NCBI GenBank assembly: GCA_900320045.1
Contig: ONQT01000021.1
Span: 1-63,322, forward strand
Direction of reading: 5' to 3'
Length of the DNA: 63,322 nucleotides
From: an uncultured Prevotellaceae bacterium
GTDB lineage: Bacteria > Bacteroidota > Bacteroidia > Bacteroidales > Bacteroidaceae
Part shown: one piece after another, positions 1 to 63,322 of the stretch
How the letters are laid out: each line of letters begins with the position of its first letter
How positions within the stretch are numbered: position 1 is the stretch's first letter
Made by a program: the position numbers and the translations under genes
The notes under the pieces: generated by a model
The model's database searches: none
Told to the model about the DNA's origin: nothing
Seen by the model: only the letters and a program-made list of their open reading frames with translations

Positions 1-141
1 TGTTTTCAGGCCTGACAAAATTTTCTGCCTGCCCAGAGCGTAAAAAAGTAGTCGCGAATGGAGACAACAACCAACAACCAATAAACAATAACCAATAACT
101 AAAAAAATTAACAAAAACTAAACCAAGAGGAGATTAAAATT

Positions 142-312
142 ATGGCAATGAAAGTGAAAGCAGTAGAGAAGCTACTGAAGTTTGACAATCCGTCCGTTCC
201 ACAACCTTTAGTGGCTATCACCTGTCGTCGTGCCGTGCTCGATAAAGTCCAGCACGGTACGGTTGAACAGCATGGGCTGCTCCATGTTCATCATGTGTCC
301 GCAGTCCTCTAA
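142..312 (+). pseudogene. 5' remnant of an HU-like DNA-binding protein gene
   Basis: A 56-codon frame begins with ATG after a purine-rich leader (AAGAGGAGATT). Its first 15 residues, MAMKVKAVEKLLKFD, resemble from memory the N-terminus of the HU-related DNA-binding proteins of Bacteroidales, which are normally well over 100 residues. After codon 15 or 16 (about position 190) the similarity stops. The frame then runs antisense through the end of the downstream hydrolase gene and ends at TAA 310-312. I read this as a gene cut at about position 190 by a rearrangement, or as an assembly join, leaving the promoter, leader and start codon. The alternative is a chance small ORF, but the leader and start look like those of a real, strongly expressed gene. 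Confidence 0.42.
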
Positions 313-1104
313 GATAACGTATTGCGGACGTATCAGGTAACGCTGCTCGGCAGGTTCCCGGCGCTTGCCTTTCAGCTCGTTGGCACCACGGAGCAGGAGC
401 GTGGGAACGTCAGTCTTTCCTCGCATTTTCAGCCGTTCCCAGGCCTCCTTTCCATAAAACAGCCGCACCTCCTTATGCAACGGCTGCCACGCTGTCCAGT
501 CGTGAATCATCCGTCTCAGCGGTTCACGCATGCGTTCCTTTTGTGACCCTCCGGTAGCCATCAGCTGTTCCAGCCATTCCTCCTTCATGCGCTGCACACC
601 TTTCTCCTTGAGAGCAGCAATCTCGCAGTCGCGTCGCTGGCTTTCTGCTGAGTCCATCGGTTTGCCAGGACCCTTGCTGTTGCGTATGCCACCGCTGGCC
701 ATTACACACGACAGCATGCGCTCCGGATGCATGGCCAGCATGTCGCCTGCCACGAATGCTCCCATCGACAGTCCCACGACATGAGCCCGTTGCACGTGCA
801 GCGAGTCCATCAGCGTCAACACGTCATCCACATGCGTCATCTGCAGGTCCTCGCGCTGTTCCGTCGAGCGCCCATACCCTCGGAAGTCCATCCTGACGAC
901 GTGGTGCCGTTTGCTGAACGGCCGCCACTGCTCGTCCCACATCCTCCTGTCCAGCGAATGCCCGTGTAGCAGCAGGACAGTCTCTCCCTTTCCGCGCTCT
1001 TCATAATAGAGTTTTCCTCCGTCCGTGACGGTAACATATCCGCTTCTGGTGGTGCTACACGACACCATCACGACAGCCGCCAAAAACATATATAGGTACT
1101 TCAT
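208..1104 (-). CDS. Alpha/beta hydrolase, predicted lipoprotein
   Basis: This 298-residue protein has a lipoprotein signal peptide with the lipobox VMVSC near residue 16, so it is probably anchored on the periplasmic side or at the surface. It shows the alpha/beta hydrolase order: an oxyanion-type LLLHGHS strand-turn, the nucleophile elbow GLSMG and a late DCGHMM with the catalytic histidine. An in-frame ATG lies 15 nt upstream, but the start at 1104 places the signal peptide correctly. A TATCTTTG -7 box lies 32 nt upstream of it. The substrate cannot be inferred. The gene stands alone and runs into the truncated HU-like frame from the other side. Confidence 0.85.
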   Translation of the reverse strand: MKYLYMFLAAVVMVSCSTTRSGYVTVTDGGKLYYEERGKGETVLLLHGHSLDRRMWDEQWRPFSKRHHVVRMDFRGYGRSTEQREDLQMTHVDDVLTLMDSLHVQRAHVVGLSMGAFVAGDMLAMHPERMLSCVMASGGIRNSKGPGKPMDSAESQRRDCEIAALKEKGVQRMKEEWLEQLMATGGSQKERMREPLRRMIHDWTAWQPLHKEVRLFYGKEAWERLKMRGKTDVPTLLLRGANELKGKRREPAEQRYLIRPQYVILEDCGHMMNMEQPMLFNRTVLDFIEHGTTTGDSH

Positions 1105-1135
1105 GGTGGGCAAAATCATTTAGGTTTGCTTTGTG

Positions 1136-1143
1136 CAAAGATA
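1136..1143 (-). promoter_or_regulatory. -7 promoter box for the alpha/beta hydrolase
   Basis: On the minus strand the bases read TATCTTTG, a match to the Bacteroidetes -7 consensus TAnnTTTG, about 30 nt before the hydrolase start codon. Confidence 0.6.
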
Positions 1144-1288
1144 AGCATTTTTCTCCCCAGCAACAACATCTTACGACAAAAAATGCTATTTTTCTATCAA
1201 AACATCGGATTTTGTCGGAAAACATTAAATTTTAGGGGAAAAGTCGTACAAAATTCCCATAATTTTCTTGTGTTAATCATTTTTTTTA

Positions 1289-1296
1289 TACATTTG
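1289..1296 (+). promoter_or_regulatory. -7 promoter box for the desulfidase-like gene
   Basis: TACATTTG fits TAnnTTTG and is followed by a leader of about 60 nt. The leader carries a small CGTC/GACG stem around 1331-1343. The rest of the 1120-1360 intergenic region is AT-rich, and I see no gene in it. Confidence 0.55.
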
Positions 1297-1360
1297 CAAG
1301 GTAAAAACGCTATAACTTAAAACAACCCTCGTCGATTTGACGACTCGCTGACGATTGTTT

Positions 1361-2674
1361 ATGATAGAAAAAGAGCTACGTGAACGCATTATCGCGATGG
1401 TGCATCGCGAGGTGGTACCGGCCATTGGGTGCACGGAACCCATGTGTGTCGCCTTGTGTACGGCAAAGGCTACCGAGAAGTTAGGACGCCGCCCCGAGAA
1501 GATTGAGGCTTTGCTGAGTGCCAACATCCTGAAGAACGCTATGGGTGTGGGTATTCCGGGAACAGGCATGCTGGGCCTGCCCATCGCCATCGCCCTGGGC
1601 GCCATCATCGGCAAGAGCGAGTATCAGTTGGAGGTGCTCAAGGACCTGACGCCCGAGACCCTCGAAGAGGGTAAGCAGTATATCGCCGAGAACCGCATCG
1701 TCATCAAGCAGAAGGAAGGCATCAGCGAGAAGTTGTATGTGGAAATCGTCTGTACTGCAGGCGACAAGAAGGCTTCGGCCGTGATAGCAGGAGGGCATAC
1801 AAGGTTTGTGGAAGAAGGCCTCACCCCTAACCCCTCTCCAAGGGGCGAGGGGAACCTTGAGGGCGAGGGGAATGGATACCAAGGGGAATCGGGGGATGAA
1901 GTTCCTCTGAATCTGAGGCTGGTGTATGACTTTGCTATGACGGCGCCCCTTGATGAGATAAGATTTATAGAGGATGCCCGTACCTATAATATGAATGCGG
2001 CCCGCGAGGCGCTGAAGGGCAACTACGGCCACAACCTCGGAAAGAGCATCGAGCGTCCGCTGGCAAAGGGCATCTTCGGCGACAGCATCTACAGTCACAT
2101 CATCTCCCGGACGGCATCGGCCTGCGATGCACGCATGGGCGGTGCCATGATTCCCGTGATGTCGAACAGCGGCAGCGGCAATCAGGGCATCTGTGCCACC
2201 AATCCCGTCTGTGTCTACGCCAAGGAGAACGACAATACCGAGGAGGAGCTGATCCGTGCCCTGATGCTCAGTCACCTGACGGCCATCTACATCAAGCAGT
2301 CGCTCGGCAAGCTGTCGGCACTCTGCGGTTGCGTGGTGGCGAGCATCGGCAGCAGTTGCGGCATCACCTATCTGATGGGAGGCGACTACAGCCGCATCAG
2401 TGCCTCTGTGAAGAACATGATAGCCAACTTGACGGGCATGATTTGCGACGGTGCCAAGCCGTCGTGCGCGCTGAAGATTACCTCGGGTGTCTCCACCGCC
2501 TTGCTGTCGGCCCTGCTGGCAATGGAGGGCAAGTGCGTCACGTCGTCGGAAGGCATCGTTGACGATGATGTGGACAAGAGCATCCACAACCTGACGAGTA
2601 TCGGCGCAGACGCCATGTGCAAGACCGACGACATGATACTGAACATCATGACGACCAAGGAAACCGTGTGTTAA
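1361..2674 (+). CDS. UPF0597 / L-cysteine desulfidase-like protein with a repeat insertion
   Basis: The protein (437 residues from ATG 1361) belongs to the serine-dehydratase-alpha-like UPF0597 family. Characterised members break L-cysteine down to pyruvate, sulfide and ammonia using an iron-sulfur cluster. Family motifs seen are PAIGCTEP near the N-terminus, KNAMGVGIPGTGM, SGSGNQGI, CGCVVASIGSSCG and ICDGAKPSCALK. The cysteines in the last motifs are the likely cluster ligands. Between the N- and C-terminal halves (about residues 148-185) the family sequence is interrupted in frame by a low-complexity stretch containing LTPNPSPRGEG, encoded by an interspersed repeat. A TTG lies 6 nt upstream, but ATG 1361 fits the family start. 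All catalytic motifs lie outside the insert, so activity may be kept. Confidence 0.85.
   Translation: MIEKELRERIIAMVHREVVPAIGCTEPMCVALCTAKATEKLGRRPEKIEALLSANILKNAMGVGIPGTGMLGLPIAIALGAIIGKSEYQLEVLKDLTPETLEEGKQYIAENRIVIKQKEGISEKLYVEIVCTAGDKKASAVIAGGHTRFVEEGLTPNPSPRGEGNLEGEGNGYQGESGDEVPLNLRLVYDFAMTAPLDEIRFIEDARTYNMNAAREALKGNYGHNLGKSIERPLAKGIFGDSIYSHIISRTASACDARMGGAMIPVMSNSGSGNQGICATNPVCVYAKENDNTEEELIRALMLSHLTAIYIKQSLGKLSALCGCVVASIGSSCGITYLMGGDYSRISASVKNMIANLTGMICDGAKPSCALKITSGVSTALLSALLAMEGKCVTSSEGIVDDDVDKSIHNLTSIGADAMCKTDDMILNIMTTKETVC
1818..1876 (+). repeat. Interspersed CCCCTCTCC/GGCGAGGGG element inside a gene
   Basis: The core at 1831-1852 is an imperfect palindrome, CCCCTCTCC - AAG - GGCGAGGGG, preceded by CTCACCCCTAA. 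A partial second copy (GGGCGAGGGGAATGG) follows at 1861-1875. It is read in frame as LTPNPSPRGEG. From memory, this is a common interspersed repeat of Bacteroidetes, usually found between genes. Confidence 0.7.
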
Positions 2675-2720
2675 ACCGCCATCAGCATCAACGAAAGAGC
2701 CAACAACAAAACCTAAGCGT

Positions 2721-4868
2721 ATGAGTGATATCCGTGAAAGCATGCATAAGCTGAGGAAAAATCTGAACCTCACGGTCATCGTGTCGGCAGTATTGCTGCT
2801 GGAGCTGATGATGGGTTTCATGTTCTATTCCGCCCAGAACTTCATCCAGCGAACGATGGAGCGAATGGTGAATGTGGAGATGAACGCCATCTACCTTTGT
2901 ATCCGCAACAAGCTGATGAAGGCCGAGGTGACCATCGACAACATGTCGTGGGTGGTGGGCGAAGCGCTGAACGAGCCTGATTGGATGTTCGACATCACGC
3001 GGAGAATCGTGAAGAACAACACCTTGTTCTGGGGTAGCGGCATTGCCTTTGCCCCCAACTACTATCCGGCCAAAGGACAATACTTCGAACCCTATTCGGC
3101 GCGCCGGGGTGGCGACACCATCGTGTCGATACAGGTGGCAAAAGAGCAGGGGAAATATCTCGAGAAGGAGTATTACCAGGCTCCTCTGGCTACCGGCAAG
3201 TCGCTTTGGACCGAGCCGTACGCCGACCATGTGGAAATCAACGGCATGACGACAACCTACAGCGCTCCTGTCCGTGATGCGTCCAAGCGCATCGTCGGTG
3301 TCATCTTCGCCGATATCCCCCTCCGCATCCTGGAAGACATCATGAACGAGGAGAAAGTCTATCAGTCCACCCAGCGTTTTCTGGTAACGGGCGAATACAA
3401 CCTGCTGGCGGGCAAGAACTCTCCGCTGTTCAGAGAGGTGCTGCCACTGCTGGAAAAAGACAAGGACAAGGAAGACTACTTCATGATGAAGAGCAAGGAT
3501 GGTCATGAGTATCATATCTTCTACACGCCTGTGGGCGGAAATACCGACTGGGTGCTCATCAATGTGTTGGACGACAACGAAGTCTTCGGCCGACTGCGCA
3601 TGATGCGCATGATGTTGATGCTGCCTGTTGTCCTGGGTCTCGTCTTTGCCGGACTGATTGTGTGGCGTTCTTCGAAGAACCTGAAGAGGCTGAAGAAGGT
3701 GAATGCCGAGAAGGAACGCATCGACGGCGAGCTGCGCGTGGCCAGTGAGATACAGCAGAGCATGCTGCCACAAGGCGAGCTGCGCGTCGAGGGCCTGGAG
3801 CTGAAGGGAATGCTGAAACCCGCCCGTCAGGTCGGCGGCGACCTCTATGACTACTATATCCGCGACGAGAAGCTGTTCTTCTGCATCGGCGACGTCAGCG
3901 GCAAGGGAGCGGCAGCAGCCATGCTGATGGGGGTCATACACTCGCTGTTCCGTTCGGCCTCGGCCCACGAGAACAACCCCGCCCACGTGATGCAGACCAT
4001 CAACGAGACGTCGTGCCAGAACAACGAGTCCAACATGTTCGTGACGCTCTTCATCGGAGTGCTCGACCTGCCTACGGGTCTGCTCCGCTATTGCGATGCA
4101 GGTCACGACGCTCCCTTCGTGCTGCACGGCACCACATCGATGCTCCTCCCCGTCAAGCCCCATCTGCCCGTGGGTGTCTTTGAGGACATGAAGTACGACG
4201 TGCAGACGGCCACCATCCAGCCCGACAGTACCATCTTCCTCTATACCGACGGACTGACGGAGGCCAAGAATACCGCGCGTAAGCAGTTTGGCATCGAGCG
4301 GGTCAAGGACCTGATGGAAGGTTTCGTCAATGAGTCGCCCCAGGAGATGCTGGAAAAGATTGTCGCTGCCGTCGAACGCTTTGTGAAGCAAGCCGAGCAG
4401 AGCGACGACCTGACGATGCTGGCTGTCCGCTATGTCCCCGTGCAGTTTGAGAGCACGCTGTCCAGGGAGCTGACCATCAAGAACGACGTGCACGAGGTGG
4501 CGGAGTTCAGCCGCTTCATCAAGTCCGTCAACGAGGAACTGGGTCTGGAGACGTCGCTCGCCCGACAAATCCGTCTGGCTGTCGAGGAAGCGGTGGTCAA
4601 CGTCATCGACTACGCCTATCCGGAAGGTGTCGAGGGCGACATCACCGTGCAGGTGCTGTCGGACGGCCGTGTGATGCATGTCAAGATTATCGACAGCGGT
4701 GTGCCCTTTGACCCCACGGAGATACAGAAGGCCGACACGACGCTCTCTGCCGAGGACCGCAGAATCGGCGGACTGGGTATTCTGCTGGTTCGTGAGCAGA
4801 TGGACAGTATCAACTACGAGCGTACGGACGGAAAGAATGTACTGACACTGATGAAGAAACTTAAATAA
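2721..4868 (+). CDS. Membrane SpoIIE/PP2C phosphatase with sensor and HATPase domains
   Basis: This 715-residue protein has a transmembrane helix at about 17-38, an extracytoplasmic cache-like sensor region at about 40-290, and a second helix at about 295-316. A PP2C/SpoIIE phosphatase domain follows at about 340-575. It shows VGGDLYDYY near 371, DVSGKGAAAAM near 391, LYTDGLTEA near 507 and SDDLTML near 561, which carry the metal-binding aspartates. The C-terminus is an RsbW-like ATPase domain at about 585-715, with an N box EEAVVNVIDYAYP near 621, DSGVPFDP near 658 and GGLGILLVREQMD near 683. Such proteins dephosphorylate (and can rephosphorylate) a STAS antagonist protein, and exactly such a protein is encoded 27 nt downstream. 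So one membrane protein appears to hold both the phosphatase and the anti-sigma-kinase-like activity. Confidence 0.9.
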   Translation: MSDIRESMHKLRKNLNLTVIVSAVLLLELMMGFMFYSAQNFIQRTMERMVNVEMNAIYLCIRNKLMKAEVTIDNMSWVVGEALNEPDWMFDITRRIVKNNTLFWGSGIAFAPNYYPAKGQYFEPYSARRGGDTIVSIQVAKEQGKYLEKEYYQAPLATGKSLWTEPYADHVEINGMTTTYSAPVRDASKRIVGVIFADIPLRILEDIMNEEKVYQSTQRFLVTGEYNLLAGKNSPLFREVLPLLEKDKDKEDYFMMKSKDGHEYHIFYTPVGGNTDWVLINVLDDNEVFGRLRMMRMMLMLPVVLGLVFAGLIVWRSSKNLKRLKKVNAEKERIDGELRVASEIQQSMLPQGELRVEGLELKGMLKPARQVGGDLYDYYIRDEKLFFCIGDVSGKGAAAAMLMGVIHSLFRSASAHENNPAHVMQTINETSCQNNESNMFVTLFIGVLDLPTGLLRYCDAGHDAPFVLHGTTSMLLPVKPHLPVGVFEDMKYDVQTATIQPDSTIFLYTDGLTEAKNTARKQFGIERVKDLMEGFVNESPQEMLEKIVAAVERFVKQAEQSDDLTMLAVRYVPVQFESTLSRELTIKNDVHEVAEFSRFIKSVNEELGLETSLARQIRLAVEEAVVNVIDYAYPEGVEGDITVQVLSDGRVMHVKIIDSGVPFDPTEIQKADTTLSAEDRRIGGLGILLVREQMDSINYERTDGKNVLTLMKKLK

Positions 4869-4895
4869 CAAATAACCAAAAAACATTTAAACATT

Positions 4896-5198
4896 ATGAA
4901 TGCAAAAATCGAAGAACTTGACGGCAAGTTTATTGCCACATTAGAGGGAGAAATGGACACTGCAGCAGCTGTGGAGGTAGAAACCGTGCTGAAACCACTC
5001 TACACGAGTAACGGCAAGGATGTCATCATTGACTGCAAGGACCTGGAGTATATTGCTTCCAGCGGCCTGCGTATCCTGCTCGGCATTCTCAAGGGTGCTA
5101 AGGCATCGGGAAGCAAGGTGACGCTGCGCGACGTGAACGACGACATCAAGAGCGTGCTCCAGCTCACCGGATTTATCAGTATTTTTGAGTTCGAATGA
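4896..5198 (+). CDS. STAS-domain anti-sigma-factor-antagonist-like protein
   Basis: This 100-residue single STAS domain has the phospho-switch loop YIASSGLRILL at about residues 50-60. A serine there would be the phosphorylation site controlled by the upstream kinase/phosphatase. In partner-switching systems the unphosphorylated STAS protein binds the ATPase domain. The stop codon overlaps the NRPS start (ATGA at 5195-5198), so translation of the two is probably coupled. No sigma factor gene lies nearby; the output of this module is therefore unknown. Confidence 0.88.
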   Translation: MNAKIEELDGKFIATLEGEMDTAAAVEVETVLKPLYTSNGKDVIIDCKDLEYIASSGLRILLGILKGAKASGSKVTLRDVNDDIKSVLQLTGFISIFEFE

Positions 5199-8100
5199 AA
5201 AAGACAGCACCATTATCCAAGACGCAGTACGGCGTCTATGTAGAGTGCGTTCAGCACTTAGGAGAGATTTACTACAACCTGCCTTTCCTGTATGTCCTCG
5301 ACGGCAGTATGGACGAAGCCAAGCTCAAGGCAGCGATAGAGCAGGCCGTGGCTGCCCATCCCACGTTGTTCACACGCATCGCACTGAATGCGCAGGGCGA
5401 ACCCGTGCAGACCATCGACGATAGCGAGACCTTCACGCTGGAGGTGGAGCACATCACCGACATCGAGGCGGAGAAGAAGGGACTGGTAGCGCCGTTCGAC
5501 ATCTATAACGACCGGCTGTTCCGCATCCGACTGATGAAGGACACCCAGCACTTCTACCTCTTCATCGATACGCATCATACCATCAGCGACGGTGCGTCAC
5601 TGAAGGTGTTGCTCAGTGACATCGATGCAGCCTACGGCGGCAAGTCGTTGGAACCGGAGACCGTCACCTTGGCCGATGTGGCCTGCGAGGAAGTCGAGAA
5701 GCGACAGACGGCGGCCTTCGAGGAGGCGAAGCAGTGGTATGCCCAGACCTTCGACTGCAGCGATACCTTCACGCAGCTCATACCCGACCGCGAGGAACCG
5801 TCGTCGGAGATTGGTGTAGTGACGAGAAAGGTCGGGGTCAGCGTGGCAACCGTTGAGGCCTTCCGCGAGCAGTACGGCATCTTCAAGAACACCCTCTTCT
5901 CGGCTGTTTACGGCTTCCTGCTGGCGAAGTACAACAACGAGAAGGAAGCCCTGTTCTGCACGGCCTACAAGGGACGTCAGGACAAGCGACTGGCTCGCAC
6001 GGTGGGCATGTTCGTGAAGACGTTGCCCGTATGGATGAAGTTCACCGACGACACTACGACGCTCGACTTCCTGAAGGCCGGCCAGGAGCAGATATCGGGT
6101 TGTCGGGAGCACGACACCTATACTTTCACCGATGTGATGACCGACCTGAACCTGCAGATGGGTTCCATCTTCTCGTGGCAGGCATCCATCATTGACGATG
6201 TGGAGATAGCCGGCAAAACGGCACAGACCAGTCTGCTGAACCACGCCACACTGAACATACCTTTATATGTACAGGTGGCTGTTCGCGGAGGACATTTCTA
6301 CCTGCAGGCCGAATACAATACGGGTGTCTATTCCGAGATGCTGGTCAGCCAGTTCCTGGAGAGCTACGAGACGGTGCTGGAGGCATTCCTGCAGGGCAGC
6401 CTGCTGCGCGACATCAACATCACTACCGATGCACAGCTGCAGATACTCGACAGCTTCAACCAGACCGACGCGCCCTACGACGACACGCAGACCATCGTCT
6501 CGCTGTTCCGTCAACAAGTGAAGGCAACGCCCGACAACATCGCGGTGGTCTTCAAGGACAAGAAATATACTTATCAAGAGGTGGACGAGCTTTCCGATCG
6601 CATCGCAGCGTATGTCTGTGAAAAGGTAAAAGCGAAAAGTGAGAAATCAGAGCCTGTGGTCTCTGTCCTCATTCCCCGTTGCGAGTGGATGGCGATAGCT
6701 TCGCTCGGTGTGCTGAAGGCCGGCTGTGGCTACCAGCCCCTCGACCCCAGCTATCCGCAGGAGCGCCTGAACTTCATGATGCAGGATGCCGACGCCCAAC
6801 TGCTGATAGCCGATGAGGCGTTGCGCCCGCTGGTCAACGAATACCAGGGCGAGGTGCTGCTGACCAAGGATATCGAGAAACTCCCTGCTCTTACGGAGGA
6901 AGAAGTCTCTCAACTCTCAACTCTCAACTCTCAACTGAAGCCCGACAGGCTGTTCATCATGCTCTACACCTCCGGTTCGACGGGTGTGCCTAAGGGCTGC
7001 CAGCTGACGCACGGCAACTTGGTTTGCTTCTGCAATTGGTATCAGCGCTATTATGACCTCAAGCCCGAGAGCAAGGTGGCTGCATACGCCAGCTATGGCT
7101 TCGACGCCTGCATGATGGATATGTATCCCGCATTGACCTGCGGCGCTTCGGTGTATATCATTCCCGAGGAGCTGCGTCTGGATCTTGTTTCGCTGAACGA
7201 CTACTTCGAGCAGAACAACATCACCCATTCGTTCATGACGACGCAGGTGGGTTATCAGTTTGCCAGCAGCATCGAGAACCACTCGCTGAAGCATCTCTCG
7301 ACAGGTGGTGAGAAGCTGGCTTCCTTGACGCCCCCGACGAACTATCGGTTCCATAACGTCTACGGACCTACCGAGTGTACCATCTTCGTGACCATCTGTC
7401 CCGTAGAAAAGAAGTTAAAGGAGATTCCTATCGGCAAGTCTATTGCGAATGTACATCTCTATATCGTTGATGCGCAAGGCCATCGGGTGCCGGTGGGTGC
7501 TGCCGGCGAGCTGTGGATCAGTGGTCCGCAGGTGGGTCGCGGCTACTTGAACCGTCCCGAGAAAATGGCAGAGGTGTTTATCGACAATCCGTTTGCGTCT
7601 GGCGACTCGAAATATCATCGCGTTTACCGCACTGGCGACATCGTGCGCTATCTGCCCGATGGCAACATCCAGTTCGTAGGACGTCAGGACGGACAGGTGA
7701 AGATTCGCGGCTTCCGCATCGAGCTGAAAGAGGTAGAAACCGTCATTCGCGAGTTCCCGGGTATTAAGGACGCTACCGTGCAGGCCTTCGACGAGGATGG
7801 CGGCGGCAAGTTCATTGCGGCTTACATCGTCAGCGACGAGCAGGTGGACATCGACGCCCTCAACAACTTCATCCTCGACCAGAAACCGCCTTACATGGTT
7901 CCTGCCGTCACGATGCAGATTGACGCCATTCCGCTGAACCAAAACCAGAAGGTGAACAAAAAGGCCCTGCCCAAGCCCGAGAAGAAGGCTGTCGAGATCG
8001 AGGTGGAAAGCAACGTGCCGATGAATGTGCTGGAGAAGGAAATTCACGACATCATCGCCGGCATCATCAATACCGAGGAGTTCGGCGTGACTACCGTATT

Positions 8101-11100
8101 GGGATATGTCGGTCTTACCTCCATCATGGCCATCAAGCTTGCCATCCAGATCAACAAGCGCTTCGGCGTGACGCTCGATTCGAAGGCTCTGGCCAAGACG
8201 GGCAGCGTGCAGAGCATCGAGAACGATATTCTGCAGGCACTGTTGAGCGGAGGCGCTGCCAAGCAGCAGGCTGGCGAGGTGGAGCATGCCGATATGAGTA
8301 ACATACCCTTGTCGTACGCACAGATGGGTGTCTATGTCGACTGTGTGAAACAGCCTGAATCCACCATCTACAACACGCCTGTCATTGCCAAGTTCCCGAA
8401 GGATGTCGACATCGACCTGCTCATCAAGTCGGTGCAGACGCTGGTCAAGACCCATCCGATGCTGCAGGCACACTTCGGAAGTGCCGGCGCCGATATCATA
8501 CAGATTGTCGATGCCGACCAGCCTGTGGAGATTACCCAGAGCAAGCATACGGAGCAGGAAATGCCCAACTACAAGTGGGAGTTCATCAGACCTTTCAACC
8601 TCCGACAAGGTCCGCTCTATCGCATCGAGATTGTCACCACCGAAGAGCACGTCTATCTGATCATGGATATCCATCACCTCGTGGTGGACGGTGGTTCCTT
8701 CGACGTGCTCCTGGCACAGCTGTTCGAGCTGCTCAACGGACAGGAGATTGAGCCCGAGACCTTCACCTATGCCGACTTCGTGGCTGCACAGAAGGCCGCA
8801 GAGAGCAGTGAGGAATATGCCGCTGCCCGCGACTTCTTCCAGACGCGACTGGGCACTGTCGAGGGTGTGACGGAGGTTCCGACAGACCTGACCAATCCGT
8901 TGGATCAGGGTACCGTGGGTACCTTGTACACGCCGTTGGACTTCGAGGCTATCGACGCCTTCTGCCGCCAGCACAACATCTCGCCGGCACATCACATCCT
9001 GGCTGCTACGTTCTATGCACTGTCGCGCTTCACCAACAGCGAGCAGCTCTGCATCACCACCATCAGTAACGGACGTTCCGACCTGCGCATCAGTAATACG
9101 GTGGGTATGTTCGTCAATACGCTGGCGCTGAGTGCCGAGATTGGTGGACAGACGGTACTCGAATTCCTGAACGAGACCAGCAAGAACTTCGACGAGACGC
9201 TGCAGCATGAGTCGTATCCGTTTGCACGCATCGCGGCCGACTACGACCTCTCTGCCGAAATTCTGTTTGCCTATCAGTTGGGCATCTTTGCCGAATACAA
9301 GTACAAAGGTCAGACGGTGGACATCGATACCTTCGAGACGGATACGCCCAAGTTCCGCATCGCCTTCTTCATCCAGAACGACCCTGAGGGCAAGCCGAGC
9401 ATCTGTCTGCAGTACGACAACGGACGCTACAGCCGCGAGCTGATGCAGAGCCTGTCGGAGTCTATCTGCAATGCGGCCAATGCTTTCATCCGTCAGCCCG
9501 AGGCTGCCATCCAGAGCATCTCCCTGCTCGACGACCGGCAAGTCGCCTTGCTGGACAGCTTCAACGATACCGAGGTGCCTTACGACGACACCCAGACCGT
9601 TGTCTCGCTGTTCCGTCGTCAGGTGCAGCTCACGCCGGACAATATGGCTGTGGTCTATCACGAGAACAAATATACCTATCGCGAGGTGGACGACCTGTCG
9701 GAGCGCATTACGACAATGCTCGTCGGACGGGGACTTGGCAAGGAAGACGTCGTGTCGATTATCATTCCTCGCTGCGAGTGGATGCCGATTGCCGCACTGG
9801 GTGTGCTGAAGGCCGGATGTGCCTACCAGCCGCTCGACCCGAGCTATCCGCAGGAGCGCCTGAACTTCATGATCAAGGATGCCGCTGCCAAACTGCTCAT
9901 CGCCGACGAGGCGTTGCGCGACATGGTGAGCGAATACGACGGTGAGGTGCTGCTGACGAAGGACATCAAGCAGTTGCCGGTAGCCACCAAGCCCGTCGAT
10001 GTCAAGCCCGACCCCTCCGACCTGTACATCCTGCTCTATACCTCTGGTTCTACGGGTCTGCCCAAGGGTTGTCAGCTGGAGCACCACAACCTGGCAGCAT
10101 TCTGCCACTGGTATCAGCGGCGCTTCGAACTGAAGGCCGAGCACCATGTGTCGTGCTATGCCAGCTATGGCTTCGACTGCTGTATGATGGACCTCTATCC
10201 GGCATTGACGTGCGGTGCGTGTGTCTATATCATCGGTGACGACATTCGTCTGACGCTGCCGGAGGTGAATGCCTACTTCGAGGAAAACCACATCACCCAC
10301 TCGTTCATGACGACGCAGGTCGCTTATCAGTTTGCTACCAACTACGACAATCACTCGCTGTTGCACCTGATTGCTGCCGGTGAGAAACTGGCATCGCTGG
10401 AGCCCCCGAAGAACTTCAAGCTGCACAACGGCTACGGTCCGACGGAAGGCACCATCCTTATCACGGAGTATGAGGTGGACAAGCTGCTGAAGGATATCCC
10501 TGTCGGCACACCGCTCGACAACTCGCGCCTCTACATCGTCGACAAGCAGTTCAACCGTCTGCCGCAAGGCGCTATGGGCGAACTGTGGATCAGTGGTCCT
10601 CATGTCACCAGAAGCTATCTGAACCGTCCGGAGAAGACCGCCGAGGTGTATATCGACAATCCGTTCTGCAGCGAGAAGAAGTTTGCACGCATCTACCGCA
10701 CCGGCGACATTGTGCGCTATCTGCCCGATGGCAACATCCAGTTCGTCGGACGCAAGGACGGACAGGTGAAGATTCGCGGCTTCCGCATCGAGCTGAAGGA
10801 GGTCGAGGCCGTCATCCGTCAGTATCCTGGCATGAAGGATGTCACCGTACAGGCCTTTGACTACGACAACGGCGGCAAGTACATCGCTGCCTATATCGTC
10901 AGCGACGAGCAGGTAGACATCAAGGATCTCAATGCCTTCATCGGCAAACAGAAGCCGTCGTACATGATTCCTGCCGCCACGATGCAGATTGACGCCATTC
11001 CGCTGAACCAGAACCAGAAGGTGAACAAGAAGGCCCTGCCTGCACCTGTCATCCAGGCTGCCGACCACGAGTACGTGGAGCCTGCCAACGATACTGAGCG

Positions 11101-12511
11101 ACTCTTCTGCAAGGTGTTCAGCGAGGTGCTGTCTATGGACAAGATTGGCGCTACCGACAACTTCTTCGAGCTGGGCGGTACGTCACTCATGGTCACCAAG
11201 GTGATTATCGAGGCCGACAAGGCTGGTCACCATGTGGCCTACGGCGACGTCTTCACCCATCCCTCACCGCGTCTGCTGGCGCAGTTCGTGACGGGCGACA
11301 CGCCTGTGGAGAATACCGACGAGGAAGTTATGGGCTTCGACTACTCAGGCATCGACGCCATCCTGCAGCAGAATAGGGTAGAGACCTTCGTCAAGGGCGA
11401 GCGCCAGCAGCTGGGCAACGTGCTGCTGACCGGTGCTACGGGCTATCTGGGCATCCACGTGCTGCGCGAACTCATCGATACCGACGCTCCGACCATTACG
11501 TGTATGGTGCGCGGTAAAGACCAGCAGGCAGCCGAGCACCGACTGAAGAACCTGTTGTTCTACTACTTCGAGAAGTCGTACAAGGAGCTCTTCGGCACCC
11601 GCATCTTCGTCGTCAACGGCGACGTCACACAAGACCTCACCGCTCTCGGCCTGGATAAGATTGACACCGTCTTCAACTGTGCCGCCAACGTGAAGCACTT
11701 CTCCAAGGGCACGGACATCGAGGACGTCAATATCGGTGGTGCACAGCGCTGTGTGGAGTTCTGTCTGAAGACCGGTGCCCAACTGGTACATGTCTCGACG
11801 ACCTCCATCGGTGAGCTCTGGATTCTCGACGGCACCAGCGACGAGGTACCCAAGCTCGACGAGCGCAAGTTCTGGTTCGGACAGTTCCTCGATAACCGCT
11901 ACATCCACTCCAAGTTCCTCGCTGAGCGACTGGTGCTCGACGCCGTTGCCCATCACGGACTACGGGGTAAGATTATGCGTGTGGGCAACCTCGCACCGCG
12001 CAGCTATGACGGCGAGTTCCAGATTAACTTCAACACCAACAGCTACATGGGACGCCTCAAGGTGTTCTACACGCTGGGCTGCTGCTCGTACGACGACTAC
12101 GACGAACTCACCGAGATGTCGCCTATCGACGAGACCGCAAGGGCCGTGGTGCTGCTCGCCACCACCCCGAAGGAGTGTACCGTCTTCCAACCGTTCAACA
12201 ACCATACGGAGCTCTTCGGAGACATCCTGAAGTTGATGAAGAAGGTGGGTCGCGACATCTGCTTCGTAGAACCCGAAGAGTTCGAGAGGGTGCTTGCTGA
12301 AGTAGGACAAGACCCCGAAAAGGCCAAGTTGCTCTCCGCCATGATGGCCTACCAGGATATGGCTCACGGTCAGAAGACTGCCATCATCGAGCGCGACAAC
12401 CGCTACACCAACGCCGTGCTCTATCGCCTCGGCTTCCACTGGAGCGACACGTCGTGGGACTACGTAGACCGTCTGCTCACCGCCATCAGCGGCTTCGGCT
12501 ATTTCGAGTAA
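5195..12511 (+). CDS. Two-module nonribosomal peptide synthetase, C-A-T-C-A-T-reductase
   Basis: A 2438-residue NRPS. Domains by approximate residue: C1 1-425 (HHTISDG near 127); A1 430-925 (YTSGSTGVPKG near 590, YGPTECT near 723, YRTGDIVRY near 811); T1 945-1020, with the pantetheine serine in GLTSI near 974; C2 1035-1460 (HHLVVDG near 1160); A2 1465-1950 (YTSGSTGLPKG near 1614, YGPTEGT near 1746); T2 1960-2040 (FFELGGTSL near 1990); and a thioester reductase from about 2070 with the Rossmann motif LLTGATGYLG, ending at 2438. Reductase release gives an aldehyde (or alcohol) of a dipeptide, as in the pyrazinone synthetases of A-T-C-A-T-R type. Here an extra N-terminal C domain suggests N-acylation of the first residue or acceptance of an upstream donor. 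Specificity residues read by eye are DAMFSGVIFK (A1) and DCMFIAGILK (A2); I cannot assign substrates. No phosphopantetheinyl transferase, exporter or tailoring gene lies alongside. Confidence 0.95.
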   Translation: MKKTAPLSKTQYGVYVECVQHLGEIYYNLPFLYVLDGSMDEAKLKAAIEQAVAAHPTLFTRIALNAQGEPVQTIDDSETFTLEVEHITDIEAEKKGLVAPFDIYNDRLFRIRLMKDTQHFYLFIDTHHTISDGASLKVLLSDIDAAYGGKSLEPETVTLADVACEEVEKRQTAAFEEAKQWYAQTFDCSDTFTQLIPDREEPSSEIGVVTRKVGVSVATVEAFREQYGIFKNTLFSAVYGFLLAKYNNEKEALFCTAYKGRQDKRLARTVGMFVKTLPVWMKFTDDTTTLDFLKAGQEQISGCREHDTYTFTDVMTDLNLQMGSIFSWQASIIDDVEIAGKTAQTSLLNHATLNIPLYVQVAVRGGHFYLQAEYNTGVYSEMLVSQFLESYETVLEAFLQGSLLRDINITTDAQLQILDSFNQTDAPYDDTQTIVSLFRQQVKATPDNIAVVFKDKKYTYQEVDELSDRIAAYVCEKVKAKSEKSEPVVSVLIPRCEWMAIASLGVLKAGCGYQPLDPSYPQERLNFMMQDADAQLLIADEALRPLVNEYQGEVLLTKDIEKLPALTEEEVSQLSTLNSQLKPDRLFIMLYTSGSTGVPKGCQLTHGNLVCFCNWYQRYYDLKPESKVAAYASYGFDACMMDMYPALTCGASVYIIPEELRLDLVSLNDYFEQNNITHSFMTTQVGYQFASSIENHSLKHLSTGGEKLASLTPPTNYRFHNVYGPTECTIFVTICPVEKKLKEIPIGKSIANVHLYIVDAQGHRVPVGAAGELWISGPQVGRGYLNRPEKMAEVFIDNPFASGDSKYHRVYRTGDIVRYLPDGNIQFVGRQDGQVKIRGFRIELKEVETVIREFPGIKDATVQAFDEDGGGKFIAAYIVSDEQVDIDALNNFILDQKPPYMVPAVTMQIDAIPLNQNQKVNKKALPKPEKKAVEIEVESNVPMNVLEKEIHDIIAGIINTEEFGVTTVLGYVGLTSIMAIKLAIQINKRFGVTLDSKALAKTGSVQSIENDILQALLSGGAAKQQAGEVEHADMSNIPLSYAQMGVYVDCVKQPESTIYNTPVIAKFPKDVDIDLLIKSVQTLVKTHPMLQAHFGSAGADIIQIVDADQPVEITQSKHTEQEMPNYKWEFIRPFNLRQGPLYRIEIVTTEEHVYLIMDIHHLVVDGGSFDVLLAQLFELLNGQEIEPETFTYADFVAAQKAAESSEEYAAARDFFQTRLGTVEGVTEVPTDLTNPLDQGTVGTLYTPLDFEAIDAFCRQHNISPAHHILAATFYALSRFTNSEQLCITTISNGRSDLRISNTVGMFVNTLALSAEIGGQTVLEFLNETSKNFDETLQHESYPFARIAADYDLSAEILFAYQLGIFAEYKYKGQTVDIDTFETDTPKFRIAFFIQNDPEGKPSICLQYDNGRYSRELMQSLSESICNAANAFIRQPEAAIQSISLLDDRQVALLDSFNDTEVPYDDTQTVVSLFRRQVQLTPDNMAVVYHENKYTYREVDDLSERITTMLVGRGLGKEDVVSIIIPRCEWMPIAALGVLKAGCAYQPLDPSYPQERLNFMIKDAAAKLLIADEALRDMVSEYDGEVLLTKDIKQLPVATKPVDVKPDPSDLYILLYTSGSTGLPKGCQLEHHNLAAFCHWYQRRFELKAEHHVSCYASYGFDCCMMDLYPALTCGACVYIIGDDIRLTLPEVNAYFEENHITHSFMTTQVAYQFATNYDNHSLLHLIAAGEKLASLEPPKNFKLHNGYGPTEGTILITEYEVDKLLKDIPVGTPLDNSRLYIVDKQFNRLPQGAMGELWISGPHVTRSYLNRPEKTAEVYIDNPFCSEKKFARIYRTGDIVRYLPDGNIQFVGRKDGQVKIRGFRIELKEVEAVIRQYPGMKDVTVQAFDYDNGGKYIAAYIVSDEQVDIKDLNAFIGKQKPSYMIPAATMQIDAIPLNQNQKVNKKALPAPVIQAADHEYVEPANDTERLFCKVFSEVLSMDKIGATDNFFELGGTSLMVTKVIIEADKAGHHVAYGDVFTHPSPRLLAQFVTGDTPVENTDEEVMGFDYSGIDAILQQNRVETFVKGERQQLGNVLLTGATGYLGIHVLRELIDTDAPTITCMVRGKDQQAAEHRLKNLLFYYFEKSYKELFGTRIFVVNGDVTQDLTALGLDKIDTVFNCAANVKHFSKGTDIEDVNIGGAQRCVEFCLKTGAQLVHVSTTSIGELWILDGTSDEVPKLDERKFWFGQFLDNRYIHSKFLAERLVLDAVAHHGLRGKIMRVGNLAPRSYDGEFQINFNTNSYMGRLKVFYTLGCCSYDDYDELTEMSPIDETARAVVLLATTPKECTVFQPFNNHTELFGDILKLMKKVGRDICFVEPEEFERVLAEVGQDPEKAKLLSAMMAYQDMAHGQKTAIIERDNRYTNAVLYRLGFHWSDTSWDYVDRLLTAISGFGYFE
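6909..6936 (+). repeat. CTCAACT heptamer x4 inside the A1 domain
   Basis: Four perfect tandem copies of CTCAACT occur in the coding region between the N-terminal part of A1 and its YTSGSTG loop, read as SQLSTLNSQL. The matching place in A2 has no such stretch. Another low-complexity patch, encoding VKAKSEKSE at about 6625-6652, lies upstream in A1 and is also absent from A2. Confidence 0.8.
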
Positions 12512-12540
12512 ATAGAAAGTTCGGAAACTGCCGACTAAGA

Positions 12541-12577
12541 AGCAGGGACCTCGGTGAATGTATCCGAAGTCCCTGCT
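12541..12577. terminator. Bidirectional hairpin between the NRPS and SusD genes
   Basis: The arms AGCAGGGAC (12541-12549) and GTCCCTGCT (12569-12577) pair perfectly. Inner TCGG/CCGA pairs are separated from them by one mismatch. It lies between two convergent genes and probably ends both transcripts. Confidence 0.75.
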
Positions 12578-12603
12578 TTGGTGAATTATCAGTAGTCAGT
12601 CAG

Positions 12604-14814
12604 TTATTCTGCCAGGGGGTCGAAGGTGCCGAAGGCGCCGCCGCTACTCATCTCCCAACCAACGGTCTGGGGAATCTCCTTGTTGTTCTCCTGAACGTTT
12701 TGTTTGAAGCCCAGGATGTAGTACTTGGGCTTGAAGGTAATCGTCTCGAGGTTCTTGGCAGCGTCCGTCGGGTCGCTGTACTTCTCGACGATGTAGAAGT
12801 TGTTCTGATACCAGGTCTTCAGGTTGGCGGTCTGTGTGGACAGATCGGTGCTGGCATCGTCGAGGTCGACAATGACGTCGCGGGCTGTACCTGCCTTCAG
12901 CAGCGGGTCGGAGTCGTAGGTCGTGCCGCCCTTGCCATAGGTCTTGGCGGTCTGGAACTCGATGCGCTCACGGCGCTGGCCGTTCCACGGTGTGACGCCG
13001 AGCCAGGTGCAAGTGTTGCCGCCCCAACCGGTGAGGGTATAGGTGGCGGGAGTGTTGTCGGGCTTGGTAGCACCACCGTCGAAGAGCATCCAGCGACGCA
13101 TGTCGTAGAAGCGCTTGCCCTCGTAGGCGAACTCCACCTGACGCTCGTAGAGGATGGCACTCATGCAGGCAGCCTGGTTGTCACCGCCCTGGAAGTCGGC
13201 TGTGGTCAGGTTGCGAACACCGGCACGCGAGCGTACCTGGTTCAGATAGCCTAATGCAGCGTCGACATCGTTAGCACCGCAGGCAGCCTCGGCGAGGTTG
13301 AGCAGTACCTCGGCAAAGCGCAGCTCGATGAGCGGTGCTGCGGAGGTCTTGAAGGGCTGGTCGTAGTCGGCCATATAGGTGTACATCTGGGTAGCGCCCT
13401 TGATGCCACCGTCGTCGCTCTTCTTGCGGACGTAGATGCTGCTCTTGCTGGTGAGGAAGTTGTCGGCAGCGCGTGCTGCGTCGGAACCGGTCTTGTCGTC
13501 GCGCTTGGTGTCATCGTCGGTGGTGTACCATACGTAGTTCCACAGCACGTAGTTCTTACCGTTACCGTAAGAGGGGTTGTTGGGATCCTTCTTGGTGGGA
13601 TCGCCGCTATAGGCCCACTTGACGCCGGGGAAGGCGAAGGTGCGGTAGAAGCGTGGGTCGCGGTCTACGAAGGGATAGTTCTTGTCGTAGGTGCCGGAGG
13701 GCTTCAGCCACTTGTAGGTGCCTGTACCGGGAACGATGATACCGTTCTTGTCAGGGAACAGGTTGACGAGTGTGTAGCTGGCAGCCAGTCCGCTACCGGC
13801 AGTGTTCTTGGGACGAACCTTGGCCTCCCAGGGGTTGTTCTGCTGCTCGTCGGACTCGGTCGTGATGCTGTTGTGCAGCGTAACGAAGACGGCCTCAGGG
13901 TTCTTAGTGAGCTGCATGAACTGCAGGGCGAAGTCGCTACCATTCAGATTGTTGGCAGTCTTGAACAAGTCATAACCGCAGCTTCTAATGGTATTCAGGT
14001 CATTCTTCATTTCCTGATAAGCTGATGTCCAGCGGTCTTCACCCTTACGGTTGAAGAGCGGGCTGGCCCACAGCATCAGGGCACGTCCCTTCAGTGCGAG
14101 GGCAGTACCAGCAGTCACGCGTCCCCAGTCACTACCTGACCATCCACCATTGGTGGTGGTAGCAGCCAGCTGACTGGCAGCAGTGTTCAGTTCGTCAAAG
14201 ATGAACTGGAAGCACTCCTTGGTGGAAGAGCGCGGGGTGAAGGTACCTACCTCGGGGTTCTGCACCTCGGTGACGATGGGCACACCACCGTACCACTTCA
14301 CTACGTTGAAGTACATCCAGGCGCGGAAGAAGTGTGCCTGGCCCAAGAGCTCGTCTTTCTGCTGCTGGCTCAAGGTGCTTCCCTCGACACCGGCGATGAA
14401 GTCGTTGATGTTACGGATGCGGCCGTAGGTGGACTGCTGGATATCCGTTACCTTACCCATGAAGAAGTCGGGTACGGCAGTTCCTGTAGCACCACCGGTC
14501 AGCGTGACGTTAGGATTGACAAAGTCGCTCCATTCGCCGGCATACTCTTCAGTAGAGCGGCTGGCCATATCGGGCAGACCGGCGGAGACGCCGGTGAAAC
14601 GCTTGTTACTTTCAGCGCCAGCCATTTCGGTCATCCACGGGAGGCACTGAGCATAGATATCGTTCAGTCGTGCCTTGGCACCACTGTAGTAATTGTACAC
14701 ATCAGTGTTGAGGTTGTCATAGTTCTTCTTGTCCTCCAGGAACTTGTCGCTACAAGCTGACAGGGTCATGACGGACAGGACACCAATGCTCAAATATTTT
14801 ATTACGCTTCTCAT
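12604..14814 (-). CDS. SusD/RagB-family glycan-binding lipoprotein
   Basis: A 736-residue outer-membrane lipoprotein (signal peptide with lipobox LSAC near residue 21) of the RagB/SusD family. It has the typical N-terminal CSDKFLEDKKNYDN start, helical TPR-like segments such as AHFFRAWMYFNVVKWYGGVPIV, and the C-terminal ERQVEFAYEGKRFYDMRRW motif. It binds oligosaccharide at the cell surface and acts as the lid of the SusC barrel. It is longer than many SusD proteins (about 500-650 residues). It lies 36 nt downstream of susC, as the last gene of the operon, and ends at a shared terminator. Confidence 0.93.
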   Translation of the reverse strand: MRSVIKYLSIGVLSVMTLSACSDKFLEDKKNYDNLNTDVYNYYSGAKARLNDIYAQCLPWMTEMAGAESNKRFTGVSAGLPDMASRSTEEYAGEWSDFVNPNVTLTGGATGTAVPDFFMGKVTDIQQSTYGRIRNINDFIAGVEGSTLSQQQKDELLGQAHFFRAWMYFNVVKWYGGVPIVTEVQNPEVGTFTPRSSTKECFQFIFDELNTAASQLAATTTNGGWSGSDWGRVTAGTALALKGRALMLWASPLFNRKGEDRWTSAYQEMKNDLNTIRSCGYDLFKTANNLNGSDFALQFMQLTKNPEAVFVTLHNSITTESDEQQNNPWEAKVRPKNTAGSGLAASYTLVNLFPDKNGIIVPGTGTYKWLKPSGTYDKNYPFVDRDPRFYRTFAFPGVKWAYSGDPTKKDPNNPSYGNGKNYVLWNYVWYTTDDDTKRDDKTGSDAARAADNFLTSKSSIYVRKKSDDGGIKGATQMYTYMADYDQPFKTSAAPLIELRFAEVLLNLAEAACGANDVDAALGYLNQVRSRAGVRNLTTADFQGGDNQAACMSAILYERQVEFAYEGKRFYDMRRWMLFDGGATKPDNTPATYTLTGWGGNTCTWLGVTPWNGQRRERIEFQTAKTYGKGGTTYDSDPLLKAGTARDVIVDLDDASTDLSTQTANLKTWYQNNFYIVEKYSDPTDAAKNLETITFKPKYYILGFKQNVQENNKEIPQTVGWEMSSGGAFGTFDPLAE

Positions 14815-14850
14815 AATTCTTCTGTTTGATGATTTCTTAGATAAGATAGT

Positions 14851-17800
14851 TTAGAACGAGAGGTTCACACCGATGGTCCACTTGCGCAGGTTGGGGTAGT
14901 TGTAGTAGCCTGCCCATGAGTTGGAGAATCTGTCGGGCCAAGGGTTGTAGAAGTTGATCAGGTTCTGACCCGTGATGTTGATACGGGCACTCTTAATGAC
15001 CTTCACGTAGCTGAGCCACTGCTTGGGAATGCTATAGGCAATCGTCAGACGGGTCAGGCGAACGGTAGCTGCACTGACGCGCCAGAAGCTGGAGGCTGCT
15101 GCGTTGATAGAGAAGTCGCCATAGGGGAACACAGGATACTGTGCGTTGTGGTTCATAGCCTGCAGCAGACGGCCCTTGTCGTCGTAGATGTCCTGATAGA
15201 CGTAGACGTCGTCGGGATTCCAGAACGAAGCGAAGTTGGTGTTGTCCAGTGTCTGGCTGGAGGGAACGCTGATAGCCTGTGAGGGCAGAATCTGGTAGCC
15301 GCCCCAGTTGGCTGACAGCTGAGCATTCATGCTGATGCCCTTCCACTCGCAACCGAAGTTGGTGGTGAGGCCGTAGGGGTTGCTGCGGTTTGACAGGTGA
15401 ACGAGGTCTAACTCTCTGCTGACCTCCTTATCGGGACCGGTGTACTGACCCGTGTTGGAGTCGTAACCGCGTACGTCCTTATAAATCAACATACCAGGCT
15501 TCACCTGTGACTTCTCCAGGTTCATGTACTTACCATAGGTACCGTCTTCCTTCTTCAGGTACTTGTCGAAGTACTCGTCGATGTCGTGGAAGCTGCGGAA
15601 CATACCGATGCACTCCAGACCCCATACACCCAGGTCGGTGCGGCTGCCAGGCTGCATGGAACGATAGATCTCGTTGGGGTTCGTGGTCCAGTTGGCCACC
15701 AGTACCTCGTTGTCGTGGAAACCGGTGTTGATGCCGATGTGATACTTGAAGTCGGGACCGATCTTGTCGCGCCAGTTCAGGCTGAACTCCCAACCCCAGC
15801 TGTTCATCTCACCGTAGTTGGTAGAGGCTGTGGTGGTACCGACGGTAGAGGCCACGTTCTGCGTGAGCTTGAGCAGCATCTCGCGGTTGCGCTCGTAGAA
15901 GTAGTCGACGCTCAGCGACAGGCGACGGTTCAGCAGGTGCAGGTCGAAACCGATGTTGGTCTTGTAAGACTTATCCCAGTGCACGTCGGGGTTGACGGCC
16001 GAGTAGTTGGGGTTGATGGTAACACGCGGCTGGGCGCTGTTGCCGGAACCCTCGCCGTAGACGACACCACGGTTGGCATCCTGGAAGTAAACCTGCATCC
16101 ACTGCCAAGCGGAGAGGTTGTCACGACCGGTCATACCCCAGCTGGCGCGAATCTTCAGGAAGTCGACCCAGCGCAGCCAGTCAATCTTTTGGAACCAAGG
16201 CTCCTCACTGGCTACCCAACCAGCACTGACGGCAGGGAAGGTTCCCCAGTAGTTCTTGGGAGCGAACTTGGTAGAAGCATCCGAACGGAGCAGGAACTCG
16301 AAGAGGTAACGGTTGGCGTAAGAGTAGTTGATACGTCCGATGTACGACATCGTACCGCTCTCAACCTTGGTGAACTCCGTGTGGTGCTCACCGGTAGCAG
16401 AGTTCCACTGCTCGGTGGTGAACTCATAGGGCTGACCGCGCTTACCCAGCAGCCACTCGCTCTCAGCCTCAGACTTCTCAATCGAGAAGACGGCACTGAT
16501 GTCGTGGTCGCCGAACTTGCGGGCATACTGTGCAGTGAAGTTAATCTGATAGTTGTCGGCGCGCGACTGGGTTCTGTACAGCTCGTCACCGTTGCTATAG
16601 GTCAGCATCTTCATGTTACCCGGGCCGTAATAGTCGTAGCCAGGCTCTTCCTCGCCTGTCGGGCTGAACATGTGGTAACCGCTACCGAAGCCCTGGTCCA
16701 TGCGGTACAGGTTATACTTCGAAGCGTAGTGCTTAGACTTGTCGTTGTTGATACTCTTCGAGTAGGAGAACTTCAGCTTCAAACCCTGCAGCGTCTTGTT
16801 CCAACCGAAGTCGTAGGTCAGCGTTCCGTTGATGTTCAGGTTGTTGGTCTTGCTCTCCTGGTAGTCACCATTGTTCTGGAGCACCATGAACGAGTAGTTC
16901 TGCGAACCGCCCTTGTAGCCCTCGGGACCATAGGTCGGAATGGCCTTGCCGCCAACCTCCTCGGGGATGTGACGAGGATGGGTCATCAGGAACGAGTAGT
17001 CCATGTTGCCATAGTTGGTGATGTAGGGAGTCTCTCTCTTGCCATAGTCACCGCTGATGGTCAGACCGGCAGACAGCCACTTACTGAGCTTCACGTCGAT
17101 ACCGGCGCGGTAGTTCCAACGGTTGTACTCCAGCTTGCCCAGGTTACCGTCCTGATTGAAGTAGCTGATGCCTCCGAAGTAGTTCACCTTCTCGGTAGCA
17201 CCGCTGACGTTCACGCTGTGACGCGTGGTAGCACCCGTCTTCCAGTACTTGTCCAGCAGGTCGTAGTCGAGATTCTTCATGGCCTGCAGCTCGTCATACT
17301 GGAACAGGGCGTTCTTCTTGTCGAGGGAAGTATTGCTGGGATCAGCATACTTGATGATGTTGTACAGACGACCGTAGTCGTAAGCGCTCAGCATCTTGGG
17401 AGTAGCGATAGCATCGGTGAAACCAAACTGGCCGCTGTAGGAGATAGAGGGCTCGCCCATCTTACCCTTCTTGGTCGTTACCAGGATGACACCGTTAGCA
17501 GCACGGGCACCATAGACGGCTGCCGAAGCATCCTTCAGCACCGAGATGTTCTCTACCTCAGAGGCGTCGAGGTTGTTGAAAGCCTCCTCACCGAGGTTCT
17601 TGGTCTCGTTACCAATCTTCACGTCGTTAGGATAAATATAGCCGTCGATAACGTACAGCGGGCCCTGGGAGTTCACACCCATATCGGCCAGCGAACCGGC
17701 ATCACGGACATATAGCTTGGCAGACTCGCCGGGACGGCCGTCGCCACCACTGACGCTCAGACCGTTGACCAGACCGCTCAGTGATGATGCGAGGTTACCG

Positions 17801-18198
17801 TTGGCCAGGTCCTGAATTTCGTCCACGGGGACACTGGCAACCGAACCGGTCAAGTGAGCCTTCTTCTGCGTGCCGTAACCTACGACAACGACTTCTTCCA
17901 GATTCTGACTGTCTTCCTTCAGGGTGACGGTGCCACCAGGCTTAACAGTCTGTGAGATATAGCCGATGTAGGAAACGATAACCTTGCCGTTGGCAGGCAT
18001 CTGCAAGGTGTAGTTACCGTCCAAGTCGGTGACGGTTCCCTTGCCCTTCTCTCCGGCAACCATCACGGAAGCACCGATAATAGGTTCGCCCTTATCGTCG
18101 ACCACCGTTCCTTTCACCGTCTGATTCTGTGCCAAAGCCGGTGTGGCAAAGAATGCCATCATGGCCAGGCATAAGCTGATGATGATTTGTTTTTTCAT
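14851..18198 (-). CDS. SusC/RagA-family TonB-dependent outer-membrane transporter
   Basis: This 1115-residue protein has a signal peptide (cleavage near ATPALA/QNQ), a carboxypeptidase-regulatory-like domain at about 28-105 ([18 protein letters not shown]), the [13 protein letters not shown] segment typical of SusC proteins, and a plug with [10 protein letters not shown] and [26 protein letters not shown]. A C-terminal beta-barrel ends in an aromatic residue (WTIGVNLSF). It imports oligosaccharides bound by SusD, using TonB energy. The gene starts 30 nt after the DUF5123-like lipoprotein gene. The neighbours suggest pectic oligosaccharides; that is inference. Confidence 0.95.
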   Translation of the reverse strand: [1115 protein letters not shown]

Positions 18199-18228
18199 AT
18201 CTTGATTGTTTTAGTTTTCTACCATAAG

Positions 18229-19695
18229 TTATTTCAGCCAACGGGGGTCACCGCAACCCTTCGTCTTCTGGTCGCAAGCACCCAGCGTGAAGTCACCCTC
18301 GGCAGCACCGGCAAAGATAGGCTCTGTGGTGATGTCGGACTGGTTGCCGTAGTCGCCTTGATCCAAAGCACCGTCCTTCCAGAAGGTGTTGTCAGCCATC
18401 GTGCTGGCTTCGTTGAAGTCTGCGAAATGCTTAGAGTGCAGCAGACGGCGAGTGGTCTGAGCATCACAGTTGTACCAGATGTTCTTGGTGATGGTGATGA
18501 TACCCTGAGTGGCCTTACCAACGATACCGTTGTAGTTACCCCACTGACCATCGGCAATGAGCAGACCGTAGAATGTGTTGTTCTGATAGGTGAACGACCA
18601 TGTGTCTGTAGGTTGATCAAAGCCGTAGCGGTCGATACGAGAACTGTTGTTGTAGCGTAGGAAGTACTTGGCAATAGCGTTGTTGCCCCAGAAAGTCGAC
18701 TTCTCCACAGTGAAATCCTTGGCACCACCGGACTGGAAAGCAATCAGAGCTTCGAAGCTTACCTGTGCAGTGGCCAACTTAAAGATGCTGTTGGTAATCT
18801 TGAAGTCAATAACGCAATACTTGGTGTTGTTGTCGTGGAAGATACAATGCTTCAGATCGGTAGCTTTCACATTGTTGATGGTGATGCTGGGAACATGGTA
18901 ATAAGCATTTGTACCGACAGGCGTAGTGGTAGGATTCTTGTCCAGCAGAATCATCGGGGCACCATTGGTAGTAACGTCCCAATTGATTTCCACATTCTCG
19001 ACAGTGAGGGCGTTGTCGGTAACGATAGTTCCCTTGGAGGTCTCTGTCTCCGAGAAGGTAATTTTAGCCCTGTTGTCGGGGTCGCTGGTAATGGTGGCGT
19101 TGACACCAGTGAAGCGCAGCGTGTCGGGAGCGGTGTACTGCTCACCGGCAGCGAGGTTAATCATCAGAGGCAGACCGTCGCTCATCTTAACGGGGTCGTT
19201 CTCTTTGAAGTACTTGGCCAGGTCGGTTCCACCAGGAACGGTGATGTCTGTAGAGAAGGTGTCCCAATCCTTGATAGCAGGATCGTTAGGATCAGAACCC
19301 GTGTTGTTCTCTGCAGGGTTGTAAGCCGTCGAGATGGTGAAGTGGTAGTACTTTCTGGACGTGCGCTTGAAGCTGTAGGAGTTGCCTCTTACTGTGACGT
19401 CCTTTGCCACGACTTCGTCATACTGTCCCTGGGTGTTACCGGCAGTAACGTTGACGATGTAGCTCAGAGCGCCGTTGACGGTAGCCCAAGTCACTGTCTG
19501 CGTGCTCCTGTCAGAGCTTGACGTCACCTTGATGGTTGCAGCGTCAGGCTTGGTCAGCTGGCTGCCTCCATACGTTCCGTTAAAGGAGTCACCGGAAAGT
19601 TCGTCCTTGGCACACGACGCCATGAACAATGCTGCTGTACCTAAGAGCACTGCAGTGCAAAGTTTCGGCCATGCCATCAATTGTAGTTTTTTCAT
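18229..19695 (-). CDS. Surface lipoprotein with FN3-like and DUF4957/DUF5123 beta-helix regions
   Basis: The predicted lipoprotein (488 residues from ATG 19695; lipobox LFMASC) starts with a fibronectin-III-like part at about 45-135, followed by a right-handed beta-helix-like region rich in NN/NTF turns. It ends with the conserved GDFTLGACD...GCGDPRWLK tail. The same GDFT...GDPRWLK ending occurs in the pectin methylesterase protein at 56.7-60.8 kb (a shorter, weaker version in the protein at 61-62.7 kb). DUF4957/DUF5123 proteins are typical of pectin utilisation loci in Bacteroidetes. The catalytic residues of pectate lyases are not evident, so it may bind rather than cut. A TTG two codons upstream is a less likely start. 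Confidence 0.8.
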   Translation of the reverse strand: MKKLQLMAWPKLCTAVLLGTAALFMASCAKDELSGDSFNGTYGGSQLTKPDAATIKVTSSSDRSTQTVTWATVNGALSYIVNVTAGNTQGQYDEVVAKDVTVRGNSYSFKRTSRKYYHFTISTAYNPAENNTGSDPNDPAIKDWDTFSTDITVPGGTDLAKYFKENDPVKMSDGLPLMINLAAGEQYTAPDTLRFTGVNATITSDPDNRAKITFSETETSKGTIVTDNALTVENVEINWDVTTNGAPMILLDKNPTTTPVGTNAYYHVPSITINNVKATDLKHCIFHDNNTKYCVIDFKITNSIFKLATAQVSFEALIAFQSGGAKDFTVEKSTFWGNNAIAKYFLRYNNSSRIDRYGFDQPTDTWSFTYQNNTFYGLLIADGQWGNYNGIVGKATQGIITITKNIWYNCDAQTTRRLLHSKHFADFNEASTMADNTFWKDGALDQGDYGNQSDITTEPIFAGAAEGDFTLGACDQKTKGCGDPRWLK

Positions 19696-19769
19696 AAGCA
19701 ATCTGTTTTAAGTTATTACTGTTTTCTTGTTATTCTCATTGTTAGTCGTTTCTTAGTCTCTCTGTCTTG

Positions 19770-20666
19770 TTATGGTTTTGTCGGGTTGTTTTTCTTAAAC
19801 ACCTCTTTCAGATAGGCGACGTTGCGACCATAGTTGGCGCGGACGTTACGCACGTCCTTGGCGTTGCGGCTGCGCTCAACGACCAGCCAGCCGCTCCACC
19901 GCATCTTGTCGAGGGTTTTCTTCACTTGGTAGAGGTCTATGCGGGGGTCTTCGTCCAGCGTCACACTGTCGGTGAGCGAAGCATGAATCTGTCCGATGTT
20001 CTTGGCACCCAGCTTCTTGAGTTCCTTGCAGGGGTTGAGACCTTGGTCAACGGCATCCTGCAGGTTGTAGTAGATTTTGATGCCCGTGCTGTTGACCTCT
20101 TTTAATAATAAAAGGTTCGCACGCGCGTCAAGAGCGGTACGGATGGCGATAACCTTGCCTTGCTGGCGGGCTATCTCGCCGACGTCGTGCAGCCGGCGTA
20201 CCATCTCGTCATGTGCGGCACCCTTCTGCTTCCACTCCTGACCACTGCCGCCCAGAGGCAGGAAAGCCACCTGGGCACCCATGATGTCCATAGAGCGCAG
20301 ACAGTCCTCCACCAGTGCCTTGTAGTTCTCACGCTTGAGGAAGCTCTGGCCGAAGAATCCAGACATAGCCATAGACGATACGGCAATGCCTAACGAGTCG
20401 GCGGTGTGACGGAAGAGTTGTTGGAAGTGCGGGTCGCGCAGTTTGTTGTCGAACATCTCACGCTTTCCCAGCGGTCCCATGTCCATCTCGATACCATCGG
20501 CCTGGATGTCTTTGGCAAGTTGGAACTCGCCCAGTTTCTGACGCTTCAGCATCATCCAGTCGCAGGCAGACACGCGATACTGTTGTGCAGACAAGCCAAC
20601 GGGCCACGCTGACAACATAGCGAAAACGCCCACAAAGAGGCATCTTTTTAACTTTAGTTTATCCAT
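19770..20666 (-). CDS. Exported sugar-phosphate-isomerase/epimerase-like TIM-barrel protein
   Basis: A 298-residue protein with a signal peptide ending near GLSAQQ, so it is probably periplasmic. The rest resembles the xylose-isomerase-like TIM-barrel family (AP endonuclease 2 superfamily): early GIEMDMGPLG, FLPLGGSG in the middle, IYYNLQDAVDQG, and WSGWLVVERSRNAKD near the C-terminus. The family usually binds divalent metal and acts on sugars or sugar phosphates. An exported version would act on free sugars or oligosaccharides. It is the first gene of the SusC/D operon. The substrate is unknown. Confidence 0.8.
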   Translation of the reverse strand: MDKLKLKRCLFVGVFAMLSAWPVGLSAQQYRVSACDWMMLKRQKLGEFQLAKDIQADGIEMDMGPLGKREMFDNKLRDPHFQQLFRHTADSLGIAVSSMAMSGFFGQSFLKRENYKALVEDCLRSMDIMGAQVAFLPLGGSGQEWKQKGAAHDEMVRRLHDVGEIARQQGKVIAIRTALDARANLLLLKEVNSTGIKIYYNLQDAVDQGLNPCKELKKLGAKNIGQIHASLTDSVTLDEDPRIDLYQVKKTLDKMRWSGWLVVERSRNAKDVRNVRANYGRNVAYLKEVFKKNNPTKP

Positions 20667-20677
20667 TTAGTAGCTAC

Positions 20678-20691
20678 AAACTATATAGTTT
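20678..20691. promoter_or_regulatory. 14-bp perfect palindrome upstream of the SusC/D operon
   Basis: AAACTATATAGTTT is a perfect palindrome 11 nt before the first start codon of the operon. It could be an operator or part of the promoter. I see no good TAnnTTTG box for this operon. Confidence 0.35.
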
Positions 20692-20788
20692 CACATCCTT
20701 TAAGACGTTTTAGCATTCCCCATGTCATCATTTGTCGCAAAAAAATATCCCGCAGTTGTCCGTGGGTGACAAAAAAAGAGTAAAATTC

Positions 20789-20819
20789 TTTGTTTTCTTC
20801 GCACTAATTCGTATCTTTG
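20789..20819 (+). promoter_or_regulatory. Promoter of xerD (TTTG - 19 nt - TATCTTTG)
   Basis: TTTG at 20789-20792, then 19 nt, then TATCTTTG at 20812-20819: a textbook match to the Bacteroidetes vegetative promoter. The xerD ATG follows only 8 nt after the -7 box, so the transcript should have a very short leader. Confidence 0.8.
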
Positions 20820-20827
20820 CAGAGAGT

Positions 20828-21754
20828 ATGAAAGAACAGAAGGACATCATCAGGGTTTATCAGCGCTACCTGAAGCTGCAGCGCGGCTATTCGGCAAACA
20901 CGCTGGATGCGTATGAGCGTGACCTGCAGAAGTTGCTGGCGTACCTGGATGCAGAGGGGAAGCATGTGCTGGATGTGCAGTTGGCTGATCTGCAGCACTT
21001 TGCGGCCGGACTGCACGACATCGGCATCGGACCTCGCTCGCAATGCCGCATCCTGAGTGGTGTGCGCTCTTTCTATAGGTTCCTGCAGTTGGACGGCTAC
21101 CGCGATGACGACCCAACAGAGCTGCTGGAGTCCCCGGTGTTGGGTGAACATCTGCCCGAAGTGCTGTCGATGGCGGAGGTAGACCAACTGAAAAAGAGCA
21201 TTGATGTCTCGAAATGGGAAGGTCACCGCAACCGCGCCATCATTGAGGTGCTGTTTTCCTGTGGACTGCGTGTCTCGGAGCTGGTGAACCTGAAACTGTC
21301 GAACCTGTATCTGAATGAAAAATATGTCCGTGTCTTTGGTAAGGGCAGTAAAGAACGTCTGGTACCGATATCGAAGAAGGCCGTCGAGGAACTGGCTCTC
21401 TGGTTCTCTATGCGCCAAAGGATGAACATCAAGCCCGGTGAAGAGGATTACGTATTCCTGAACCGGCGCGGTGCACACCTGACACGTGTCATGATACTTT
21501 TGATGATTAAGCAACAGGCTCAGCTGGCAGGAATTCAGAAAACCATCTCGCCGCATACGCTACGGCACTCGTTTGCTACGGCGTTGTTGGAGGGTGGGGC
21601 AGACCTGCGTGTGATTCAGGCGCTGCTGGGCCACGAATCGATAGGCACCACGGAGATTTATACCCACATCGACATGACGACGCTGCGCCAGCAGATTCTA
21701 CGGCATCATCCGAGGAATGCCAAGAGGAAGTGGGTAGAGCATACTGATGATTAA
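20828..21754 (+). CDS. xerD: Tyrosine recombinase XerD (or XerC)
   Basis: The 308-residue recombinase has an N-terminal SAM-like core-binding domain (about 1-95) and a catalytic domain. The active-site set is R in CGLRVSEL (about 147), K in GKGSKERL, HTLRH (about 243-247), H in LLGHES and the nucleophilic tyrosine in EIYTHI (about 278). It resolves chromosome dimers at dif. The start at 20828 was chosen because the promoter ends 8 nt upstream; an in-frame upstream codon at 20732 precedes the promoter. XerC and XerD are hard to tell apart by eye, so the symbol is tentative. Confidence 0.9.
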   Translation: MKEQKDIIRVYQRYLKLQRGYSANTLDAYERDLQKLLAYLDAEGKHVLDVQLADLQHFAAGLHDIGIGPRSQCRILSGVRSFYRFLQLDGYRDDDPTELLESPVLGEHLPEVLSMAEVDQLKKSIDVSKWEGHRNRAIIEVLFSCGLRVSELVNLKLSNLYLNEKYVRVFGKGSKERLVPISKKAVEELALWFSMRQRMNIKPGEEDYVFLNRRGAHLTRVMILLMIKQQAQLAGIQKTISPHTLRHSFATALLEGGADLRVIQALLGHESIGTTEIYTHIDMTTLRQQILRHHPRNAKRKWVEHTDD

Positions 21755-21767
21755 CAAGGAGTGAACC

Positions 21768-22433
21768 ATGAGCGTACAGATAGAAGAAACCTGGAAACAG
21801 CACCTGCAGGGTGAGTTTGAACAACCCTACTTTGAGCAGTTGACGCACCGTGTGCGGCAAGAGTATACGGCTGGCATCTGCTTTCCGCCGGGGCGACTGA
21901 TTTTCAATGCCTTCAACCTGTGTCCCTTCGACCAGGTGCGGGTGGTTATCATCGGACAGGATCCTTATCACGAACCCGGACAGGCTCACGGGTTGAGTTT
22001 CTCGGTGCAGGACGGTGTACCGTTTCCTCCCTCGCTGCAGAACATCTTCAAGGAGATACAGCAAGACCTGGGAACACCCATTCCCACCACAGGCAATCTG
22101 GAGCGCTGGGCCCGACAGGGTGTCTTGCTGCTCAACGCAACGCTCACCGTCCGTGCCCATCAGGCCAACAGCCATTCGGCATTAGGGTGGCAGCAGTTTA
22201 CGGACGCAGCCATCCGTGCTTTGGCCACAGAGCGTGAGCATTTGGTTTATATGCTGTGGGGAGGATATGCCCGTTCCAAGGGCAAGATGATAGACAGACA
22301 GCGGAACCTGGTGCTGGAATCCGTACATCCCTCTCCGCTGTCGGCCAATCGGGGCGGCTGGTTTGGGCAGCATCAGTTCTCGCGCTGCAACCAGTACTTG
22401 CAGCAGAACGGTCTGCCCCCGATAGTGTGGTGA
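21768..22433 (+). CDS. ung: Uracil-DNA glycosylase, family 1
   Basis: A 221-residue enzyme that removes uracil from DNA. It contains the water-activating loop GQDPYHEPGQAHG (near residue 63) and the C-terminal HPSPLSANRG motif (near 187), both typical of UDG family 1. Length and motifs are complete. It starts 13 nt after xerD and is probably cotranscribed with it. Confidence 0.95.
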   Translation: MSVQIEETWKQHLQGEFEQPYFEQLTHRVRQEYTAGICFPPGRLIFNAFNLCPFDQVRVVIIGQDPYHEPGQAHGLSFSVQDGVPFPPSLQNIFKEIQQDLGTPIPTTGNLERWARQGVLLLNATLTVRAHQANSHSALGWQQFTDAAIRALATEREHLVYMLWGGYARSKGKMIDRQRNLVLESVHPSPLSANRGGWFGQHQFSRCNQYLQQNGLPPIVW

Positions 22434-22465
22434 CCAGACAAGCATTACGAATCAATAAAAACGAT

Positions 22466-24616
22466 ATGACTATGAGTAAGAACAAGGGTAGCAAGCGACT
22501 GAACAAGAAACAGGTGGCAGAAATGCTGCAGACGCTTTTCCAGCAACATCCCAACGAGGTGTTTACACTCAAGCAGGTTTTCAAAGCCTTGAAACTGGAT
22601 ACGCATCCTACGAAGATGCTGGCTGTTGACGTGATGGACGAGATGGCCTGGGACGACTATCTGACGAAAGCCAGTGACAATTCCTATCGCCTGAACCTGA
22701 AAACGCAGGTGCAGGAAGGTACTTTCATCCGCAAGGCCAACGGCAAGAACTCGTTCCAGCCGGACGATGGCGGCAAGCCTATCTTCGTGTCGGAGCGCAA
22801 CTCGATGTTTGCCCTGAACGGAGACCGCGTCCGCGTGGCCATGATGGCTCGCAGGGAACGTCACATCAAAGAGGCTATGGTGGTGGAGATTCTGTCGCAC
22901 AAGATGGACCAGGCCGTAGGAAAGCTACAGGTGGAAAGAGACTATGCCTTCCTGGTGACCGAGGGAAACATCTTTGCCAACGACATCTTTATTCCCAAGA
23001 AGAAACTAAAGGGCGGCAAGACTGGCGACAAGGCGGTGGTGAAGATTACCCAATGGCCGTCGGGAGAGTCGAAGAACATGGTTGGCGAGGTGATTGACGT
23101 GCTCGGAAAAGAGGGCGACAACACCGTTGAGATGCATGCTATCCTGGCGCAGTACGGTCTGCCCTATAAGTATCCGAAGAATGTGGAGGAGGCTGCCGAG
23201 AAGATTGATCCAGGCATTACACCGGAGGAGATCAGGCGCCGTGAGGATTTCCGCGATGTCTTTACCTGCACCATCGACCCCAAGGATGCCAAGGACTTCG
23301 ACGATGCGCTGTCCATCAGACAAAAGGGCAAGCATTGGGAAGTCGGTGTGCATATTGCCGACGTGAGCCACTATGTCAAGGAGGGTTCCATCATTGATAA
23401 GGAGGCTTATAAGCGCGCCACCAGTGTGTATCTGGTAGACCGCACCATCCCGATGTTGCCGGAACGCTTGTGCAACTTCATCTGTTCGCTGCGCCCCGAC
23501 GAGGAGAAACTGTGCTATAGCGTGATTTTCGTGTTAGACGATGAAGCTAACGTCAAGGATTATCATATTGCCCATACGGTTATCAAGAGTAATAGAAGGT
23601 ACGCGTACGAGGAGGTGCAGGAGATTCTGATGGGCAAGGATGGCGATTATGCACCAGAGTTGCGCACGCTGGACAAGTTGGCCAAGAAGTTGCGCGAGCG
23701 CCGCTTCAAGGGTGGTGCCGTGAAGTTCGACCGCGAGGAACTGCACTTCGACGTAGATAGCGAGGGTAAGCCGCTACGTGCCTACTTCAAGAAATCGAAC
23801 GATGCTACGCAGCTCATCGAGGAGTTTATGCTGCTGGCGAACAAATATGTGGCAGAGAATGTTGGCAAAGCTAAAAGCAAAGTCAACGGAAAAGCAAAGA
23901 CTATGGTTTATCGTGTGCACGACCAGCCGGATCCTACTAAGCTGGAGACGCTGCGCGAATTTGTGGTGAAGTTCGGCTACAAAATGAAGACCAGCGGTAC
24001 CAAGGGAGCGATTTCGAAGTCGCTGAATACCTTGATGGAGGGCTGTCAGGGAAAGAAAGAGCAGAAGTTGATAGAGATGGTGGCGCTGCGGGCTATGATG
24101 AAGGCTAAGTACTCGACACATAACATCGGACACTATGGTCTGGCCTTCGAATACTACACCCACTTCACATCACCCATTCGCCGCTATCCCGACACAATGG
24201 TGCACCGACTGCTGACGAAGTATCAGGAGGGCGGTCGCAGCGCCAATCAGGAAAAATACGAGGAGCTGAGCGAACACTGCTCGGATATGGAAGTGGTGGC
24301 TCAGCAGGCGGAACGCGACAGCATCAAGTATAAGATGGTGGAGTTTATGGGCGACAAGATCGGTGAGACCTACGATGCGCATATCAGCGGTATCCAGTCG
24401 TACGGCATTTATTGTGAGATTGACGAGAACCATTGCGAAGGCATGGTACCCATGCGCGACCTTGACGATGACTACTATGATTTCGACGAGCGCAATTATT
24501 GCCTCGTGGGACGCCGTCACCACAACAAATATCAGTTGGGCGACCCCATCCGTATTAAGGTCGCCCATGCTAATCTGGAGAAACGCCAGTTGGACTTTGC
24601 CTTAGCTGACGATTAG
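22466..24616 (+). CDS. rnr: Ribonuclease R
   Basis: The 716-residue 3'-5' exoribonuclease has an N-terminal helix-turn-helix-like part (KKQVAEMLQTLFQQHP), cold-shock-type OB domains, the RNB catalytic domain with the metal-binding aspartates in DPKDAKDFDDALS (about 271-283), and a C-terminal S1 domain (about 635-715). It degrades structured RNA in the cytoplasm. ATG 22466 fits the family start, with another ATG 6 nt later; frames further upstream are read-through. Its TAG overlaps the stop of the convergent peptidase gene. Confidence 0.94.
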   Translation: MTMSKNKGSKRLNKKQVAEMLQTLFQQHPNEVFTLKQVFKALKLDTHPTKMLAVDVMDEMAWDDYLTKASDNSYRLNLKTQVQEGTFIRKANGKNSFQPDDGGKPIFVSERNSMFALNGDRVRVAMMARRERHIKEAMVVEILSHKMDQAVGKLQVERDYAFLVTEGNIFANDIFIPKKKLKGGKTGDKAVVKITQWPSGESKNMVGEVIDVLGKEGDNTVEMHAILAQYGLPYKYPKNVEEAAEKIDPGITPEEIRRREDFRDVFTCTIDPKDAKDFDDALSIRQKGKHWEVGVHIADVSHYVKEGSIIDKEAYKRATSVYLVDRTIPMLPERLCNFICSLRPDEEKLCYSVIFVLDDEANVKDYHIAHTVIKSNRRYAYEEVQEILMGKDGDYAPELRTLDKLAKKLRERRFKGGAVKFDREELHFDVDSEGKPLRAYFKKSNDATQLIEEFMLLANKYVAENVGKAKSKVNGKAKTMVYRVHDQPDPTKLETLREFVVKFGYKMKTSGTKGAISKSLNTLMEGCQGKKEQKLIEMVALRAMMKAKYSTHNIGHYGLAFEYYTHFTSPIRRYPDTMVHRLLTKYQEGGRSANQEKYEELSEHCSDMEVVAQQAERDSIKYKMVEFMGDKIGETYDAHISGIQSYGIYCEIDENHCEGMVPMRDLDDDYYDFDERNYCLVGRRHHNKYQLGDPIRIKVAHANLEKRQLDFALADD

Positions 24617-25442
24617 TTGTACTTGAGAATCTGTCCGGGCTTCAGCTTGGCGGAACGCTTCAGGTGGTTCAGACGGAGAATAGCGTCTACCGAAGTGCCG
24701 CGCTTGCGGGCAATAGAGTAAACGGTTTCACCTCTGCGAACCTTGTGGAAGCGAGACTCCTGAATATAGTTGGCTGCAGGTGCTGCTGCGGCCAACTCTT
24801 CGTCTTCACCGATGCGACTGCCAAAGTCTATGCTGTTCACACCACGCAAACGATTGGCGACGAGTGACTCGCGCTGATAGCTGTTCTTACGGAACATGTA
24901 AGAGTCGGCTACGACGTCCTGGTTGCGGAAATCAAACAGCAGGGCGGGGTTCAGGGCTACACCACAGAGGCGGGTCTCGAAATGCAGGTGAGAACCGGTA
25001 CTGCGTCCGGTGTTTCCTCCGAGTCCGATGGCATCACCGGCACGAACTTCCTGATCTTCCTCCACCAACTGGGCAGACATGTGACCATAGATGGTTTCCA
25101 AGCCGTTGTAGTGACGAATGACGACATACTTTCCGTAGCCGCGGCCTTCGTAGCGCACAATACGCACCTTGCCGGAGAAAGCGGCACGGATGGTGTCACC
25201 AATATATACCTTGATGTCCAGACCCTTATGTTGGCGTCCCCAACGGGCACCGAAGTTACTGGTCAGCACACGGCTGGTGGTGGGCATGCAGAAGTCGCGC
25301 AACGAAATGCGGAAAGAGTCGGGCAATGATGTTTCGCGATGTGCATATTTGTTATCCCATTCGTCGTAGCCTGTCCAAAACTAGGAATTGTTGCTATGGA
25401 TGCTATTGCAAGTATTAGAATTTTCTTAATGTTCTCCTTCAT
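24613..25442 (-). pseudogene. Frameshifted LysM/M23 peptidase (murein hydrolase activator-like)
   Basis: The signal peptide (MKENIKKILILAIASIATIP, start 25442) is in one frame and the mature protein in another. In the second frame TGYDEWDNKYAHRETS leads into LPDSFRISLRDFCMP, an M23 peptidase domain (TSNFGARWGRQHKGLD, VIRHYNGLETIYGHMS, TGRSTGSHLHFE, the zinc-binding residues) and a C-terminal LysM domain (HKVRRGETVYSIARKRG). Adding one T to the TTTT run at 25377-25380 would give ...IPSFWTGYDEWDNKY... and restore a single gene. So this is a 1-nt deletion at a homopolymer, either real or a sequencing error. Such proteins cut peptidoglycan cross-links or activate amidases. The gene has its own promoter. 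Confidence 0.8.
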
Positions 25443-25495
25443 AACTAATTGATTTTCGGACGTTAAAAACGTCACCTTCTTTCACTAAAACGCTG

Positions 25496-25503
25496 CAAAA
25501 GTA
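25496..25503 (-). promoter_or_regulatory. -7 box of the LysM/M23 peptidase gene
   Basis: TACTTTTG on the minus strand fits TAnnTTTG and lies about 54 nt before the start codon at 25442. The rest of 25443-25590 is AT-rich and without a gene. Confidence 0.5.
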
Positions 25504-25590
25504 ATCATTATTGTATTATAAATGTGTTTTATAGACAATCTTTTTTGTTAATTTAACGCTTAAACGTTTACGCTGCGATGGTTTTAACGT

Positions 25591-27632
25591 TTAGGAGATA
25601 GCTGCCCAGTTGATATTGGTTTTTCTAAGTTCCTTCAGGCGACGCCATAAAAGTGCATAACGTTCTGATTGACAGAGAGGGTCATCGTCGATGATGATTT
25701 GTGCTTCGTCGCGAGCCATCTGTACCAATTGTCCGTCGCGAGCAATATCGGCAATCTTCAGGTCGAAAGCCATACCGCTCTGCTGGGTGCCTTCGAGGTC
25801 GCCAGGACCACGCAGCTTGAGGTCAGCCTCGGCAATGCGGAAGCCGTCGTTGGTCTCGCACATGATGTCGATGCGCTTCCGGGTGTCTTCTGCCAACTGA
25901 TAACCCGTTACCAAGATGCAGTAGGACTGGTCTGCGCCGCGTCCCACACGTCCGCGGAGCTGGTGCAACTGGCTAAGGCCGAAGCGCTGGGCTTCGAGAA
26001 TAACCATCACGGAGGCATTGGGCACGTTGACACCGACTTCGATGACCGTTGTAGCGACGAGAATCTGCGTGTCACCGTTGACGAACTTCTGCATCTCGGC
26101 TTCCTTATCGGCAGGCTTCATCTTGCCGTGAACCTTGCTGAGACGGAACTCGGGGAATACTTGCTTCAGCACTTCGAAGCCGTCCTCCAGATTCTTCAGG
26201 TCTATCTTCTCACTCTCCTCGATGAGGGGGAAGACGATATACACCTGTCGTCCTTGGCGTATCTGGTTGCGGATGCTGTCGTAGAGCGACGGCAGGGAAC
26301 GGTCGAAGACGTGTTGTGTCACCACAGGCTTACGACCCGGCGGGAGTTCATCGATGACACTGACGTCGAGGTCGCCATAGAGGGTCATCGCCAGCGTTCG
26401 CGGTATGGGTGTCGCCGTCATTACTAAAACGTGAGGCGGATTCTGGCTCTTGCTCCACAGCTTGGCGCGCTGGGCGACACCGAAGCGATGTTGTTCGTCG
26501 ACGACCACCATGCCAAGTCGGGCAAACTGCACGGTATCTTCAATGACGGCATGTGTTCCGACGAGTATCTGAACGGTACCGTCCAACAAGCCGTCGAGGA
26601 TTTCCTGACGGCGCTTGCCTTTGACGATGCCGGTTAATAGAGCAACCCGGATGTCCATTCCTTCCAGGAAATCCATGATGGTTTGCAGATGCTGTTCGGC
26701 CAGAATCTCGGTAGGTGCCATGATGCATGCCTGGTAGCCGTTGTCTAAGGCGATAAGCATGGACATGAGGGCTACGAGGGTCTTGCCGGAACCTACATCT
26801 CCTTGCAGTAAGCGGTTCATCTGTCGCCCGCTGCCCATATCCTTGCGGATTTCACGGATGACGCGCTTACCTTGGAGAAGATATATCCACGATATTTTCG
26901 CCGTTGGTCGCTTGCATACCTTAGTATATTAAGCTGCACATAGAACAGTTCCTCGAGCTTCAGTCGGACGCGGGCCCGTTCTAGTTCCTTGGCATTCTGC
27001 GGATAGTGAATCTTACGCAGTGCCTCGTTGCGTGACATCAGGTGCAGCTTCGCCGTCAGGAAGTCTGGCAACGTTTCCGTGAGCGGCTGTTTCAGTACAT
27101 CGAGAAGTGTCTTCGTCAGTCGTTCGATAGCCCGGCTGTTCAGGCCGGCCTTCTTCATCTTCTCCGTCGTGTTGTAGTAAGGCTGCATGCCCATCGCCGA
27201 TAGTTCCAGCTTGTCGGCAGCATCCATATCGGGATGGGTGACGTTGATGCGACCGTTATAGACGTTGGGGCGACCGAAGACGATATACTCCTTGCCGATG
27301 GTATAGTTTTGCTTGGCATATTTGCCGCCGTTGAACCAGGTGAGGTCCATCACCTTGCCGGAATCGTCTGCAAAGTGGGCGACGACCCGCTCCTTGCGAG
27401 CACTCATCTTGAAGGTCTCGAAACTGAGGATATGCCCCTTTACTTGCACGAAAGGCATATCACCAGTCAGTTCGCGGATGTTGTAGAGTCTGCTGCGGTC
27501 AACGTGCTTATAGGGATAATACTGCAACAGGTCGCCATACGTCACGATGCCCAACTCGTCGTTGAGCATCTTTTTGCGTGAGGGTCCAACCCCAGGCAAG
27601 TATTGTATGTCTTGTTGCAGGATGTCGTTCAT
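25591..27632 (-). pseudogene. recG: ATP-dependent DNA helicase RecG with internal deletion and frameshift
   Basis: The N-terminal piece (27632 down to about 26870) carries the OB/wedge domain (YLPGVGPSRKKML, VQVKGHILSFETF). The C-terminal piece (about 26866 down to 25591) carries the helicase motor: LLQGDVGSGKT, the DEQH box, TATPIPRT and GRVGRG. At 26866-26880 the reading jumps from ...YRGYIFSK to KRVIREIRKDMGSGRQ in another frame. From memory of RecG sequences, about 20 residues are missing here, including the Q motif (TxAQ) that contacts ATP. A loss of about 59-61 nt would explain both gap and frameshift. RecG remodels stalled forks. The gene is last in the pdxJ-DJ-1-ispD-recG operon. Either it is dead or the assembly is wrong here. 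Confidence 0.85.
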
Positions 27633-27634
27633 AT

Positions 27635-28294
27635 TTATTTTTGCAGCAATGCTTCTGCAATGGTCATGTCAAATGGAGTGGTAATTTTGATGTTCTCGCG
27701 GTTGCCTTCGACGAGGGTGACATCGAAGCCAAAAGCTTCAACCACGCTGGCGTCGTCGGTAAAGCCGTCGTTATAAGGCTGTTTGTTCGCAGCCTTCAGC
27801 AACTGGATGTCAAAACATTGCGGCGTCTGCACCAGACGGTACTCACCGCGAGGCTTCGTTCCCTTGGTAATATGGCGCAGCGTTTCCACTACAGGCACGA
27901 CAGGAATAGCGGCTTTGACCGAACGTGCTGTTTCATAGCAGTTGCGAATGACATCTACGGACGGAAAAGGTCGAACGCCATCATGTACACCCACCACCCC
28001 TTCTGAATCGTTAGGAACAAGTGCCAAGCCGTTTTGTACAGAGTGGAAACGGGTCTCACCGCCATCGGCAAGCATATACTCCACGTTGAAATGATATCCC
28101 TCACATAGCTGATGCCAGTAATCCTGTTGCGCCTTGGGCAACACGAGGATCATTTGCAGTTCCTTGGAATACTCTCTGAAGCGCTCCAAGGTTCGCATGA
28201 GCACAGGCTTGCCGCCAATGGGTAGAAACTGCTTGGGAATCTCACTTCCCATACGCAGTCCTTTCCCGCCAGCCACTATGATGATATAGTCCAT
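27635..28294 (-). CDS. ispD: 2-C-methyl-D-erythritol 4-phosphate cytidylyltransferase
   Basis: The 219-residue enzyme of the MEP isoprenoid pathway joins CTP and methylerythritol phosphate. It shows the nucleotide-binding start [24 protein letters not shown] kept in shortened form here ([13 protein letters not shown]), then HDGVRPF and the conserved [11 protein letters not shown]. Its ATG overlaps the upstream stop as TAATG. It is followed 2 nt later by recG. Confidence 0.93.
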
Positions 28295-28860
28295 TAGGCC
28301 ATGAGGTGTTTGAAGCGCATACCTTCAGCTATCTGGTCAGCGGTTTGTTTGTTGACCAGCTGAGCTAAGAGCTCGTATGCAAAGGGGAAAGCGGCGGCAG
28401 GACCTTCGGCAGTGGTGACATTACCATCGACCGTGACAAGGTCAGCGGTATAGGTGGCGCCGTCGAGCAAGTGTTCAAAGCCAGGATAGCACGTAGCCTT
28501 CTTACCCTCGAGCAGTCCCAACTGTCCCAATACTACAGCCGGTGCTGCGCAGATGGCAGCGACTTTGCGGCCTGCGGCAAACTGATCAACGACGGCTTTG
28601 CAGACACCTTTGTGATCAAAGAGGTTCGAGGCTCCAGGCATTCCGCCAGGCAGGAAAATGAGGTCGGCATCCGAGAAATCGCCCTGTTCAAACATGATGT
28701 CAGCTTCGATGTTCACTCCGTGGGCTGAACGCACCAAGGGGAAGTCGGAGATGCTTACTGTCGTAACATCGACACCACCGCGACGCAGCACGTCGACGGG
28801 AATGAGGGCCTCAACATCCTCGAAGCCGTCAGCTAAGAATACATATACTTTTTTTGCCAT
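28294..28860 (-). CDS. DJ-1/PfpI family protein (YajL/ThiJ-like)
   Basis: This 188-residue DJ-1-type protein has the conserved acidic residue in DGFEDVE (about 11-17), LPGGMPGA and the nucleophile-elbow cysteine in AAICAAPAV (Cys104). Members act as glyoxalases or deglycase-like stress chaperones; the exact activity is debated for many. It lies 6 nt after pdxJ and overlaps ispD by one base (TAATG), so it is in a tight operon. Confidence 0.9.
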
Positions 28861-28866
28861 AGTCGT

Positions 28867-29580
28867 TTATTTTAGTTGTTTTAGATATTGCTTGATAGTT
28901 TCCTGCAGTCCCAGGTAGAGTGCATCACAGATAAGTGCGTGGCCAATGGATACCTCGTCTGTCCAGGGAATCTGCTGATGATAGTACGCCAGGTTCTCCA
29001 AAGATAAGTCATGGCCAGCATTGAGGCCTAATTCCACCTCCCGGGCAACCTTTGCCGCAGCAATGAAGGGGGCAATGGCTGTTTCTCTGTTCTGAGCATA
29101 GCCGGAAGCATATGGCTCGGTATACAGTTCCACGCGGTCTGCGCCACAAGCCTTGGCGCCTTCTACCATCTTGGGATTAGGATCGACGAAGATGCTAGTA
29201 CGGATGCCTGCCTGTTTGAATGTACGGCAGATGTCTGTTAGGAATGCCTTGTTTTCTATGGTATCCCAGCCATGATTGCTCGTCAGTTGGTCGTGGCCGT
29301 CGGGAACAAGCGTTACTTGTGTGGGGACGACTTCCAATACCAGTTCCGTAAACGAATCGATGGGATTACCCTCAATATTGAACTCCGTTGTGATGCGTGG
29401 TCGGAGGTCGCGCACATCTTGATAACGAATATGGCGCTCGTCAGGTCTCGGGTGTACCGTTATACCCTGCGCACCAAACTTCTCAGCATCGCGGGCCACC
29501 GTCAGCACATTAGGGTTATTGCCTCCGCGGGCGTTACGCAACGTGGCCACCTTATTGATATTTACACTTAGTTTTGTCAT
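28867..29580 (-). CDS. pdxJ: Pyridoxine 5'-phosphate synthase
   Basis: A 237-residue TIM-barrel enzyme for the last step of the DXP-dependent vitamin B6 pathway. The N-terminus TKLSVNINKVATLRNARGG, the loop TVHPRPDERHI, and ELNAGHDL-like GLNAGHDLSLEN are typical of PdxJ. ATG 29580 fits the family start; a GTG 9 nt upstream is less likely. It is the first gene of the operon and shares an unusual overlapping promoter with nadK. Confidence 0.95.
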   Translation of the reverse strand: MTKLSVNINKVATLRNARGGNNPNVLTVARDAEKFGAQGITVHPRPDERHIRYQDVRDLRPRITTEFNIEGNPIDSFTELVLEVVPTQVTLVPDGHDQLTSNHGWDTIENKAFLTDICRTFKQAGIRTSIFVDPNPKMVEGAKACGADRVELYTEPYASGYAQNRETAIAPFIAAAKVAREVELGLNAGHDLSLENLAYYHQQIPWTDEVSIGHALICDALYLGLQETIKQYLKQLK

Positions 29581-29581
29581 A

Positions 29582-29614
29582 TTTTTCACTTTTCACTTTT
29601 CATTTTTCACTTTT
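29582..29614 (+). repeat. TTTTCAC-type heptamer repeat near the nadK/pdxJ promoters
   Basis: Four degenerate tandem copies of a TTTTCAC-like unit (TTTTTCAC, TTTTCAC, TTTTCAT, TTTTTCAC) stand directly upstream of the nadK -7 box, in the place of a -33 element. They also form the pdxJ leader. A longer copy occurs at 43845-43878. Confidence 0.7.
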
Positions 29615-29619
29615 ATTTG

Positions 29620-29640
29620 TATCTTTGCACCGCAAAGTTA
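29620..29640. promoter_or_regulatory. Overlapping opposed promoters of nadK (+) and pdxJ (-)
   Basis: The plus strand has TATCTTTG at 29620-29627. The minus strand has TAACTTTG at 29640-29633. With start sites expected 5-7 nt past each box, each transcript would begin within or at the edge of the other promoter's -7 box. Confidence 0.6.
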
Positions 29641-29679
29641 CGAAAACTTTGCGAATAAACAACAAAAAAAGCGTAAAAA

Positions 29680-30570
29680 ATGATGTCGTCACGCAAACTC
29701 CGCTTCGCCTTCTTCGGCAACACCTACCAGCCCAAGAAGTCCGTTTCCATCCGTCAGATATTAGCTTCGCTGGCTCAGCGTAAGGCGGAAGTCAGCATAG
29801 AACGGGCTTTCTACGACTTCCTGGTGTCTGACCCGCAGAACGCTCTCAGTGGCGTAACCGTCTTTGATGGCAACAACTTCGACGCCGACTTTGTCATTTC
29901 GATGGGTGGCGACGGTACCTTCCTGCGAGCTGCCAGCATGGTAGGAAGCAAGCAGGTGCCCATTTTAGGTATTAACACCGGACGACTGGGCTTCCTTGCC
30001 GACGTAACGGCACAGGAAATTGATCATACCATCCAGGCACTTTATGAGGGCGACTACGCCGTTGAGACGCGTAGTGTTATAGAGGTTTCCACCAGCGGAC
30101 AGAAATTGAAGGGCTACCGTTGTGCCTTGAATGACGTGGCCATTCTGAAGCGTGACAACGCCTCGATGATAACCATTCATTGTACGGTCAATGGTGACTA
30201 CTTGACGACTTACCAGGCAGATGGACTTATCATGTCGACGCCCACAGGATCTACGGCTTATTCACTGTCAAACGGCGGTCCGATTATTGTGCCAGGCACC
30301 CATGTGTTCTTGTTGACGGCTGTTGCTCCGCATTCGCTGAATGTGCGTCCTATCGTACTGTCTGAAGATTCGGAGATACAGCTTACCGTCGAAAGTCGCA
30401 CCCACAACTATCTGGTGGCGCTGGACGGACGTTCCGAGCCTCTGCAGGAAACCACACGTCTGAGACTTCGTAAGGCACCTTACCGTGTTCGTGTCATCAA
30501 ACGTGCCGACACGAAGTACTTCTACACCCTGCGTGAGAAGATGATGTGGGGTGCCGATCAGCGAGGGTGA
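29680..30570 (+). CDS. nadK: NAD kinase
   Basis: The 296-residue enzyme phosphorylates NAD to NADP. It shows SMGGDGTFLRAA (the GGDGT box, near residue 77), NTGRLGFLAD, the conserved LNDVAI with the ribose-contacting region, and TPTGSTAYSLSNGGPI. Length and motifs are complete. It is divergent from pdxJ. A second ATG directly follows the first. Confidence 0.96.
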   Translation: MMSSRKLRFAFFGNTYQPKKSVSIRQILASLAQRKAEVSIERAFYDFLVSDPQNALSGVTVFDGNNFDADFVISMGGDGTFLRAASMVGSKQVPILGINTGRLGFLADVTAQEIDHTIQALYEGDYAVETRSVIEVSTSGQKLKGYRCALNDVAILKRDNASMITIHCTVNGDYLTTYQADGLIMSTPTGSTAYSLSNGGPIIVPGTHVFLLTAVAPHSLNVRPIVLSEDSEIQLTVESRTHNYLVALDGRSEPLQETTRLRLRKAPYRVRVIKRADTKYFYTLREKMMWGADQRG

Positions 30571-30606
30571 GCGCTTATCTTTGAAGACTCTTAAGAAAAT
30601 ACATCT

Positions 30607-32160
30607 ATGATAACAAAGCCCAATATCTATAACCGACTGCTACTGACCGTGTGTCTGATGCTGACAACCTTTACGGCTACTTTTGCCGAGGTGGGTCCAA
30701 ATGACCTGAAAGGCGAGGACAAGGAGATATTTGACAAGTACCGTCAGCTAGTACAATATGGAACACCCGATGAATTCTATACTTTCGCTGTAACCTACGA
30801 GGAGCACCTGAGAAAAAAAGGCTACTGGATGCTCTACTATAAGCTGAAGAACAATGAGGGTTTCTTCGCCCTGCGCCATAATATGGTTTACCGTGCCATG
30901 CAGGCAGCCAAGGAGTTAGATGAGGAAATGCGTCAGAATGGTGCTACCCAATACTTCTATTTGGCTACCGGACTGATGGGTGATATCTATGCCGTCACTC
31001 ATAACCGTAGTAAGGCTGAGCAATACTTTACTCAAGCATTGAGAGAAGTAGGCACTACCGATCCGAAGTTTACCATGCGAGTCTATCAGAGCCTGGCGGA
31101 ACTGACATGTCTACAGGATTCCAAGAAAGCTTTGCACTGGGCAGACAGTGCTCTGGTGTTGGCTCGCGAGACTCAGAATGTGGAGTATCAATCGCTCTCG
31201 ATGGCTATGGCTGCTTACGTTCACTTCATGGACGGAAATTCTCAAGACTTCTTCGATTACTACGACCAGTACATCAGCTTGCGCAGTATGGATCTGCCTG
31301 CCTTCAGCCATCGTTACGACAACTTCATGGAGATAGGCAAACGAGCTATGGAGAGCGATTATGAAGGTGCCCTTGCCAAATTGCGCGAGGGGAATGTCAA
31401 TGTTGACAGTTCATTGGTGGATATCCGCATCCTGACGCTGGAGAGAGGAGAGCAAAAAGGCTTCGAGGCCTTAAAGCGACGCTTTCTGGAGATAGATTCT
31501 ATTCGTAGCATTATGCAGAATGCGAACTTCGACCAGATGGCTTACGAGCAGAAGTTGATGCAATCTCGCGAGGAAGATAAGGCAAAACAGAAAGTGATGA
31601 TGATTCTGATAAGTGGGTTGCTTTTGCTGATGGTTCTCTTTGCCGGAGCCTATTGGTGGACGCGTCGCTGGCTCATCCGGAAACAGTCGACCCAGAGTCA
31701 AGTGCCGGCAGTGGTACAAACGCCTGTCAATATGGATATGCTATGCCGCGAGGTTCTGTCAAAGACCACCACCATCAACCGCCAAGGTTTGGAAATCAGA
31801 TATGCTTCGCGCGTTGCAAACGACTTTACTCTGACGACCGATGTAAATCGTTTGCGACAGATACTGCTGCACCTGCTGGGTAATGCCGTTAAGTTCACGG
31901 CACAAGGACATATCCTGCTGCGGTGTGAACAACAAGGCAATCAGTTGTTGATTGCCATCAGCGATACCGGTGTGGGTATCAAGTCTCAGAAAAAAGGGAT
32001 GTTGTCTAGTATCCTGACCAAACTGACTAAGAATGAAGAACTTCCCGGACAAGGCCTCGCCAACTGTCGACGTATGGCCCGCTCTTTAGGCGGCGACGTC
32101 ACATTAGATGAAAGCTACACCAAAGGCTGTCGCTTTGTTGTCTCTCTGCCCGTCTGGTAG
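30607..32160 (+). CDS. Membrane TPR protein with a histidine-kinase-type ATPase domain
   Basis: The 517-residue protein has a signal peptide (to about residue 27), a helical TPR-like periplasmic part (about 40-315), a short coiled segment, one transmembrane helix (about 331-352) and a cytoplasmic HATPase domain (about 375-517). The ATPase has an N box (RLRQILLHLLGNAVKFT), a G1 box (ISDTGVGI) and a G2 box (GQGLANCRRMARSLGG). I see no dimerisation helix with a phospho-accepting histidine between the membrane helix and the ATPase. It may act on a partner protein or be a degenerate sensor kinase. No response regulator is adjacent. Confidence 0.75.
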   Translation: MITKPNIYNRLLLTVCLMLTTFTATFAEVGPNDLKGEDKEIFDKYRQLVQYGTPDEFYTFAVTYEEHLRKKGYWMLYYKLKNNEGFFALRHNMVYRAMQAAKELDEEMRQNGATQYFYLATGLMGDIYAVTHNRSKAEQYFTQALREVGTTDPKFTMRVYQSLAELTCLQDSKKALHWADSALVLARETQNVEYQSLSMAMAAYVHFMDGNSQDFFDYYDQYISLRSMDLPAFSHRYDNFMEIGKRAMESDYEGALAKLREGNVNVDSSLVDIRILTLERGEQKGFEALKRRFLEIDSIRSIMQNANFDQMAYEQKLMQSREEDKAKQKVMMILISGLLLLMVLFAGAYWWTRRWLIRKQSTQSQVPAVVQTPVNMDMLCREVLSKTTTINRQGLEIRYASRVANDFTLTTDVNRLRQILLHLLGNAVKFTAQGHILLRCEQQGNQLLIAISDTGVGIKSQKKGMLSSILTKLTKNEELPGQGLANCRRMARSLGGDVTLDESYTKGCRFVVSLPVW

Positions 32161-32358
32161 TTACTTCTTGTGACGATTGGCGCGCTGTTCACGGTATTTG
32201 GCCTTCTGTCGGGCAGAGCCACTACCATGAGCGCCTGTGATGTATTTCTTCTTCTTGGCTTTGGTCTTTACCTTGTCTTCTTCCTTGCGAGGTCCACCGC
32301 CGCGACCGAACGAAATACCATTGACGAGGATATCCTCGAAGTCTGATTCCTTACTCAT
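32161..32358 (-). CDS. Small basic protein of unknown function
   Basis: From ATG 32358 the product is 65 residues: an acidic start (SKESDFEDILVNG), a glycine-rich turn (FGRGGGPRKEED) and a very basic tail (KTKAKKKKYITGAHGSGSA, then KYREQRANRHKK). Such tails suggest nucleic acid or ribosome contact. I do not recognise the family. Its stop abuts the stop of the convergent ATPase gene with no gap. An upstream in-frame start at 32415 would add 19 residues that do not look protein-like. Confidence 0.6.
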   Translation of the reverse strand: MSKESDFEDILVNGISFGRGGGPRKEEDKVKTKAKKKKYITGAHGSGSARQKAKYREQRANRHKK

Positions 32359-32375
32359 AACTTTTATGTTTTTTG

Positions 32376-32454
32376 CAGGGACTTCAGGACAGACAGAATT
32401 CTTTCTTCCAGCCATTAATGCTGTGTTTTTATTGTCCTGTCAGTCCTGTAGTCC
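32376..32454. repeat. Long imperfect inverted repeat between purH and the small basic gene
   Basis: The left arm 32376-32396 (CAGGGACTTCAGGACAGACAG) folds against 32437-32454 (CTGTCAGTCCTGTAGTCC) with few mismatches and a loop of about 40 nt. The right arm is itself a tandem of GTCCTGT-like units. It may be an interspersed repeat or an RNA hairpin in the transcript between the two genes. Confidence 0.5.
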
Positions 32455-32467
32455 TTACCGATATCAA

Positions 32468-33655
32468 TCAATGATGGAACAAGCGAACGCCCGTAAAGGC
32501 CATAGCGATACCATATTTGTCGCACGTCATGATAACATGGTCGTCGCGTACTGAGCCGCCGGCTTGGGCAATATACTCAACGCCACTCTTGTGAGCACGC
32601 TCAATATTGTCGCCGAAGGGGAAGAAGGCATCAGATCCCAAGGCTACCTTGGTATTCTTGGCAATCCACTCTTTCTTCTCAGCCATCGTCAACACGTCTG
32701 GCTGACGGGTGAAGAACTGCTGCCAGGCACCATCGCGCAGCACGTCGTCGTGCTCATCCTCAGAGATATAGACGTCAATAGTGTTGTCACGGTCAGCACG
32801 ACGGATACCCTCCTTAAAAGGCAGAGCCATCACCTTCGGATGCTGGCGCAGCCACCAGATATCAGCCTTGTTACCAGCCAGACGAGTACAGTGGATACGG
32901 CTCTGTTGGCCGGCACCGATACCGATAGCCTGACCATCCTTGACGTAACATACCGAATTAGACTGCGTGTACTTCAGCGTGATGAGAGCAATGATCAAGT
33001 CGCGCATAGCTTCCTTGGTGAAAGTCTTGTTCTGTGTCGGGATGTTCTCGAACAGGGCGGGGTCATCCAGACGAATTTCGTTGCGCCCCTGCTCGAAGGT
33101 GACGCCGAAGCACTGCTTGCGCTCAATGGGTTCGGGCTTGTAGCAGGGATCAATCTGGATGACGTTGTACGTTCCCTTACGTTTGTCCTTCAAAATCTCG
33201 ATGGCCTCGGGTGTAAAGCCGGGTGCTATTACGCCATCACTTACTTCGCGCTTTAACAACAGGGCGGTTGTTGCATCGCAGGTGTCGCTCAATGCCACGA
33301 AGTCACCATAGCTTGACATGCGGTCTGCACCGCGAGCCCTGGCATAGGCACAGGCAATAGGGCTTTCGTCCAGTCCTTGAACATCGTCTACAAAGTAGAT
33401 CTTCTTCAGCGTGTCGCTCAGTGGCAGACCTACAGCAGCACCGGCAGGGCTGACATGCTTAAATGAGGCAGCGGCAGGCAGACCCGTGGCTTCTTTCAGT
33501 TCTTTCACCAGCTGCCAGGCATTCAGGGCGTCCAGGAAGTTAATGTAGCCAGGACGGCCGTTAATCACTTCGATAGGTAACTCGCCCTCTGCCATAAAGA
33601 TACGTGAGGGCTTTTGATTCGGATTACATCCGTACTTCAGTTGTAATTCTTTCAT
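32468..33655 (-). CDS. purH: AICAR transformylase (single-domain PurH type)
   Basis: A 395-residue protein matching only the formyltransferase half of PurH: LKYGCNPNQKP at the start, KHVSPAGAAVG with the catalytic Lys66-His67, and SDAFFPFGDNIERA near the end. It transfers a formyl group to AICAR in purine synthesis. The IMP cyclohydrolase domain normally fused at the N-terminus is absent, so that step needs a separate gene. From memory this split form exists in other Bacteroidales. It is divergent from metH, with mirror-image promoters. Confidence 0.88.
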   Translation of the reverse strand: MKELQLKYGCNPNQKPSRIFMAEGELPIEVINGRPGYINFLDALNAWQLVKELKEATGLPAAASFKHVSPAGAAVGLPLSDTLKKIYFVDDVQGLDESPIACAYARARGADRMSSYGDFVALSDTCDATTALLLKREVSDGVIAPGFTPEAIEILKDKRKGTYNVIQIDPCYKPEPIERKQCFGVTFEQGRNEIRLDDPALFENIPTQNKTFTKEAMRDLIIALITLKYTQSNSVCYVKDGQAIGIGAGQQSRIHCTRLAGNKADIWWLRQHPKVMALPFKEGIRRADRDNTIDVYISEDEHDDVLRDGAWQQFFTRQPDVLTMAEKKEWIAKNTKVALGSDAFFPFGDNIERAHKSGVEYIAQAGGSVRDDHVIMTCDKYGIAMAFTGVRLFHH

Positions 33656-33686
33656 TGATTTATGGGGATATGTAACTTTCTGCGTG

Positions 33687-33747
33687 CAAAGGTACTAAAT
33701 AATTTTCACTTTTTATTTCTTCATTCCTATTTTATTTAGTACCTTTG
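33687..33747. promoter_or_regulatory. Mirror-image divergent promoters of purH and metH
   Basis: CAAAGGTACTAAATAA (33687-33702) and TTATTTAGTACCTTTG (33732-33747) form a perfect 16-bp inverted repeat with 29 nt between them. Each arm contains a TACCTTTG -7 box pointing outward, to purH (-) and metH (+). Confidence 0.7.
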
Positions 33748-33765
33748 TCGCTGTTTACAAAAAAT

Positions 33766-37326
<3,561 letters not shown>

Positions 37327-37373
37327 CGACACATCCAAAAACCGGAATATCGACATAACGAAATATAAAAAAC

Positions 37374-38333
37374 ATGAGCAAAGTAATTGATATCCTCCAT
37401 AACGGCCGCGCTCCTTTTGCGTCGTTCGAGTTGGTTCCTCCTTTAAAAGGCAGCGATGTAAGTCGCCTCTATGACAGCATTGACCCTTTGATGGAGTTCA
37501 ACCCGCCGTTTATCAATGTCACCTGCCACCGTGACGAGATAGAGTATGTGCCCAATGCTGACGGCACCTATACCAAATACACCCTGGCCAAGCGTCCTGG
37601 TACGGTGGCTATCGTGGCAGCCATCATGCGCCGTTATCCGCAATTGGAAATTGTGCCGCATGTCATCTGTGGCGGTGCCTCCCGCTCGAAGGTGGAGAGT
37701 GAACTCCTCGACCTTCATTTTTTGGGCATCCGTAACATCGTGGCGCTGCGTGGTGATGCCATTCCCGGCCAGCGCTACTTCATTCCCGAGCCCGACGGAT
37801 TCTCGCATACCGATGAGCTGGTGACCATGATACAGAACCTGAACCACGGGCGGTATATTGACCCGACGGTTAAGAATGGCTTGTCGACAGACTTCTCCAT
37901 TGGTGTGGCTGCCTATCCGGAGAAGCATTATGAGGCTGCCAATCTTGATACAGACATTCAGAATCTGAAGCGCAAGGTTGAGGCCGGTGCCGACTATGTC
38001 ATTACTCAGATGTTCTTTGACAATGGGCAGTTCTACCAATTCGTAGACCGCTGTCGCGCGGCAGGCATTACCGTTCCCATTATCCCTGGTCTGAAACCTA
38101 TCTCGTCTCAACGACAGATAGATCTCCTGCCACGCTCGTTCCATATTGATATTCCGCAGGACCTGGTCGGCGAGTTGCAGAAGACCCGTACTGCCGACGA
38201 AGCATACCAAGTGGGTATCGACTGGTGTGTTGCCCAAAGTCGTGACTTGTTACAGCATGGGGTGCCTGCCATCCATTACTATACGATGGCCAAGACGGAC
38301 AATGTGCGGAAGATAGTCAAGAGTGTGTTCTGA
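37374..38333 (+). CDS. metF: Methylenetetrahydrofolate reductase
   Basis: A 319-residue flavoprotein that makes 5-methyltetrahydrofolate, the methyl donor for the MetH enzyme encoded 47 nt upstream. It shows ASFELVPPLKG at the start, the conserved VTCHRDE and NIVALRGDAI, a GAAYPEKH-like GVAAYPEKHYEA motif, and KVEAGADYVITQMFFDN. Length is typical. It ends before a strong terminator. Confidence 0.95.
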   Translation: MSKVIDILHNGRAPFASFELVPPLKGSDVSRLYDSIDPLMEFNPPFINVTCHRDEIEYVPNADGTYTKYTLAKRPGTVAIVAAIMRRYPQLEIVPHVICGGASRSKVESELLDLHFLGIRNIVALRGDAIPGQRYFIPEPDGFSHTDELVTMIQNLNHGRYIDPTVKNGLSTDFSIGVAAYPEKHYEAANLDTDIQNLKRKVEAGADYVITQMFFDNGQFYQFVDRCRAAGITVPIIPGLKPISSQRQIDLLPRSFHIDIPQDLVGELQKTRTADEAYQVGIDWCVAQSRDLLQHGVPAIHYYTMAKTDNVRKIVKSVF

Positions 38334-38363
38334 TGCCGTAGGCAAGCAACACAGTCAAGCAAC

Positions 38364-38398
38364 AAAAAGAGACATCCCTTTTCGGAATGTCTCTTTTT
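38364..38398. terminator. Hairpin terminator between metF and rplS
   Basis: AAAAAGAGACAT (38364-38375) and ATGTCTCTTTTT (38387-38398) form a perfect 12-bp stem with a CCCTTTTCGGA loop. There are T-runs in both directions, so it serves both convergent genes. Confidence 0.88.
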
Positions 38399-38422
38399 AT
38401 GCTGTTAAAGCTTCGCCGGAGA

Positions 38423-38788
38423 TTATTCTGCAGCGCGAGCGCCGCTACGCTTCTCCTTGATGCGGGCAGCCTTACCAGTAAGCTTGCGCAGATAGTAAAG
38501 CTTAGCGCGACGAACCTTACCAACCTTGTTCACTTCGATGCTCTCAATGTTGGGAGACTCCAGGGGGAAGATACGCTCTACACCCACGGTGCCCGACATC
38601 TTGCGAACAGTGAAACGCTTCTTCTCCTGATGGCCGCTGATCTTGATGACCACGCCACGGAAAAGCTGAATACGCTCCTTAGAGCCCTCGATAATTTTGT
38701 AAGCGACAGTTACAGTGTCACCAGCCTTGAAACTGGGGTGCTGTTTGCCGGTTGCAAATGCTTCTTCAGCAACTTTGATTAAATCCAT
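38423..38788 (-). CDS. rplS: 50S ribosomal protein L19
   Basis: The 121-residue protein matches L19 throughout: [57 protein letters not shown], shown here only in part, and [18 protein letters not shown]. It sits at the 30S-50S interface. It is transcribed alone from a promoter about 100 nt upstream, with a structured leader. Confidence 0.97.
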
Positions 38789-38918
38789 TTTTACGTACGT
38801 AATTTAAATTGTTGTTGTTATCGTTCCAAGCGCAACATAACAGGCCTCTCGAGACTTCCTGCCAGCGATTACGCGGAAAGCGGGTGCAAAGGTACGAATA
38901 TTTTGCTGATTGACCAAA
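38789..38918 (-). promoter_or_regulatory. rplS promoter and about 90-nt leader
   Basis: On the minus strand TTTG (38918-38915), 20 nt, then TACCTTTG (38894-38887) makes a good promoter. The leader can form a stem within CAGGAAGTCTCGAGAGGCCTG and pairs GCGG/CCGC-type segments near its start. Leaders of ribosomal genes often bind their own protein, but no specific L19 motif was recognised. Confidence 0.55.
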
Positions 38919-38929
38919 TAAATTACGAT

Positions 38930-39592
38930 TTATTTTATTTTGAGTGTCTTCACATAAGTGCCCTTATAGGTTTTAATGGTCAGTCGGACGCTGTCTGGAC
39001 GGTTGGTGGTAGGCAACAGAATGCTGGCGTACTGGCGGTTGGTGTAGTATTCGGGAGCAGTTCCCTGGTCGTGCAACAACCGGTAATAGGCTGTCTGGGT
39101 GTTGTCAGCGTTCTGGTGAATCTCGTCCAGTGCCAATCCCAAGGCATGAGTACCCTCGTGTCCCTCGCTGTTGCGGCCATTCTTCATCAACAAACCAAGG
39201 TTCAGGTATTTACCGCTCTTGGTGAGCCAGCAGCTCTCCACCTCGACGGGGTCCTGCGGTTGTTGTTTATACATTGCCGCATCCTTGGGGCGAAGGGTTG
39301 GAATGTTAACACAACTCACGACCCTGGCTGAACCAGTCGACACCTTATTATAATATATAGAGGTGCGGTAGATGGAGTCGGCAGTCTTGATCCACGAGGC
39401 TTTAACGGCGTTCTCAATGATGTAGTTGACACCTTCATCGGTGAGGAAAGATATGCCTTGCTTCTGACCGTTGCTGCGCAGTTCGGCAAAGTCGGCGGTC
39501 GTCTGTGAGTAGCGACCTTCGCCCGTTTCATAGCTGTCGGTAGTACAAGCTATCACCAGCAGCAGACAAGAACATATCAGCAGTTGTTTCAT
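38930..39592 (-). CDS. Lipoprotein, NigD/DUF4827-like
   Basis: A 220-residue predicted lipoprotein (LLVIACTTD lipobox near residue 16). Features seen are a GISFLTDEGVNYIIENAV segment, a central TADSIYRTSIYYNKVS strand set and a late HEGTHALGLALDEIHQN. This looks like the NigD/DUF4827 group of Bacteroidetes lipoproteins, whose function is not established. The HEGTHALGL stretch recalls a metal-site pattern, but one such motif is not enough to call a peptidase. Its ATG overlaps the acyltransferase stop (ATGA). It is the last gene of the PASTA-rluD-ddl operon. Confidence 0.6.
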   Translation of the reverse strand: MKQLLICSCLLLVIACTTDSYETGEGRYSQTTADFAELRSNGQKQGISFLTDEGVNYIIENAVKASWIKTADSIYRTSIYYNKVSTGSARVVSCVNIPTLRPKDAAMYKQQPQDPVEVESCWLTKSGKYLNLGLLMKNGRNSEGHEGTHALGLALDEIHQNADNTQTAYYRLLHDQGTAPEYYTNRQYASILLPTTNRPDSVRLTIKTYKGTYVKTLKIK

Positions 39593-40761
39593 TGTGTCAA
39601 CAGGTAGTTCCTCAAGGGGTTGGCGTACATGGTGAGCAGACGCTCGCGAAGATAGGCTTCGTCCTTGTTGGGCAGCTCTATCTTGTCCATCTGTCCCGCC
39701 AGATATTGTTCGAAGCGTTTCTTGTCCTCAGTTGTGTAGTGCTTCTGATACGCCGTGGTATTTTCCAACTCATCCAAGGCGATGTAGTTGCAAGGATACA
39801 GGCGGTAGCCGCGGTGTATCTCTCGATCTATGCGCAGGCTCAGCTGGGCAAAGAACTCATTGCGAGGCAATTCTTTCAGCTCGTCTATCCACTCGTTGAT
39901 AGGTGTTCCGCAGTGATAGTGTACCCGGCCTTTATAGCCTAAGATGCCCGTTTTCATGTTGTCAAGGTCGTCCTGACGGCTTTTCTTGAAAGCGGGGTTG
40001 TCACGTTTCTGCTGGAATTCCTGAGCTTTCAAGTAGTCGCAGGGGTCAAACTCATAGCTGATGGTCAGCGGTACGATGTTCAACTCGCGGAGACTATCGG
40101 CGGGCGAGCAGCCCTCCACACTGCTGCCCATGGCCAGCATCTTGAGAACAGAGTCCTGCGTGTGGTCACTGGAGTCCTTGGCACGTCCTTCGCGCTGTGC
40201 TATCCAGATGTTTTCCCGTTTCTGGGTGACGGCAAAATGGATGTATCGGCTCATGAGTTGGCTGCTGCGCATCATTTCGTGAGCCGTCAGTCCGCGCCGT
40301 ACGGTAAAGGCCTTATTCAGGCGTACCAACCGCTTAATCCAAGGATAGATGAGCAGGTTGTCTCCAATGCCAATCTCTACCGTTGTGGAGTAGCCGGCAT
40401 TCACCAGCAGAAGGTCGAGGAATGCAGAGTCGAGTACGATGTCGCGGTGATTGCTGACGAAGGTATAGCGCTCTTCCGGCTTGGAAGCGAGAGCCTTGTT
40501 GTCAAAGGTACATCCGTCCGTATGTTTACGAATGATATACTTGACGACCGGTTTCATGAATCGCTTCTGGAAGTCGAGCGGGGTCTTCACGCCCCAGAAG
40601 GCCAGCCGCAACAAGCCGTTGCGCAAGCCTTTGGGTAACCAGGGGGCAAAGCCCTTCATGATGGCACTGAACTGGCGGTCGTTAATCAGGTCTTCGAAGG
40701 CCTGATGCATTTCCTCTGCCTCATAGGGACGTATCTCGTCGAACTCTGCGGGTATGTTCAT
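39589..40761 (-). CDS. Glycerophosphate/1-acylglycerol-3-phosphate acyltransferase-like protein
   Basis: This 390-residue protein of the PlsC/LPLAT superfamily has SNHRDIVLDSAF near residue 103 at the place of the HX4D box (here with one more residue between His and Asp). IWIAQREGRAKDSSDHT corresponds to the EGTRS-type substrate box, and IVPLTISYEFDP follows. It probably acylates a glycerolipid at the inner membrane. It has no obvious transmembrane helix. It follows ddl by 4 nt and overlaps the next gene by ATGA, so lipid and wall genes are in one operon. Confidence 0.8.
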   Translation of the reverse strand: MNIPAEFDEIRPYEAEEMHQAFEDLINDRQFSAIMKGFAPWLPKGLRNGLLRLAFWGVKTPLDFQKRFMKPVVKYIIRKHTDGCTFDNKALASKPEERYTFVSNHRDIVLDSAFLDLLLVNAGYSTTVEIGIGDNLLIYPWIKRLVRLNKAFTVRRGLTAHEMMRSSQLMSRYIHFAVTQKRENIWIAQREGRAKDSSDHTQDSVLKMLAMGSSVEGCSPADSLRELNIVPLTISYEFDPCDYLKAQEFQQKRDNPAFKKSRQDDLDNMKTGILGYKGRVHYHCGTPINEWIDELKELPRNEFFAQLSLRIDREIHRGYRLYPCNYIALDELENTTAYQKHYTTEDKKRFEQYLAGQMDKIELPNKDEAYLRERLLTMYANPLRNYLLTQ

Positions 40762-40765
40762 AAGA

Positions 40766-41755
40766 TTAGAATTGGTTTTCTACGATATCTGTCAGGACAT
40801 CCTTCATTTCCATGCCGGCCGCTTTGACCTGCTGGGGAATAAAACTGGTAGGTGTCATGCCTGGTGTGGTGTTGACTTCCAGCATGAAGATTTTGTTGTC
40901 CTTGGTAATGATGTAGTCAATGCGGATGATGCCGTTACAGTGCAGGATGTCATAGATATGGCTGGTAATCTCGCGGACACGACGGGCGGTATCTTCCGGA
41001 ATGCGGGCGGGAGTGATTTCCTTTACCTGTCCATTGTACTTAGCATCGTAGTCGAAGAACTCGTTGTTGGTGACCACCTCGGTGATGGGGAAGGGCACAC
41101 ACTTCTCGTGAGTCTTGTAGATACCCATCGTAATCTCGGTACCTTCCAGATATTGTTCCACCATAATCGAGTCGCTCTCCATCATGGCCTTGCGGATGGC
41201 GGGAGCCAGCTGATCCTTGTTCTTCACCTTCGACACACCGAATGACGAACCGTCAGTAGCGGGCTTTACGAAGCAAGGCATACCGATACGCTGCTCAATC
41301 TCGTCGTCGCTCACCAGCTGCTCATAGCCCTGGCGAATCAACAGTGAGTCGGCAACAGAGACGCCATAGCCGCGCAGATACTGGTTCAGCACGAATTTGT
41401 CAAAGGTCATGGCCTCCACCAATACACCGCTGGTGGAGTAGGGGATGCCTACGAGGTCGAAGTAGCCCTGCAGGATTCCGTTCTCACCAGGAGTGCCGTG
41501 GATGGTGATGTAGGCATAGTCGAACAGACGGACCTTGCCGTTCTCTACGAAGGAGAAGTCATTACGGTCGATGCGTGCGGTCGTACCGTCTGGCAGTTCC
41601 ACATGCCAGTCCTGGCCTTTAATGTCGACGATGTACACTTTGTAACGTTCCTTGTCAAAGAAGGAATACAGTCCCTGAGCAGAGCGCAGTGATACGTCGT
41701 GCTCTGAAGAGTCGCCACCACAGACGATGGCAATCATGCGTTTGAGTTGTTTCAT
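40766..41755 (-). CDS. ddl: D-alanine--D-alanine ligase
   Basis: A 329-residue ATP-grasp enzyme making the D-Ala-D-Ala dipeptide of peptidoglycan. It shows IVCGGDSSEHDVSLRSA at the start, the HGTPGENGILQGYFDLVGIPY region, CFVKPATDGSSFGVSKV for ATP, and MLEVNTTPGMT near the end for metal. Length is typical. It lies between rluD and the acyltransferase gene. Confidence 0.96.
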   Translation of the reverse strand: MKQLKRMIAIVCGGDSSEHDVSLRSAQGLYSFFDKERYKVYIVDIKGQDWHVELPDGTTARIDRNDFSFVENGKVRLFDYAYITIHGTPGENGILQGYFDLVGIPYSTSGVLVEAMTFDKFVLNQYLRGYGVSVADSLLIRQGYEQLVSDDEIEQRIGMPCFVKPATDGSSFGVSKVKNKDQLAPAIRKAMMESDSIMVEQYLEGTEITMGIYKTHEKCVPFPITEVVTNNEFFDYDAKYNGQVKEITPARIPEDTARRVREITSHIYDILHCNGIIRIDYIITKDNKIFMLEVNTTPGMTPTSFIPQQVKAAGMEMKDVLTDIVENQF

Positions 41756-41793
41756 TATCTTAATTTACAATTTGACAATTTACTATTTACACT

Positions 41794-42828
41794 TTATTGG
41801 GTAATTTTACCATTGACATATTTTCTCCATTTTTCAATCAGTTCGCTCATATCGGTAGCCAGCTCACTGGTAAAGTCCATCTGCTCGTGAGTTACAGGGT
41901 GTACAAATCCCAGTGTCCTGGCGTGCAACGCTTGTCGGTTGCACAATTTGAAGCAGTTCTGGATGAATGCCTTGTAGGAAGCCGTGCGTTCTCCCCGCAG
42001 TATCTCGCAACCGCCATATCGCTCGTCGGCAAACAGCGGGTGTCCGATGTGCTTCATGTGCGCTCTGATCTGGTGCGTTCGTCCTGTTTCCAGTCGGCAC
42101 TCCACCAACGTGACGTAGCCGAATCGTTCCAATACGCGATAGTGGGTGATGGCCGACTTACCTGTTTCCGAGCCTGGCGGGAATACCGCCATTCGCTGTC
42201 TGTCCCGAGGGTCGCGACCGATATTTCCTTCTATCCGCCCCGTGTCTTCGGTGAAGTTGCCCCACACCAAGGCTTGGTACGAGCGGTGGGTGTCGTGGTT
42301 GAAGAACTGTGCACCGAGCTCCGTCTTGGCCTCTGGTGTCTTGGCGACGACCAATAGTCCGCTGGTGTCCTTGTCGATGCGGTGTACCAGTCCCACGCTG
42401 GGGTCGTTAGGGTCGTAGGTCGGCAGTTCCTTCAAGTGCCAAGCAATGGCGTTGACCAGCGTGCCGTGGAAGTTACCCACTCCCGGGTGAACCACCAGTC
42501 CTGCGGGTTTGTTGATCACCATCAGTTGGTCGTCCTCATAGACTACCTCTAACGGAATGTCTTCCGGTTCAATGGTGGTATCATAGTGCGGACGGTCGAG
42601 CATCAGTGTGATAACATCGCCAGGGCGTACCTTGTAGTTGCTCTTGACGGGTTTGCCGTTGACTTGTATAAATCCGACATCGGCAGCTTTCTGGATGCGG
42701 TTGCGCGACGAGTGCTGCAGGTGTTCCGACATGTATTTGTCAATACGTACCGGCTCCTGTCCTCGGTCTACTTCCATCCGCAGATGTTCGTAGAGCACCT
42801 CTATGTCGTCCAGTTCCTCTTCTGCCAT
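41794..42828 (-). CDS. rluD: 23S rRNA pseudouridine synthase, RluD type
   Basis: The 344-residue enzyme has an N-terminal S4 RNA-binding domain (SRNRIQKAADVGFIQVNGK) and the RsuA/RluA catalytic domain with the nucleophilic aspartate in HRIDKDTSGLLVVAKT. TGRTHQIRAHMKHIGHPLFAD is also typical (given here as its core). It modifies uridines in the large-subunit rRNA. It starts 2 nt after the PASTA gene stop. Confidence 0.93.
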   Translation of the reverse strand: MAEEELDDIEVLYEHLRMEVDRGQEPVRIDKYMSEHLQHSSRNRIQKAADVGFIQVNGKPVKSNYKVRPGDVITLMLDRPHYDTTIEPEDIPLEVVYEDDQLMVINKPAGLVVHPGVGNFHGTLVNAIAWHLKELPTYDPNDPSVGLVHRIDKDTSGLLVVAKTPEAKTELGAQFFNHDTHRSYQALVWGNFTEDTGRIEGNIGRDPRDRQRMAVFPPGSETGKSAITHYRVLERFGYVTLVECRLETGRTHQIRAHMKHIGHPLFADERYGGCEILRGERTASYKAFIQNCFKLCNRQALHARTLGFVHPVTHEQMDFTSELATDMSELIEKWRKYVNGKITQ

Positions 42829-42830
42829 GG

Positions 42831-43490
42831 TTATTGTGGTGCCGTTGGCGGCTCCTTAACTTCTACAAATTCATCGACATCACTTTCTTGCTGTGTGCCG
42901 AACTCGTCGACGAATCCAAGCTCGTCAATGCTGTCCTGCGTTCCCTTGCCAACCAAAAGTGTTAACGGGGCATCGATGGCGATACGGTCGCCGTTGGATA
43001 CTCTGCGTCCTCGGCAGACAATGCCGTAGACCCAGTCTTTCTCACCTTCCACCTCCATTGGCGGTGTCAGTTTGAAGCCCATAGCCGTCAGACGTGCTTC
43101 TGCTTCACGGACGCTACTGTTGTCTACGATATCAGGAATGGCAAACGTCGGTGACGACGGTGAGTTGACGGTGACATAGATGATATGGCCTTCCTTGACC
43201 TTCATGCCAGCCCCTGGTGTCTGGGCGAGAATGGTGTTGGCGGGCAGTTGCTTGTTGTAACCCGAGTCGTTGACTTGGATAATCAGTCCTTCGTTCTGCA
43301 TCAGGTTATAGGCTTTCTCGTAAGTCATTCCTTTTAAATTAGGAATGGTGATGTTCTCACCGTGGTGGGTGTATATGTCCAGTCCGAAACCTGCTGCAAC
43401 ACATAGCAGTATCACAGTCAGCGCCATTGCCAGCAGGTGGCTTGTGAGGTAGTGGCTGCGGAGTTTAGTATAGAATTCCTTGATACTCAT
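42831..43490 (-). CDS. Membrane-anchored PASTA-domain protein without a kinase
   Basis: The 219-residue protein has one transmembrane helix (about 20-42) and then two to three PASTA repeats outside (about 45-190: ITIPNLKGMTYEKAYNLM, TFAIPDIVDNSSVREAEARL and a third weaker unit). An acidic C-terminal tail follows. PASTA domains bind uncrosslinked peptidoglycan or muropeptides. No kinase domain is present, unlike PknB. Its place ahead of rluD and ddl suggests a wall-related role. It starts its own operon. Confidence 0.88.
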   Translation of the reverse strand: MSIKEFYTKLRSHYLTSHLLAMALTVILLCVAAGFGLDIYTHHGENITIPNLKGMTYEKAYNLMQNEGLIIQVNDSGYNKQLPANTILAQTPGAGMKVKEGHIIYVTVNSPSSPTFAIPDIVDNSSVREAEARLTAMGFKLTPPMEVEGEKDWVYGIVCRGRRVSNGDRIAIDAPLTLLVGKGTQDSIDELGFVDEFGTQQESDVDEFVEVKEPPTAPQ

Positions 43491-43513
43491 GATGCTCTTC
43501 TTTATTCAAACGG

Positions 43514-43521
43514 CAAAGATA
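43514..43521 (-). promoter_or_regulatory. -7 box of the PASTA-rluD-ddl operon
   Basis: TATCTTTG on the minus strand, 23 nt before the PASTA start codon at 43490. Confidence 0.6.
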
Positions 43522-43546
43522 CAAAGAATTATTGACACAACAAAAA

Positions 43547-43579
43547 AATTGGGTATATTTCTTATAAATACACCCAATT
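43547..43579 (-). terminator. Terminator of rpmH
   Basis: AATTGGGTATATTT (43547-43560) pairs with AAATACACCCAATT (43566-43579) with one mismatch and a 5-nt loop. On the minus strand it is followed by a run of Ts (43548-43542). Confidence 0.8.
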
Positions 43580-43600
43580 CCTATTCGCTGAGACCAGGAT

Positions 43601-43756
43601 TTACTTTCCGTGATGCTCGTCAGATACGGTTAACTTCTTACGGCCCTTAGCGCGGCGAGAAGCCAGTACGCGACGACCATTCTTAGTTGCCATGCGCTCG
43701 CGGAAGCCATGCTTGTTCACGCGGCGACGATTGTGCGGCTGAAATGTTCTTTTCAT
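43601..43756 (-). CDS. rpmH: 50S ribosomal protein L34
   Basis: The 51-residue frame reads [18 protein letters not shown], then [20 protein letters not shown] and [13 protein letters not shown]. It is the classic short, very basic L34 with its conserved RTFQP start. The gene is easily missed because of its size. It has its own TAATTTTG -7 box at 43808-43801 and the terminator at 43547-43579. Confidence 0.97.
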
Positions 43757-43800
43757 TGTTCTATCTTGTTTTTATTGTTATAATTCGTCAATTCGGGCTG

Positions 43801-43808
43801 CAAAATTA
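43801..43808 (-). promoter_or_regulatory. -7 box of rpmH
   Basis: TAATTTTG on the minus strand, about 45 nt before the rpmH start codon. Confidence 0.55.
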
Positions 43809-43844
43809 CATAAATATTTCGAAATACGCAAGTTTTAGACTAAA

Positions 43845-43878
43845 TTTTTCACTTTTCACTTTTCACTTTTCACTTTTT
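43845..43878 (+). repeat. TTTTCAC heptamer repeat upstream of efp
   Basis: Four tandem TTTTCAC units end just before the efp -7 box (TACCTTTG at 43883-43890). They take the place where a -33 TTTG would be expected. Confidence 0.75.
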
Positions 43879-43882
43879 TTTG

Positions 43883-43890
43883 TACCTTTG
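43883..43890 (+). promoter_or_regulatory. -7 box of the efp operon
   Basis: TACCTTTG, preceded by the TTTTCAC repeat and followed by a leader of about 40 nt to the efp ATG at 43935. Confidence 0.65.
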
Positions 43891-43934
43891 CAGCCGAAAA
43901 TCGAAGTTTACATTATTATAAATAGCATATTTTT

Positions 43935-44501
43935 ATGATTAACTCACAAGACATTAAGAAAGGAACCGCCATCCGCATGGACGGAGCCATTTGGGTTTGC
44001 ATTGACTTCCAGCATCGTAAGCCCGGTAAGGGAAACACCATCATGAACATCAAGATGAAGAACGTGACTGACGGTCGTGTGCTGGAGCGTCGTTACAACA
44101 TCGGTGAGAAGCTGGAGGACGTGGTTATCGAGCACCGCGACTATCAGTACCTCTACGAGGATCAGGAAGGCCGCATCTTCATGAATCAGGAGACCTTCGA
44201 GCAGATTCCCATCGCCAACGACCTCGTTATCGGTCATGAGTACATGAAGGAGGGTGATGTTGTATCTGTGGTCAGCGACACCACCGATGGTACCATTCTC
44301 TATGCCGAGATGCCCGTGAAGACCATCCTGCGTGTGACTCACTCTGAGCCCGGCATCAAGGGCGACACCGCAACCAACACCCTGAAGCCCGCTACGCTGG
44401 AGACTGGTGTTGAGGTTCGTGTACCTCTGTTCATCAACGAGGGTGACCTCATTCAGGTTGATACCCGCGACGGCTCTTATCTGGCTCGTGCCAAGGAGTA
44501 A
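43935..44501 (+). CDS. efp: Translation elongation factor P
   Basis: The 188-residue protein relieves ribosome stalling at polyproline. It shows SQDIKKGTAIRMDGAIWVCI, a KPGKGNTIMNIKMKN loop with the lysine at the tip that is modified in many bacteria, and the C-terminal LFINEGDLIQVDTRDGSYLARAKE (quoted only in part). Full length. Its stop overlaps the next start as TAATG. Confidence 0.97.
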   Translation: MINSQDIKKGTAIRMDGAIWVCIDFQHRKPGKGNTIMNIKMKNVTDGRVLERRYNIGEKLEDVVIEHRDYQYLYEDQEGRIFMNQETFEQIPIANDLVIGHEYMKEGDVVSVVSDTTDGTILYAEMPVKTILRVTHSEPGIKGDTATNTLKPATLETGVEVRVPLFINEGDLIQVDTRDGSYLARAKE

Positions 44502-45538
44502 TGAAATACTCGATTATCGTTCCTGTCTACAATCGCCCCGATGAAGTGGACGAGTTGCTGGCGAGCCTTTGCTCCCAGACGCTGAGAGACTTTGAGGTCG
44601 TTATTGTAGAGGACGGTTCACAGAAACCTTGCAAGGATGTTTGCGACAAGTACGCAAGCATCCTTGATTTACATTATTACTTCAAGGACAACAGCGGACC
44701 GGGCCAGAGCCGCAACTACGGAGTAGAACGGGCTCATGGCGAATATGTCATCATTCTTGATTCCGACGTTGTCTTGCCAGAGGGGTTTATTCAGGTCGTT
44801 GAGACGGAACTGCAGGGTAACCCTGTTGCAGCCTGGGGCGGTCCTGATGCTTCGCATCCGTCGTTCACGCCGGTGCAGAAAGCCATCAGCTATAGCATGA
44901 CCTCGTTCTTTACCACGGGCGGCATCCGTGGTGGCAAGAAGAAGCTCGACAAGTTCTATCCCCGTTCGTTCAACATGGGCATCCGCCGTGATGTCTATCA
45001 GCAGTTGGGAGGTTTCTCGAAGATGCGCTTTGGCGAGGACATCGACTTCTCCTATCGTATCGTGGAGGCCGGCTACCAGCCGCGACTCTTTCCCGATGCA
45101 TGGGTGTGGCACAAGCGTCGCACCGACTTCCGCAAGTTCTTCCGCCAGGTGTACAACAGCGGCATAGCCCGCATCAATCTGGAGAAGCGCCACCCGGGAA
45201 CCCTAAAGCTTGTGCATCTGTTGCCGATGGTCTTTACGGTAGGTGTCATCGCTCTCATTCTCTGTTCTGCAGTAGGCAGGGCGCTGATGCATTACGACGA
45301 TGTGCATCGCTGGTATTGGCTTTGTGCGGCTCCGTGGCTGCCCATCCTTTTCTATAGCCTTGTCATCTGTGTGGACTCCACCCTGCTGAACAAGAGTGTG
45401 AAGGTGGGATTGTTGTCCGTACCGGCTGCCTTTGTCCAACTGATGGGCTACGGATTCGGCTTTATCGAGTCCTGGTGGAAGCGCTGTGTGCTGAAGCAGG
45501 ACGAGTTTACGGCTTTTGAAAAGAACTTCTATCAATAA
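44501..45538 (+). CDS. Family 2 glycosyltransferase with C-terminal membrane helices
   Basis: A 345-residue GT-A enzyme. It starts with SIIVPVYNRPDEVDELL, has the nucleotide-sugar metal motif in ILDSDVVLPE (about 86-88) and the GGFSKMRFGEDIDFSYR acceptor-site motif near 170. Three hydrophobic helices follow at about 245-315. It likely transfers a sugar at the inner face of the cytoplasmic membrane; the acceptor is unknown. It is chained to efp and radC by TAATG overlaps on both sides. Confidence 0.9.
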   Translation: MKYSIIVPVYNRPDEVDELLASLCSQTLRDFEVVIVEDGSQKPCKDVCDKYASILDLHYYFKDNSGPGQSRNYGVERAHGEYVIILDSDVVLPEGFIQVVETELQGNPVAAWGGPDASHPSFTPVQKAISYSMTSFFTTGGIRGGKKKLDKFYPRSFNMGIRRDVYQQLGGFSKMRFGEDIDFSYRIVEAGYQPRLFPDAWVWHKRRTDFRKFFRQVYNSGIARINLEKRHPGTLKLVHLLPMVFTVGVIALILCSAVGRALMHYDDVHRWYWLCAAPWLPILFYSLVICVDSTLLNKSVKVGLLSVPAAFVQLMGYGFGFIESWWKRCVLKQDEFTAFEKNFYQ

Positions 45539-46227
45539 TGGGTGACACGTTGACCATAGCACATTGGGCAGAAGACGACCAGCCGCGTGAGAAGTTGCGC
45601 GACAAGGGAGCTCAGGCGTTGTCGAATGCGGAGCTGCTGGCTATCCTTATCGGTTCTGGAACACCAGGGGTCAGTGCCGTGCAACTGATGCAGGATGTGC
45701 TGAACGGCTGTAACAACAACCTCAATACGCTGGGCAAGTTGACCATTCGCCAACTGATGGACTATAAAGGTATCGGCGAGGCCAAGGCTATCACTATCCT
45801 GGCGGCTTGCGAACTGGGTAAGCGCCGTCAGCAGGAGAAACCAGAGGAGCGCCCCGACCTGAGCACCGCAACCCGCATCTATAACCACATGCATCCTCTG
45901 CTGCAGGACTGTGATGTTGAGGAGTTCTGGGTGCTGCTGATGAATCAGAACTACCGGCTCATCAGGAAGATGTGCATCTCGCACGGCGGCATCACCGAGG
46001 TGGCTGTCGACATCCGTATCATCATGCGCGAAGCCGTGCTGGCCAACGCTACCATTCTGGCCGTTTGCCACAACCACCCTTCGGGCAATCTGCGCCCTAG
46101 TGAGATGGACAACCAACTGACGTCCAGTCTGCAGAAGGCTTGTCAGGTGATGCGTATTCACCTGCAGGACCACGTCATCATTACCGACGGAGCCTATTAC
46201 AGCTATCACGAAAAAGGAAGAATATAA
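45538..46227 (+). CDS. radC: RadC-family JAB-domain protein
   Basis: The 229-residue protein has an N-terminal helix-hairpin-helix part (about 15-85: EKLRDKGAQALSNAELLAIL) and the RadC/MPN metal motif HNHPSGNLRPSEMD near residue 180. The role is unclear; despite the name it is not an established repair enzyme. It is translationally coupled to the glycosyltransferase. Confidence 0.92.
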   Translation: MGDTLTIAHWAEDDQPREKLRDKGAQALSNAELLAILIGSGTPGVSAVQLMQDVLNGCNNNLNTLGKLTIRQLMDYKGIGEAKAITILAACELGKRRQQEKPEERPDLSTATRIYNHMHPLLQDCDVEEFWVLLMNQNYRLIRKMCISHGGITEVAVDIRIIMREAVLANATILAVCHNHPSGNLRPSEMDNQLTSSLQKACQVMRIHLQDHVIITDGAYYSYHEKGRI

Positions 46228-46241
46228 TAACAGAATATAAT

Positions 46242-47387
46242 ATGAAGAAGTTTATGCTTGCCGCCTTGGCTGTGCTCTGCATGGCATCCTGCGGCGAAAA
46301 GAAGTTTCATGTTGAGGGCTCTATTGCCAATGCCCCCGACTCTGTGCTCTACTTTGAGAACATCGGCATCAGTAGCATTGAGGTCGTCGACTCCGTCGTG
46401 CTCGATGCTGAGGGCAGTTTCAGTTTTGCCGGTCTGCCGGTGGGTGCTCCCGAGTTCTATCGTCTGCGCATCAGCGACCAGATTATCAACGTCTCCATCG
46501 ATTCTACCGAGACCGTTACCATCCGTGCCAAATATCCCGAGATGGCTTCCCAGTACGAGGTGGAGGGTTCGGACAACTGTCTGAAGATTAAAGAGCTGGC
46601 CTTGTTGCAGCAGGACTTGCAGCAGCGCGCTATCCAGGTGGCTGACGACGAGCACTTGACAGTGCGCCAGACGAATGATAGTCTTGAGCGTATGATTACC
46701 AAGTACAAGGATGAGGTGAAGCGGAAGTATATCTATGCTGCTCCCGACAAGTCCTATGCCTACTTTGCCCTTTTCCAGACGCTGGGCAACATGCTGCTCT
46801 TCAATCCGCGCACCTCGAAGGAAGACATCAAGGCCTTTGCTGCCGTCGCCACCAGCTGGGACACCTACTATCCCGGTAGCGAGCGTGGCGAGAACCTGCA
46901 CAACATCGCCATCGAGGGCATGAATACAGTGCGCATTCAGGCTGCCGGAGAACAGCGCGTCTCCATTCCTGCCGACAAGGTGGAGGAGACGGGACTGATT
47001 GACATCAAGCTGCCTGACAACAAAGGCAAGATGCAGAGCCTCACCAGTCTGAAGGGACAGGTCGTTCTACTCGACTTCCACCTCTTTGCTGCCGACGATT
47101 CCCCTGCCCGCATTCTGCTGTTGCGCGACTTATATAATAAGTATCACGCGCAAGGCCTTCAGATCTATCAGGTCAGCATCGATCCCGACGAGCACTTCTG
47201 GAAGCAGCAGACTGCCGCCCTGCCGTGGATTAGCGTCCGCGAAGCCCGTGGCTTGCAGTCTCAGGTGCTCGGCATCTATAATGTCCAGGCATTGCCCGAG
47301 TTCTTTCTGATTGACCGCGGCAACAATATCGTAGGCCGCTCTGAGTCTATTCCGGACGTAGAGCAGGCTATCAAGAATCTTTTGTAA
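46242..47387 (+). CDS. TlpA-like lipoprotein with DUF4369, lacking the CXXC motif
   Basis: This 381-residue lipoprotein (LCMASC lipobox near residue 17) has a DUF4369-like N-terminal beta domain (about 22-120), a helical middle, and a thioredoxin-like C-terminal domain (about 250-381: QVVLLDFHLFAADDSPA, then VSIDPDEHFWKQQ, and ALPEFFLIDRGNNIVGRS). The usual WCxxC active site is replaced by FAADDSPA, so it has no redox pair and is unlikely to work as a thiol reductase. It may be a binding or scaffold form. The start at 46242 follows a 14-nt gap after radC. Confidence 0.85.
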   Translation: MKKFMLAALAVLCMASCGEKKFHVEGSIANAPDSVLYFENIGISSIEVVDSVVLDAEGSFSFAGLPVGAPEFYRLRISDQIINVSIDSTETVTIRAKYPEMASQYEVEGSDNCLKIKELALLQQDLQQRAIQVADDEHLTVRQTNDSLERMITKYKDEVKRKYIYAAPDKSYAYFALFQTLGNMLLFNPRTSKEDIKAFAAVATSWDTYYPGSERGENLHNIAIEGMNTVRIQAAGEQRVSIPADKVEETGLIDIKLPDNKGKMQSLTSLKGQVVLLDFHLFAADDSPARILLLRDLYNKYHAQGLQIYQVSIDPDEHFWKQQTAALPWISVREARGLQSQVLGIYNVQALPEFFLIDRGNNIVGRSESIPDVEQAIKNLL

Positions 47388-47409
47388 ACAAGAGTGAGTT
47401 TCTCGTCCG

Positions 47410-48639
47410 TTACTTCAGCAGCCGTTTGGCGAAGTAGCGGACGGGATACCATACGCTGAGGAATCCTACAGCGAGGACGGTCACGAAAATGATGACCACA
47501 TCCCAAGGATGTACGCTGACAGGGTAGGCGTCGACGACAAACGAGCCTTCTGTGCTACCCAGGCGTACCAGTCCGTATTGCTGCTGCAGCCAGCAGAGCA
47601 ACAATCCAGTCAATATTCCGATAATGGCCCCGATGGCCGATATCAGGCGACCTTCGAAGAGGAAGATGCGTGTTATCTGCCGGTCGGTGGCTCCCATGTT
47701 GCGCAGGGTGACCACATCCTGGCGCTTGTCAATAATGAGCATCGACAACGAGCCGATGATGTTGAAGCAGGCAATAACGAGGATGAATGTAAGGAAAATG
47801 TAGGCAATGAGCTTCTCGACCTTCATGATGCGGAAGGTGTCGTCCTGCTGCTCGTAGCGGTCTTGCACCAGAAAGCGTCCTGCTGCCAGCTGCTGCATCT
47901 CCTGCTTGACATGGTCAAAGTCGCTGCCGGGCTTCAGTCGCAGTTCCAGGGACGAGAGTCGTCCCGGCTGGTCGAACAGACGGCGCGTGAAGTCGATGGA
48001 GGTCAGGATGTAGTGGCTGTCGTACTTGGCCTGCTTGATGCAAAACACGACGCCCGGCGAATACAGCTCGTCTTCCACAAAACCATCGGCTGGATTAGCC
48101 ATGTTGAGCTGTCCCTCGCGACGCGGCGCATAAATCTTCAGCGGCATTTGGTACGTGTAGCCCAACCCCATCTGGTAGGCAATGCCCAGTCCGGGAATGC
48201 CGTAATCCATGTTGGCGGCGTGCAGCATGAAGTCGCCGTCGCCCTCCAGGATTTCGCCGATGTGCGTCAGACTGTCGAAGTTGTCCTCGACGCCCTTCAG
48301 CTTGACCATCAGCTGGCGGTTTCCATAGACGGCCAGTGCCTGGTCTTCCAGACACTCCGTTGCCACCTCGACGGCTGGCAGTCGGCGTATCTTCAGCAGG
48401 GCAGGGTCGTTGGCCGCTGCAGTCTTGCCTTTGATCGGTGTGACCTTCAGCTGCGGGTCCATCTGGGTGAAGAAGCTTGCCACGAGGTCGTGGAATCCGT
48501 TGAACACCGAGAGCGTCACCACCAGGGCCATAGTAGCAACAACGACACCTACGATGGAGATGCCGCTGATGATGTTGATGACGTTGGTCGACTTCTTGGA
48601 GAAGAGGTAACGCCGTGCGATGTAGAACGGGAAGTTCAT
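47410..48639 (-). CDS. ABC transporter permease, LolC/LolE-like (FtsX family)
   Basis: A 409-residue membrane protein. An N-terminal helix (about 25-48) is followed by a large periplasmic domain (about 50-270) and three more helices (about 275-400). The start FYIARRYLFSKKSTNVINI and the segment SLSMLIIDKRQDVVTLRNMGA are typical of LolC/LolE, which extract lipoproteins for sorting to the outer membrane. No ATPase gene is adjacent. Its start overlaps the rbfA stop by 4 nt (ATGA). Confidence 0.88.
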   Translation of the reverse strand: MNFPFYIARRYLFSKKSTNVINIISGISIVGVVVATMALVVTLSVFNGFHDLVASFFTQMDPQLKVTPIKGKTAAANDPALLKIRRLPAVEVATECLEDQALAVYGNRQLMVKLKGVEDNFDSLTHIGEILEGDGDFMLHAANMDYGIPGLGIAYQMGLGYTYQMPLKIYAPRREGQLNMANPADGFVEDELYSPGVVFCIKQAKYDSHYILTSIDFTRRLFDQPGRLSSLELRLKPGSDFDHVKQEMQQLAAGRFLVQDRYEQQDDTFRIMKVEKLIAYIFLTFILVIACFNIIGSLSMLIIDKRQDVVTLRNMGATDRQITRIFLFEGRLISAIGAIIGILTGLLLCWLQQQYGLVRLGSTEGSFVVDAYPVSVHPWDVVIIFVTVLAVGFLSVWYPVRYFAKRLLK

Positions 48640-48971
48640 TTCTTCAGTAGTTCGTCAATGCGCTCGATGTAGTCCAGTGAGTCGTCGATAAAGAAACGCA
48701 GCTCGGGGACGATGCGCATCTGGTAACGGATGCGTGTTCCCAACTCGTAGCGCACCTGTTTCTCGTTGCGAGTGATGTTCTGTATCAGCTCCTCGGCGCG
48801 CTCTGAGGGGAAGATGCTCAGATAGGCCGTGCAGACGCTCAGGTCAGGACTGATTTTGGTGCGCGTCACGCTGACCATCACCCCATGCATAGAGCGTGTC
48901 TGCTCCTGAAAGATAATACTTAACTCTTTCTGGAGCAGACGCGCTATTTTGTTCTGTCTGGTCTCCTGCAT
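48636..48971 (-). CDS. rbfA: 30S ribosome-binding factor A
   Basis: The 111-residue KH-like maturation factor for the small subunit begins with RQNKIARLLQKELSIIF and carries ISPDLSVCTAYLSIFP and VPELRFFIDDSLDYIERI, all typical of RbfA. Its ATG overlaps the FKBP stop (TAATG), and its stop overlaps the LolC/E-like gene. Confidence 0.93.
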   Translation of the reverse strand: MQETRQNKIARLLQKELSIIFQEQTRSMHGVMVSVTRTKISPDLSVCTAYLSIFPSERAEELIQNITRNEKQVRYELGTRIRYQMRIVPELRFFIDDSLDYIERIDELLKK

Positions 48972-49852
48972 TACTCCTTGGGGTCTACTTCCAGCAGTTC
49001 AATCTTGAAAATCAGCATGGAGAAAGGCTTGATGTCAGCACCCTGCTGGCGCTCACCGTAAGCCAGCTCCTGCGGAACATAGATTTCCCAGGTAGAACCG
49101 GCAGGCATCTGCTTCAGGGCCTCAGTCCAACCCTTGATAACCTGGTCGACACGGAACTTGGCGGGCTCGCCGCGCTTATAGCTGCTGTCGAAGACATTGC
49201 CCTCCAGGGTCTTGCCCTCGTACTGTACCTTCACGATAGAAGTATCAGCGGGAACGGCACCCGTACCTTCCTTCAGCACCTTGTACTGTACACCGCAGGG
49301 CAATACCTGTACACCCTCGGCCTTGGCGTTCTTGGCCAAGAAGTCCTCACCGGCCTTCTTGTTGGGGCCGAACTCCTTCATCATGCTCTTAGCCTTGATC
49401 TGGCGCATCAGGCTCTGGGTCAGGTTGCGAGCAGAGTCGGGCGTCATCAGCGCACCCTTGCCGGTAGTACCGCTGATGAAACCTGCCATCAGGTTCTTCA
49501 GCGAGACGGTCTTGGTAGAGTCGTCGCCGAAGAGCTGGTAGTTGATGCTCTTCACCATCTGGTTAGAAATCTGCTGACCAATCTGAATACCTGCATAGTA
49601 AGCGGCCTTCTTCTTGTTGTCGCCAGCGTTGGCACCTTCGGTCAGACCCTTGATGAACTCATCGATATAGGTCGTGTCGATACCCATGTTACCTACCAGA
49701 TACTCCTTCAAGCCCTGCGACTGGTCGATACCGATAGCGTAGCTCACGGTGTCAACGTCGGTCTTCAGGTTTGCCTTCGGGGTACCATTGCCGCATGATG
49801 TCATCACGACGGCAACTACTGCTGCTACTGCAGCAAACATCATCTTTTTCAT
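48971..49852 (-). CDS. FKBP-type peptidyl-prolyl isomerase, lipoprotein
   Basis: This 293-residue Mip/FkpA-type protein has a lipobox (VVMTSC near residue 19), a helical dimerisation part (about 35-185) and a C-terminal FKBP domain (about 200-290: VQYEGKTLEGNVFDSSYKRGE, shown here up to 20 residues as VQYEGKTLEGNVFDSS, and VIKGWTEALKQMPAG). It folds proteins outside the cytoplasm. It lies 64 nt after the second FKBP gene; the spacer is rich in TTAAAGAT-like repeats. Confidence 0.93.
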   Translation of the reverse strand: MKKMMFAAVAAVVAVVMTSCGNGTPKANLKTDVDTVSYAIGIDQSQGLKEYLVGNMGIDTTYIDEFIKGLTEGANAGDNKKKAAYYAGIQIGQQISNQMVKSINYQLFGDDSTKTVSLKNLMAGFISGTTGKGALMTPDSARNLTQSLMRQIKAKSMMKEFGPNKKAGEDFLAKNAKAEGVQVLPCGVQYKVLKEGTGAVPADTSIVKVQYEGKTLEGNVFDSSYKRGEPAKFRVDQVIKGWTEALKQMPAGSTWEIYVPQELAYGERQQGADIKPFSMLIFKIELLEVDPKE

Positions 49853-49916
49853 TGTCTTATAACTTTTAATCTTTAAATCTTAATCTTTAATTTTTCATCT
49901 TTAACCTTTCATCTCC

Positions 49917-50522
49917 TTACATCACCTGCAGCAGCTCCACGTCGAAGATGAGTGCTGCAAACGGGGGAATGGAGCTGCCGGCACCACCCTCGCCGTAAGC
50001 CAGGCGGTAGGGGATGAAGAAGCGGTACTTGGCGCCCTCCTGCATCAGCTGCAGACCTTCCGTCCAACCGGCAATAACCTGCTGCAGTCCGAAGACGGCA
50101 GGCTCGCCGCGCTGTACGCTCGAGTCGAATACTGTACCGTCGATGAGGAAACCCTCGTAGTGGCACTTCACCGAGTCCTTGGCGGTCGGCTTCTTGCCGT
50201 TGCCTTCCTTCAGCACCTGATATTGCAGGCCGCTGGGCAGCGTGATGACGCCGTCCTTTTTGGCGTTCTCGGCCAGATACTTCTCGCCCTGCTCCTTGTG
50301 AGCCTTGCCAGCCTCCTGGCGCTGCTTGTTGATTTTCTCCTCCTGAGCGGCAAAGTACTCCTGTACAATGCGCTGTGCGTCGCGGTTCGACACCTTCAGT
50401 TCGTTGCCTGCTATCACGTCCTTGATGGCTGCGGCAAAATCGTCGATATTCAGTTCCGAGGCACCCATCTGCACCAGCTGGTGGCCGATGCCGAGTCCCA
50501 ATGCGTAGCTTACTTTATCCAT
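49917..50522 (-). CDS. FKBP-type peptidyl-prolyl isomerase, no signal peptide
   Basis: The 201-residue protein starts at ATG 50522 (MDKVSYALGLGIGHQLVQMG). A short helical N-terminal part is followed by an FKBP domain (about 105-201: KCHYEGFLIDGTVFDSSVQR, VIAGWTEGLQLMQEGAKYRF, PYRLAYGEGG). With no signal peptide it is probably cytoplasmic, a paralogue of the next gene. Longer upstream in-frame readings would cross its promoter. It begins the FKBP-FKBP-rbfA-LolC/E operon. Confidence 0.92.
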   Translation of the reverse strand: MDKVSYALGLGIGHQLVQMGASELNIDDFAAAIKDVIAGNELKVSNRDAQRIVQEYFAAQEEKINKQRQEAGKAHKEQGEKYLAENAKKDGVITLPSGLQYQVLKEGNGKKPTAKDSVKCHYEGFLIDGTVFDSSVQRGEPAVFGLQQVIAGWTEGLQLMQEGAKYRFFIPYRLAYGEGGAGSSIPPFAALIFDVELLQVM

Positions 50523-50564
50523 CTTTTCTCTATAATAATAATGTGTAAATTTAAAAATCGGCTG

Positions 50565-50596
50565 CAAAGGTACGAATAAGTGAGAAGAAAACCAAA
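50565..50596 (-). promoter_or_regulatory. Promoter of the FKBP-rbfA operon
   Basis: On the minus strand TTTG (50596-50593), 20 nt, TACCTTTG (50572-50565), then about 40 nt to the ATG at 50522. Confidence 0.75.
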
Positions 50597-50645
50597 ATAA
50601 AATCGGTTTTATTTTAATTGTTGCTGCGATTCCCGATATTTTATT

Positions 50646-50653
50646 TACCTTTG
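50646..50653 (+). promoter_or_regulatory. -7 box of the LD-carboxypeptidase gene
   Basis: TACCTTTG ends only 6 nt before the ATG at 50660, so transcription may begin at or right next to the start codon (leaderless or nearly so). Confidence 0.55.
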
Positions 50654-50659
50654 TACCCC

Positions 50660-51679
50660 ATGAACGGTTTGCTTGCGACGATAAGAAGACAATTTGCATG
50701 TGTCGTGCTGGCAGCGATGAGCCTCAGCACAACGGCACAACAGCCTATAGTGATGCCTCGGCCACTGCAGGCTGGCGACACCATCGCCATTGTCTCGCCG
50801 TCGAGTGCGCCAGACTCGGCGACGGTCGCCAAGGGGTGTGCAGCGTTGCGCGACTGGGGCTACGTCCCCGTGGTCGGCCCGCACGCCCAGAACCGCTATC
50901 ATGGGTTTGCCGGCACGGCCGACGAGCGGGCGGCAGACCTGTTGTGGGCCTTGCGCGACACTACCGTCAAGGCTATTCTGTGCAGTCGTGGCGGCGACGG
51001 CGCCGTGCAGGTATTGCAGCGCATTCCCCTCAGCGAGTTTTCGCAGCACCCCAAGTGGATCATTGGCTTTAGTGACGTCACCGCCCTACATAGTGCGGCC
51101 GTCAGCGCCGGCGTGATGAGCATCCACGGCACTATGTGCGACGGCATTGCCGCCAAAGGCGAGCGTCGCGACTCGGTGAATGCCGTCCTGCGCCGACTGT
51201 TGCAAGGCGAGCTGCCCAGCTACGAGGTCCCTGCCCATCCGTTGAATCAGCCTGGTCAGGCCGAGGGAATCCTGGTGGGCGGCAACTTCTCCGTCCTGTG
51301 CGGATTGGCAGGCTCCGACTATGATTTCCTCCGTCGCGCCGACCAAGGCCTGATACTCTTCATTGAGGACACCGGCGAGGGAATGACCAAGGTGGACCGT
51401 ATGCTGCATCAACTGGAAATCCGAGGCATTCTGTCGCAACTGAAGGGCATCATCGTCGGCCATTTCTCCAAATACAAGCAGCCTGAGAATGACTTTGCTG
51501 ACATGTATGACATGCTGCACGAATACCTGCAGCACTATCCCGTACCAGTCTGCTACGATTTCCCCATTGGTCACCACAGCGGCTACAACTACCCGTTGGT
51601 CGAAGGTTGCCGCGTCCGTCTGACCGTCACCCCCCAAGGCACACAAATTACTTTCGTCAGTCATTATCCCCTATGGTGA
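50660..51679 (+). CDS. LD-carboxypeptidase, peptidase family S66
   Basis: A 339-residue exported protein (signal-like N-terminus ending near TTAQQ) of the S66 family, which removes the terminal D-alanine from muropeptide tetrapeptides in wall recycling. It shows DTIAIVSPSSAP, then the nucleophile region WIIGFSDVTALHSA, and late GLILFIEDTGEG and YDFPIGHHSGYN with the catalytic glutamate and histidine. The signal peptide suggests periplasmic action; most relatives are cytoplasmic. ATG 50660 follows the -7 box; upstream in-frame starts precede it. Confidence 0.9.
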   Translation: MNGLLATIRRQFACVVLAAMSLSTTAQQPIVMPRPLQAGDTIAIVSPSSAPDSATVAKGCAALRDWGYVPVVGPHAQNRYHGFAGTADERAADLLWALRDTTVKAILCSRGGDGAVQVLQRIPLSEFSQHPKWIIGFSDVTALHSAAVSAGVMSIHGTMCDGIAAKGERRDSVNAVLRRLLQGELPSYEVPAHPLNQPGQAEGILVGGNFSVLCGLAGSDYDFLRRADQGLILFIEDTGEGMTKVDRMLHQLEIRGILSQLKGIIVGHFSKYKQPENDFADMYDMLHEYLQHYPVPVCYDFPIGHHSGYNYPLVEGCRVRLTVTPQGTQITFVSHYPLW

Positions 51680-52065
51680 GGTTGGACGGGAGGTCTACGG
51701 GAGGAGATTTTTAGATTATTCGAATATATGCCTCCTTACTCTATCGTCGATGCCTCGTTACTCTCCCGTCACACCTTCGATATATGCTCGGTATATGTCC
51801 GGTACTTGTCCGGTATTTTACCGAACATATACCGAACATATACCGGACATATACCGGACAAGTACCGGACAAGTATATAGCCTGTAATATGGTTAGTAGC
51901 TGGCTTCACTCATCGCCGCCGTACAGGGTATTCTTCTTTTATCTGTTCGCTGCAAAGACAGTAACCTTCTATGATTTAACCAAATATTTATCCGATAAAA
52001 TGTAAATTGTCCGCAAACAGCACGGAGCCATTTGCGGACAAATCATTATGATGTTTGCTTAGCGC
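51680..52065. other. Gene-free region holding repeat elements
   Basis: No credible gene lies between the LD-carboxypeptidase stop and the small peptide gene. The region holds an inverted pair GACGGGAG (51686-51693)/CTCCCGTC (51763-51770), the 11-bp repeat array at 51781-51878, and then AT-rich sequence. TTGCGGACAA (52030-52039) is preceded by a related inverted TTGTCCGCAAA at 52006-52016, making a second small stem. Confidence 0.6.
51781..51878. repeat. Array of 11-bp repeats forming a long hairpin
   Basis: Eight to nine consecutive 11-bp units run through the stretch. The right half reads CGAACATATAC, CGAACATATAC, CGGACATATAC, CGGACAAGTAC, CGGACAAGTAT. The left half carries the reverse complements (GTATATGTCCG, GTACTTGTCCG). 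The two halves meet at CGGTATTTTACCG (51811-51823), so the whole can fold into a stem of about 35 bp with few mismatches. The 11-bp period is close to one helical turn. Confidence 0.85.
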
Positions 52066-52224
52066 TTATTCGCCAAACTCGTAGTCGAACTCGTCGTCAA
52101 GCTCGCGACCAAGGACGTCGCCGCCATTGTATTCACCGCCCAGCTGAGGAGTGGAGCCTGACAGTATCTGAGGGGAATGTACTTTTACGATTTCCATTTC
52201 TGGAATGATATATGTCTTTTTCAT
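52066..52224 (-). CDS. Small peptide of the MKxYIxP family, copy 1
   Basis: A 52-residue product beginning MKKTYIIPEMEIVKV, then a short ILSGSTPQ segment, a YNGGD motif and the acidic/aromatic end DDEFDYEFGE. It lies 54 nt after the stop of the exported protein gene at 52279, on the same strand. Two further genes with the same plan (56476-56664 and 60821-60976) also follow exported proteins. Function unknown. The shared N-terminus and the S/G-rich break after the hydrophobic part suggest a leader-like segment and a mature acidic tail, but that is inference. Confidence 0.7.
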   Translation of the reverse strand: MKKTYIIPEMEIVKVHSPQILSGSTPQLGGEYNGGDVLGRELDDEFDYEFGE

Positions 52225-52278
52225 ATTTTCTTTTGTTTGAACATTAATTACCATGAATTAACCATTAATTACCACAAA

Positions 52279-53742
52279 TTACTTTACAATGACTTTGCGG
52301 CCATTCACGATGTACAGGCCCTTGGCAGGCTGAGCAACACGGCGACCTTGCATGTCGTAGAACGTCTCATTGTCTACATTCCTCATTATCTTCATTTCAG
52401 AAATAGCAGTTGTCTCATCATCGAAGGAGAGGGTGCGAGCACCTGGATCTGCATTCAGGGCAAGATAAGCCTTACCTTCTGGTACTACTACGCTGCCGTT
52501 AGTTCCGCTTACAATATGTTGGAACACAGCGTTTGCACCATCGGCTGCCAAAACATAGTTAAATCCTGCACCGTCATTATAGTTAACTGCTGCACCTGTT
52601 CCTGCAACCAGCTTATTGGTGCCAGAAAGGTCAGTGCCTGTTGTTGCCAAAGGAATAGCGTAAGTACCAGCAGCAGCATTCAACAGCAAGCCAGTATTAG
52701 CAGCAACGGTTGTCACAGCGCTCTTATCAATAGCAGAACCCGTATTACCTGTTACCTGATATGCGTCAACAACACCTGCCAAATTAGTGAAGTCTGTTGC
52801 AGAAGCATTGCTGAATGTTGCCCAACCTGTAGAGCCGATAGTGGTGGTTTCGAAGTTTCCTTTATTTAGAGTGATAGAATAGAGGTACTTCATTTGACTC
52901 TCTCCTTGTGTAATTTGCACATATCCTAATGCAACATCTGCAGCAGTTGCTTTATAGTCAAATGATTGGACGGTATAGTTTGTTGATGCTGCACCAACTG
53001 TGACGTCATAAGAGGAACCAGGATAAAGATAAACACTTACTATGTCAGTAGTTGCTGTTACAGGAACGTGAAGAATGGTTCCTTTATTAAATTGTGCATT
53101 ATCTCCATTGGCTTTTAATTTGCTACCAGAAGCGCTAGCATCTACATACATAGAGATACCCGCTACATTGCTATCAACATTACCAGAGTTGTTTTCTATA
53201 TGAACGCTGCTTATACTAGCAGGTGTTGTCTCTTTCCAACTCCATTTGGCAATGGTACGTGCTGTCGGCATATAGGCAAGCTCTACAGAAACGGTATTTA
53301 CATATCCTCCTTTAGATTCGATTACAACATAACCTTGAGCGACTTCATCAGCAGTGGCTGTATGTTCTCTTGCTACTGCTGTGTCGTCGAAATCATCCTC
53401 TCCTATTTTTACTCCTCCATATCCCCAACTGTTAGGCGTGAAAGTTACTTTGTCTTTAGTAGAAACTACTGGAACATATAATTTCGTTTTCTCATTAAAT
53501 TGGGCATTTCCTTCCTGACTTCTAAGAGTCGCTCCAGAAGCTGTCGCATCAACAGTAAGTGCAACTCCGTTTGAACTGAGAATTGTTGCAATGGTACTTG
53601 ATATTTGCGGAGTTGTTTGGATTCCAGTAGGATTATTAGTTGTCCAATCCCACGTTGCAGTAATTGTAGCCTGTGCGCTACTTGTTACAAGAAAGAGCAA
53701 AACAAATAATGCCCCCCCCAATTTTGTAAATGTTTGTTTCAT
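52279..53742 (-). CDS. Exported protein with two CBM-like repeats and a C-terminal sorting tail
   Basis: The 487-residue protein has a signal peptide (ending near SSAQA) and two related beta-domains of about 130 residues (about 25-155 and 160-295). Each has a W-x-W start (TATWDWTTNNP; IAKWSWKETTP), a VDA.ASG..L motif and QFN..T.L.VPV. These look like the non-catalytic modules found on Bacteroidetes pectinases. A third domain precedes the C-terminal FYDMQGRRVAQPAKGLYIVN and GRKVIVK tail, a probable type IX secretion signal. No catalytic domain is evident. A run of eight Gs lies in the signal-peptide codons. The promoter box is TACCTTTG at 53793-53786. Confidence 0.8.
   Translation of the reverse strand: MKQTFTKLGGALFVLLFLVTSSAQATITATWDWTTNNPTGIQTTPQISSTIATILSSNGVALTVDATASGATLRSQEGNAQFNEKTKLYVPVVSTKDKVTFTPNSWGYGGVKIGEDDFDDTAVAREHTATADEVAQGYVVIESKGGYVNTVSVELAYMPTARTIAKWSWKETTPASISSVHIENNSGNVDSNVAGISMYVDASASGSKLKANGDNAQFNKGTILHVPVTATTDIVSVYLYPGSSYDVTVGAASTNYTVQSFDYKATAADVALGYVQITQGESQMKYLYSITLNKGNFETTTIGSTGWATFSNASATDFTNLAGVVDAYQVTGNTGSAIDKSAVTTVAANTGLLLNAAAGTYAIPLATTGTDLSGTNKLVAGTGAAVNYNDGAGFNYVLAADGANAVFQHIVSGTNGSVVVPEGKAYLALNADPGARTLSFDDETTAISEMKIMRNVDNETFYDMQGRRVAQPAKGLYIVNGRKVIVK
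53712..53719 (-). repeat. G8 homopolymer in signal-peptide codons
   Basis: On the coding strand the sequence is TT followed by eight Gs (codons 8-11, Leu-Gly-Gly-Ala). A change of one base would shift the frame just after the start. Confidence 0.8.
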
Positions 53743-53785
53743 ATTAGTTAATGTTTTTAAAATAAGTAAATTAGTAAACTGGGTG

Positions 53786-53793
53786 CAAAGGTA
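53786..53793 (-). promoter_or_regulatory. -7 box of the CBM-like protein gene
   Basis: TACCTTTG on the minus strand, about 44 nt before the ATG at 53742. Confidence 0.6.
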
Positions 53794-53888
53794 AAGGAAA
53801 TAATTGAGAGGAGAGAGGATTTTCGTGTAATTTGGGTGGATTTTTAAAGCAAAAGCGTTGGAAACTTGCTGATGTTCCAAAAAAAGTG

Positions 53889-53896
53889 TATATTTG
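53889..53896 (+). promoter_or_regulatory. -7 box of the propeller-AraC regulator
   Basis: TATATTTG, about 40 nt before the ATG at 53936 and divergent from the CBM-like gene promoter. Confidence 0.5.
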
Positions 53897-53935
53897 CATC
53901 GCAATTTGCTAAAGACGACTTGCTGCTAACGAAAA

Positions 53936-56419
53936 ATGAAACAACGCATCATCATCTCGATATTTAGTTGGCTGGCGGTATGGACGCTGTCGGCACAACC
54001 ACTGTGCAGGGTGGTGGCGTACGACGAGGAGGACGGCGTGCCGTCGGGCCACATTACGCAACTGCTGCAGGACGACAAGGGTTTTATGTGGTTTGCCACG
54101 TGGAACGGACTGTGCCGCTACGACGGCTATGAGTTCCGCACCTTCAAACCGCAGGTGGGCGACGGATGCCACATCGCAACCGACCGCTTCCGCAACATTG
54201 TCATGCTGGATGCCCATCAGATGCTGTGTCAGGTGGACGAGTCTTATTGCATCTTCGACTTGCAGAACTACACCTTCCGAGACCTGACCAACGAGGAACA
54301 GCAACAGATAGAAACGCTGGCTAAGACCCGTAGGCAGGCGCGTTCACTGCAGCGCAAACCCTACTCGTGGACAGACAGTCACCAGACACGCTGGACGCTG
54401 AGTGGCGACGGACGACTGACGTGGCTCGACAATGCCACGGGGCATGAGGTGGAGCAGCCCCTGCCCATCACGTTCAACACGCTCACCTTCGCTATGGCCG
54501 ATGCCCGAGGCGACCTCTGGGCCTTGGACTATCAGCGTATCTATAAGATATGTACGGACAACCACCACACAAAGCGCTTGAACATAGAACCTAAGGCTGA
54601 GGTGAAATGCCTCTTTGCCGACCAGAACGGGCGCTATTGGGTGGCTACGAAAGGCGACAAGGCGGTACTCATCTTCAACAAGAGCAACGACCAGCTGCTG
54701 GGCTATATGGACCGTAACGGACAGTTGCATCAGAGCTACACCAGCTTGGGTGCCGCCGTCTATAGCATGTATCAGTCGAAAGACGGAACGCTGTGGTTCG
54801 GCACGAAGCCCGACGGCCTGTTCAGGTTGAGCGGACAGTCGTTGTATCCTATGACCAAACTGCCCTTCTCCGACATTTATCATATTGCCGAGGACCGCTT
54901 CGGGCGCCTCTGGGTGGCAACGCTGGATGGGGGTGTCTGGTTTACCGATGAGCCGAAGGCCGAGCAGCCCGTCTTTAAGAGTCCGCGCCACTATCCGAAG
55001 GAACAGTGCCCGAGAGCGCGCTATCTATTCATCGGCAAGGACGACGTAATGATGATTGCCACCTCGCAAGGGCTTCTGACTACACGCCTGCTGCCAAATG
55101 CCGACGAGATGCGTTTTACGCTGCACCAGCGGGAGGCAGACAGGAAGGAAAGCTTGAGCTGTAGTGCCACGATGGATGTCGTGCAGGACCGGCAGGGACG
55201 TTACTTCGTGGGTACGGAGAGTGGGGGAGTAAACATGATTGCAGGCAACGACCCGCTGGCGTCGCCGCTGGCTTTCAGACACATTAGAGAGAACTTCCAT
55301 GTGCAGCCCAACGACATCGTGCAGTCGCTGGCGGTGAAAGACGACGGAGGACTGGTAGCCGTCGGTAGTCATCTTATCACGCTGATGGACAGCACACAGC
55401 ATGGTCGCGTCATGGATGCCTCGGAATTTCAGGAGAAGTACCGCTTCAGCGAGGCTCATCCCTTGTCGTTAGGGAACGGCCGTTGGCTTTTCGGACTGCT
55501 GGACGGCGCCATCATCATGTCGGAAAGCCAGATGCAGCGACAGATTTATAAGCCAAAGCTGGTGCTGACCAACTTGGAGGTGAGAGGAGAACAGTCGGAG
55601 GTGAGAGATTGGTGGGGCATAGAAAATATGGATACTCTGACGCTACAGCCCCACGAACGCAATGCCACCATCCACTTTGCAGCCATCGACTACCAGTCGG
55701 CAGAGCGTATCAACTACGCCTTCCGCTTGTCGGTGGCGGGTTCCGACACCACAGCGTGGAACTATATCGGTCGCAGCCGCTCAGCCACCCTGCTCGACCT
55801 CAAGCCCGGCGAATATCTGTTGCAGATACGCTGCACCAATGCCGACGGCGAATGGCTCGACCAGATGCGACAGCTGACCATCATCGTCGAACCGACTTTC
55901 TGGGAATCGACCCTGGGACAGTTGCTCATCGTGCTGATAATCTTGGGCATCCTTGCCGCCATCGTCTATACCTTATTATATATAAGGAACATCAAGCGCA
56001 AGCAACACGAGACCCTGGAGGCCTACCTGTCGCTGCTGCAACAGCACACCTCCAACAGCACGGAGCCGATAGCCAATATCCAAGCGCCCAAGACGGAAGA
56101 CCCCTTGCTGCAGCGCGTGATGCAGTTTGTCGAGGAGAACATCTCGAACAGCGAGGCCGGTGTGGGCGATATGGCATCAGCAGCTGCCGTGAGCCGTAGT
56201 GGCTTGCAGCGAAAACTGAAGCAGGCTATGGGCATCACGCCGCAGGATTTGTTGAAGGAGGCTCGCGTCAAACGCGCCTGCCAGCTGCTGCGTCAGACGG
56301 ACAAGAACGTCGCCGAGGTGGCTTATGCCTGCGGATTCTCCGATCCCAAGTATTTCAGTCGCTCGTTCAAGCAGAGCACGGGCAAGAGTCCTACGGAGTA
56401 TAGGGACGGAGTAGAGTAA
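53936..56419 (+). CDS. Propeller/Y_Y_Y membrane regulator with AraC domain but no kinase
   Basis: This 827-residue protein has a signal peptide (to about 21) and two-component-type beta-propeller repeats (about 25-540: GHITQLLQDDKGFMWFATWN, GLCRYDGYEF, KDGTLWFGTKPDGLFRL). A Y_Y_Y domain (about 560-645), one transmembrane helix (about 657-683), a short linker and a C-terminal AraC-type HTH (about 724-827: GDMASAAAVSRSGLQRKLKQ, VAYACGFSDPKYFSRSFK) follow. Hybrid two-component regulators of this order are usually about 1300-1400 residues, with kinase and receiver domains between the helix and the HTH. Here those are missing, so ligand sensing would have to reach DNA binding without phosphotransfer. 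It lies beside the pectin genes and likely controls them. Confidence 0.88.
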   Translation: MKQRIIISIFSWLAVWTLSAQPLCRVVAYDEEDGVPSGHITQLLQDDKGFMWFATWNGLCRYDGYEFRTFKPQVGDGCHIATDRFRNIVMLDAHQMLCQVDESYCIFDLQNYTFRDLTNEEQQQIETLAKTRRQARSLQRKPYSWTDSHQTRWTLSGDGRLTWLDNATGHEVEQPLPITFNTLTFAMADARGDLWALDYQRIYKICTDNHHTKRLNIEPKAEVKCLFADQNGRYWVATKGDKAVLIFNKSNDQLLGYMDRNGQLHQSYTSLGAAVYSMYQSKDGTLWFGTKPDGLFRLSGQSLYPMTKLPFSDIYHIAEDRFGRLWVATLDGGVWFTDEPKAEQPVFKSPRHYPKEQCPRARYLFIGKDDVMMIATSQGLLTTRLLPNADEMRFTLHQREADRKESLSCSATMDVVQDRQGRYFVGTESGGVNMIAGNDPLASPLAFRHIRENFHVQPNDIVQSLAVKDDGGLVAVGSHLITLMDSTQHGRVMDASEFQEKYRFSEAHPLSLGNGRWLFGLLDGAIIMSESQMQRQIYKPKLVLTNLEVRGEQSEVRDWWGIENMDTLTLQPHERNATIHFAAIDYQSAERINYAFRLSVAGSDTTAWNYIGRSRSATLLDLKPGEYLLQIRCTNADGEWLDQMRQLTIIVEPTFWESTLGQLLIVLIILGILAAIVYTLLYIRNIKRKQHETLEAYLSLLQQHTSNSTEPIANIQAPKTEDPLLQRVMQFVEENISNSEAGVGDMASAAAVSRSGLQRKLKQAMGITPQDLLKEARVKRACQLLRQTDKNVAEVAYACGFSDPKYFSRSFKQSTGKSPTEYRDGVE

Positions 56420-56427
56420 TATAAAAA

Positions 56428-56457
56428 AGAAAAGGATGCTTGAGGGCATCCTTTTCT
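56428..56457. terminator. Bidirectional terminator between regulator and pectin operon
   Basis: AGAAAAGGATGC (56428-56439) and GCATCCTTTTCT (56446-56457) form a perfect 12-bp stem with a 6-nt loop between convergent genes. Confidence 0.85.
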
Positions 56458-56475
56458 TGAGAAAAACGGCACAAA

Positions 56476-56664
56476 CTAGAAATCCAACCCATCTTCTTTA
56501 GTGTCGAAGTCAAAATTCTCGGTAGTATCAAATTCTCGAACGAGCTGATCACTCATGTCGTCTATAATAGTATCATCAGTCAGGACAATTTCTGATGCTG
56601 CCAACAAGCAGGTTTGTTGTACAATTCTGATGACTTGTATTTCTGGCTTTATATATTCTTTCAT
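56476..56664 (-). CDS. Small peptide of the MKxYIxP family, copy 2
   Basis: A 62-residue product beginning MKEYIKPEIQVIRIV, with a LLAASE segment after the hydrophobic part and a long acidic tail including REFDTTENFDFD and a final GLDF. It follows the pectin methylesterase gene by 18 nt on the same strand and ends 18 nt before the operon terminator. Unlike copies 1 and 3 it carries one cysteine (QQTCLL). Function unknown; the plan matches copies at 52066 and 60821. Confidence 0.72.
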   Translation of the reverse strand: MKEYIKPEIQVIRIVQQTCLLAASEIVLTDDTIIDDMSDQLVREFDTTENFDFDTKEDGLDF

Positions 56665-56682
56665 AATATGATGCTTTACGAG

Positions 56683-59600
56683 TTATTTGATTATCAGTTT
56701 CTTGCCATTGACAATATACAGCCCCTTTGTCGGGTGTGCTACACGCTGACCATTCAGGTTAAAGTAGTGCCAGTTGGACGTTGTTTTACTGCTGCTTAGG
56801 CCGATGCCCGTCGTGTCGTCGTTAAAACAGATTGCTAACTCATGGGACGATGCATTTGGCATGAAGATGAAAGCACGATGATTGCCCAATGTCTCGCCAG
56901 TGAACTTGCAGAAAGCAGCCTTGTTCTCAGTAGTCTTGCCCAGGACATATATCTGTCCATCGCCAAGACTCAACGAGCTAACGGGAGTATCTGTAGTAAC
57001 GCCACGCAGTACATTGCTGTTGTATTCAGAGCCCGTAGTCCCCGTAGCATGAAGGACATAGTTGCCTGCATCGCCCTTCAGCACCACCGCAGTAGCCGCA
57101 GGTATCACGCCGTCGGTAATCTCTGTCAGTCTCACCTTGGTGTTTTCGTTAACCATTTCACCCCAGTATGCCTTCAGTGCTGCCGGAATGGTAACAGAGT
57201 AGTCGTTATAGAAAGTGGCATAGCCCACCTCGCTGATAGTGACATTGCGTGCCGTGCCAGTATTGACCGTCGTCGCCGCACTAAGACTGCCATACTCATT
57301 GACAGCCTTCACGCTATAGGCAGAAGAAGCGCCGTCAACATCAAATGTACACTCTGTAGTGAAGCCAACCACCTTCTCAGCATCATCGATGACAACATAG
57401 CAGATAGCATAGTTGGAAGCCTGCCAAGAAAGAGTATTGCCTGCAAAAGCCAACTCCGCAGGAGCATCAACAGGCTCAAAGAACTTACGTGGGTTCCAGT
57501 CGTCATCGCCAGTGGTGACTGCTTCGTAAGTATAGACAGCAGCCTCATCGGCAGTTAGCAAAGCCTTGCGGGTAACGGGATTGCTCTCGCCTGGTTCCAG
57601 TTTGTCGGGATCAACGGTGTAGGTCGTACGGCGATTGTTCAGGTCAACGGGGTCACCGTTAGCATCCATCGTGTTATACTCAGCGAAGAGCTTTGGTGCT
57701 ATATGCCACTCGCTCCATCCCTCAGGGGCGATGGTTGTCTTCAGCGTGGTGTTGATCCACACGGTGAGCGGCTTGTTCTGCCAGGCGCGGCCCAACTTGT
57801 TGGCACCGCCACAGCCATCGATGGTGTTGTTGACCATGACATAGCCCCACTCTGTACCCTCTCTGTGGCTTGGAGCCACGATGACCGTACCCTCGCGAGC
57901 CATGCGGAAGGTGCTGTTCTCTACATAGTTGTTGCCACCACCGTAATAGAAGTCTACGGCGCCCTCGATGAGACAGTTGTTCACATACTGGCGGTCGGTA
58001 GCATTAGGCACGTCGGTGTACCAGGTGTCCTGGAAGGAACGGAACGAGCAGTTGTTGAACGCCTGGCGGTCAGCACGCGAACTCATGGCAAGTCCCATAG
58101 GACCAGCCTGCATCTCAACGCCATAACTGTCGATATACGAGATGTTCTCGGTGTAGAAATCGGTAGGGTTAACCTGCACCACGCTCTGCTTGCCGTAGGT
58201 CTGAGAGGCAGGGTTGTTGGTAGAGTATTCCCAACCGATGTCGTTAGAACCACCATTGTTGATCCAGTAGCTGATGATGGTCTTCTCCCTATCCTGACCG
58301 ATGAGGTGGATGAAAGGCTTGTTCTTCGGGATGACCACCAGTTCTTCATACTCGCCATTCTTGACGAAGATGAGCCATGGAGCGATGCGATTCTCAGGAG
58401 CTGCGTCAATGGCAGCCTGTACTGTAGTGTAGTCGCCCGTACCGTCTTTTGCCACCACGGCATCATAGACACGTTTAGTGGGTTGTGGACGATTCATTGT
58501 GGTGAATATGATGTCAGCACCGGCAAAGGCATTGTCGCTCATATCCTTGATGGCTCCGGCAGGAATGTGCAGCGTGTAAGCCGTATTGTAGCTCAGTCCC
58601 TTATATGCCAGTGTCACCGTCTTGTTGCCATAGACAGGCGTAAGTGCCTGACCATTCAGAGTGATGTTACCCTCACCGGCTTTCACGCGCTCATTGAATG
58701 AGAGCACTACATTGCCGCGGGCAGAAGCAGATGTAGAACCTTCAGCAGGTGATGATGACAGCAGCAGCGGTGCATCATGGTCGTCGCCCGACTGCTGGTC
58801 GGCATAGATGACGATGTCAGCAAGATAGAATCCTTCGGTGCCTGAAGTGACTGCACCCAACAACGGACTGTTGGCATCGCCAATCCAGCGGATATATACA
58901 TTAGTTTGATTCTCAGGCAAGACAGCGTCAAAGGTGAGCCACTCGTTCTTGGTCATGTTCAGTGTGGCGAGGTCGGTATAGTTCTCACCGTCGGCAGACC
59001 ACTGCAGTTTCTGCACTGAATGCACACAGTCGTTGTCGGCAGCTGCCAGTGAGTGAATGCGCACATTGGTATAGCCGCTGGCATTGAACCGAGCCACGTA
59101 GCTGCGAGGATTATTCATGTTGACAAAGTCGGTATAGCGTCGGATGCAGTTGCGTTCCTTGCCGCCGAAGGTGCGTGTAGAACCACCCCATTGGGTGCTA
59201 CTGCCATCGCCGTTATAGATATTCAGCGAACCGGTGTTGTCGGTAATAAAGGCATAGTCGGCTACGCGGTTGCCGCGTGGCTCGCTCTGGGCAAAGTCCC
59301 ACGCCACGATGAAAGGCACCACATCGAAGGTTGCCGTCAGCTCCTTATTGCCATCCATGGTCACGCTACGCTGCAACTCGGCAGAACTGTTTTCCCAGTA
59401 GAGGAAGTTGGTGACGCTGTTAGGCACCACACTGACGGTCACCTCCGTCCCCGTCTCATACACGCCGTTCACTGGCTCTGGTTGCAGGCGTACCGCACCC
59501 CACTTGCCGCCGTCGCCGTCTTTGTTGACGGTGAGAGTATAGGTGTCAATAGCATTGAACACTGCAGTCACCTGCATGTCTGCGTTAATAGCGAAGGTAT

Positions 59601-60765
59601 AAGGATTCTCCGTCGACAGCGTGTTGCCGCTGCCGTCCTGCCACTCACCGAATCGGTAGCCGTAGTTGGGTGTGGCTGTTACAGTAGCTTCGTCACCAGC
59701 GTTGAACACGGCATTTGCAGGTGTCACCACTCCGCCAGCGGCAGGACTTGCTACGACAGTCAGGGTAACAGCCTGAGTGACAGCCTTCAGCCAACGGGGG
59801 TCGCCAATGATGCCTCCTGTGGTAGAGGCTGTAGCCATAGGTGATGTTGACACGATGGTGAAGTCGCCGCCATCAGGATTAGGAAACGACAGTTCTGCCA
59901 TTCCCAGTCCTGCCAGCGTCAGGTCACTGATGGTAGAAGACACGGGGTTGGACATATCGTAAGTGCCATAGTCCACCACCAGGTTGTTCTGTGCCGTCAG
60001 CGTACCACCCGTAGCCTGTATCAGCTTTGGCGTAACGTTATCAGTACCACCTTTATATACTATATTGTCCTTGAACACATATACCGACTCGCCACTATAC
60101 TTCCCTTCGGACTTGCAGAGAGCATAGCCATTACCCTTCGACCAGCGATAGATGGTGTTGTTGCAGAAGATCAGCGTGAAGACATTACTTTGATTTGTGC
60201 TGTTGGGTGCAAAGAAGCTCTCGCCGCCAGTGTAGTTATACAGGGTGTTGTTAGTCACTGTCAGCTGCCTCACCGTGTGCTTTGGATAGAGGAAGTTCCA
60301 ACCATTCGCACCGCAATCGTGGATGATACTGTTGGCAAACAACAATTCGTTAATCGATTTGCCTTCATTGCTCGTACGCAGGAAGCAGCGTCCGATGCCA
60401 CTCACCTCACAGTTGCGTACTTCAATCTTGGTGATATCGCCGTAGTTATTCAAATTGATGAAATAGTTGTTTGACGGGTTTATCTTCAGACCGTCCAGCA
60501 CGATGCCACCATCTGTCAGCGAGCTGTTATTGCCGCTGAACGTGCATCCGAACTGCACGTTGGCATCATCAGCTGCTTTCAGGGTTATTGTCTTACCAGA
60601 AGGAAAGTTCAGGGTACCTGTGTACGTTCCTTCACTCAATACGAGCACGTCGCCATCTTGTGCATCGGCATATTTCGTGCTCAAGTCTGATGTTGTCACA
60701 TCAATGTTGGCGGCATTCATCTCGAACGCCACCAACAGTAATAAAAACAATGATTTGATTCTCAT
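56683..60765 (-). CDS. Multidomain pectin methylesterase (CE8) with beta-helix and sorting tail
   Basis: A 1360-residue exported protein. Order: signal peptide; DUF4957/DUF5123-type beta-helix (about 20-330, ending GGIIGDPRWLK); two InlB-B-like repeats (about 335-480: GYRFGEWQDGSG, NFLYWENSS); a galactose-binding-like module (about 490-665); a bacterial Ig-like domain (about 670-772: SSPAEGSTSAS); and the pectinesterase domain (about 775-1060). The latter has VAKDGTGDYTTVQAAIDAAP, QAFNNCSFRSFQDTWY, GAVDFYYGGG and LGRAWQN, with the catalytic aspartates and arginine. An FN3-like part and the tail THPTKGLYIVNGKKLIIK-type end follow (seen as HPTKGLYIVNGKKLIIK). It removes methyl esters from homogalacturonan. 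The start at 60765 gives a proper signal peptide. Confidence 0.9.
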   Translation of the reverse strand: MRIKSLFLLLLVAFEMNAANIDVTTSDLSTKYADAQDGDVLVLSEGTYTGTLNFPSGKTITLKAADDANVQFGCTFSGNNSSLTDGGIVLDGLKINPSNNYFINLNNYGDITKIEVRNCEVSGIGRCFLRTSNEGKSINELLFANSIIHDCGANGWNFLYPKHTVRQLTVTNNTLYNYTGGESFFAPNSTNQSNVFTLIFCNNTIYRWSKGNGYALCKSEGKYSGESVYVFKDNIVYKGGTDNVTPKLIQATGGTLTAQNNLVVDYGTYDMSNPVSSTISDLTLAGLGMAELSFPNPDGGDFTIVSTSPMATASTTGGIIGDPRWLKAVTQAVTLTVVASPAAGGVVTPANAVFNAGDEATVTATPNYGYRFGEWQDGSGNTLSTENPYTFAINADMQVTAVFNAIDTYTLTVNKDGDGGKWGAVRLQPEPVNGVYETGTEVTVSVVPNSVTNFLYWENSSAELQRSVTMDGNKELTATFDVVPFIVAWDFAQSEPRGNRVADYAFITDNTGSLNIYNGDGSSTQWGGSTRTFGGKERNCIRRYTDFVNMNNPRSYVARFNASGYTNVRIHSLAAADNDCVHSVQKLQWSADGENYTDLATLNMTKNEWLTFDAVLPENQTNVYIRWIGDANSPLLGAVTSGTEGFYLADIVIYADQQSGDDHDAPLLLSSSPAEGSTSASARGNVVLSFNERVKAGEGNITLNGQALTPVYGNKTVTLAYKGLSYNTAYTLHIPAGAIKDMSDNAFAGADIIFTTMNRPQPTKRVYDAVVAKDGTGDYTTVQAAIDAAPENRIAPWLIFVKNGEYEELVVIPKNKPFIHLIGQDREKTIISYWINNGGSNDIGWEYSTNNPASQTYGKQSVVQVNPTDFYTENISYIDSYGVEMQAGPMGLAMSSRADRQAFNNCSFRSFQDTWYTDVPNATDRQYVNNCLIEGAVDFYYGGGNNYVENSTFRMAREGTVIVAPSHREGTEWGYVMVNNTIDGCGGANKLGRAWQNKPLTVWINTTLKTTIAPEGWSEWHIAPKLFAEYNTMDANGDPVDLNNRRTTYTVDPDKLEPGESNPVTRKALLTADEAAVYTYEAVTTGDDDWNPRKFFEPVDAPAELAFAGNTLSWQASNYAICYVVIDDAEKVVGFTTECTFDVDGASSAYSVKAVNEYGSLSAATTVNTGTARNVTISEVGYATFYNDYSVTIPAALKAYWGEMVNENTKVRLTEITDGVIPAATAVVLKGDAGNYVLHATGTTGSEYNSNVLRGVTTDTPVSSLSLGDGQIYVLGKTTENKAAFCKFTGETLGNHRAFIFMPNASSHELAICFNDDTTGIGLSSSKTTSNWHYFNLNGQRVAHPTKGLYIVNGKKLIIK

Positions 60766-60820
60766 GTTTAACAAACTACTTACTAAAAAAATAAAACTAA
60801 CAATATTATTCTTCTCAATT

Positions 60821-60976
60821 TCAGTCGTCGAACGTATATTCTCGACTTAAATTCTCACTACCTGTTGCATTTCCCCCGTAGACGCTGGTTCCATATGGTG
60901 AACCCGCCAAGAGCGTTGTTCCATGTTCTATGGTTATTACAGTCATCACAGGGCTAATATATCTTTCTCTTTTCAT
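60821..60976 (-). CDS. Small peptide of the MKxYIxP family, copy 3
   Basis: A 51-residue product found by translating the gap between two large genes. It begins MKRERYISPVMTVITIEHG, continues TTLLAGSPYG and VYGGNATG, and ends SREYTFDD. It starts 20 nt after the stop of the beta-helix gene (60997) and ends 55 nt before the methylesterase start. The LLAGSP and YGG motifs match copy 1 (ILSGST, YNGG), and the SREYTFDD end matches the acidic/aromatic ends of both other copies. It is the shortest copy and easily missed in annotation. Confidence 0.68.
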   Translation of the reverse strand: MKRERYISPVMTVITIEHGTTLLAGSPYGTSVYGGNATGSENLSREYTFDD

Positions 60977-60996
60977 GATGGTTGTCGTTTTAAAGG

Positions 60997-62673
60997 TTAT
61001 TTTACTAATACTTTCTTGCCATTGACGATATACAGTCCTTTGGTGGGATGCACTACACGCTGTCCATGGAGAGTATAGTATTCTCCACTAACCATCGGCA
61101 CTGAACTCTTGACCTTATTGATGCCTGTTGTCTCACTGCCAAAGTCAATGTTCAGCATGTGAGCTGAGCTACCTGCCGTCAGATAGGCACGGAAGGGGTT
61201 GATTTGCTGTGGAGTCTCAATGGCCACCTTATAGAAACCGACGTTGCCGCCTTGGTTCTGCAGCACATAGCTGTCAGTAGGCACATCAGTCAGGATGTAG
61301 GCTCCTGTCAGTGCTCCTGACTGTGGTGTGCCGGCAACAACGCTCTCAACAGTGCCGGTAGCACTGAAAGCATACGACCCAGCTTCAGCATTGACGAGCA
61401 CAGGTGTGTGAGCACGCAATGTGGTCTCTACAGGTGTTGCTGTGGCATTGTCGCCAGAGGTATAGGTCAGCGTGTAAGCCTTTACGCCGTCAGGAATAGT
61501 AGTTTCAAAAGGCAGGGTCAGCGTAGCAGCCTTGGCAGTGCTAACAGTCAGCGTATATTTACCATGCTGCGGAGCACCAATCAGGCTGCCCGTCGACGAA
61601 CAGGTGGCAAGCATGGGATAGTTGGTGATGTCAAGGGTAAAGTCACCCTCGGAGGCATTGGCGAAAGGAATATTCGTGAATCCAAATGTGGTGTTTAAAT
61701 CACCATCATAGGGCCAGGCATTGGTGATGGTCTTAGTCGGACTTCCTGTTCCCCAAATAATATTGTCTTTTGTTTTGTCGGTTTCAAAGCCAAGCAGAAT
61801 GTTATTAAGAACGTTAATGATACCGCCATTTTTTGTTTGCACCAGGACGAATTTGTCATTTGTCACCGTGCTTCCCTCCGTATAGCCCTGATAACCGCAA
61901 ATGATATTATCCTTGAACGTATAGGTAGATGACGAACTAAAATTGTCGTCTACAGCAGCAAAGGCATGTCTGCTGCTCGTATTTGCCCACTGATACACCG
62001 TATTGTTGCAGAATGTGAAATTGAACGCAAACTCCTGGTGATCAACCCCTTCATTGAACAGGCTCCCTCCGCCATAATTATATAAGGTGGAATTGGTGAC
62101 TGACACAGACTTGACCAAGTGCTGAGGATTAATGAAATCCCAGCCTGTTCCGCAGTCGTGAATACGACAGTTCTCAATAACGATGCTATTGATAGTGTTA
62201 GCTGAATTGCCGCCTATCATTAAACTGAGAGTAAAACTGCCATCACTGGTAATCTCGCAGTTGCGGAAAATGAGGTCGCCAATATTCGAGGTATTCCCAG
62301 AAAGGTCCATAAAGTTACCGTCAGAAGGGACAATCTTGACACCATCGAATATCAGGCTTCCACAAGCTGTTGCAACAGTGTTTCTCACCTTGATTTTCAG
62401 GGACACGGCTGCGCCATCTTTCGCACGAAGCGTGACGATATGCTTCTCGGGAAACTTCAACTTTTTACCGTCAAAATCAGTTTCAATATAGTCACCTGCT
62501 GCCATCACAATGGTTGTTTCAGTACCCTCTGTGGCATTGGCTGCAGCTGTATAGGCCATTTTAAACTCTTCCTGATTAGAGACATTGACCGTCTCGGCCT
62601 GTGCTGCCCCTGCCCATCCAATGAGCGCAAGGCAGAGAAGAACCGCTTTACTTGAAAACTCTTTGTACTTCAT
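60997..62673 (-). CDS. Exported beta-helix protein (DUF4957/DUF5123-like) with sorting tail
   Basis: The 558-residue protein has a signal peptide (ending GAAQA/E), a right-handed beta-helix-like region (about 25-370) with repeated IxNCxIHDCGTGWDF-type turns, an ending GDFTLDITNYPM...GAPQHGKY resembling the DUF5123 tail, and a beta-domain. It then has the tail VVHPTKGLYIVNGKKVLVK. The beta-helix is related by eye to the N-terminal part of the methylesterase protein and to the lipoprotein at 18.2-19.7 kb. It may bind or cut pectin; no lyase active site was recognised. It lies 39 nt after the GH95 gene and is followed by a small peptide gene. Confidence 0.8.
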   Translation of the reverse strand: MKYKEFSSKAVLLCLALIGWAGAAQAETVNVSNQEEFKMAYTAAANATEGTETTIVMAAGDYIETDFDGKKLKFPEKHIVTLRAKDGAAVSLKIKVRNTVATACGSLIFDGVKIVPSDGNFMDLSGNTSNIGDLIFRNCEITSDGSFTLSLMIGGNSANTINSIVIENCRIHDCGTGWDFINPQHLVKSVSVTNSTLYNYGGGSLFNEGVDHQEFAFNFTFCNNTVYQWANTSSRHAFAAVDDNFSSSSTYTFKDNIICGYQGYTEGSTVTNDKFVLVQTKNGGIINVLNNILLGFETDKTKDNIIWGTGSPTKTITNAWPYDGDLNTTFGFTNIPFANASEGDFTLDITNYPMLATCSSTGSLIGAPQHGKYTLTVSTAKAATLTLPFETTIPDGVKAYTLTYTSGDNATATPVETTLRAHTPVLVNAEAGSYAFSATGTVESVVAGTPQSGALTGAYILTDVPTDSYVLQNQGGNVGFYKVAIETPQQINPFRAYLTAGSSAHMLNIDFGSETTGINKVKSSVPMVSGEYYTLHGQRVVHPTKGLYIVNGKKVLVK

Positions 62674-62712
62674 AGTTTTAATTCTTTATTCGTTTATTTG
62701 GTTTATTATTTT

Positions 62713-63322
62713 CTATTTCATTACCACCTTGCGACCGCCGACAATAACAATGCCTTTATATGAGCTGTTGACACGACGGCCATCCAGGGCGTAAGCTTGT
62801 AAGTTTCTTACCGGCGATAGTTGTTCGTTACGGATAGTCTGGATGGCTGTAGCTTCATTGATGTCTATGAGTTCAATCTCCTGACCAGCCACTGTCGGAA
62901 TGTCGTAGAGATAGGTGGTAGGCAGAACCGTTTCAGGAATCTTTGATGCATCGGCTACGATGGGGTCTGGCATCATGTAAGGCTGCATCAACACGTTGCT
63001 GTTGGCTCCTGTAGCAGTTGTAAGCGCTGTGCCGTTAGCCATCTTCAGTTCTGTATTGCTGCGCAGACGCAGGTTGCCGCCGATAGTTGACTTCACTTTT
63101 ACCGAAACAATCTTACCCTCCTTCCAGGTCAGCTCCTTAATCTCGAAGCCACCGCGTGAGCGCAGACCCTTCACCTCGCCGTCAGACCATGAGGCTGGCA
63201 GGGCAGGTAGCAGATGCATGAAACCTGCATGACTCTGCAGCAGCATCTCGGCAATGCCGGCACAGCAGCCGAAGTTGCCGTCAATCTGGAAGGGGGCATG
63301 TGCATCGAACATATTGGCATAG
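62713..63322 (-). CDS. Glycoside hydrolase family 95, C-terminal part (cut by window edge)
   Basis: Only the last about 200 codons are present; the frame is open to the window edge and reads [18 protein letters not shown]. It then reads [20 protein letters not shown] and [17 protein letters not shown]. This matches the C-terminal part of GH95 alpha-L-fucosidases/galactosidases, which remove side-chain sugars from plant glycans such as xyloglucan and pectin. The C-terminus ([20 protein letters not shown], then VVMK) is a variant of the sorting tail of the neighbours. It is the first visible gene of the operon GH95 - beta-helix - peptide - methylesterase - peptide. Confidence 0.88.

Follow-up and report, generated by a model that had tools for sequence, protein, structure and literature searches.

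A membrane sensor, a STAS protein and an NRPS share an operon in dozens of genomes of rumen Prevotella and some other gut Bacteroidales. Comparison of these loci suggests that the partner-switch cassette is conserved and its NRPS cargo exchangeable, and that the cassette may act on export or on the envelope; we favour this explanation tentatively. Such a switch probably controls the making or the export of a small secreted peptide.

The operon and its spread across genomes

The window, that is, the whole 63,322-nt stretch of DNA that was analysed, carries the features collected in Table 1. A Pfam scan of the window proteins assigned MCP-like_PDC_1/dCache_1, SpoIIE and HATPase_c_2 domains to the sensor, and two Condensation, two AMP-binding, two PP-binding and one NAD_binding_4 domain (thioester-reductase type) to the NRPS. 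The E-values of the sensor, STAS and NRPS domains range from 1e-12 to 1e-146, which excludes chance matches. The sequence-only reading had described a sensor with SpoIIE and RsbW-type ATPase domains, a STAS protein and a two-module NRPS in a row, joined by a 27-nt gap and then a 4-nt overlap. The ORFs and the Pfam matches bear out this row, and the gap between sensor and STAS genes and the ATGA overlap were both confirmed by direct reading of the sequence. The terminal reductase of the NRPS was left out of that description. With C-A-T modules followed by a thioester reductase, the enzyme has the make-up of an NRPS with reductive release. The closest match to its A1 domain is linear gramicidin synthetase A.

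Table 1. Features of the window operon and its upstream boundary
Feature	Position	Strand	Basis
Bacteroidetes-type promoter-like site, loose TTG-N18-22-TAnnTTTG, before the first operon gene	1268..1296	+	Pattern scan
SDH_alpha protein (cysteine-desulfidase-like), probable first operon gene	1355..2674	+	Pfam
Membrane sensor, 715 aa: PDC/dCache periplasmic + SpoIIE (PP2C) phosphatase + RsbW-like HATPase_c_2 kinase	2721..4868	+	ORF, Pfam
PDC/dCache sensor domain, residues 91-279	2991..3557	+	Pfam, solved relatives
SpoIIE phosphatase domain	3864..4433	+	Pfam, alignment
HATPase_c_2 (RsbW-like) domain	4482..4856	+	Pfam, alignment
STAS single-domain protein, 100 aa, anti-sigma-factor-antagonist superfamily	4896..5198	+	Pfam, NCBIfam
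Ser55-Ser56, expected phosphorylation site	5058..5063	+	Assigned by analogy with SypA/RsbV
STAS/NRPS stop/start overlap, ATGA, 4 nt	5195..5198	+	Direct reading
NRPS, 2438 aa, C-A-T-C-A-T-R	5195..12511	+	ORF, Pfam
Thioester-reductase domain at the end of the NRPS (NAD_binding_4); release as aldehyde (or alcohol) predicted	11426..12145	+	Pfam; release chemistry inferred

The operon probably starts at the SDH_alpha gene, because this gene lies 46 nt upstream of the sensor gene on the same strand and has a promoter-like site ahead of it. We take its product to be of the cysteine-desulfidase kind; it has no NCBIfam match. Relatives of this protein lie inside or beside the cluster in four of the related loci described below (L073, L081, L100 and L152), and L063 retains remnants of it.

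Related loci (L numbers) were retrieved with the STAS alone as query, and the best 80 of 145 by STAS similarity formed the locus set. NRPS C and A domains are present in 64 of these 80, and in 65 of the 66 loci with any NRPS domain they lie on the STAS strand. When only the 61 well-covered loci were considered (at least 3 kb upstream and at least 8 kb downstream), 48 carried NRPS C and A domains and 13 did not; STAS loci without an NRPS include L094, L095, L099, L114, L120, L124 and L133. Two loci from named strains, tc2-28 (L094) and ne3005 (L121), gave no NRPS match in the stretches covered. Feature counts across loci include short remnants, such as those of the OM-type protein in L069 and L079 and of MATE in L128. 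The NRPS was scored as C-A-C-A-R in 48/53 of the set, carrier domains lying outside the scoring.

Co-occurrence was then counted in 199 same-genus genomes, with cut-offs of 61% identity for STAS and 45% identity (E about 1e-103) for the reductase. STAS and NRPS reductase occurred together in 37 genomes, STAS only in 5, NRPS only in 6 and neither in 151, and a stricter reductase cut gave 32, 10, 5 and 152, respectively. The weaker reductase matches of G028, G068, G073, G087, G093, G094, G110 and G120 were counted as without reductase. G194 was counted as reductase-alone, yet a sensor-STAS pair (STAS 39% identical) adjoins its NRPS. The NRPS orthologues in G027, G008, G009, G217 and G122 had no STAS in the stretches examined. 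The linkage also occurs in two other families: G556 has a SpoIIE-HATPase fragment at the contig end, a STAS of 67-68% identity, an OM protein, a C-A-C-A-T-R NRPS, a MATE and a PPTase, and G465 has an NRPS, a sensor and a STAS that is 48% identical. Because the genomes are related, and some of the 80 loci and of the G genomes are identical contigs, the p values given below overstate significance.

It is hardly credible that the neighbourhood reflects chance or hit selection. The 80 loci were indeed a selection, the ones among 145 with the most similar STAS, but the NRPS played no part in retrieval, and both the genome co-occurrence and the loci in other families argue against this reading. The sequence-only reading had named two findings that would undermine a link, namely adjacency in this strain only and a phosphatase-STAS pair associated elsewhere with unrelated genes. 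The former fails because the linkage spans many species and reaches beyond the genus, and strain-specific or chance adjacency was rejected. The latter holds for a minority, the 13 well-covered loci that lack NRPS C and A domains.

The switch proteins retain the residues expected of an RsbU/V/W-type system: a STAS with a conserved, predicted phosphorylatable Ser, GHKL-type kinase boxes and SpoIIE/PP2C Asp residues. Among 63 aligned sensors (the window and the 62 loci with both SpoIIE and HATPase), the metal-binding Asp motifs of SpoIIE are invariant, and in the HATPase the N box keeps its E/N, G1 its D-x-G and G2 its G-G-x-G in every sequence. Ser55 and Ser56 are both present in 80/80 aligned STAS proteins (the window and 79 loci, L112 being left out). 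A same-strand SpoIIE match was missing from 9 of the 61 well-covered loci. Among solved structures, dCache domains of chemoreceptors such as PctA come closest to the sensor domain. In the available text of a rumen survey, dCache_1 domains are regarded as receptors for autoinducer-2 (PMC9540692).

The gene after STAS and its divergence

Within 300 nt after STAS, the nearest searched feature was an OM-type protein in 39 of the 80 loci, the NRPS in 16 and an SNF symporter in 7 (remnants included). Called ORF starts place STAS/NRPS overlaps in L107 and L113 as well. The translational coupling of STAS to NRPS proposed from the window alone stands there, with its ATGA, but not as a general rule; direct STAS-NRPS coupling is one arrangement among several rather than a conserved element.

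Pairwise STAS distances were compared with those of neighbouring proteins over the loci that have both. They follow the phosphatase core (r 0.67, n=62) and the OM-type protein (r 0.53, n=35). Co-divergence of STAS with the NRPS was tested on five domains and not found (first C, first A, last C, last A and R: r 0.03, 0.05, 0.03, 0.03 and -0.06, n=50-52), |r| staying at or below 0.10 for every NRPS domain tested across both analyses. There was likewise none with MATE (r 0.06, n=19). In the 41 loci with STAS, sensor and NRPS, the last C domain correlates weakly with the sensor domain (r 0.32, p 0.001) and with SpoIIE (r 0.15, p 0.012), the significance of both being overstated by kinship, so switch and NRPS are not wholly independent. 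First modules unlike that of the window (first C 26-30%, first A 46-50%) are found under STAS proteins 80-84% identical to its own, for example in L066, L075 and L108.

These comparisons bear on the idea that STAS attaches to the NRPS and so controls its activity or assembly, with the stoichiometry set by the 4-nt overlap. The overlaps in the window, L107 and L113, the 16 loci with the NRPS close behind STAS and the weak correlation between sensor and last C domain would fit such contact. We nevertheless regard it as quite improbable: the OM-type protein more often comes next, STAS co-diverges with no NRPS domain tested, and dissimilar first modules accompany nearly the same STAS. A dedicated STAS-NRPS binding surface is disfavoured because STAS follows the phosphatase and the OM-type protein and not the NRPS. 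Of the two possibilities first raised for the NRPS-linked switch, the small-molecule pathway as output of an envelope-sensing circuit is favoured over STAS control by contact.

The OM-type protein itself could be what the cassette regulates, through envelope permeability, with the NRPS a frequent but incidental passenger in the island. The 'outer-membrane' label was given because of Alginate_exp matches (in two relatives, one above and one below cut-off), an N terminus resembling a signal peptide and an aromatic residue at the C terminus. The family profile found no solved relative, and the protein of L101 has no Pfam or NCBIfam match. Its position after STAS, its co-divergence with STAS and the occurrence of pairs without an NRPS in the loci listed above all speak for this role. 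However, an OM-type protein is linked in 40 of the 80, against 64 for the NRPS, and the NRPS linkage persists without it, as in the window, whose operon has neither a MATE nor an OM-type protein gene. We consider this reading rather improbable.

Sigma factors and known partner switches

No sigma factor had been noticed near the switch, and nothing in the scanned part of the window contradicts this (a subset of the ORFs of the 63 kb, with Pfam run on 14 window proteins). The genome, which is 79% complete, contains two sigma-70 region-3 proteins. RpoD/SigA-type models match them best, at 270 and 252 bits, with both proteins staying below the curated cut-off of every RpoD model listed. On TIGR02980, the SigB/F/G model with a cut-off of 234, their scores are 115-117 bits. 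They also score 222-235 bits on NF005920 (cut-off 464), named SigB in NCBIfam, which we take to be a model of actinobacterial, primary-like sigma factors. No SigB/F/G-type factor, and no candidate for the cognate SigB/F-type output of a partner switch, was found in this 79% complete genome by a search for region-3 sigma factors. The number of region-3 proteins ranged from 0 to 4 per genome in 40 genomes.

A classical switch might still act on a sigma factor encoded elsewhere, the RpoD-type pair or an ECF factor, which would then transcribe the operon. The STAS and HATPase match RsbV/RsbW and SpoIIAA/SpoIIAB models of NCBIfam, below equivalog cut-offs, and the two region-3 factors, the incompleteness of the genome and the restriction of the search to region-3 factors leave space for such an output. 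On the other hand, no SigB/F/G-type factor was detected, and the STAS-less genomes G003, G004, G010 and G016 also have two region-3 proteins. Moreover, a housekeeping-type promoter pattern, a loose form of the Bacteroidetes consensus, lies ahead of the sensor gene in 24 of the 58 related loci compared (mean 0.79 and maximum 4 in 200 block shuffles). The loose form is also present at the window operon, and the stricter TTTG pattern was absent from the window. We therefore consider a sigma output unlikely, though STAS might have one of the RpoD-type factors, an ECF factor or some other HATPase protein as its target.

The cassette shares three domain families with RsbU/RsbV/RsbW and SpoIIE/SpoIIAA/SpoIIAB of Bacillus. 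Those are separate proteins that release SigB or SigF, whereas no SigB/SigF-type factor was found in the genome here. The crystal chain 3ke6 of Rv1364c from Mycobacterium tuberculosis aligns with the profile of the sensor family over both the phosphatase and the kinase; Rv1364c carries its own PAS and STAS domains, while the STAS here is a separate gene beside the NRPS. The weak matches that the window STAS gives include solved chains of MlaB (E about 0.001). MlaB is a STAS protein bound to a transporter, as a subunit of the ABC transporter MlaFEDB, and it is not known to work with a kinase or phosphatase; the tie to a transporter would be a likeness, and the kinase and phosphatase present here are a difference. 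SypE is a response-regulator protein. In the non-canonical, STAS-only SypE/SypA switch of Vibrio fischeri, the STAS protein has a conserved Ser and is the substrate of a dual serine kinase/phosphatase; a biosynthetic trait, biofilm, is the output, reached through an unknown target (PMC8256260). Kinase and phosphatase are likewise combined here in one protein predicted to act on a STAS with a conserved Ser, but that protein is a membrane dCache sensor and the linked pathway is an NRPS. The described outputs of BtrU/V/W in Bordetella and RbaV/W in Rhodobacter are type III secretion and a gene-transfer agent, respectively, and in contrast to the NRPS-linked cassette no biosynthetic enzyme is named with either in section 6 of that paper (PMC8256260). 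Stressosome modules rsbRSTX without sigB and without rsbU/V/W have been reported, including in Bacteroidetes, in the available text of PMC9237108; these comprise RsbR/S/T/X, unlike the SpoIIE-HATPase sensor and single STAS found here. According to the available part of PMC12327764, gut NRPS clusters (ruminopeptin, pyrazinone-forming) yield dipeptide aldehydes, and no partner switch is mentioned there; the present clusters belong to Bacteroidales, carry a regulatory cassette and have a predicted product. We found no description of a partner-switch/NRPS link in the literature searched: the available parts of PMC9237108 and PMC9540692 describe none, and none was recognised in that of PMC8241843.

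Export as a candidate output

MATE exporters of either kind, plain or fused to an RsbW-like domain, occur in 24 of the 80 loci, the plain kind being commoner. A MATE-HATPase_c_2 fusion lies inside four of the 80 clusters (L084, L116, L138 and L142). In G223 a fusion is separated from STAS by about 20 nt, and one is encoded elsewhere in the window's own genome (C58, 37% identity). Apart from that genome, at least 29 genomes of the genus have a fusion, a lower bound obtained from the best 6 candidates per genome with the partial matches of G213, G220 and G125 left out. All 29 listed have a STAS match, versus 119/199 overall. Cluster-type STAS is only weakly associated with the fusion (12/29 fusion genomes, p 0.007, its significance overstated by kinship).

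Under the conserved-cassette explanation, the periplasmic dCache domain would bind an extracellular small molecule, and the fused phosphatase and kinase would set the phosphorylation of Ser55/56 of STAS. STAS would then bind or leave an RsbW-like domain other than that of an anti-sigma factor. Its most likely target would be on the export or envelope side, above all the MATE exporters with a C-terminal RsbW-like domain, and the NRPS would be regulated as operon cargo and by way of the export of what it makes, rather than through direct contact with STAS. This model is built on gene content and sequence comparison. The presence of the fusion in just four of 80 loci counts against it, as do the lack of MATE and OM-type protein genes in the window operon, the missing co-divergence of STAS with MATE, the weak association of fusion and cluster-type STAS, the well-covered STAS loci that lack an NRPS and the NRPS orthologues with no STAS; we hold it to be plausible, somewhat short of probable.

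In a sister cassette, the partner of STAS is a RelA/SpoT synthetase. A wider scheme of sigma-free wiring in Bacteroidales, which we consider possible but rather doubtful, would have STAS diffuse as a phospho-signal and dock to RsbW-like domains that are attached to effectors or encoded beside them, such as MATE exporters, a RelA/SpoT synthetase and NRPS clusters. An envelope sensor would in that case directly control peptide-aldehyde secretion and, through the sister cassette, alarmone synthesis.

Prevotella is a dominant rumen genus, and peptide aldehydes are a class known for protease inhibition. Short peptide aldehydes are the predicted products of the NRPS clusters with which the cassette travels in rumen Bacteroidales. 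If the cassette acts as proposed, it would offer a handle on the timing of this predicted secretion by rumen Prevotella. An RsbW-like domain built into an exporter would be a concrete candidate target of non-canonical STAS switches, and the naturally fused gene pairs make the question of the target testable.

Organization and distribution of the sensor-STAS-NRPS operon

The window (contig C20) belongs to an assembly of 2.31 Mb in 75 contigs that is 79% complete. The sequence-only reading had placed a sensor, a STAS protein and an NRPS in close succession, and this observation is correct: the ORFs, the domains, the 27-nt gap and the 4-nt overlap are all present. With the SDH_alpha gene at the head of the operon, the intergenic distances are 46, 27, and -4 nt. 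SDH_alpha relatives also accompany the cluster, inside it or next to it, in L073, L081, L100, and L152. By the look of its sequence, we take the convergent ORF to be a putative SusD-type lipoprotein.

Features of the window and of other contigs of its genome (C-numbers; L-numbers are fetched loci)
Feature	Contig	Position	Strand	Basis
Loose Bacteroidetes-type promoter-like site ahead of SDH_alpha gene	window	1268-1296	+	pattern match
SDH_alpha (cysteine-desulfidase-like) gene, operon head	window	1355-2674	+	Pfam
Sensor, 715 aa: PDC/dCache, SpoIIE, HATPase_c_2	window	2721-4868	+	Pfam
STAS protein, 100 aa	window	4896-5198	+	Pfam
NRPS, 2438 aa: C-A-T-C-A-T, terminal NAD_binding_4 reductase	window	5195-12511	+	Pfam
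Convergent ORF, 736 aa, bounding the operon's 3' side	window	12604-14814	-	ORF call
B12-dependent methionine synthase	window	33745-37326		
Large protein, pectinesterase domain and InlB-like repeats	window	56683-60774		
Second NRPS, one module, C-A-T-R, 1468 aa	C24 (L050)	9253-13659		
HATPase-STAS-RelA/SpoT	C26 (L054)	7197-9030	-	
MATE exporter fused to RsbW-like HATPase_c_2	C58 (L171)	7963-9741	-	
SpoIIE, HATPase, STAS, HATPase_c (histidine-kinase-like) protein in series	C60 (L051)	586-4449	-	
SulP permease with STAS domain, then SpoIIE phosphatase gene	C72 (L052)	1380-5220		

The STAS-NRPS linkage is real and wide, extending beyond one strain. With the STAS protein alone as query, a peptide pattern picked out 281 stretches, of which 145 coded for a relative; the analysis took the best 80 of these 145. 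By record title they are Prevotella, Prevotellaceae, Bacteroidaceae or Bacteroidales, apart from a few Paludibacteraceae and other groups, and about 60 of the 80, read by eye, bear a ruminant or RUG (rumen) label. NRPS C and A domains occur at 64 of these best 80 loci and any NRPS domain at 66, on the STAS strand in 65 of the 66. Among the 61 well-covered loci (flanks of ≥3 kb upstream and ≥8 kb downstream), 48 have C and A domains, 46 the reductase, 52 SpoIIE, 55 HATPase, 33 an outer-membrane-type (OM) protein, 20 MATE and 14 an SNF symporter; one of the 13 loci without C and A domains, L064, has a reductase piece.

In the genus survey (200 genomes, 199 without the window's own; cut-offs of at least 61% identity for STAS and 45% for the reductase), 37 genomes carried both, 5 STAS alone, 6 the reductase alone and 151 neither (Fisher p = 1.8e-28, statistics being descriptive only because the genomes are kin). 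With the closest reductases (at least 52%), these counts were 32, 10, 5, and 152. Of 47 cluster-type STAS loci, 23 have a reductase on their contig no more than 14 kb away; conversely, STAS is that close to 23/40 closest reductases and 0/14 next ones, several of these loci being on short contigs. No STAS was found within the stretches fetched around the NRPS orthologues of genomes G027, G008, G009, G217, and G122. Order-wide, STAS matched at E ≤ 1e-25 in 9 of 393 genomes, own included, and 6 of the other 8 were examined (G300 and G570 left out). Outside the genus, G556 has the cluster, with a STAS 68% identical to the window's, and G465 has the order NRPS-sensor-STAS (STAS 48% identical); G514, G485, G428, and G444 gave no NRPS match within the stretch around STAS. 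Around the second NRPS of the window's genome, no switch genes were matched within 19.9 kb.

A rumen survey reports 934 NRPS clusters in Bacteroidaceae, with Prevotella NRPS among the clusters more expressed in less feed-efficient steers; its accessible portion does not mention a partner switch on NRPS clusters (PMC8241843). Dipeptide aldehydes have been reported as products of gut NRPS clusters (PMC12327764). No description of the combination was found in the literature searched, which mostly excluded subscription journals and preprints.

Gene order and co-divergence of the cassette parts

Cluster order differs among loci. The NRPS lies downstream of STAS in some, upstream of the sensor in L087, L118, L127, L132, and L198, and last in L082 and L083 (STAS-OM protein-MATE-sensor-NRPS). 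In L076, L080, L094, L095, and L107, HATPase alone was detected, without SpoIIE. The nearest scored feature within 300 nt downstream of STAS (80 loci, short remnants included) was the OM protein in 39, NRPS in 16 (14 C, 2 A), SNF in 7, SDH_alpha in 3, fused MATE in 3 (one a remnant), and MATE in 1; two loci had it beyond 300 nt and nine had none.

The sequence-only reading had also raised the possibility that STAS controls NRPS production or activity. In its stronger form, with the coupling as the means of control, this is not supported by co-divergence, measured as correlated pairwise distances (Mantel, 999 permutations): STAS against first C, first A, last C, last A, and R gave r of 0.03, 0.05, 0.03, 0.03, and -0.06 (n = 50-52, all p > 0.28). 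STAS correlated with the SpoIIE-HATPase core (r = 0.67, n = 62, p = 0.001) and the OM protein (r = 0.53, n = 35, p = 0.001), and not with MATE (r = 0.06, n = 19); the OM protein and R gave r = 0.04 (n = 23). NRPS domain pairs tested against one another gave 0.22 to 0.78. In the 41 loci with all parts, the last C domain gave r = 0.10 with STAS (p = 0.07), 0.15 with SpoIIE (p = 0.012) and 0.32 with the sensor domain (p = 0.001). From these correlations, the switch and OM protein behave like a single unit under which the NRPS has largely been exchanged, with a weak residual NRPS-sensor tie.

Candidate targets of the switch

All 63 aligned sensors retain the Asp motifs of SpoIIE and the N, G1, and G2 residues of HATPase, and all 80 aligned STAS proteins have Ser55/Ser56. 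Among described systems, the logic comes closest to that of SypE/SypA, in which a dual kinase-phosphatase acts through STAS, reported to control biofilm via a target not yet known (PMC8256260). The main rival to an output in export or envelope, a sigma factor encoded elsewhere, seems rather improbable to us. The 79%-complete assembly encodes two proteins with sigma-70 region 3, which score best with the NCBIfam models for RpoD (270 bits) and the RpoD/SigA family (252 bits), both under curated cut-offs. An RpoD-type or ECF factor may be a target. A dedicated SigB-type target is unlikely, since both score low with the SigB/F/G model (115 and 117 bits, cut-off 234) and four genomes without a STAS match (G003, G004, G010, and G016) likewise have two region-3 proteins. 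Sigma-free rsbRSTX stressosome modules are reported in Bacteroidetes among others (PMC9237108).

In L084 and L116 (by Pfam) and, judged from similarity and motifs, in L138 and L142, the MATE exporter of the cluster has a HATPase_c_2 domain at its C-terminus, and in G223 such a fusion follows STAS by about 20 nt (match coordinates). Full-length fusion matches occur in at least 30 of the 200 genus genomes, own included. N-box and G1 patterns were present in 11/11 inspected fusion HATPases and G2 in 9/11 (L138 and L182 are identical). STAS matched (E ≤ 1e-10) in 29/29 other fusion genomes listed versus 119/199 overall (p = 1.2e-7), but cluster-type STAS occurred in only 12 of the 29 (p = 0.007). 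By the logic of the fusions, the exporter would be linked to STAS.

In a sister cassette, STAS is joined to a RelA/SpoT synthetase. The two genes overlap by 4 nt on C26, and 68 of 200 genus genomes have relatives of the RelA/SpoT-like protein of the L201 cassette, at 74 places altogether. STAS lies directly upstream at at least 44 of the 74 (43 genomes), within 61 nt at 40 of these; the other 30 show no upstream STAS among the matches listed. In L199, L200, and L201, sensor-SpoIIE-HATPase lies upstream of STAS. The window's genome (2.3 Mb) has ten SpoIIE-domain matches.

We tentatively favour a regulatory cassette whose target would be export or the envelope, a reading we hold at somewhat under even chances. 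Within it, sequence variability is greatest in the sensor domain (mean pairwise identity 0.37 versus 0.78 for STAS, 41 complete loci), which suggests that these cassettes respond to diverse signals.
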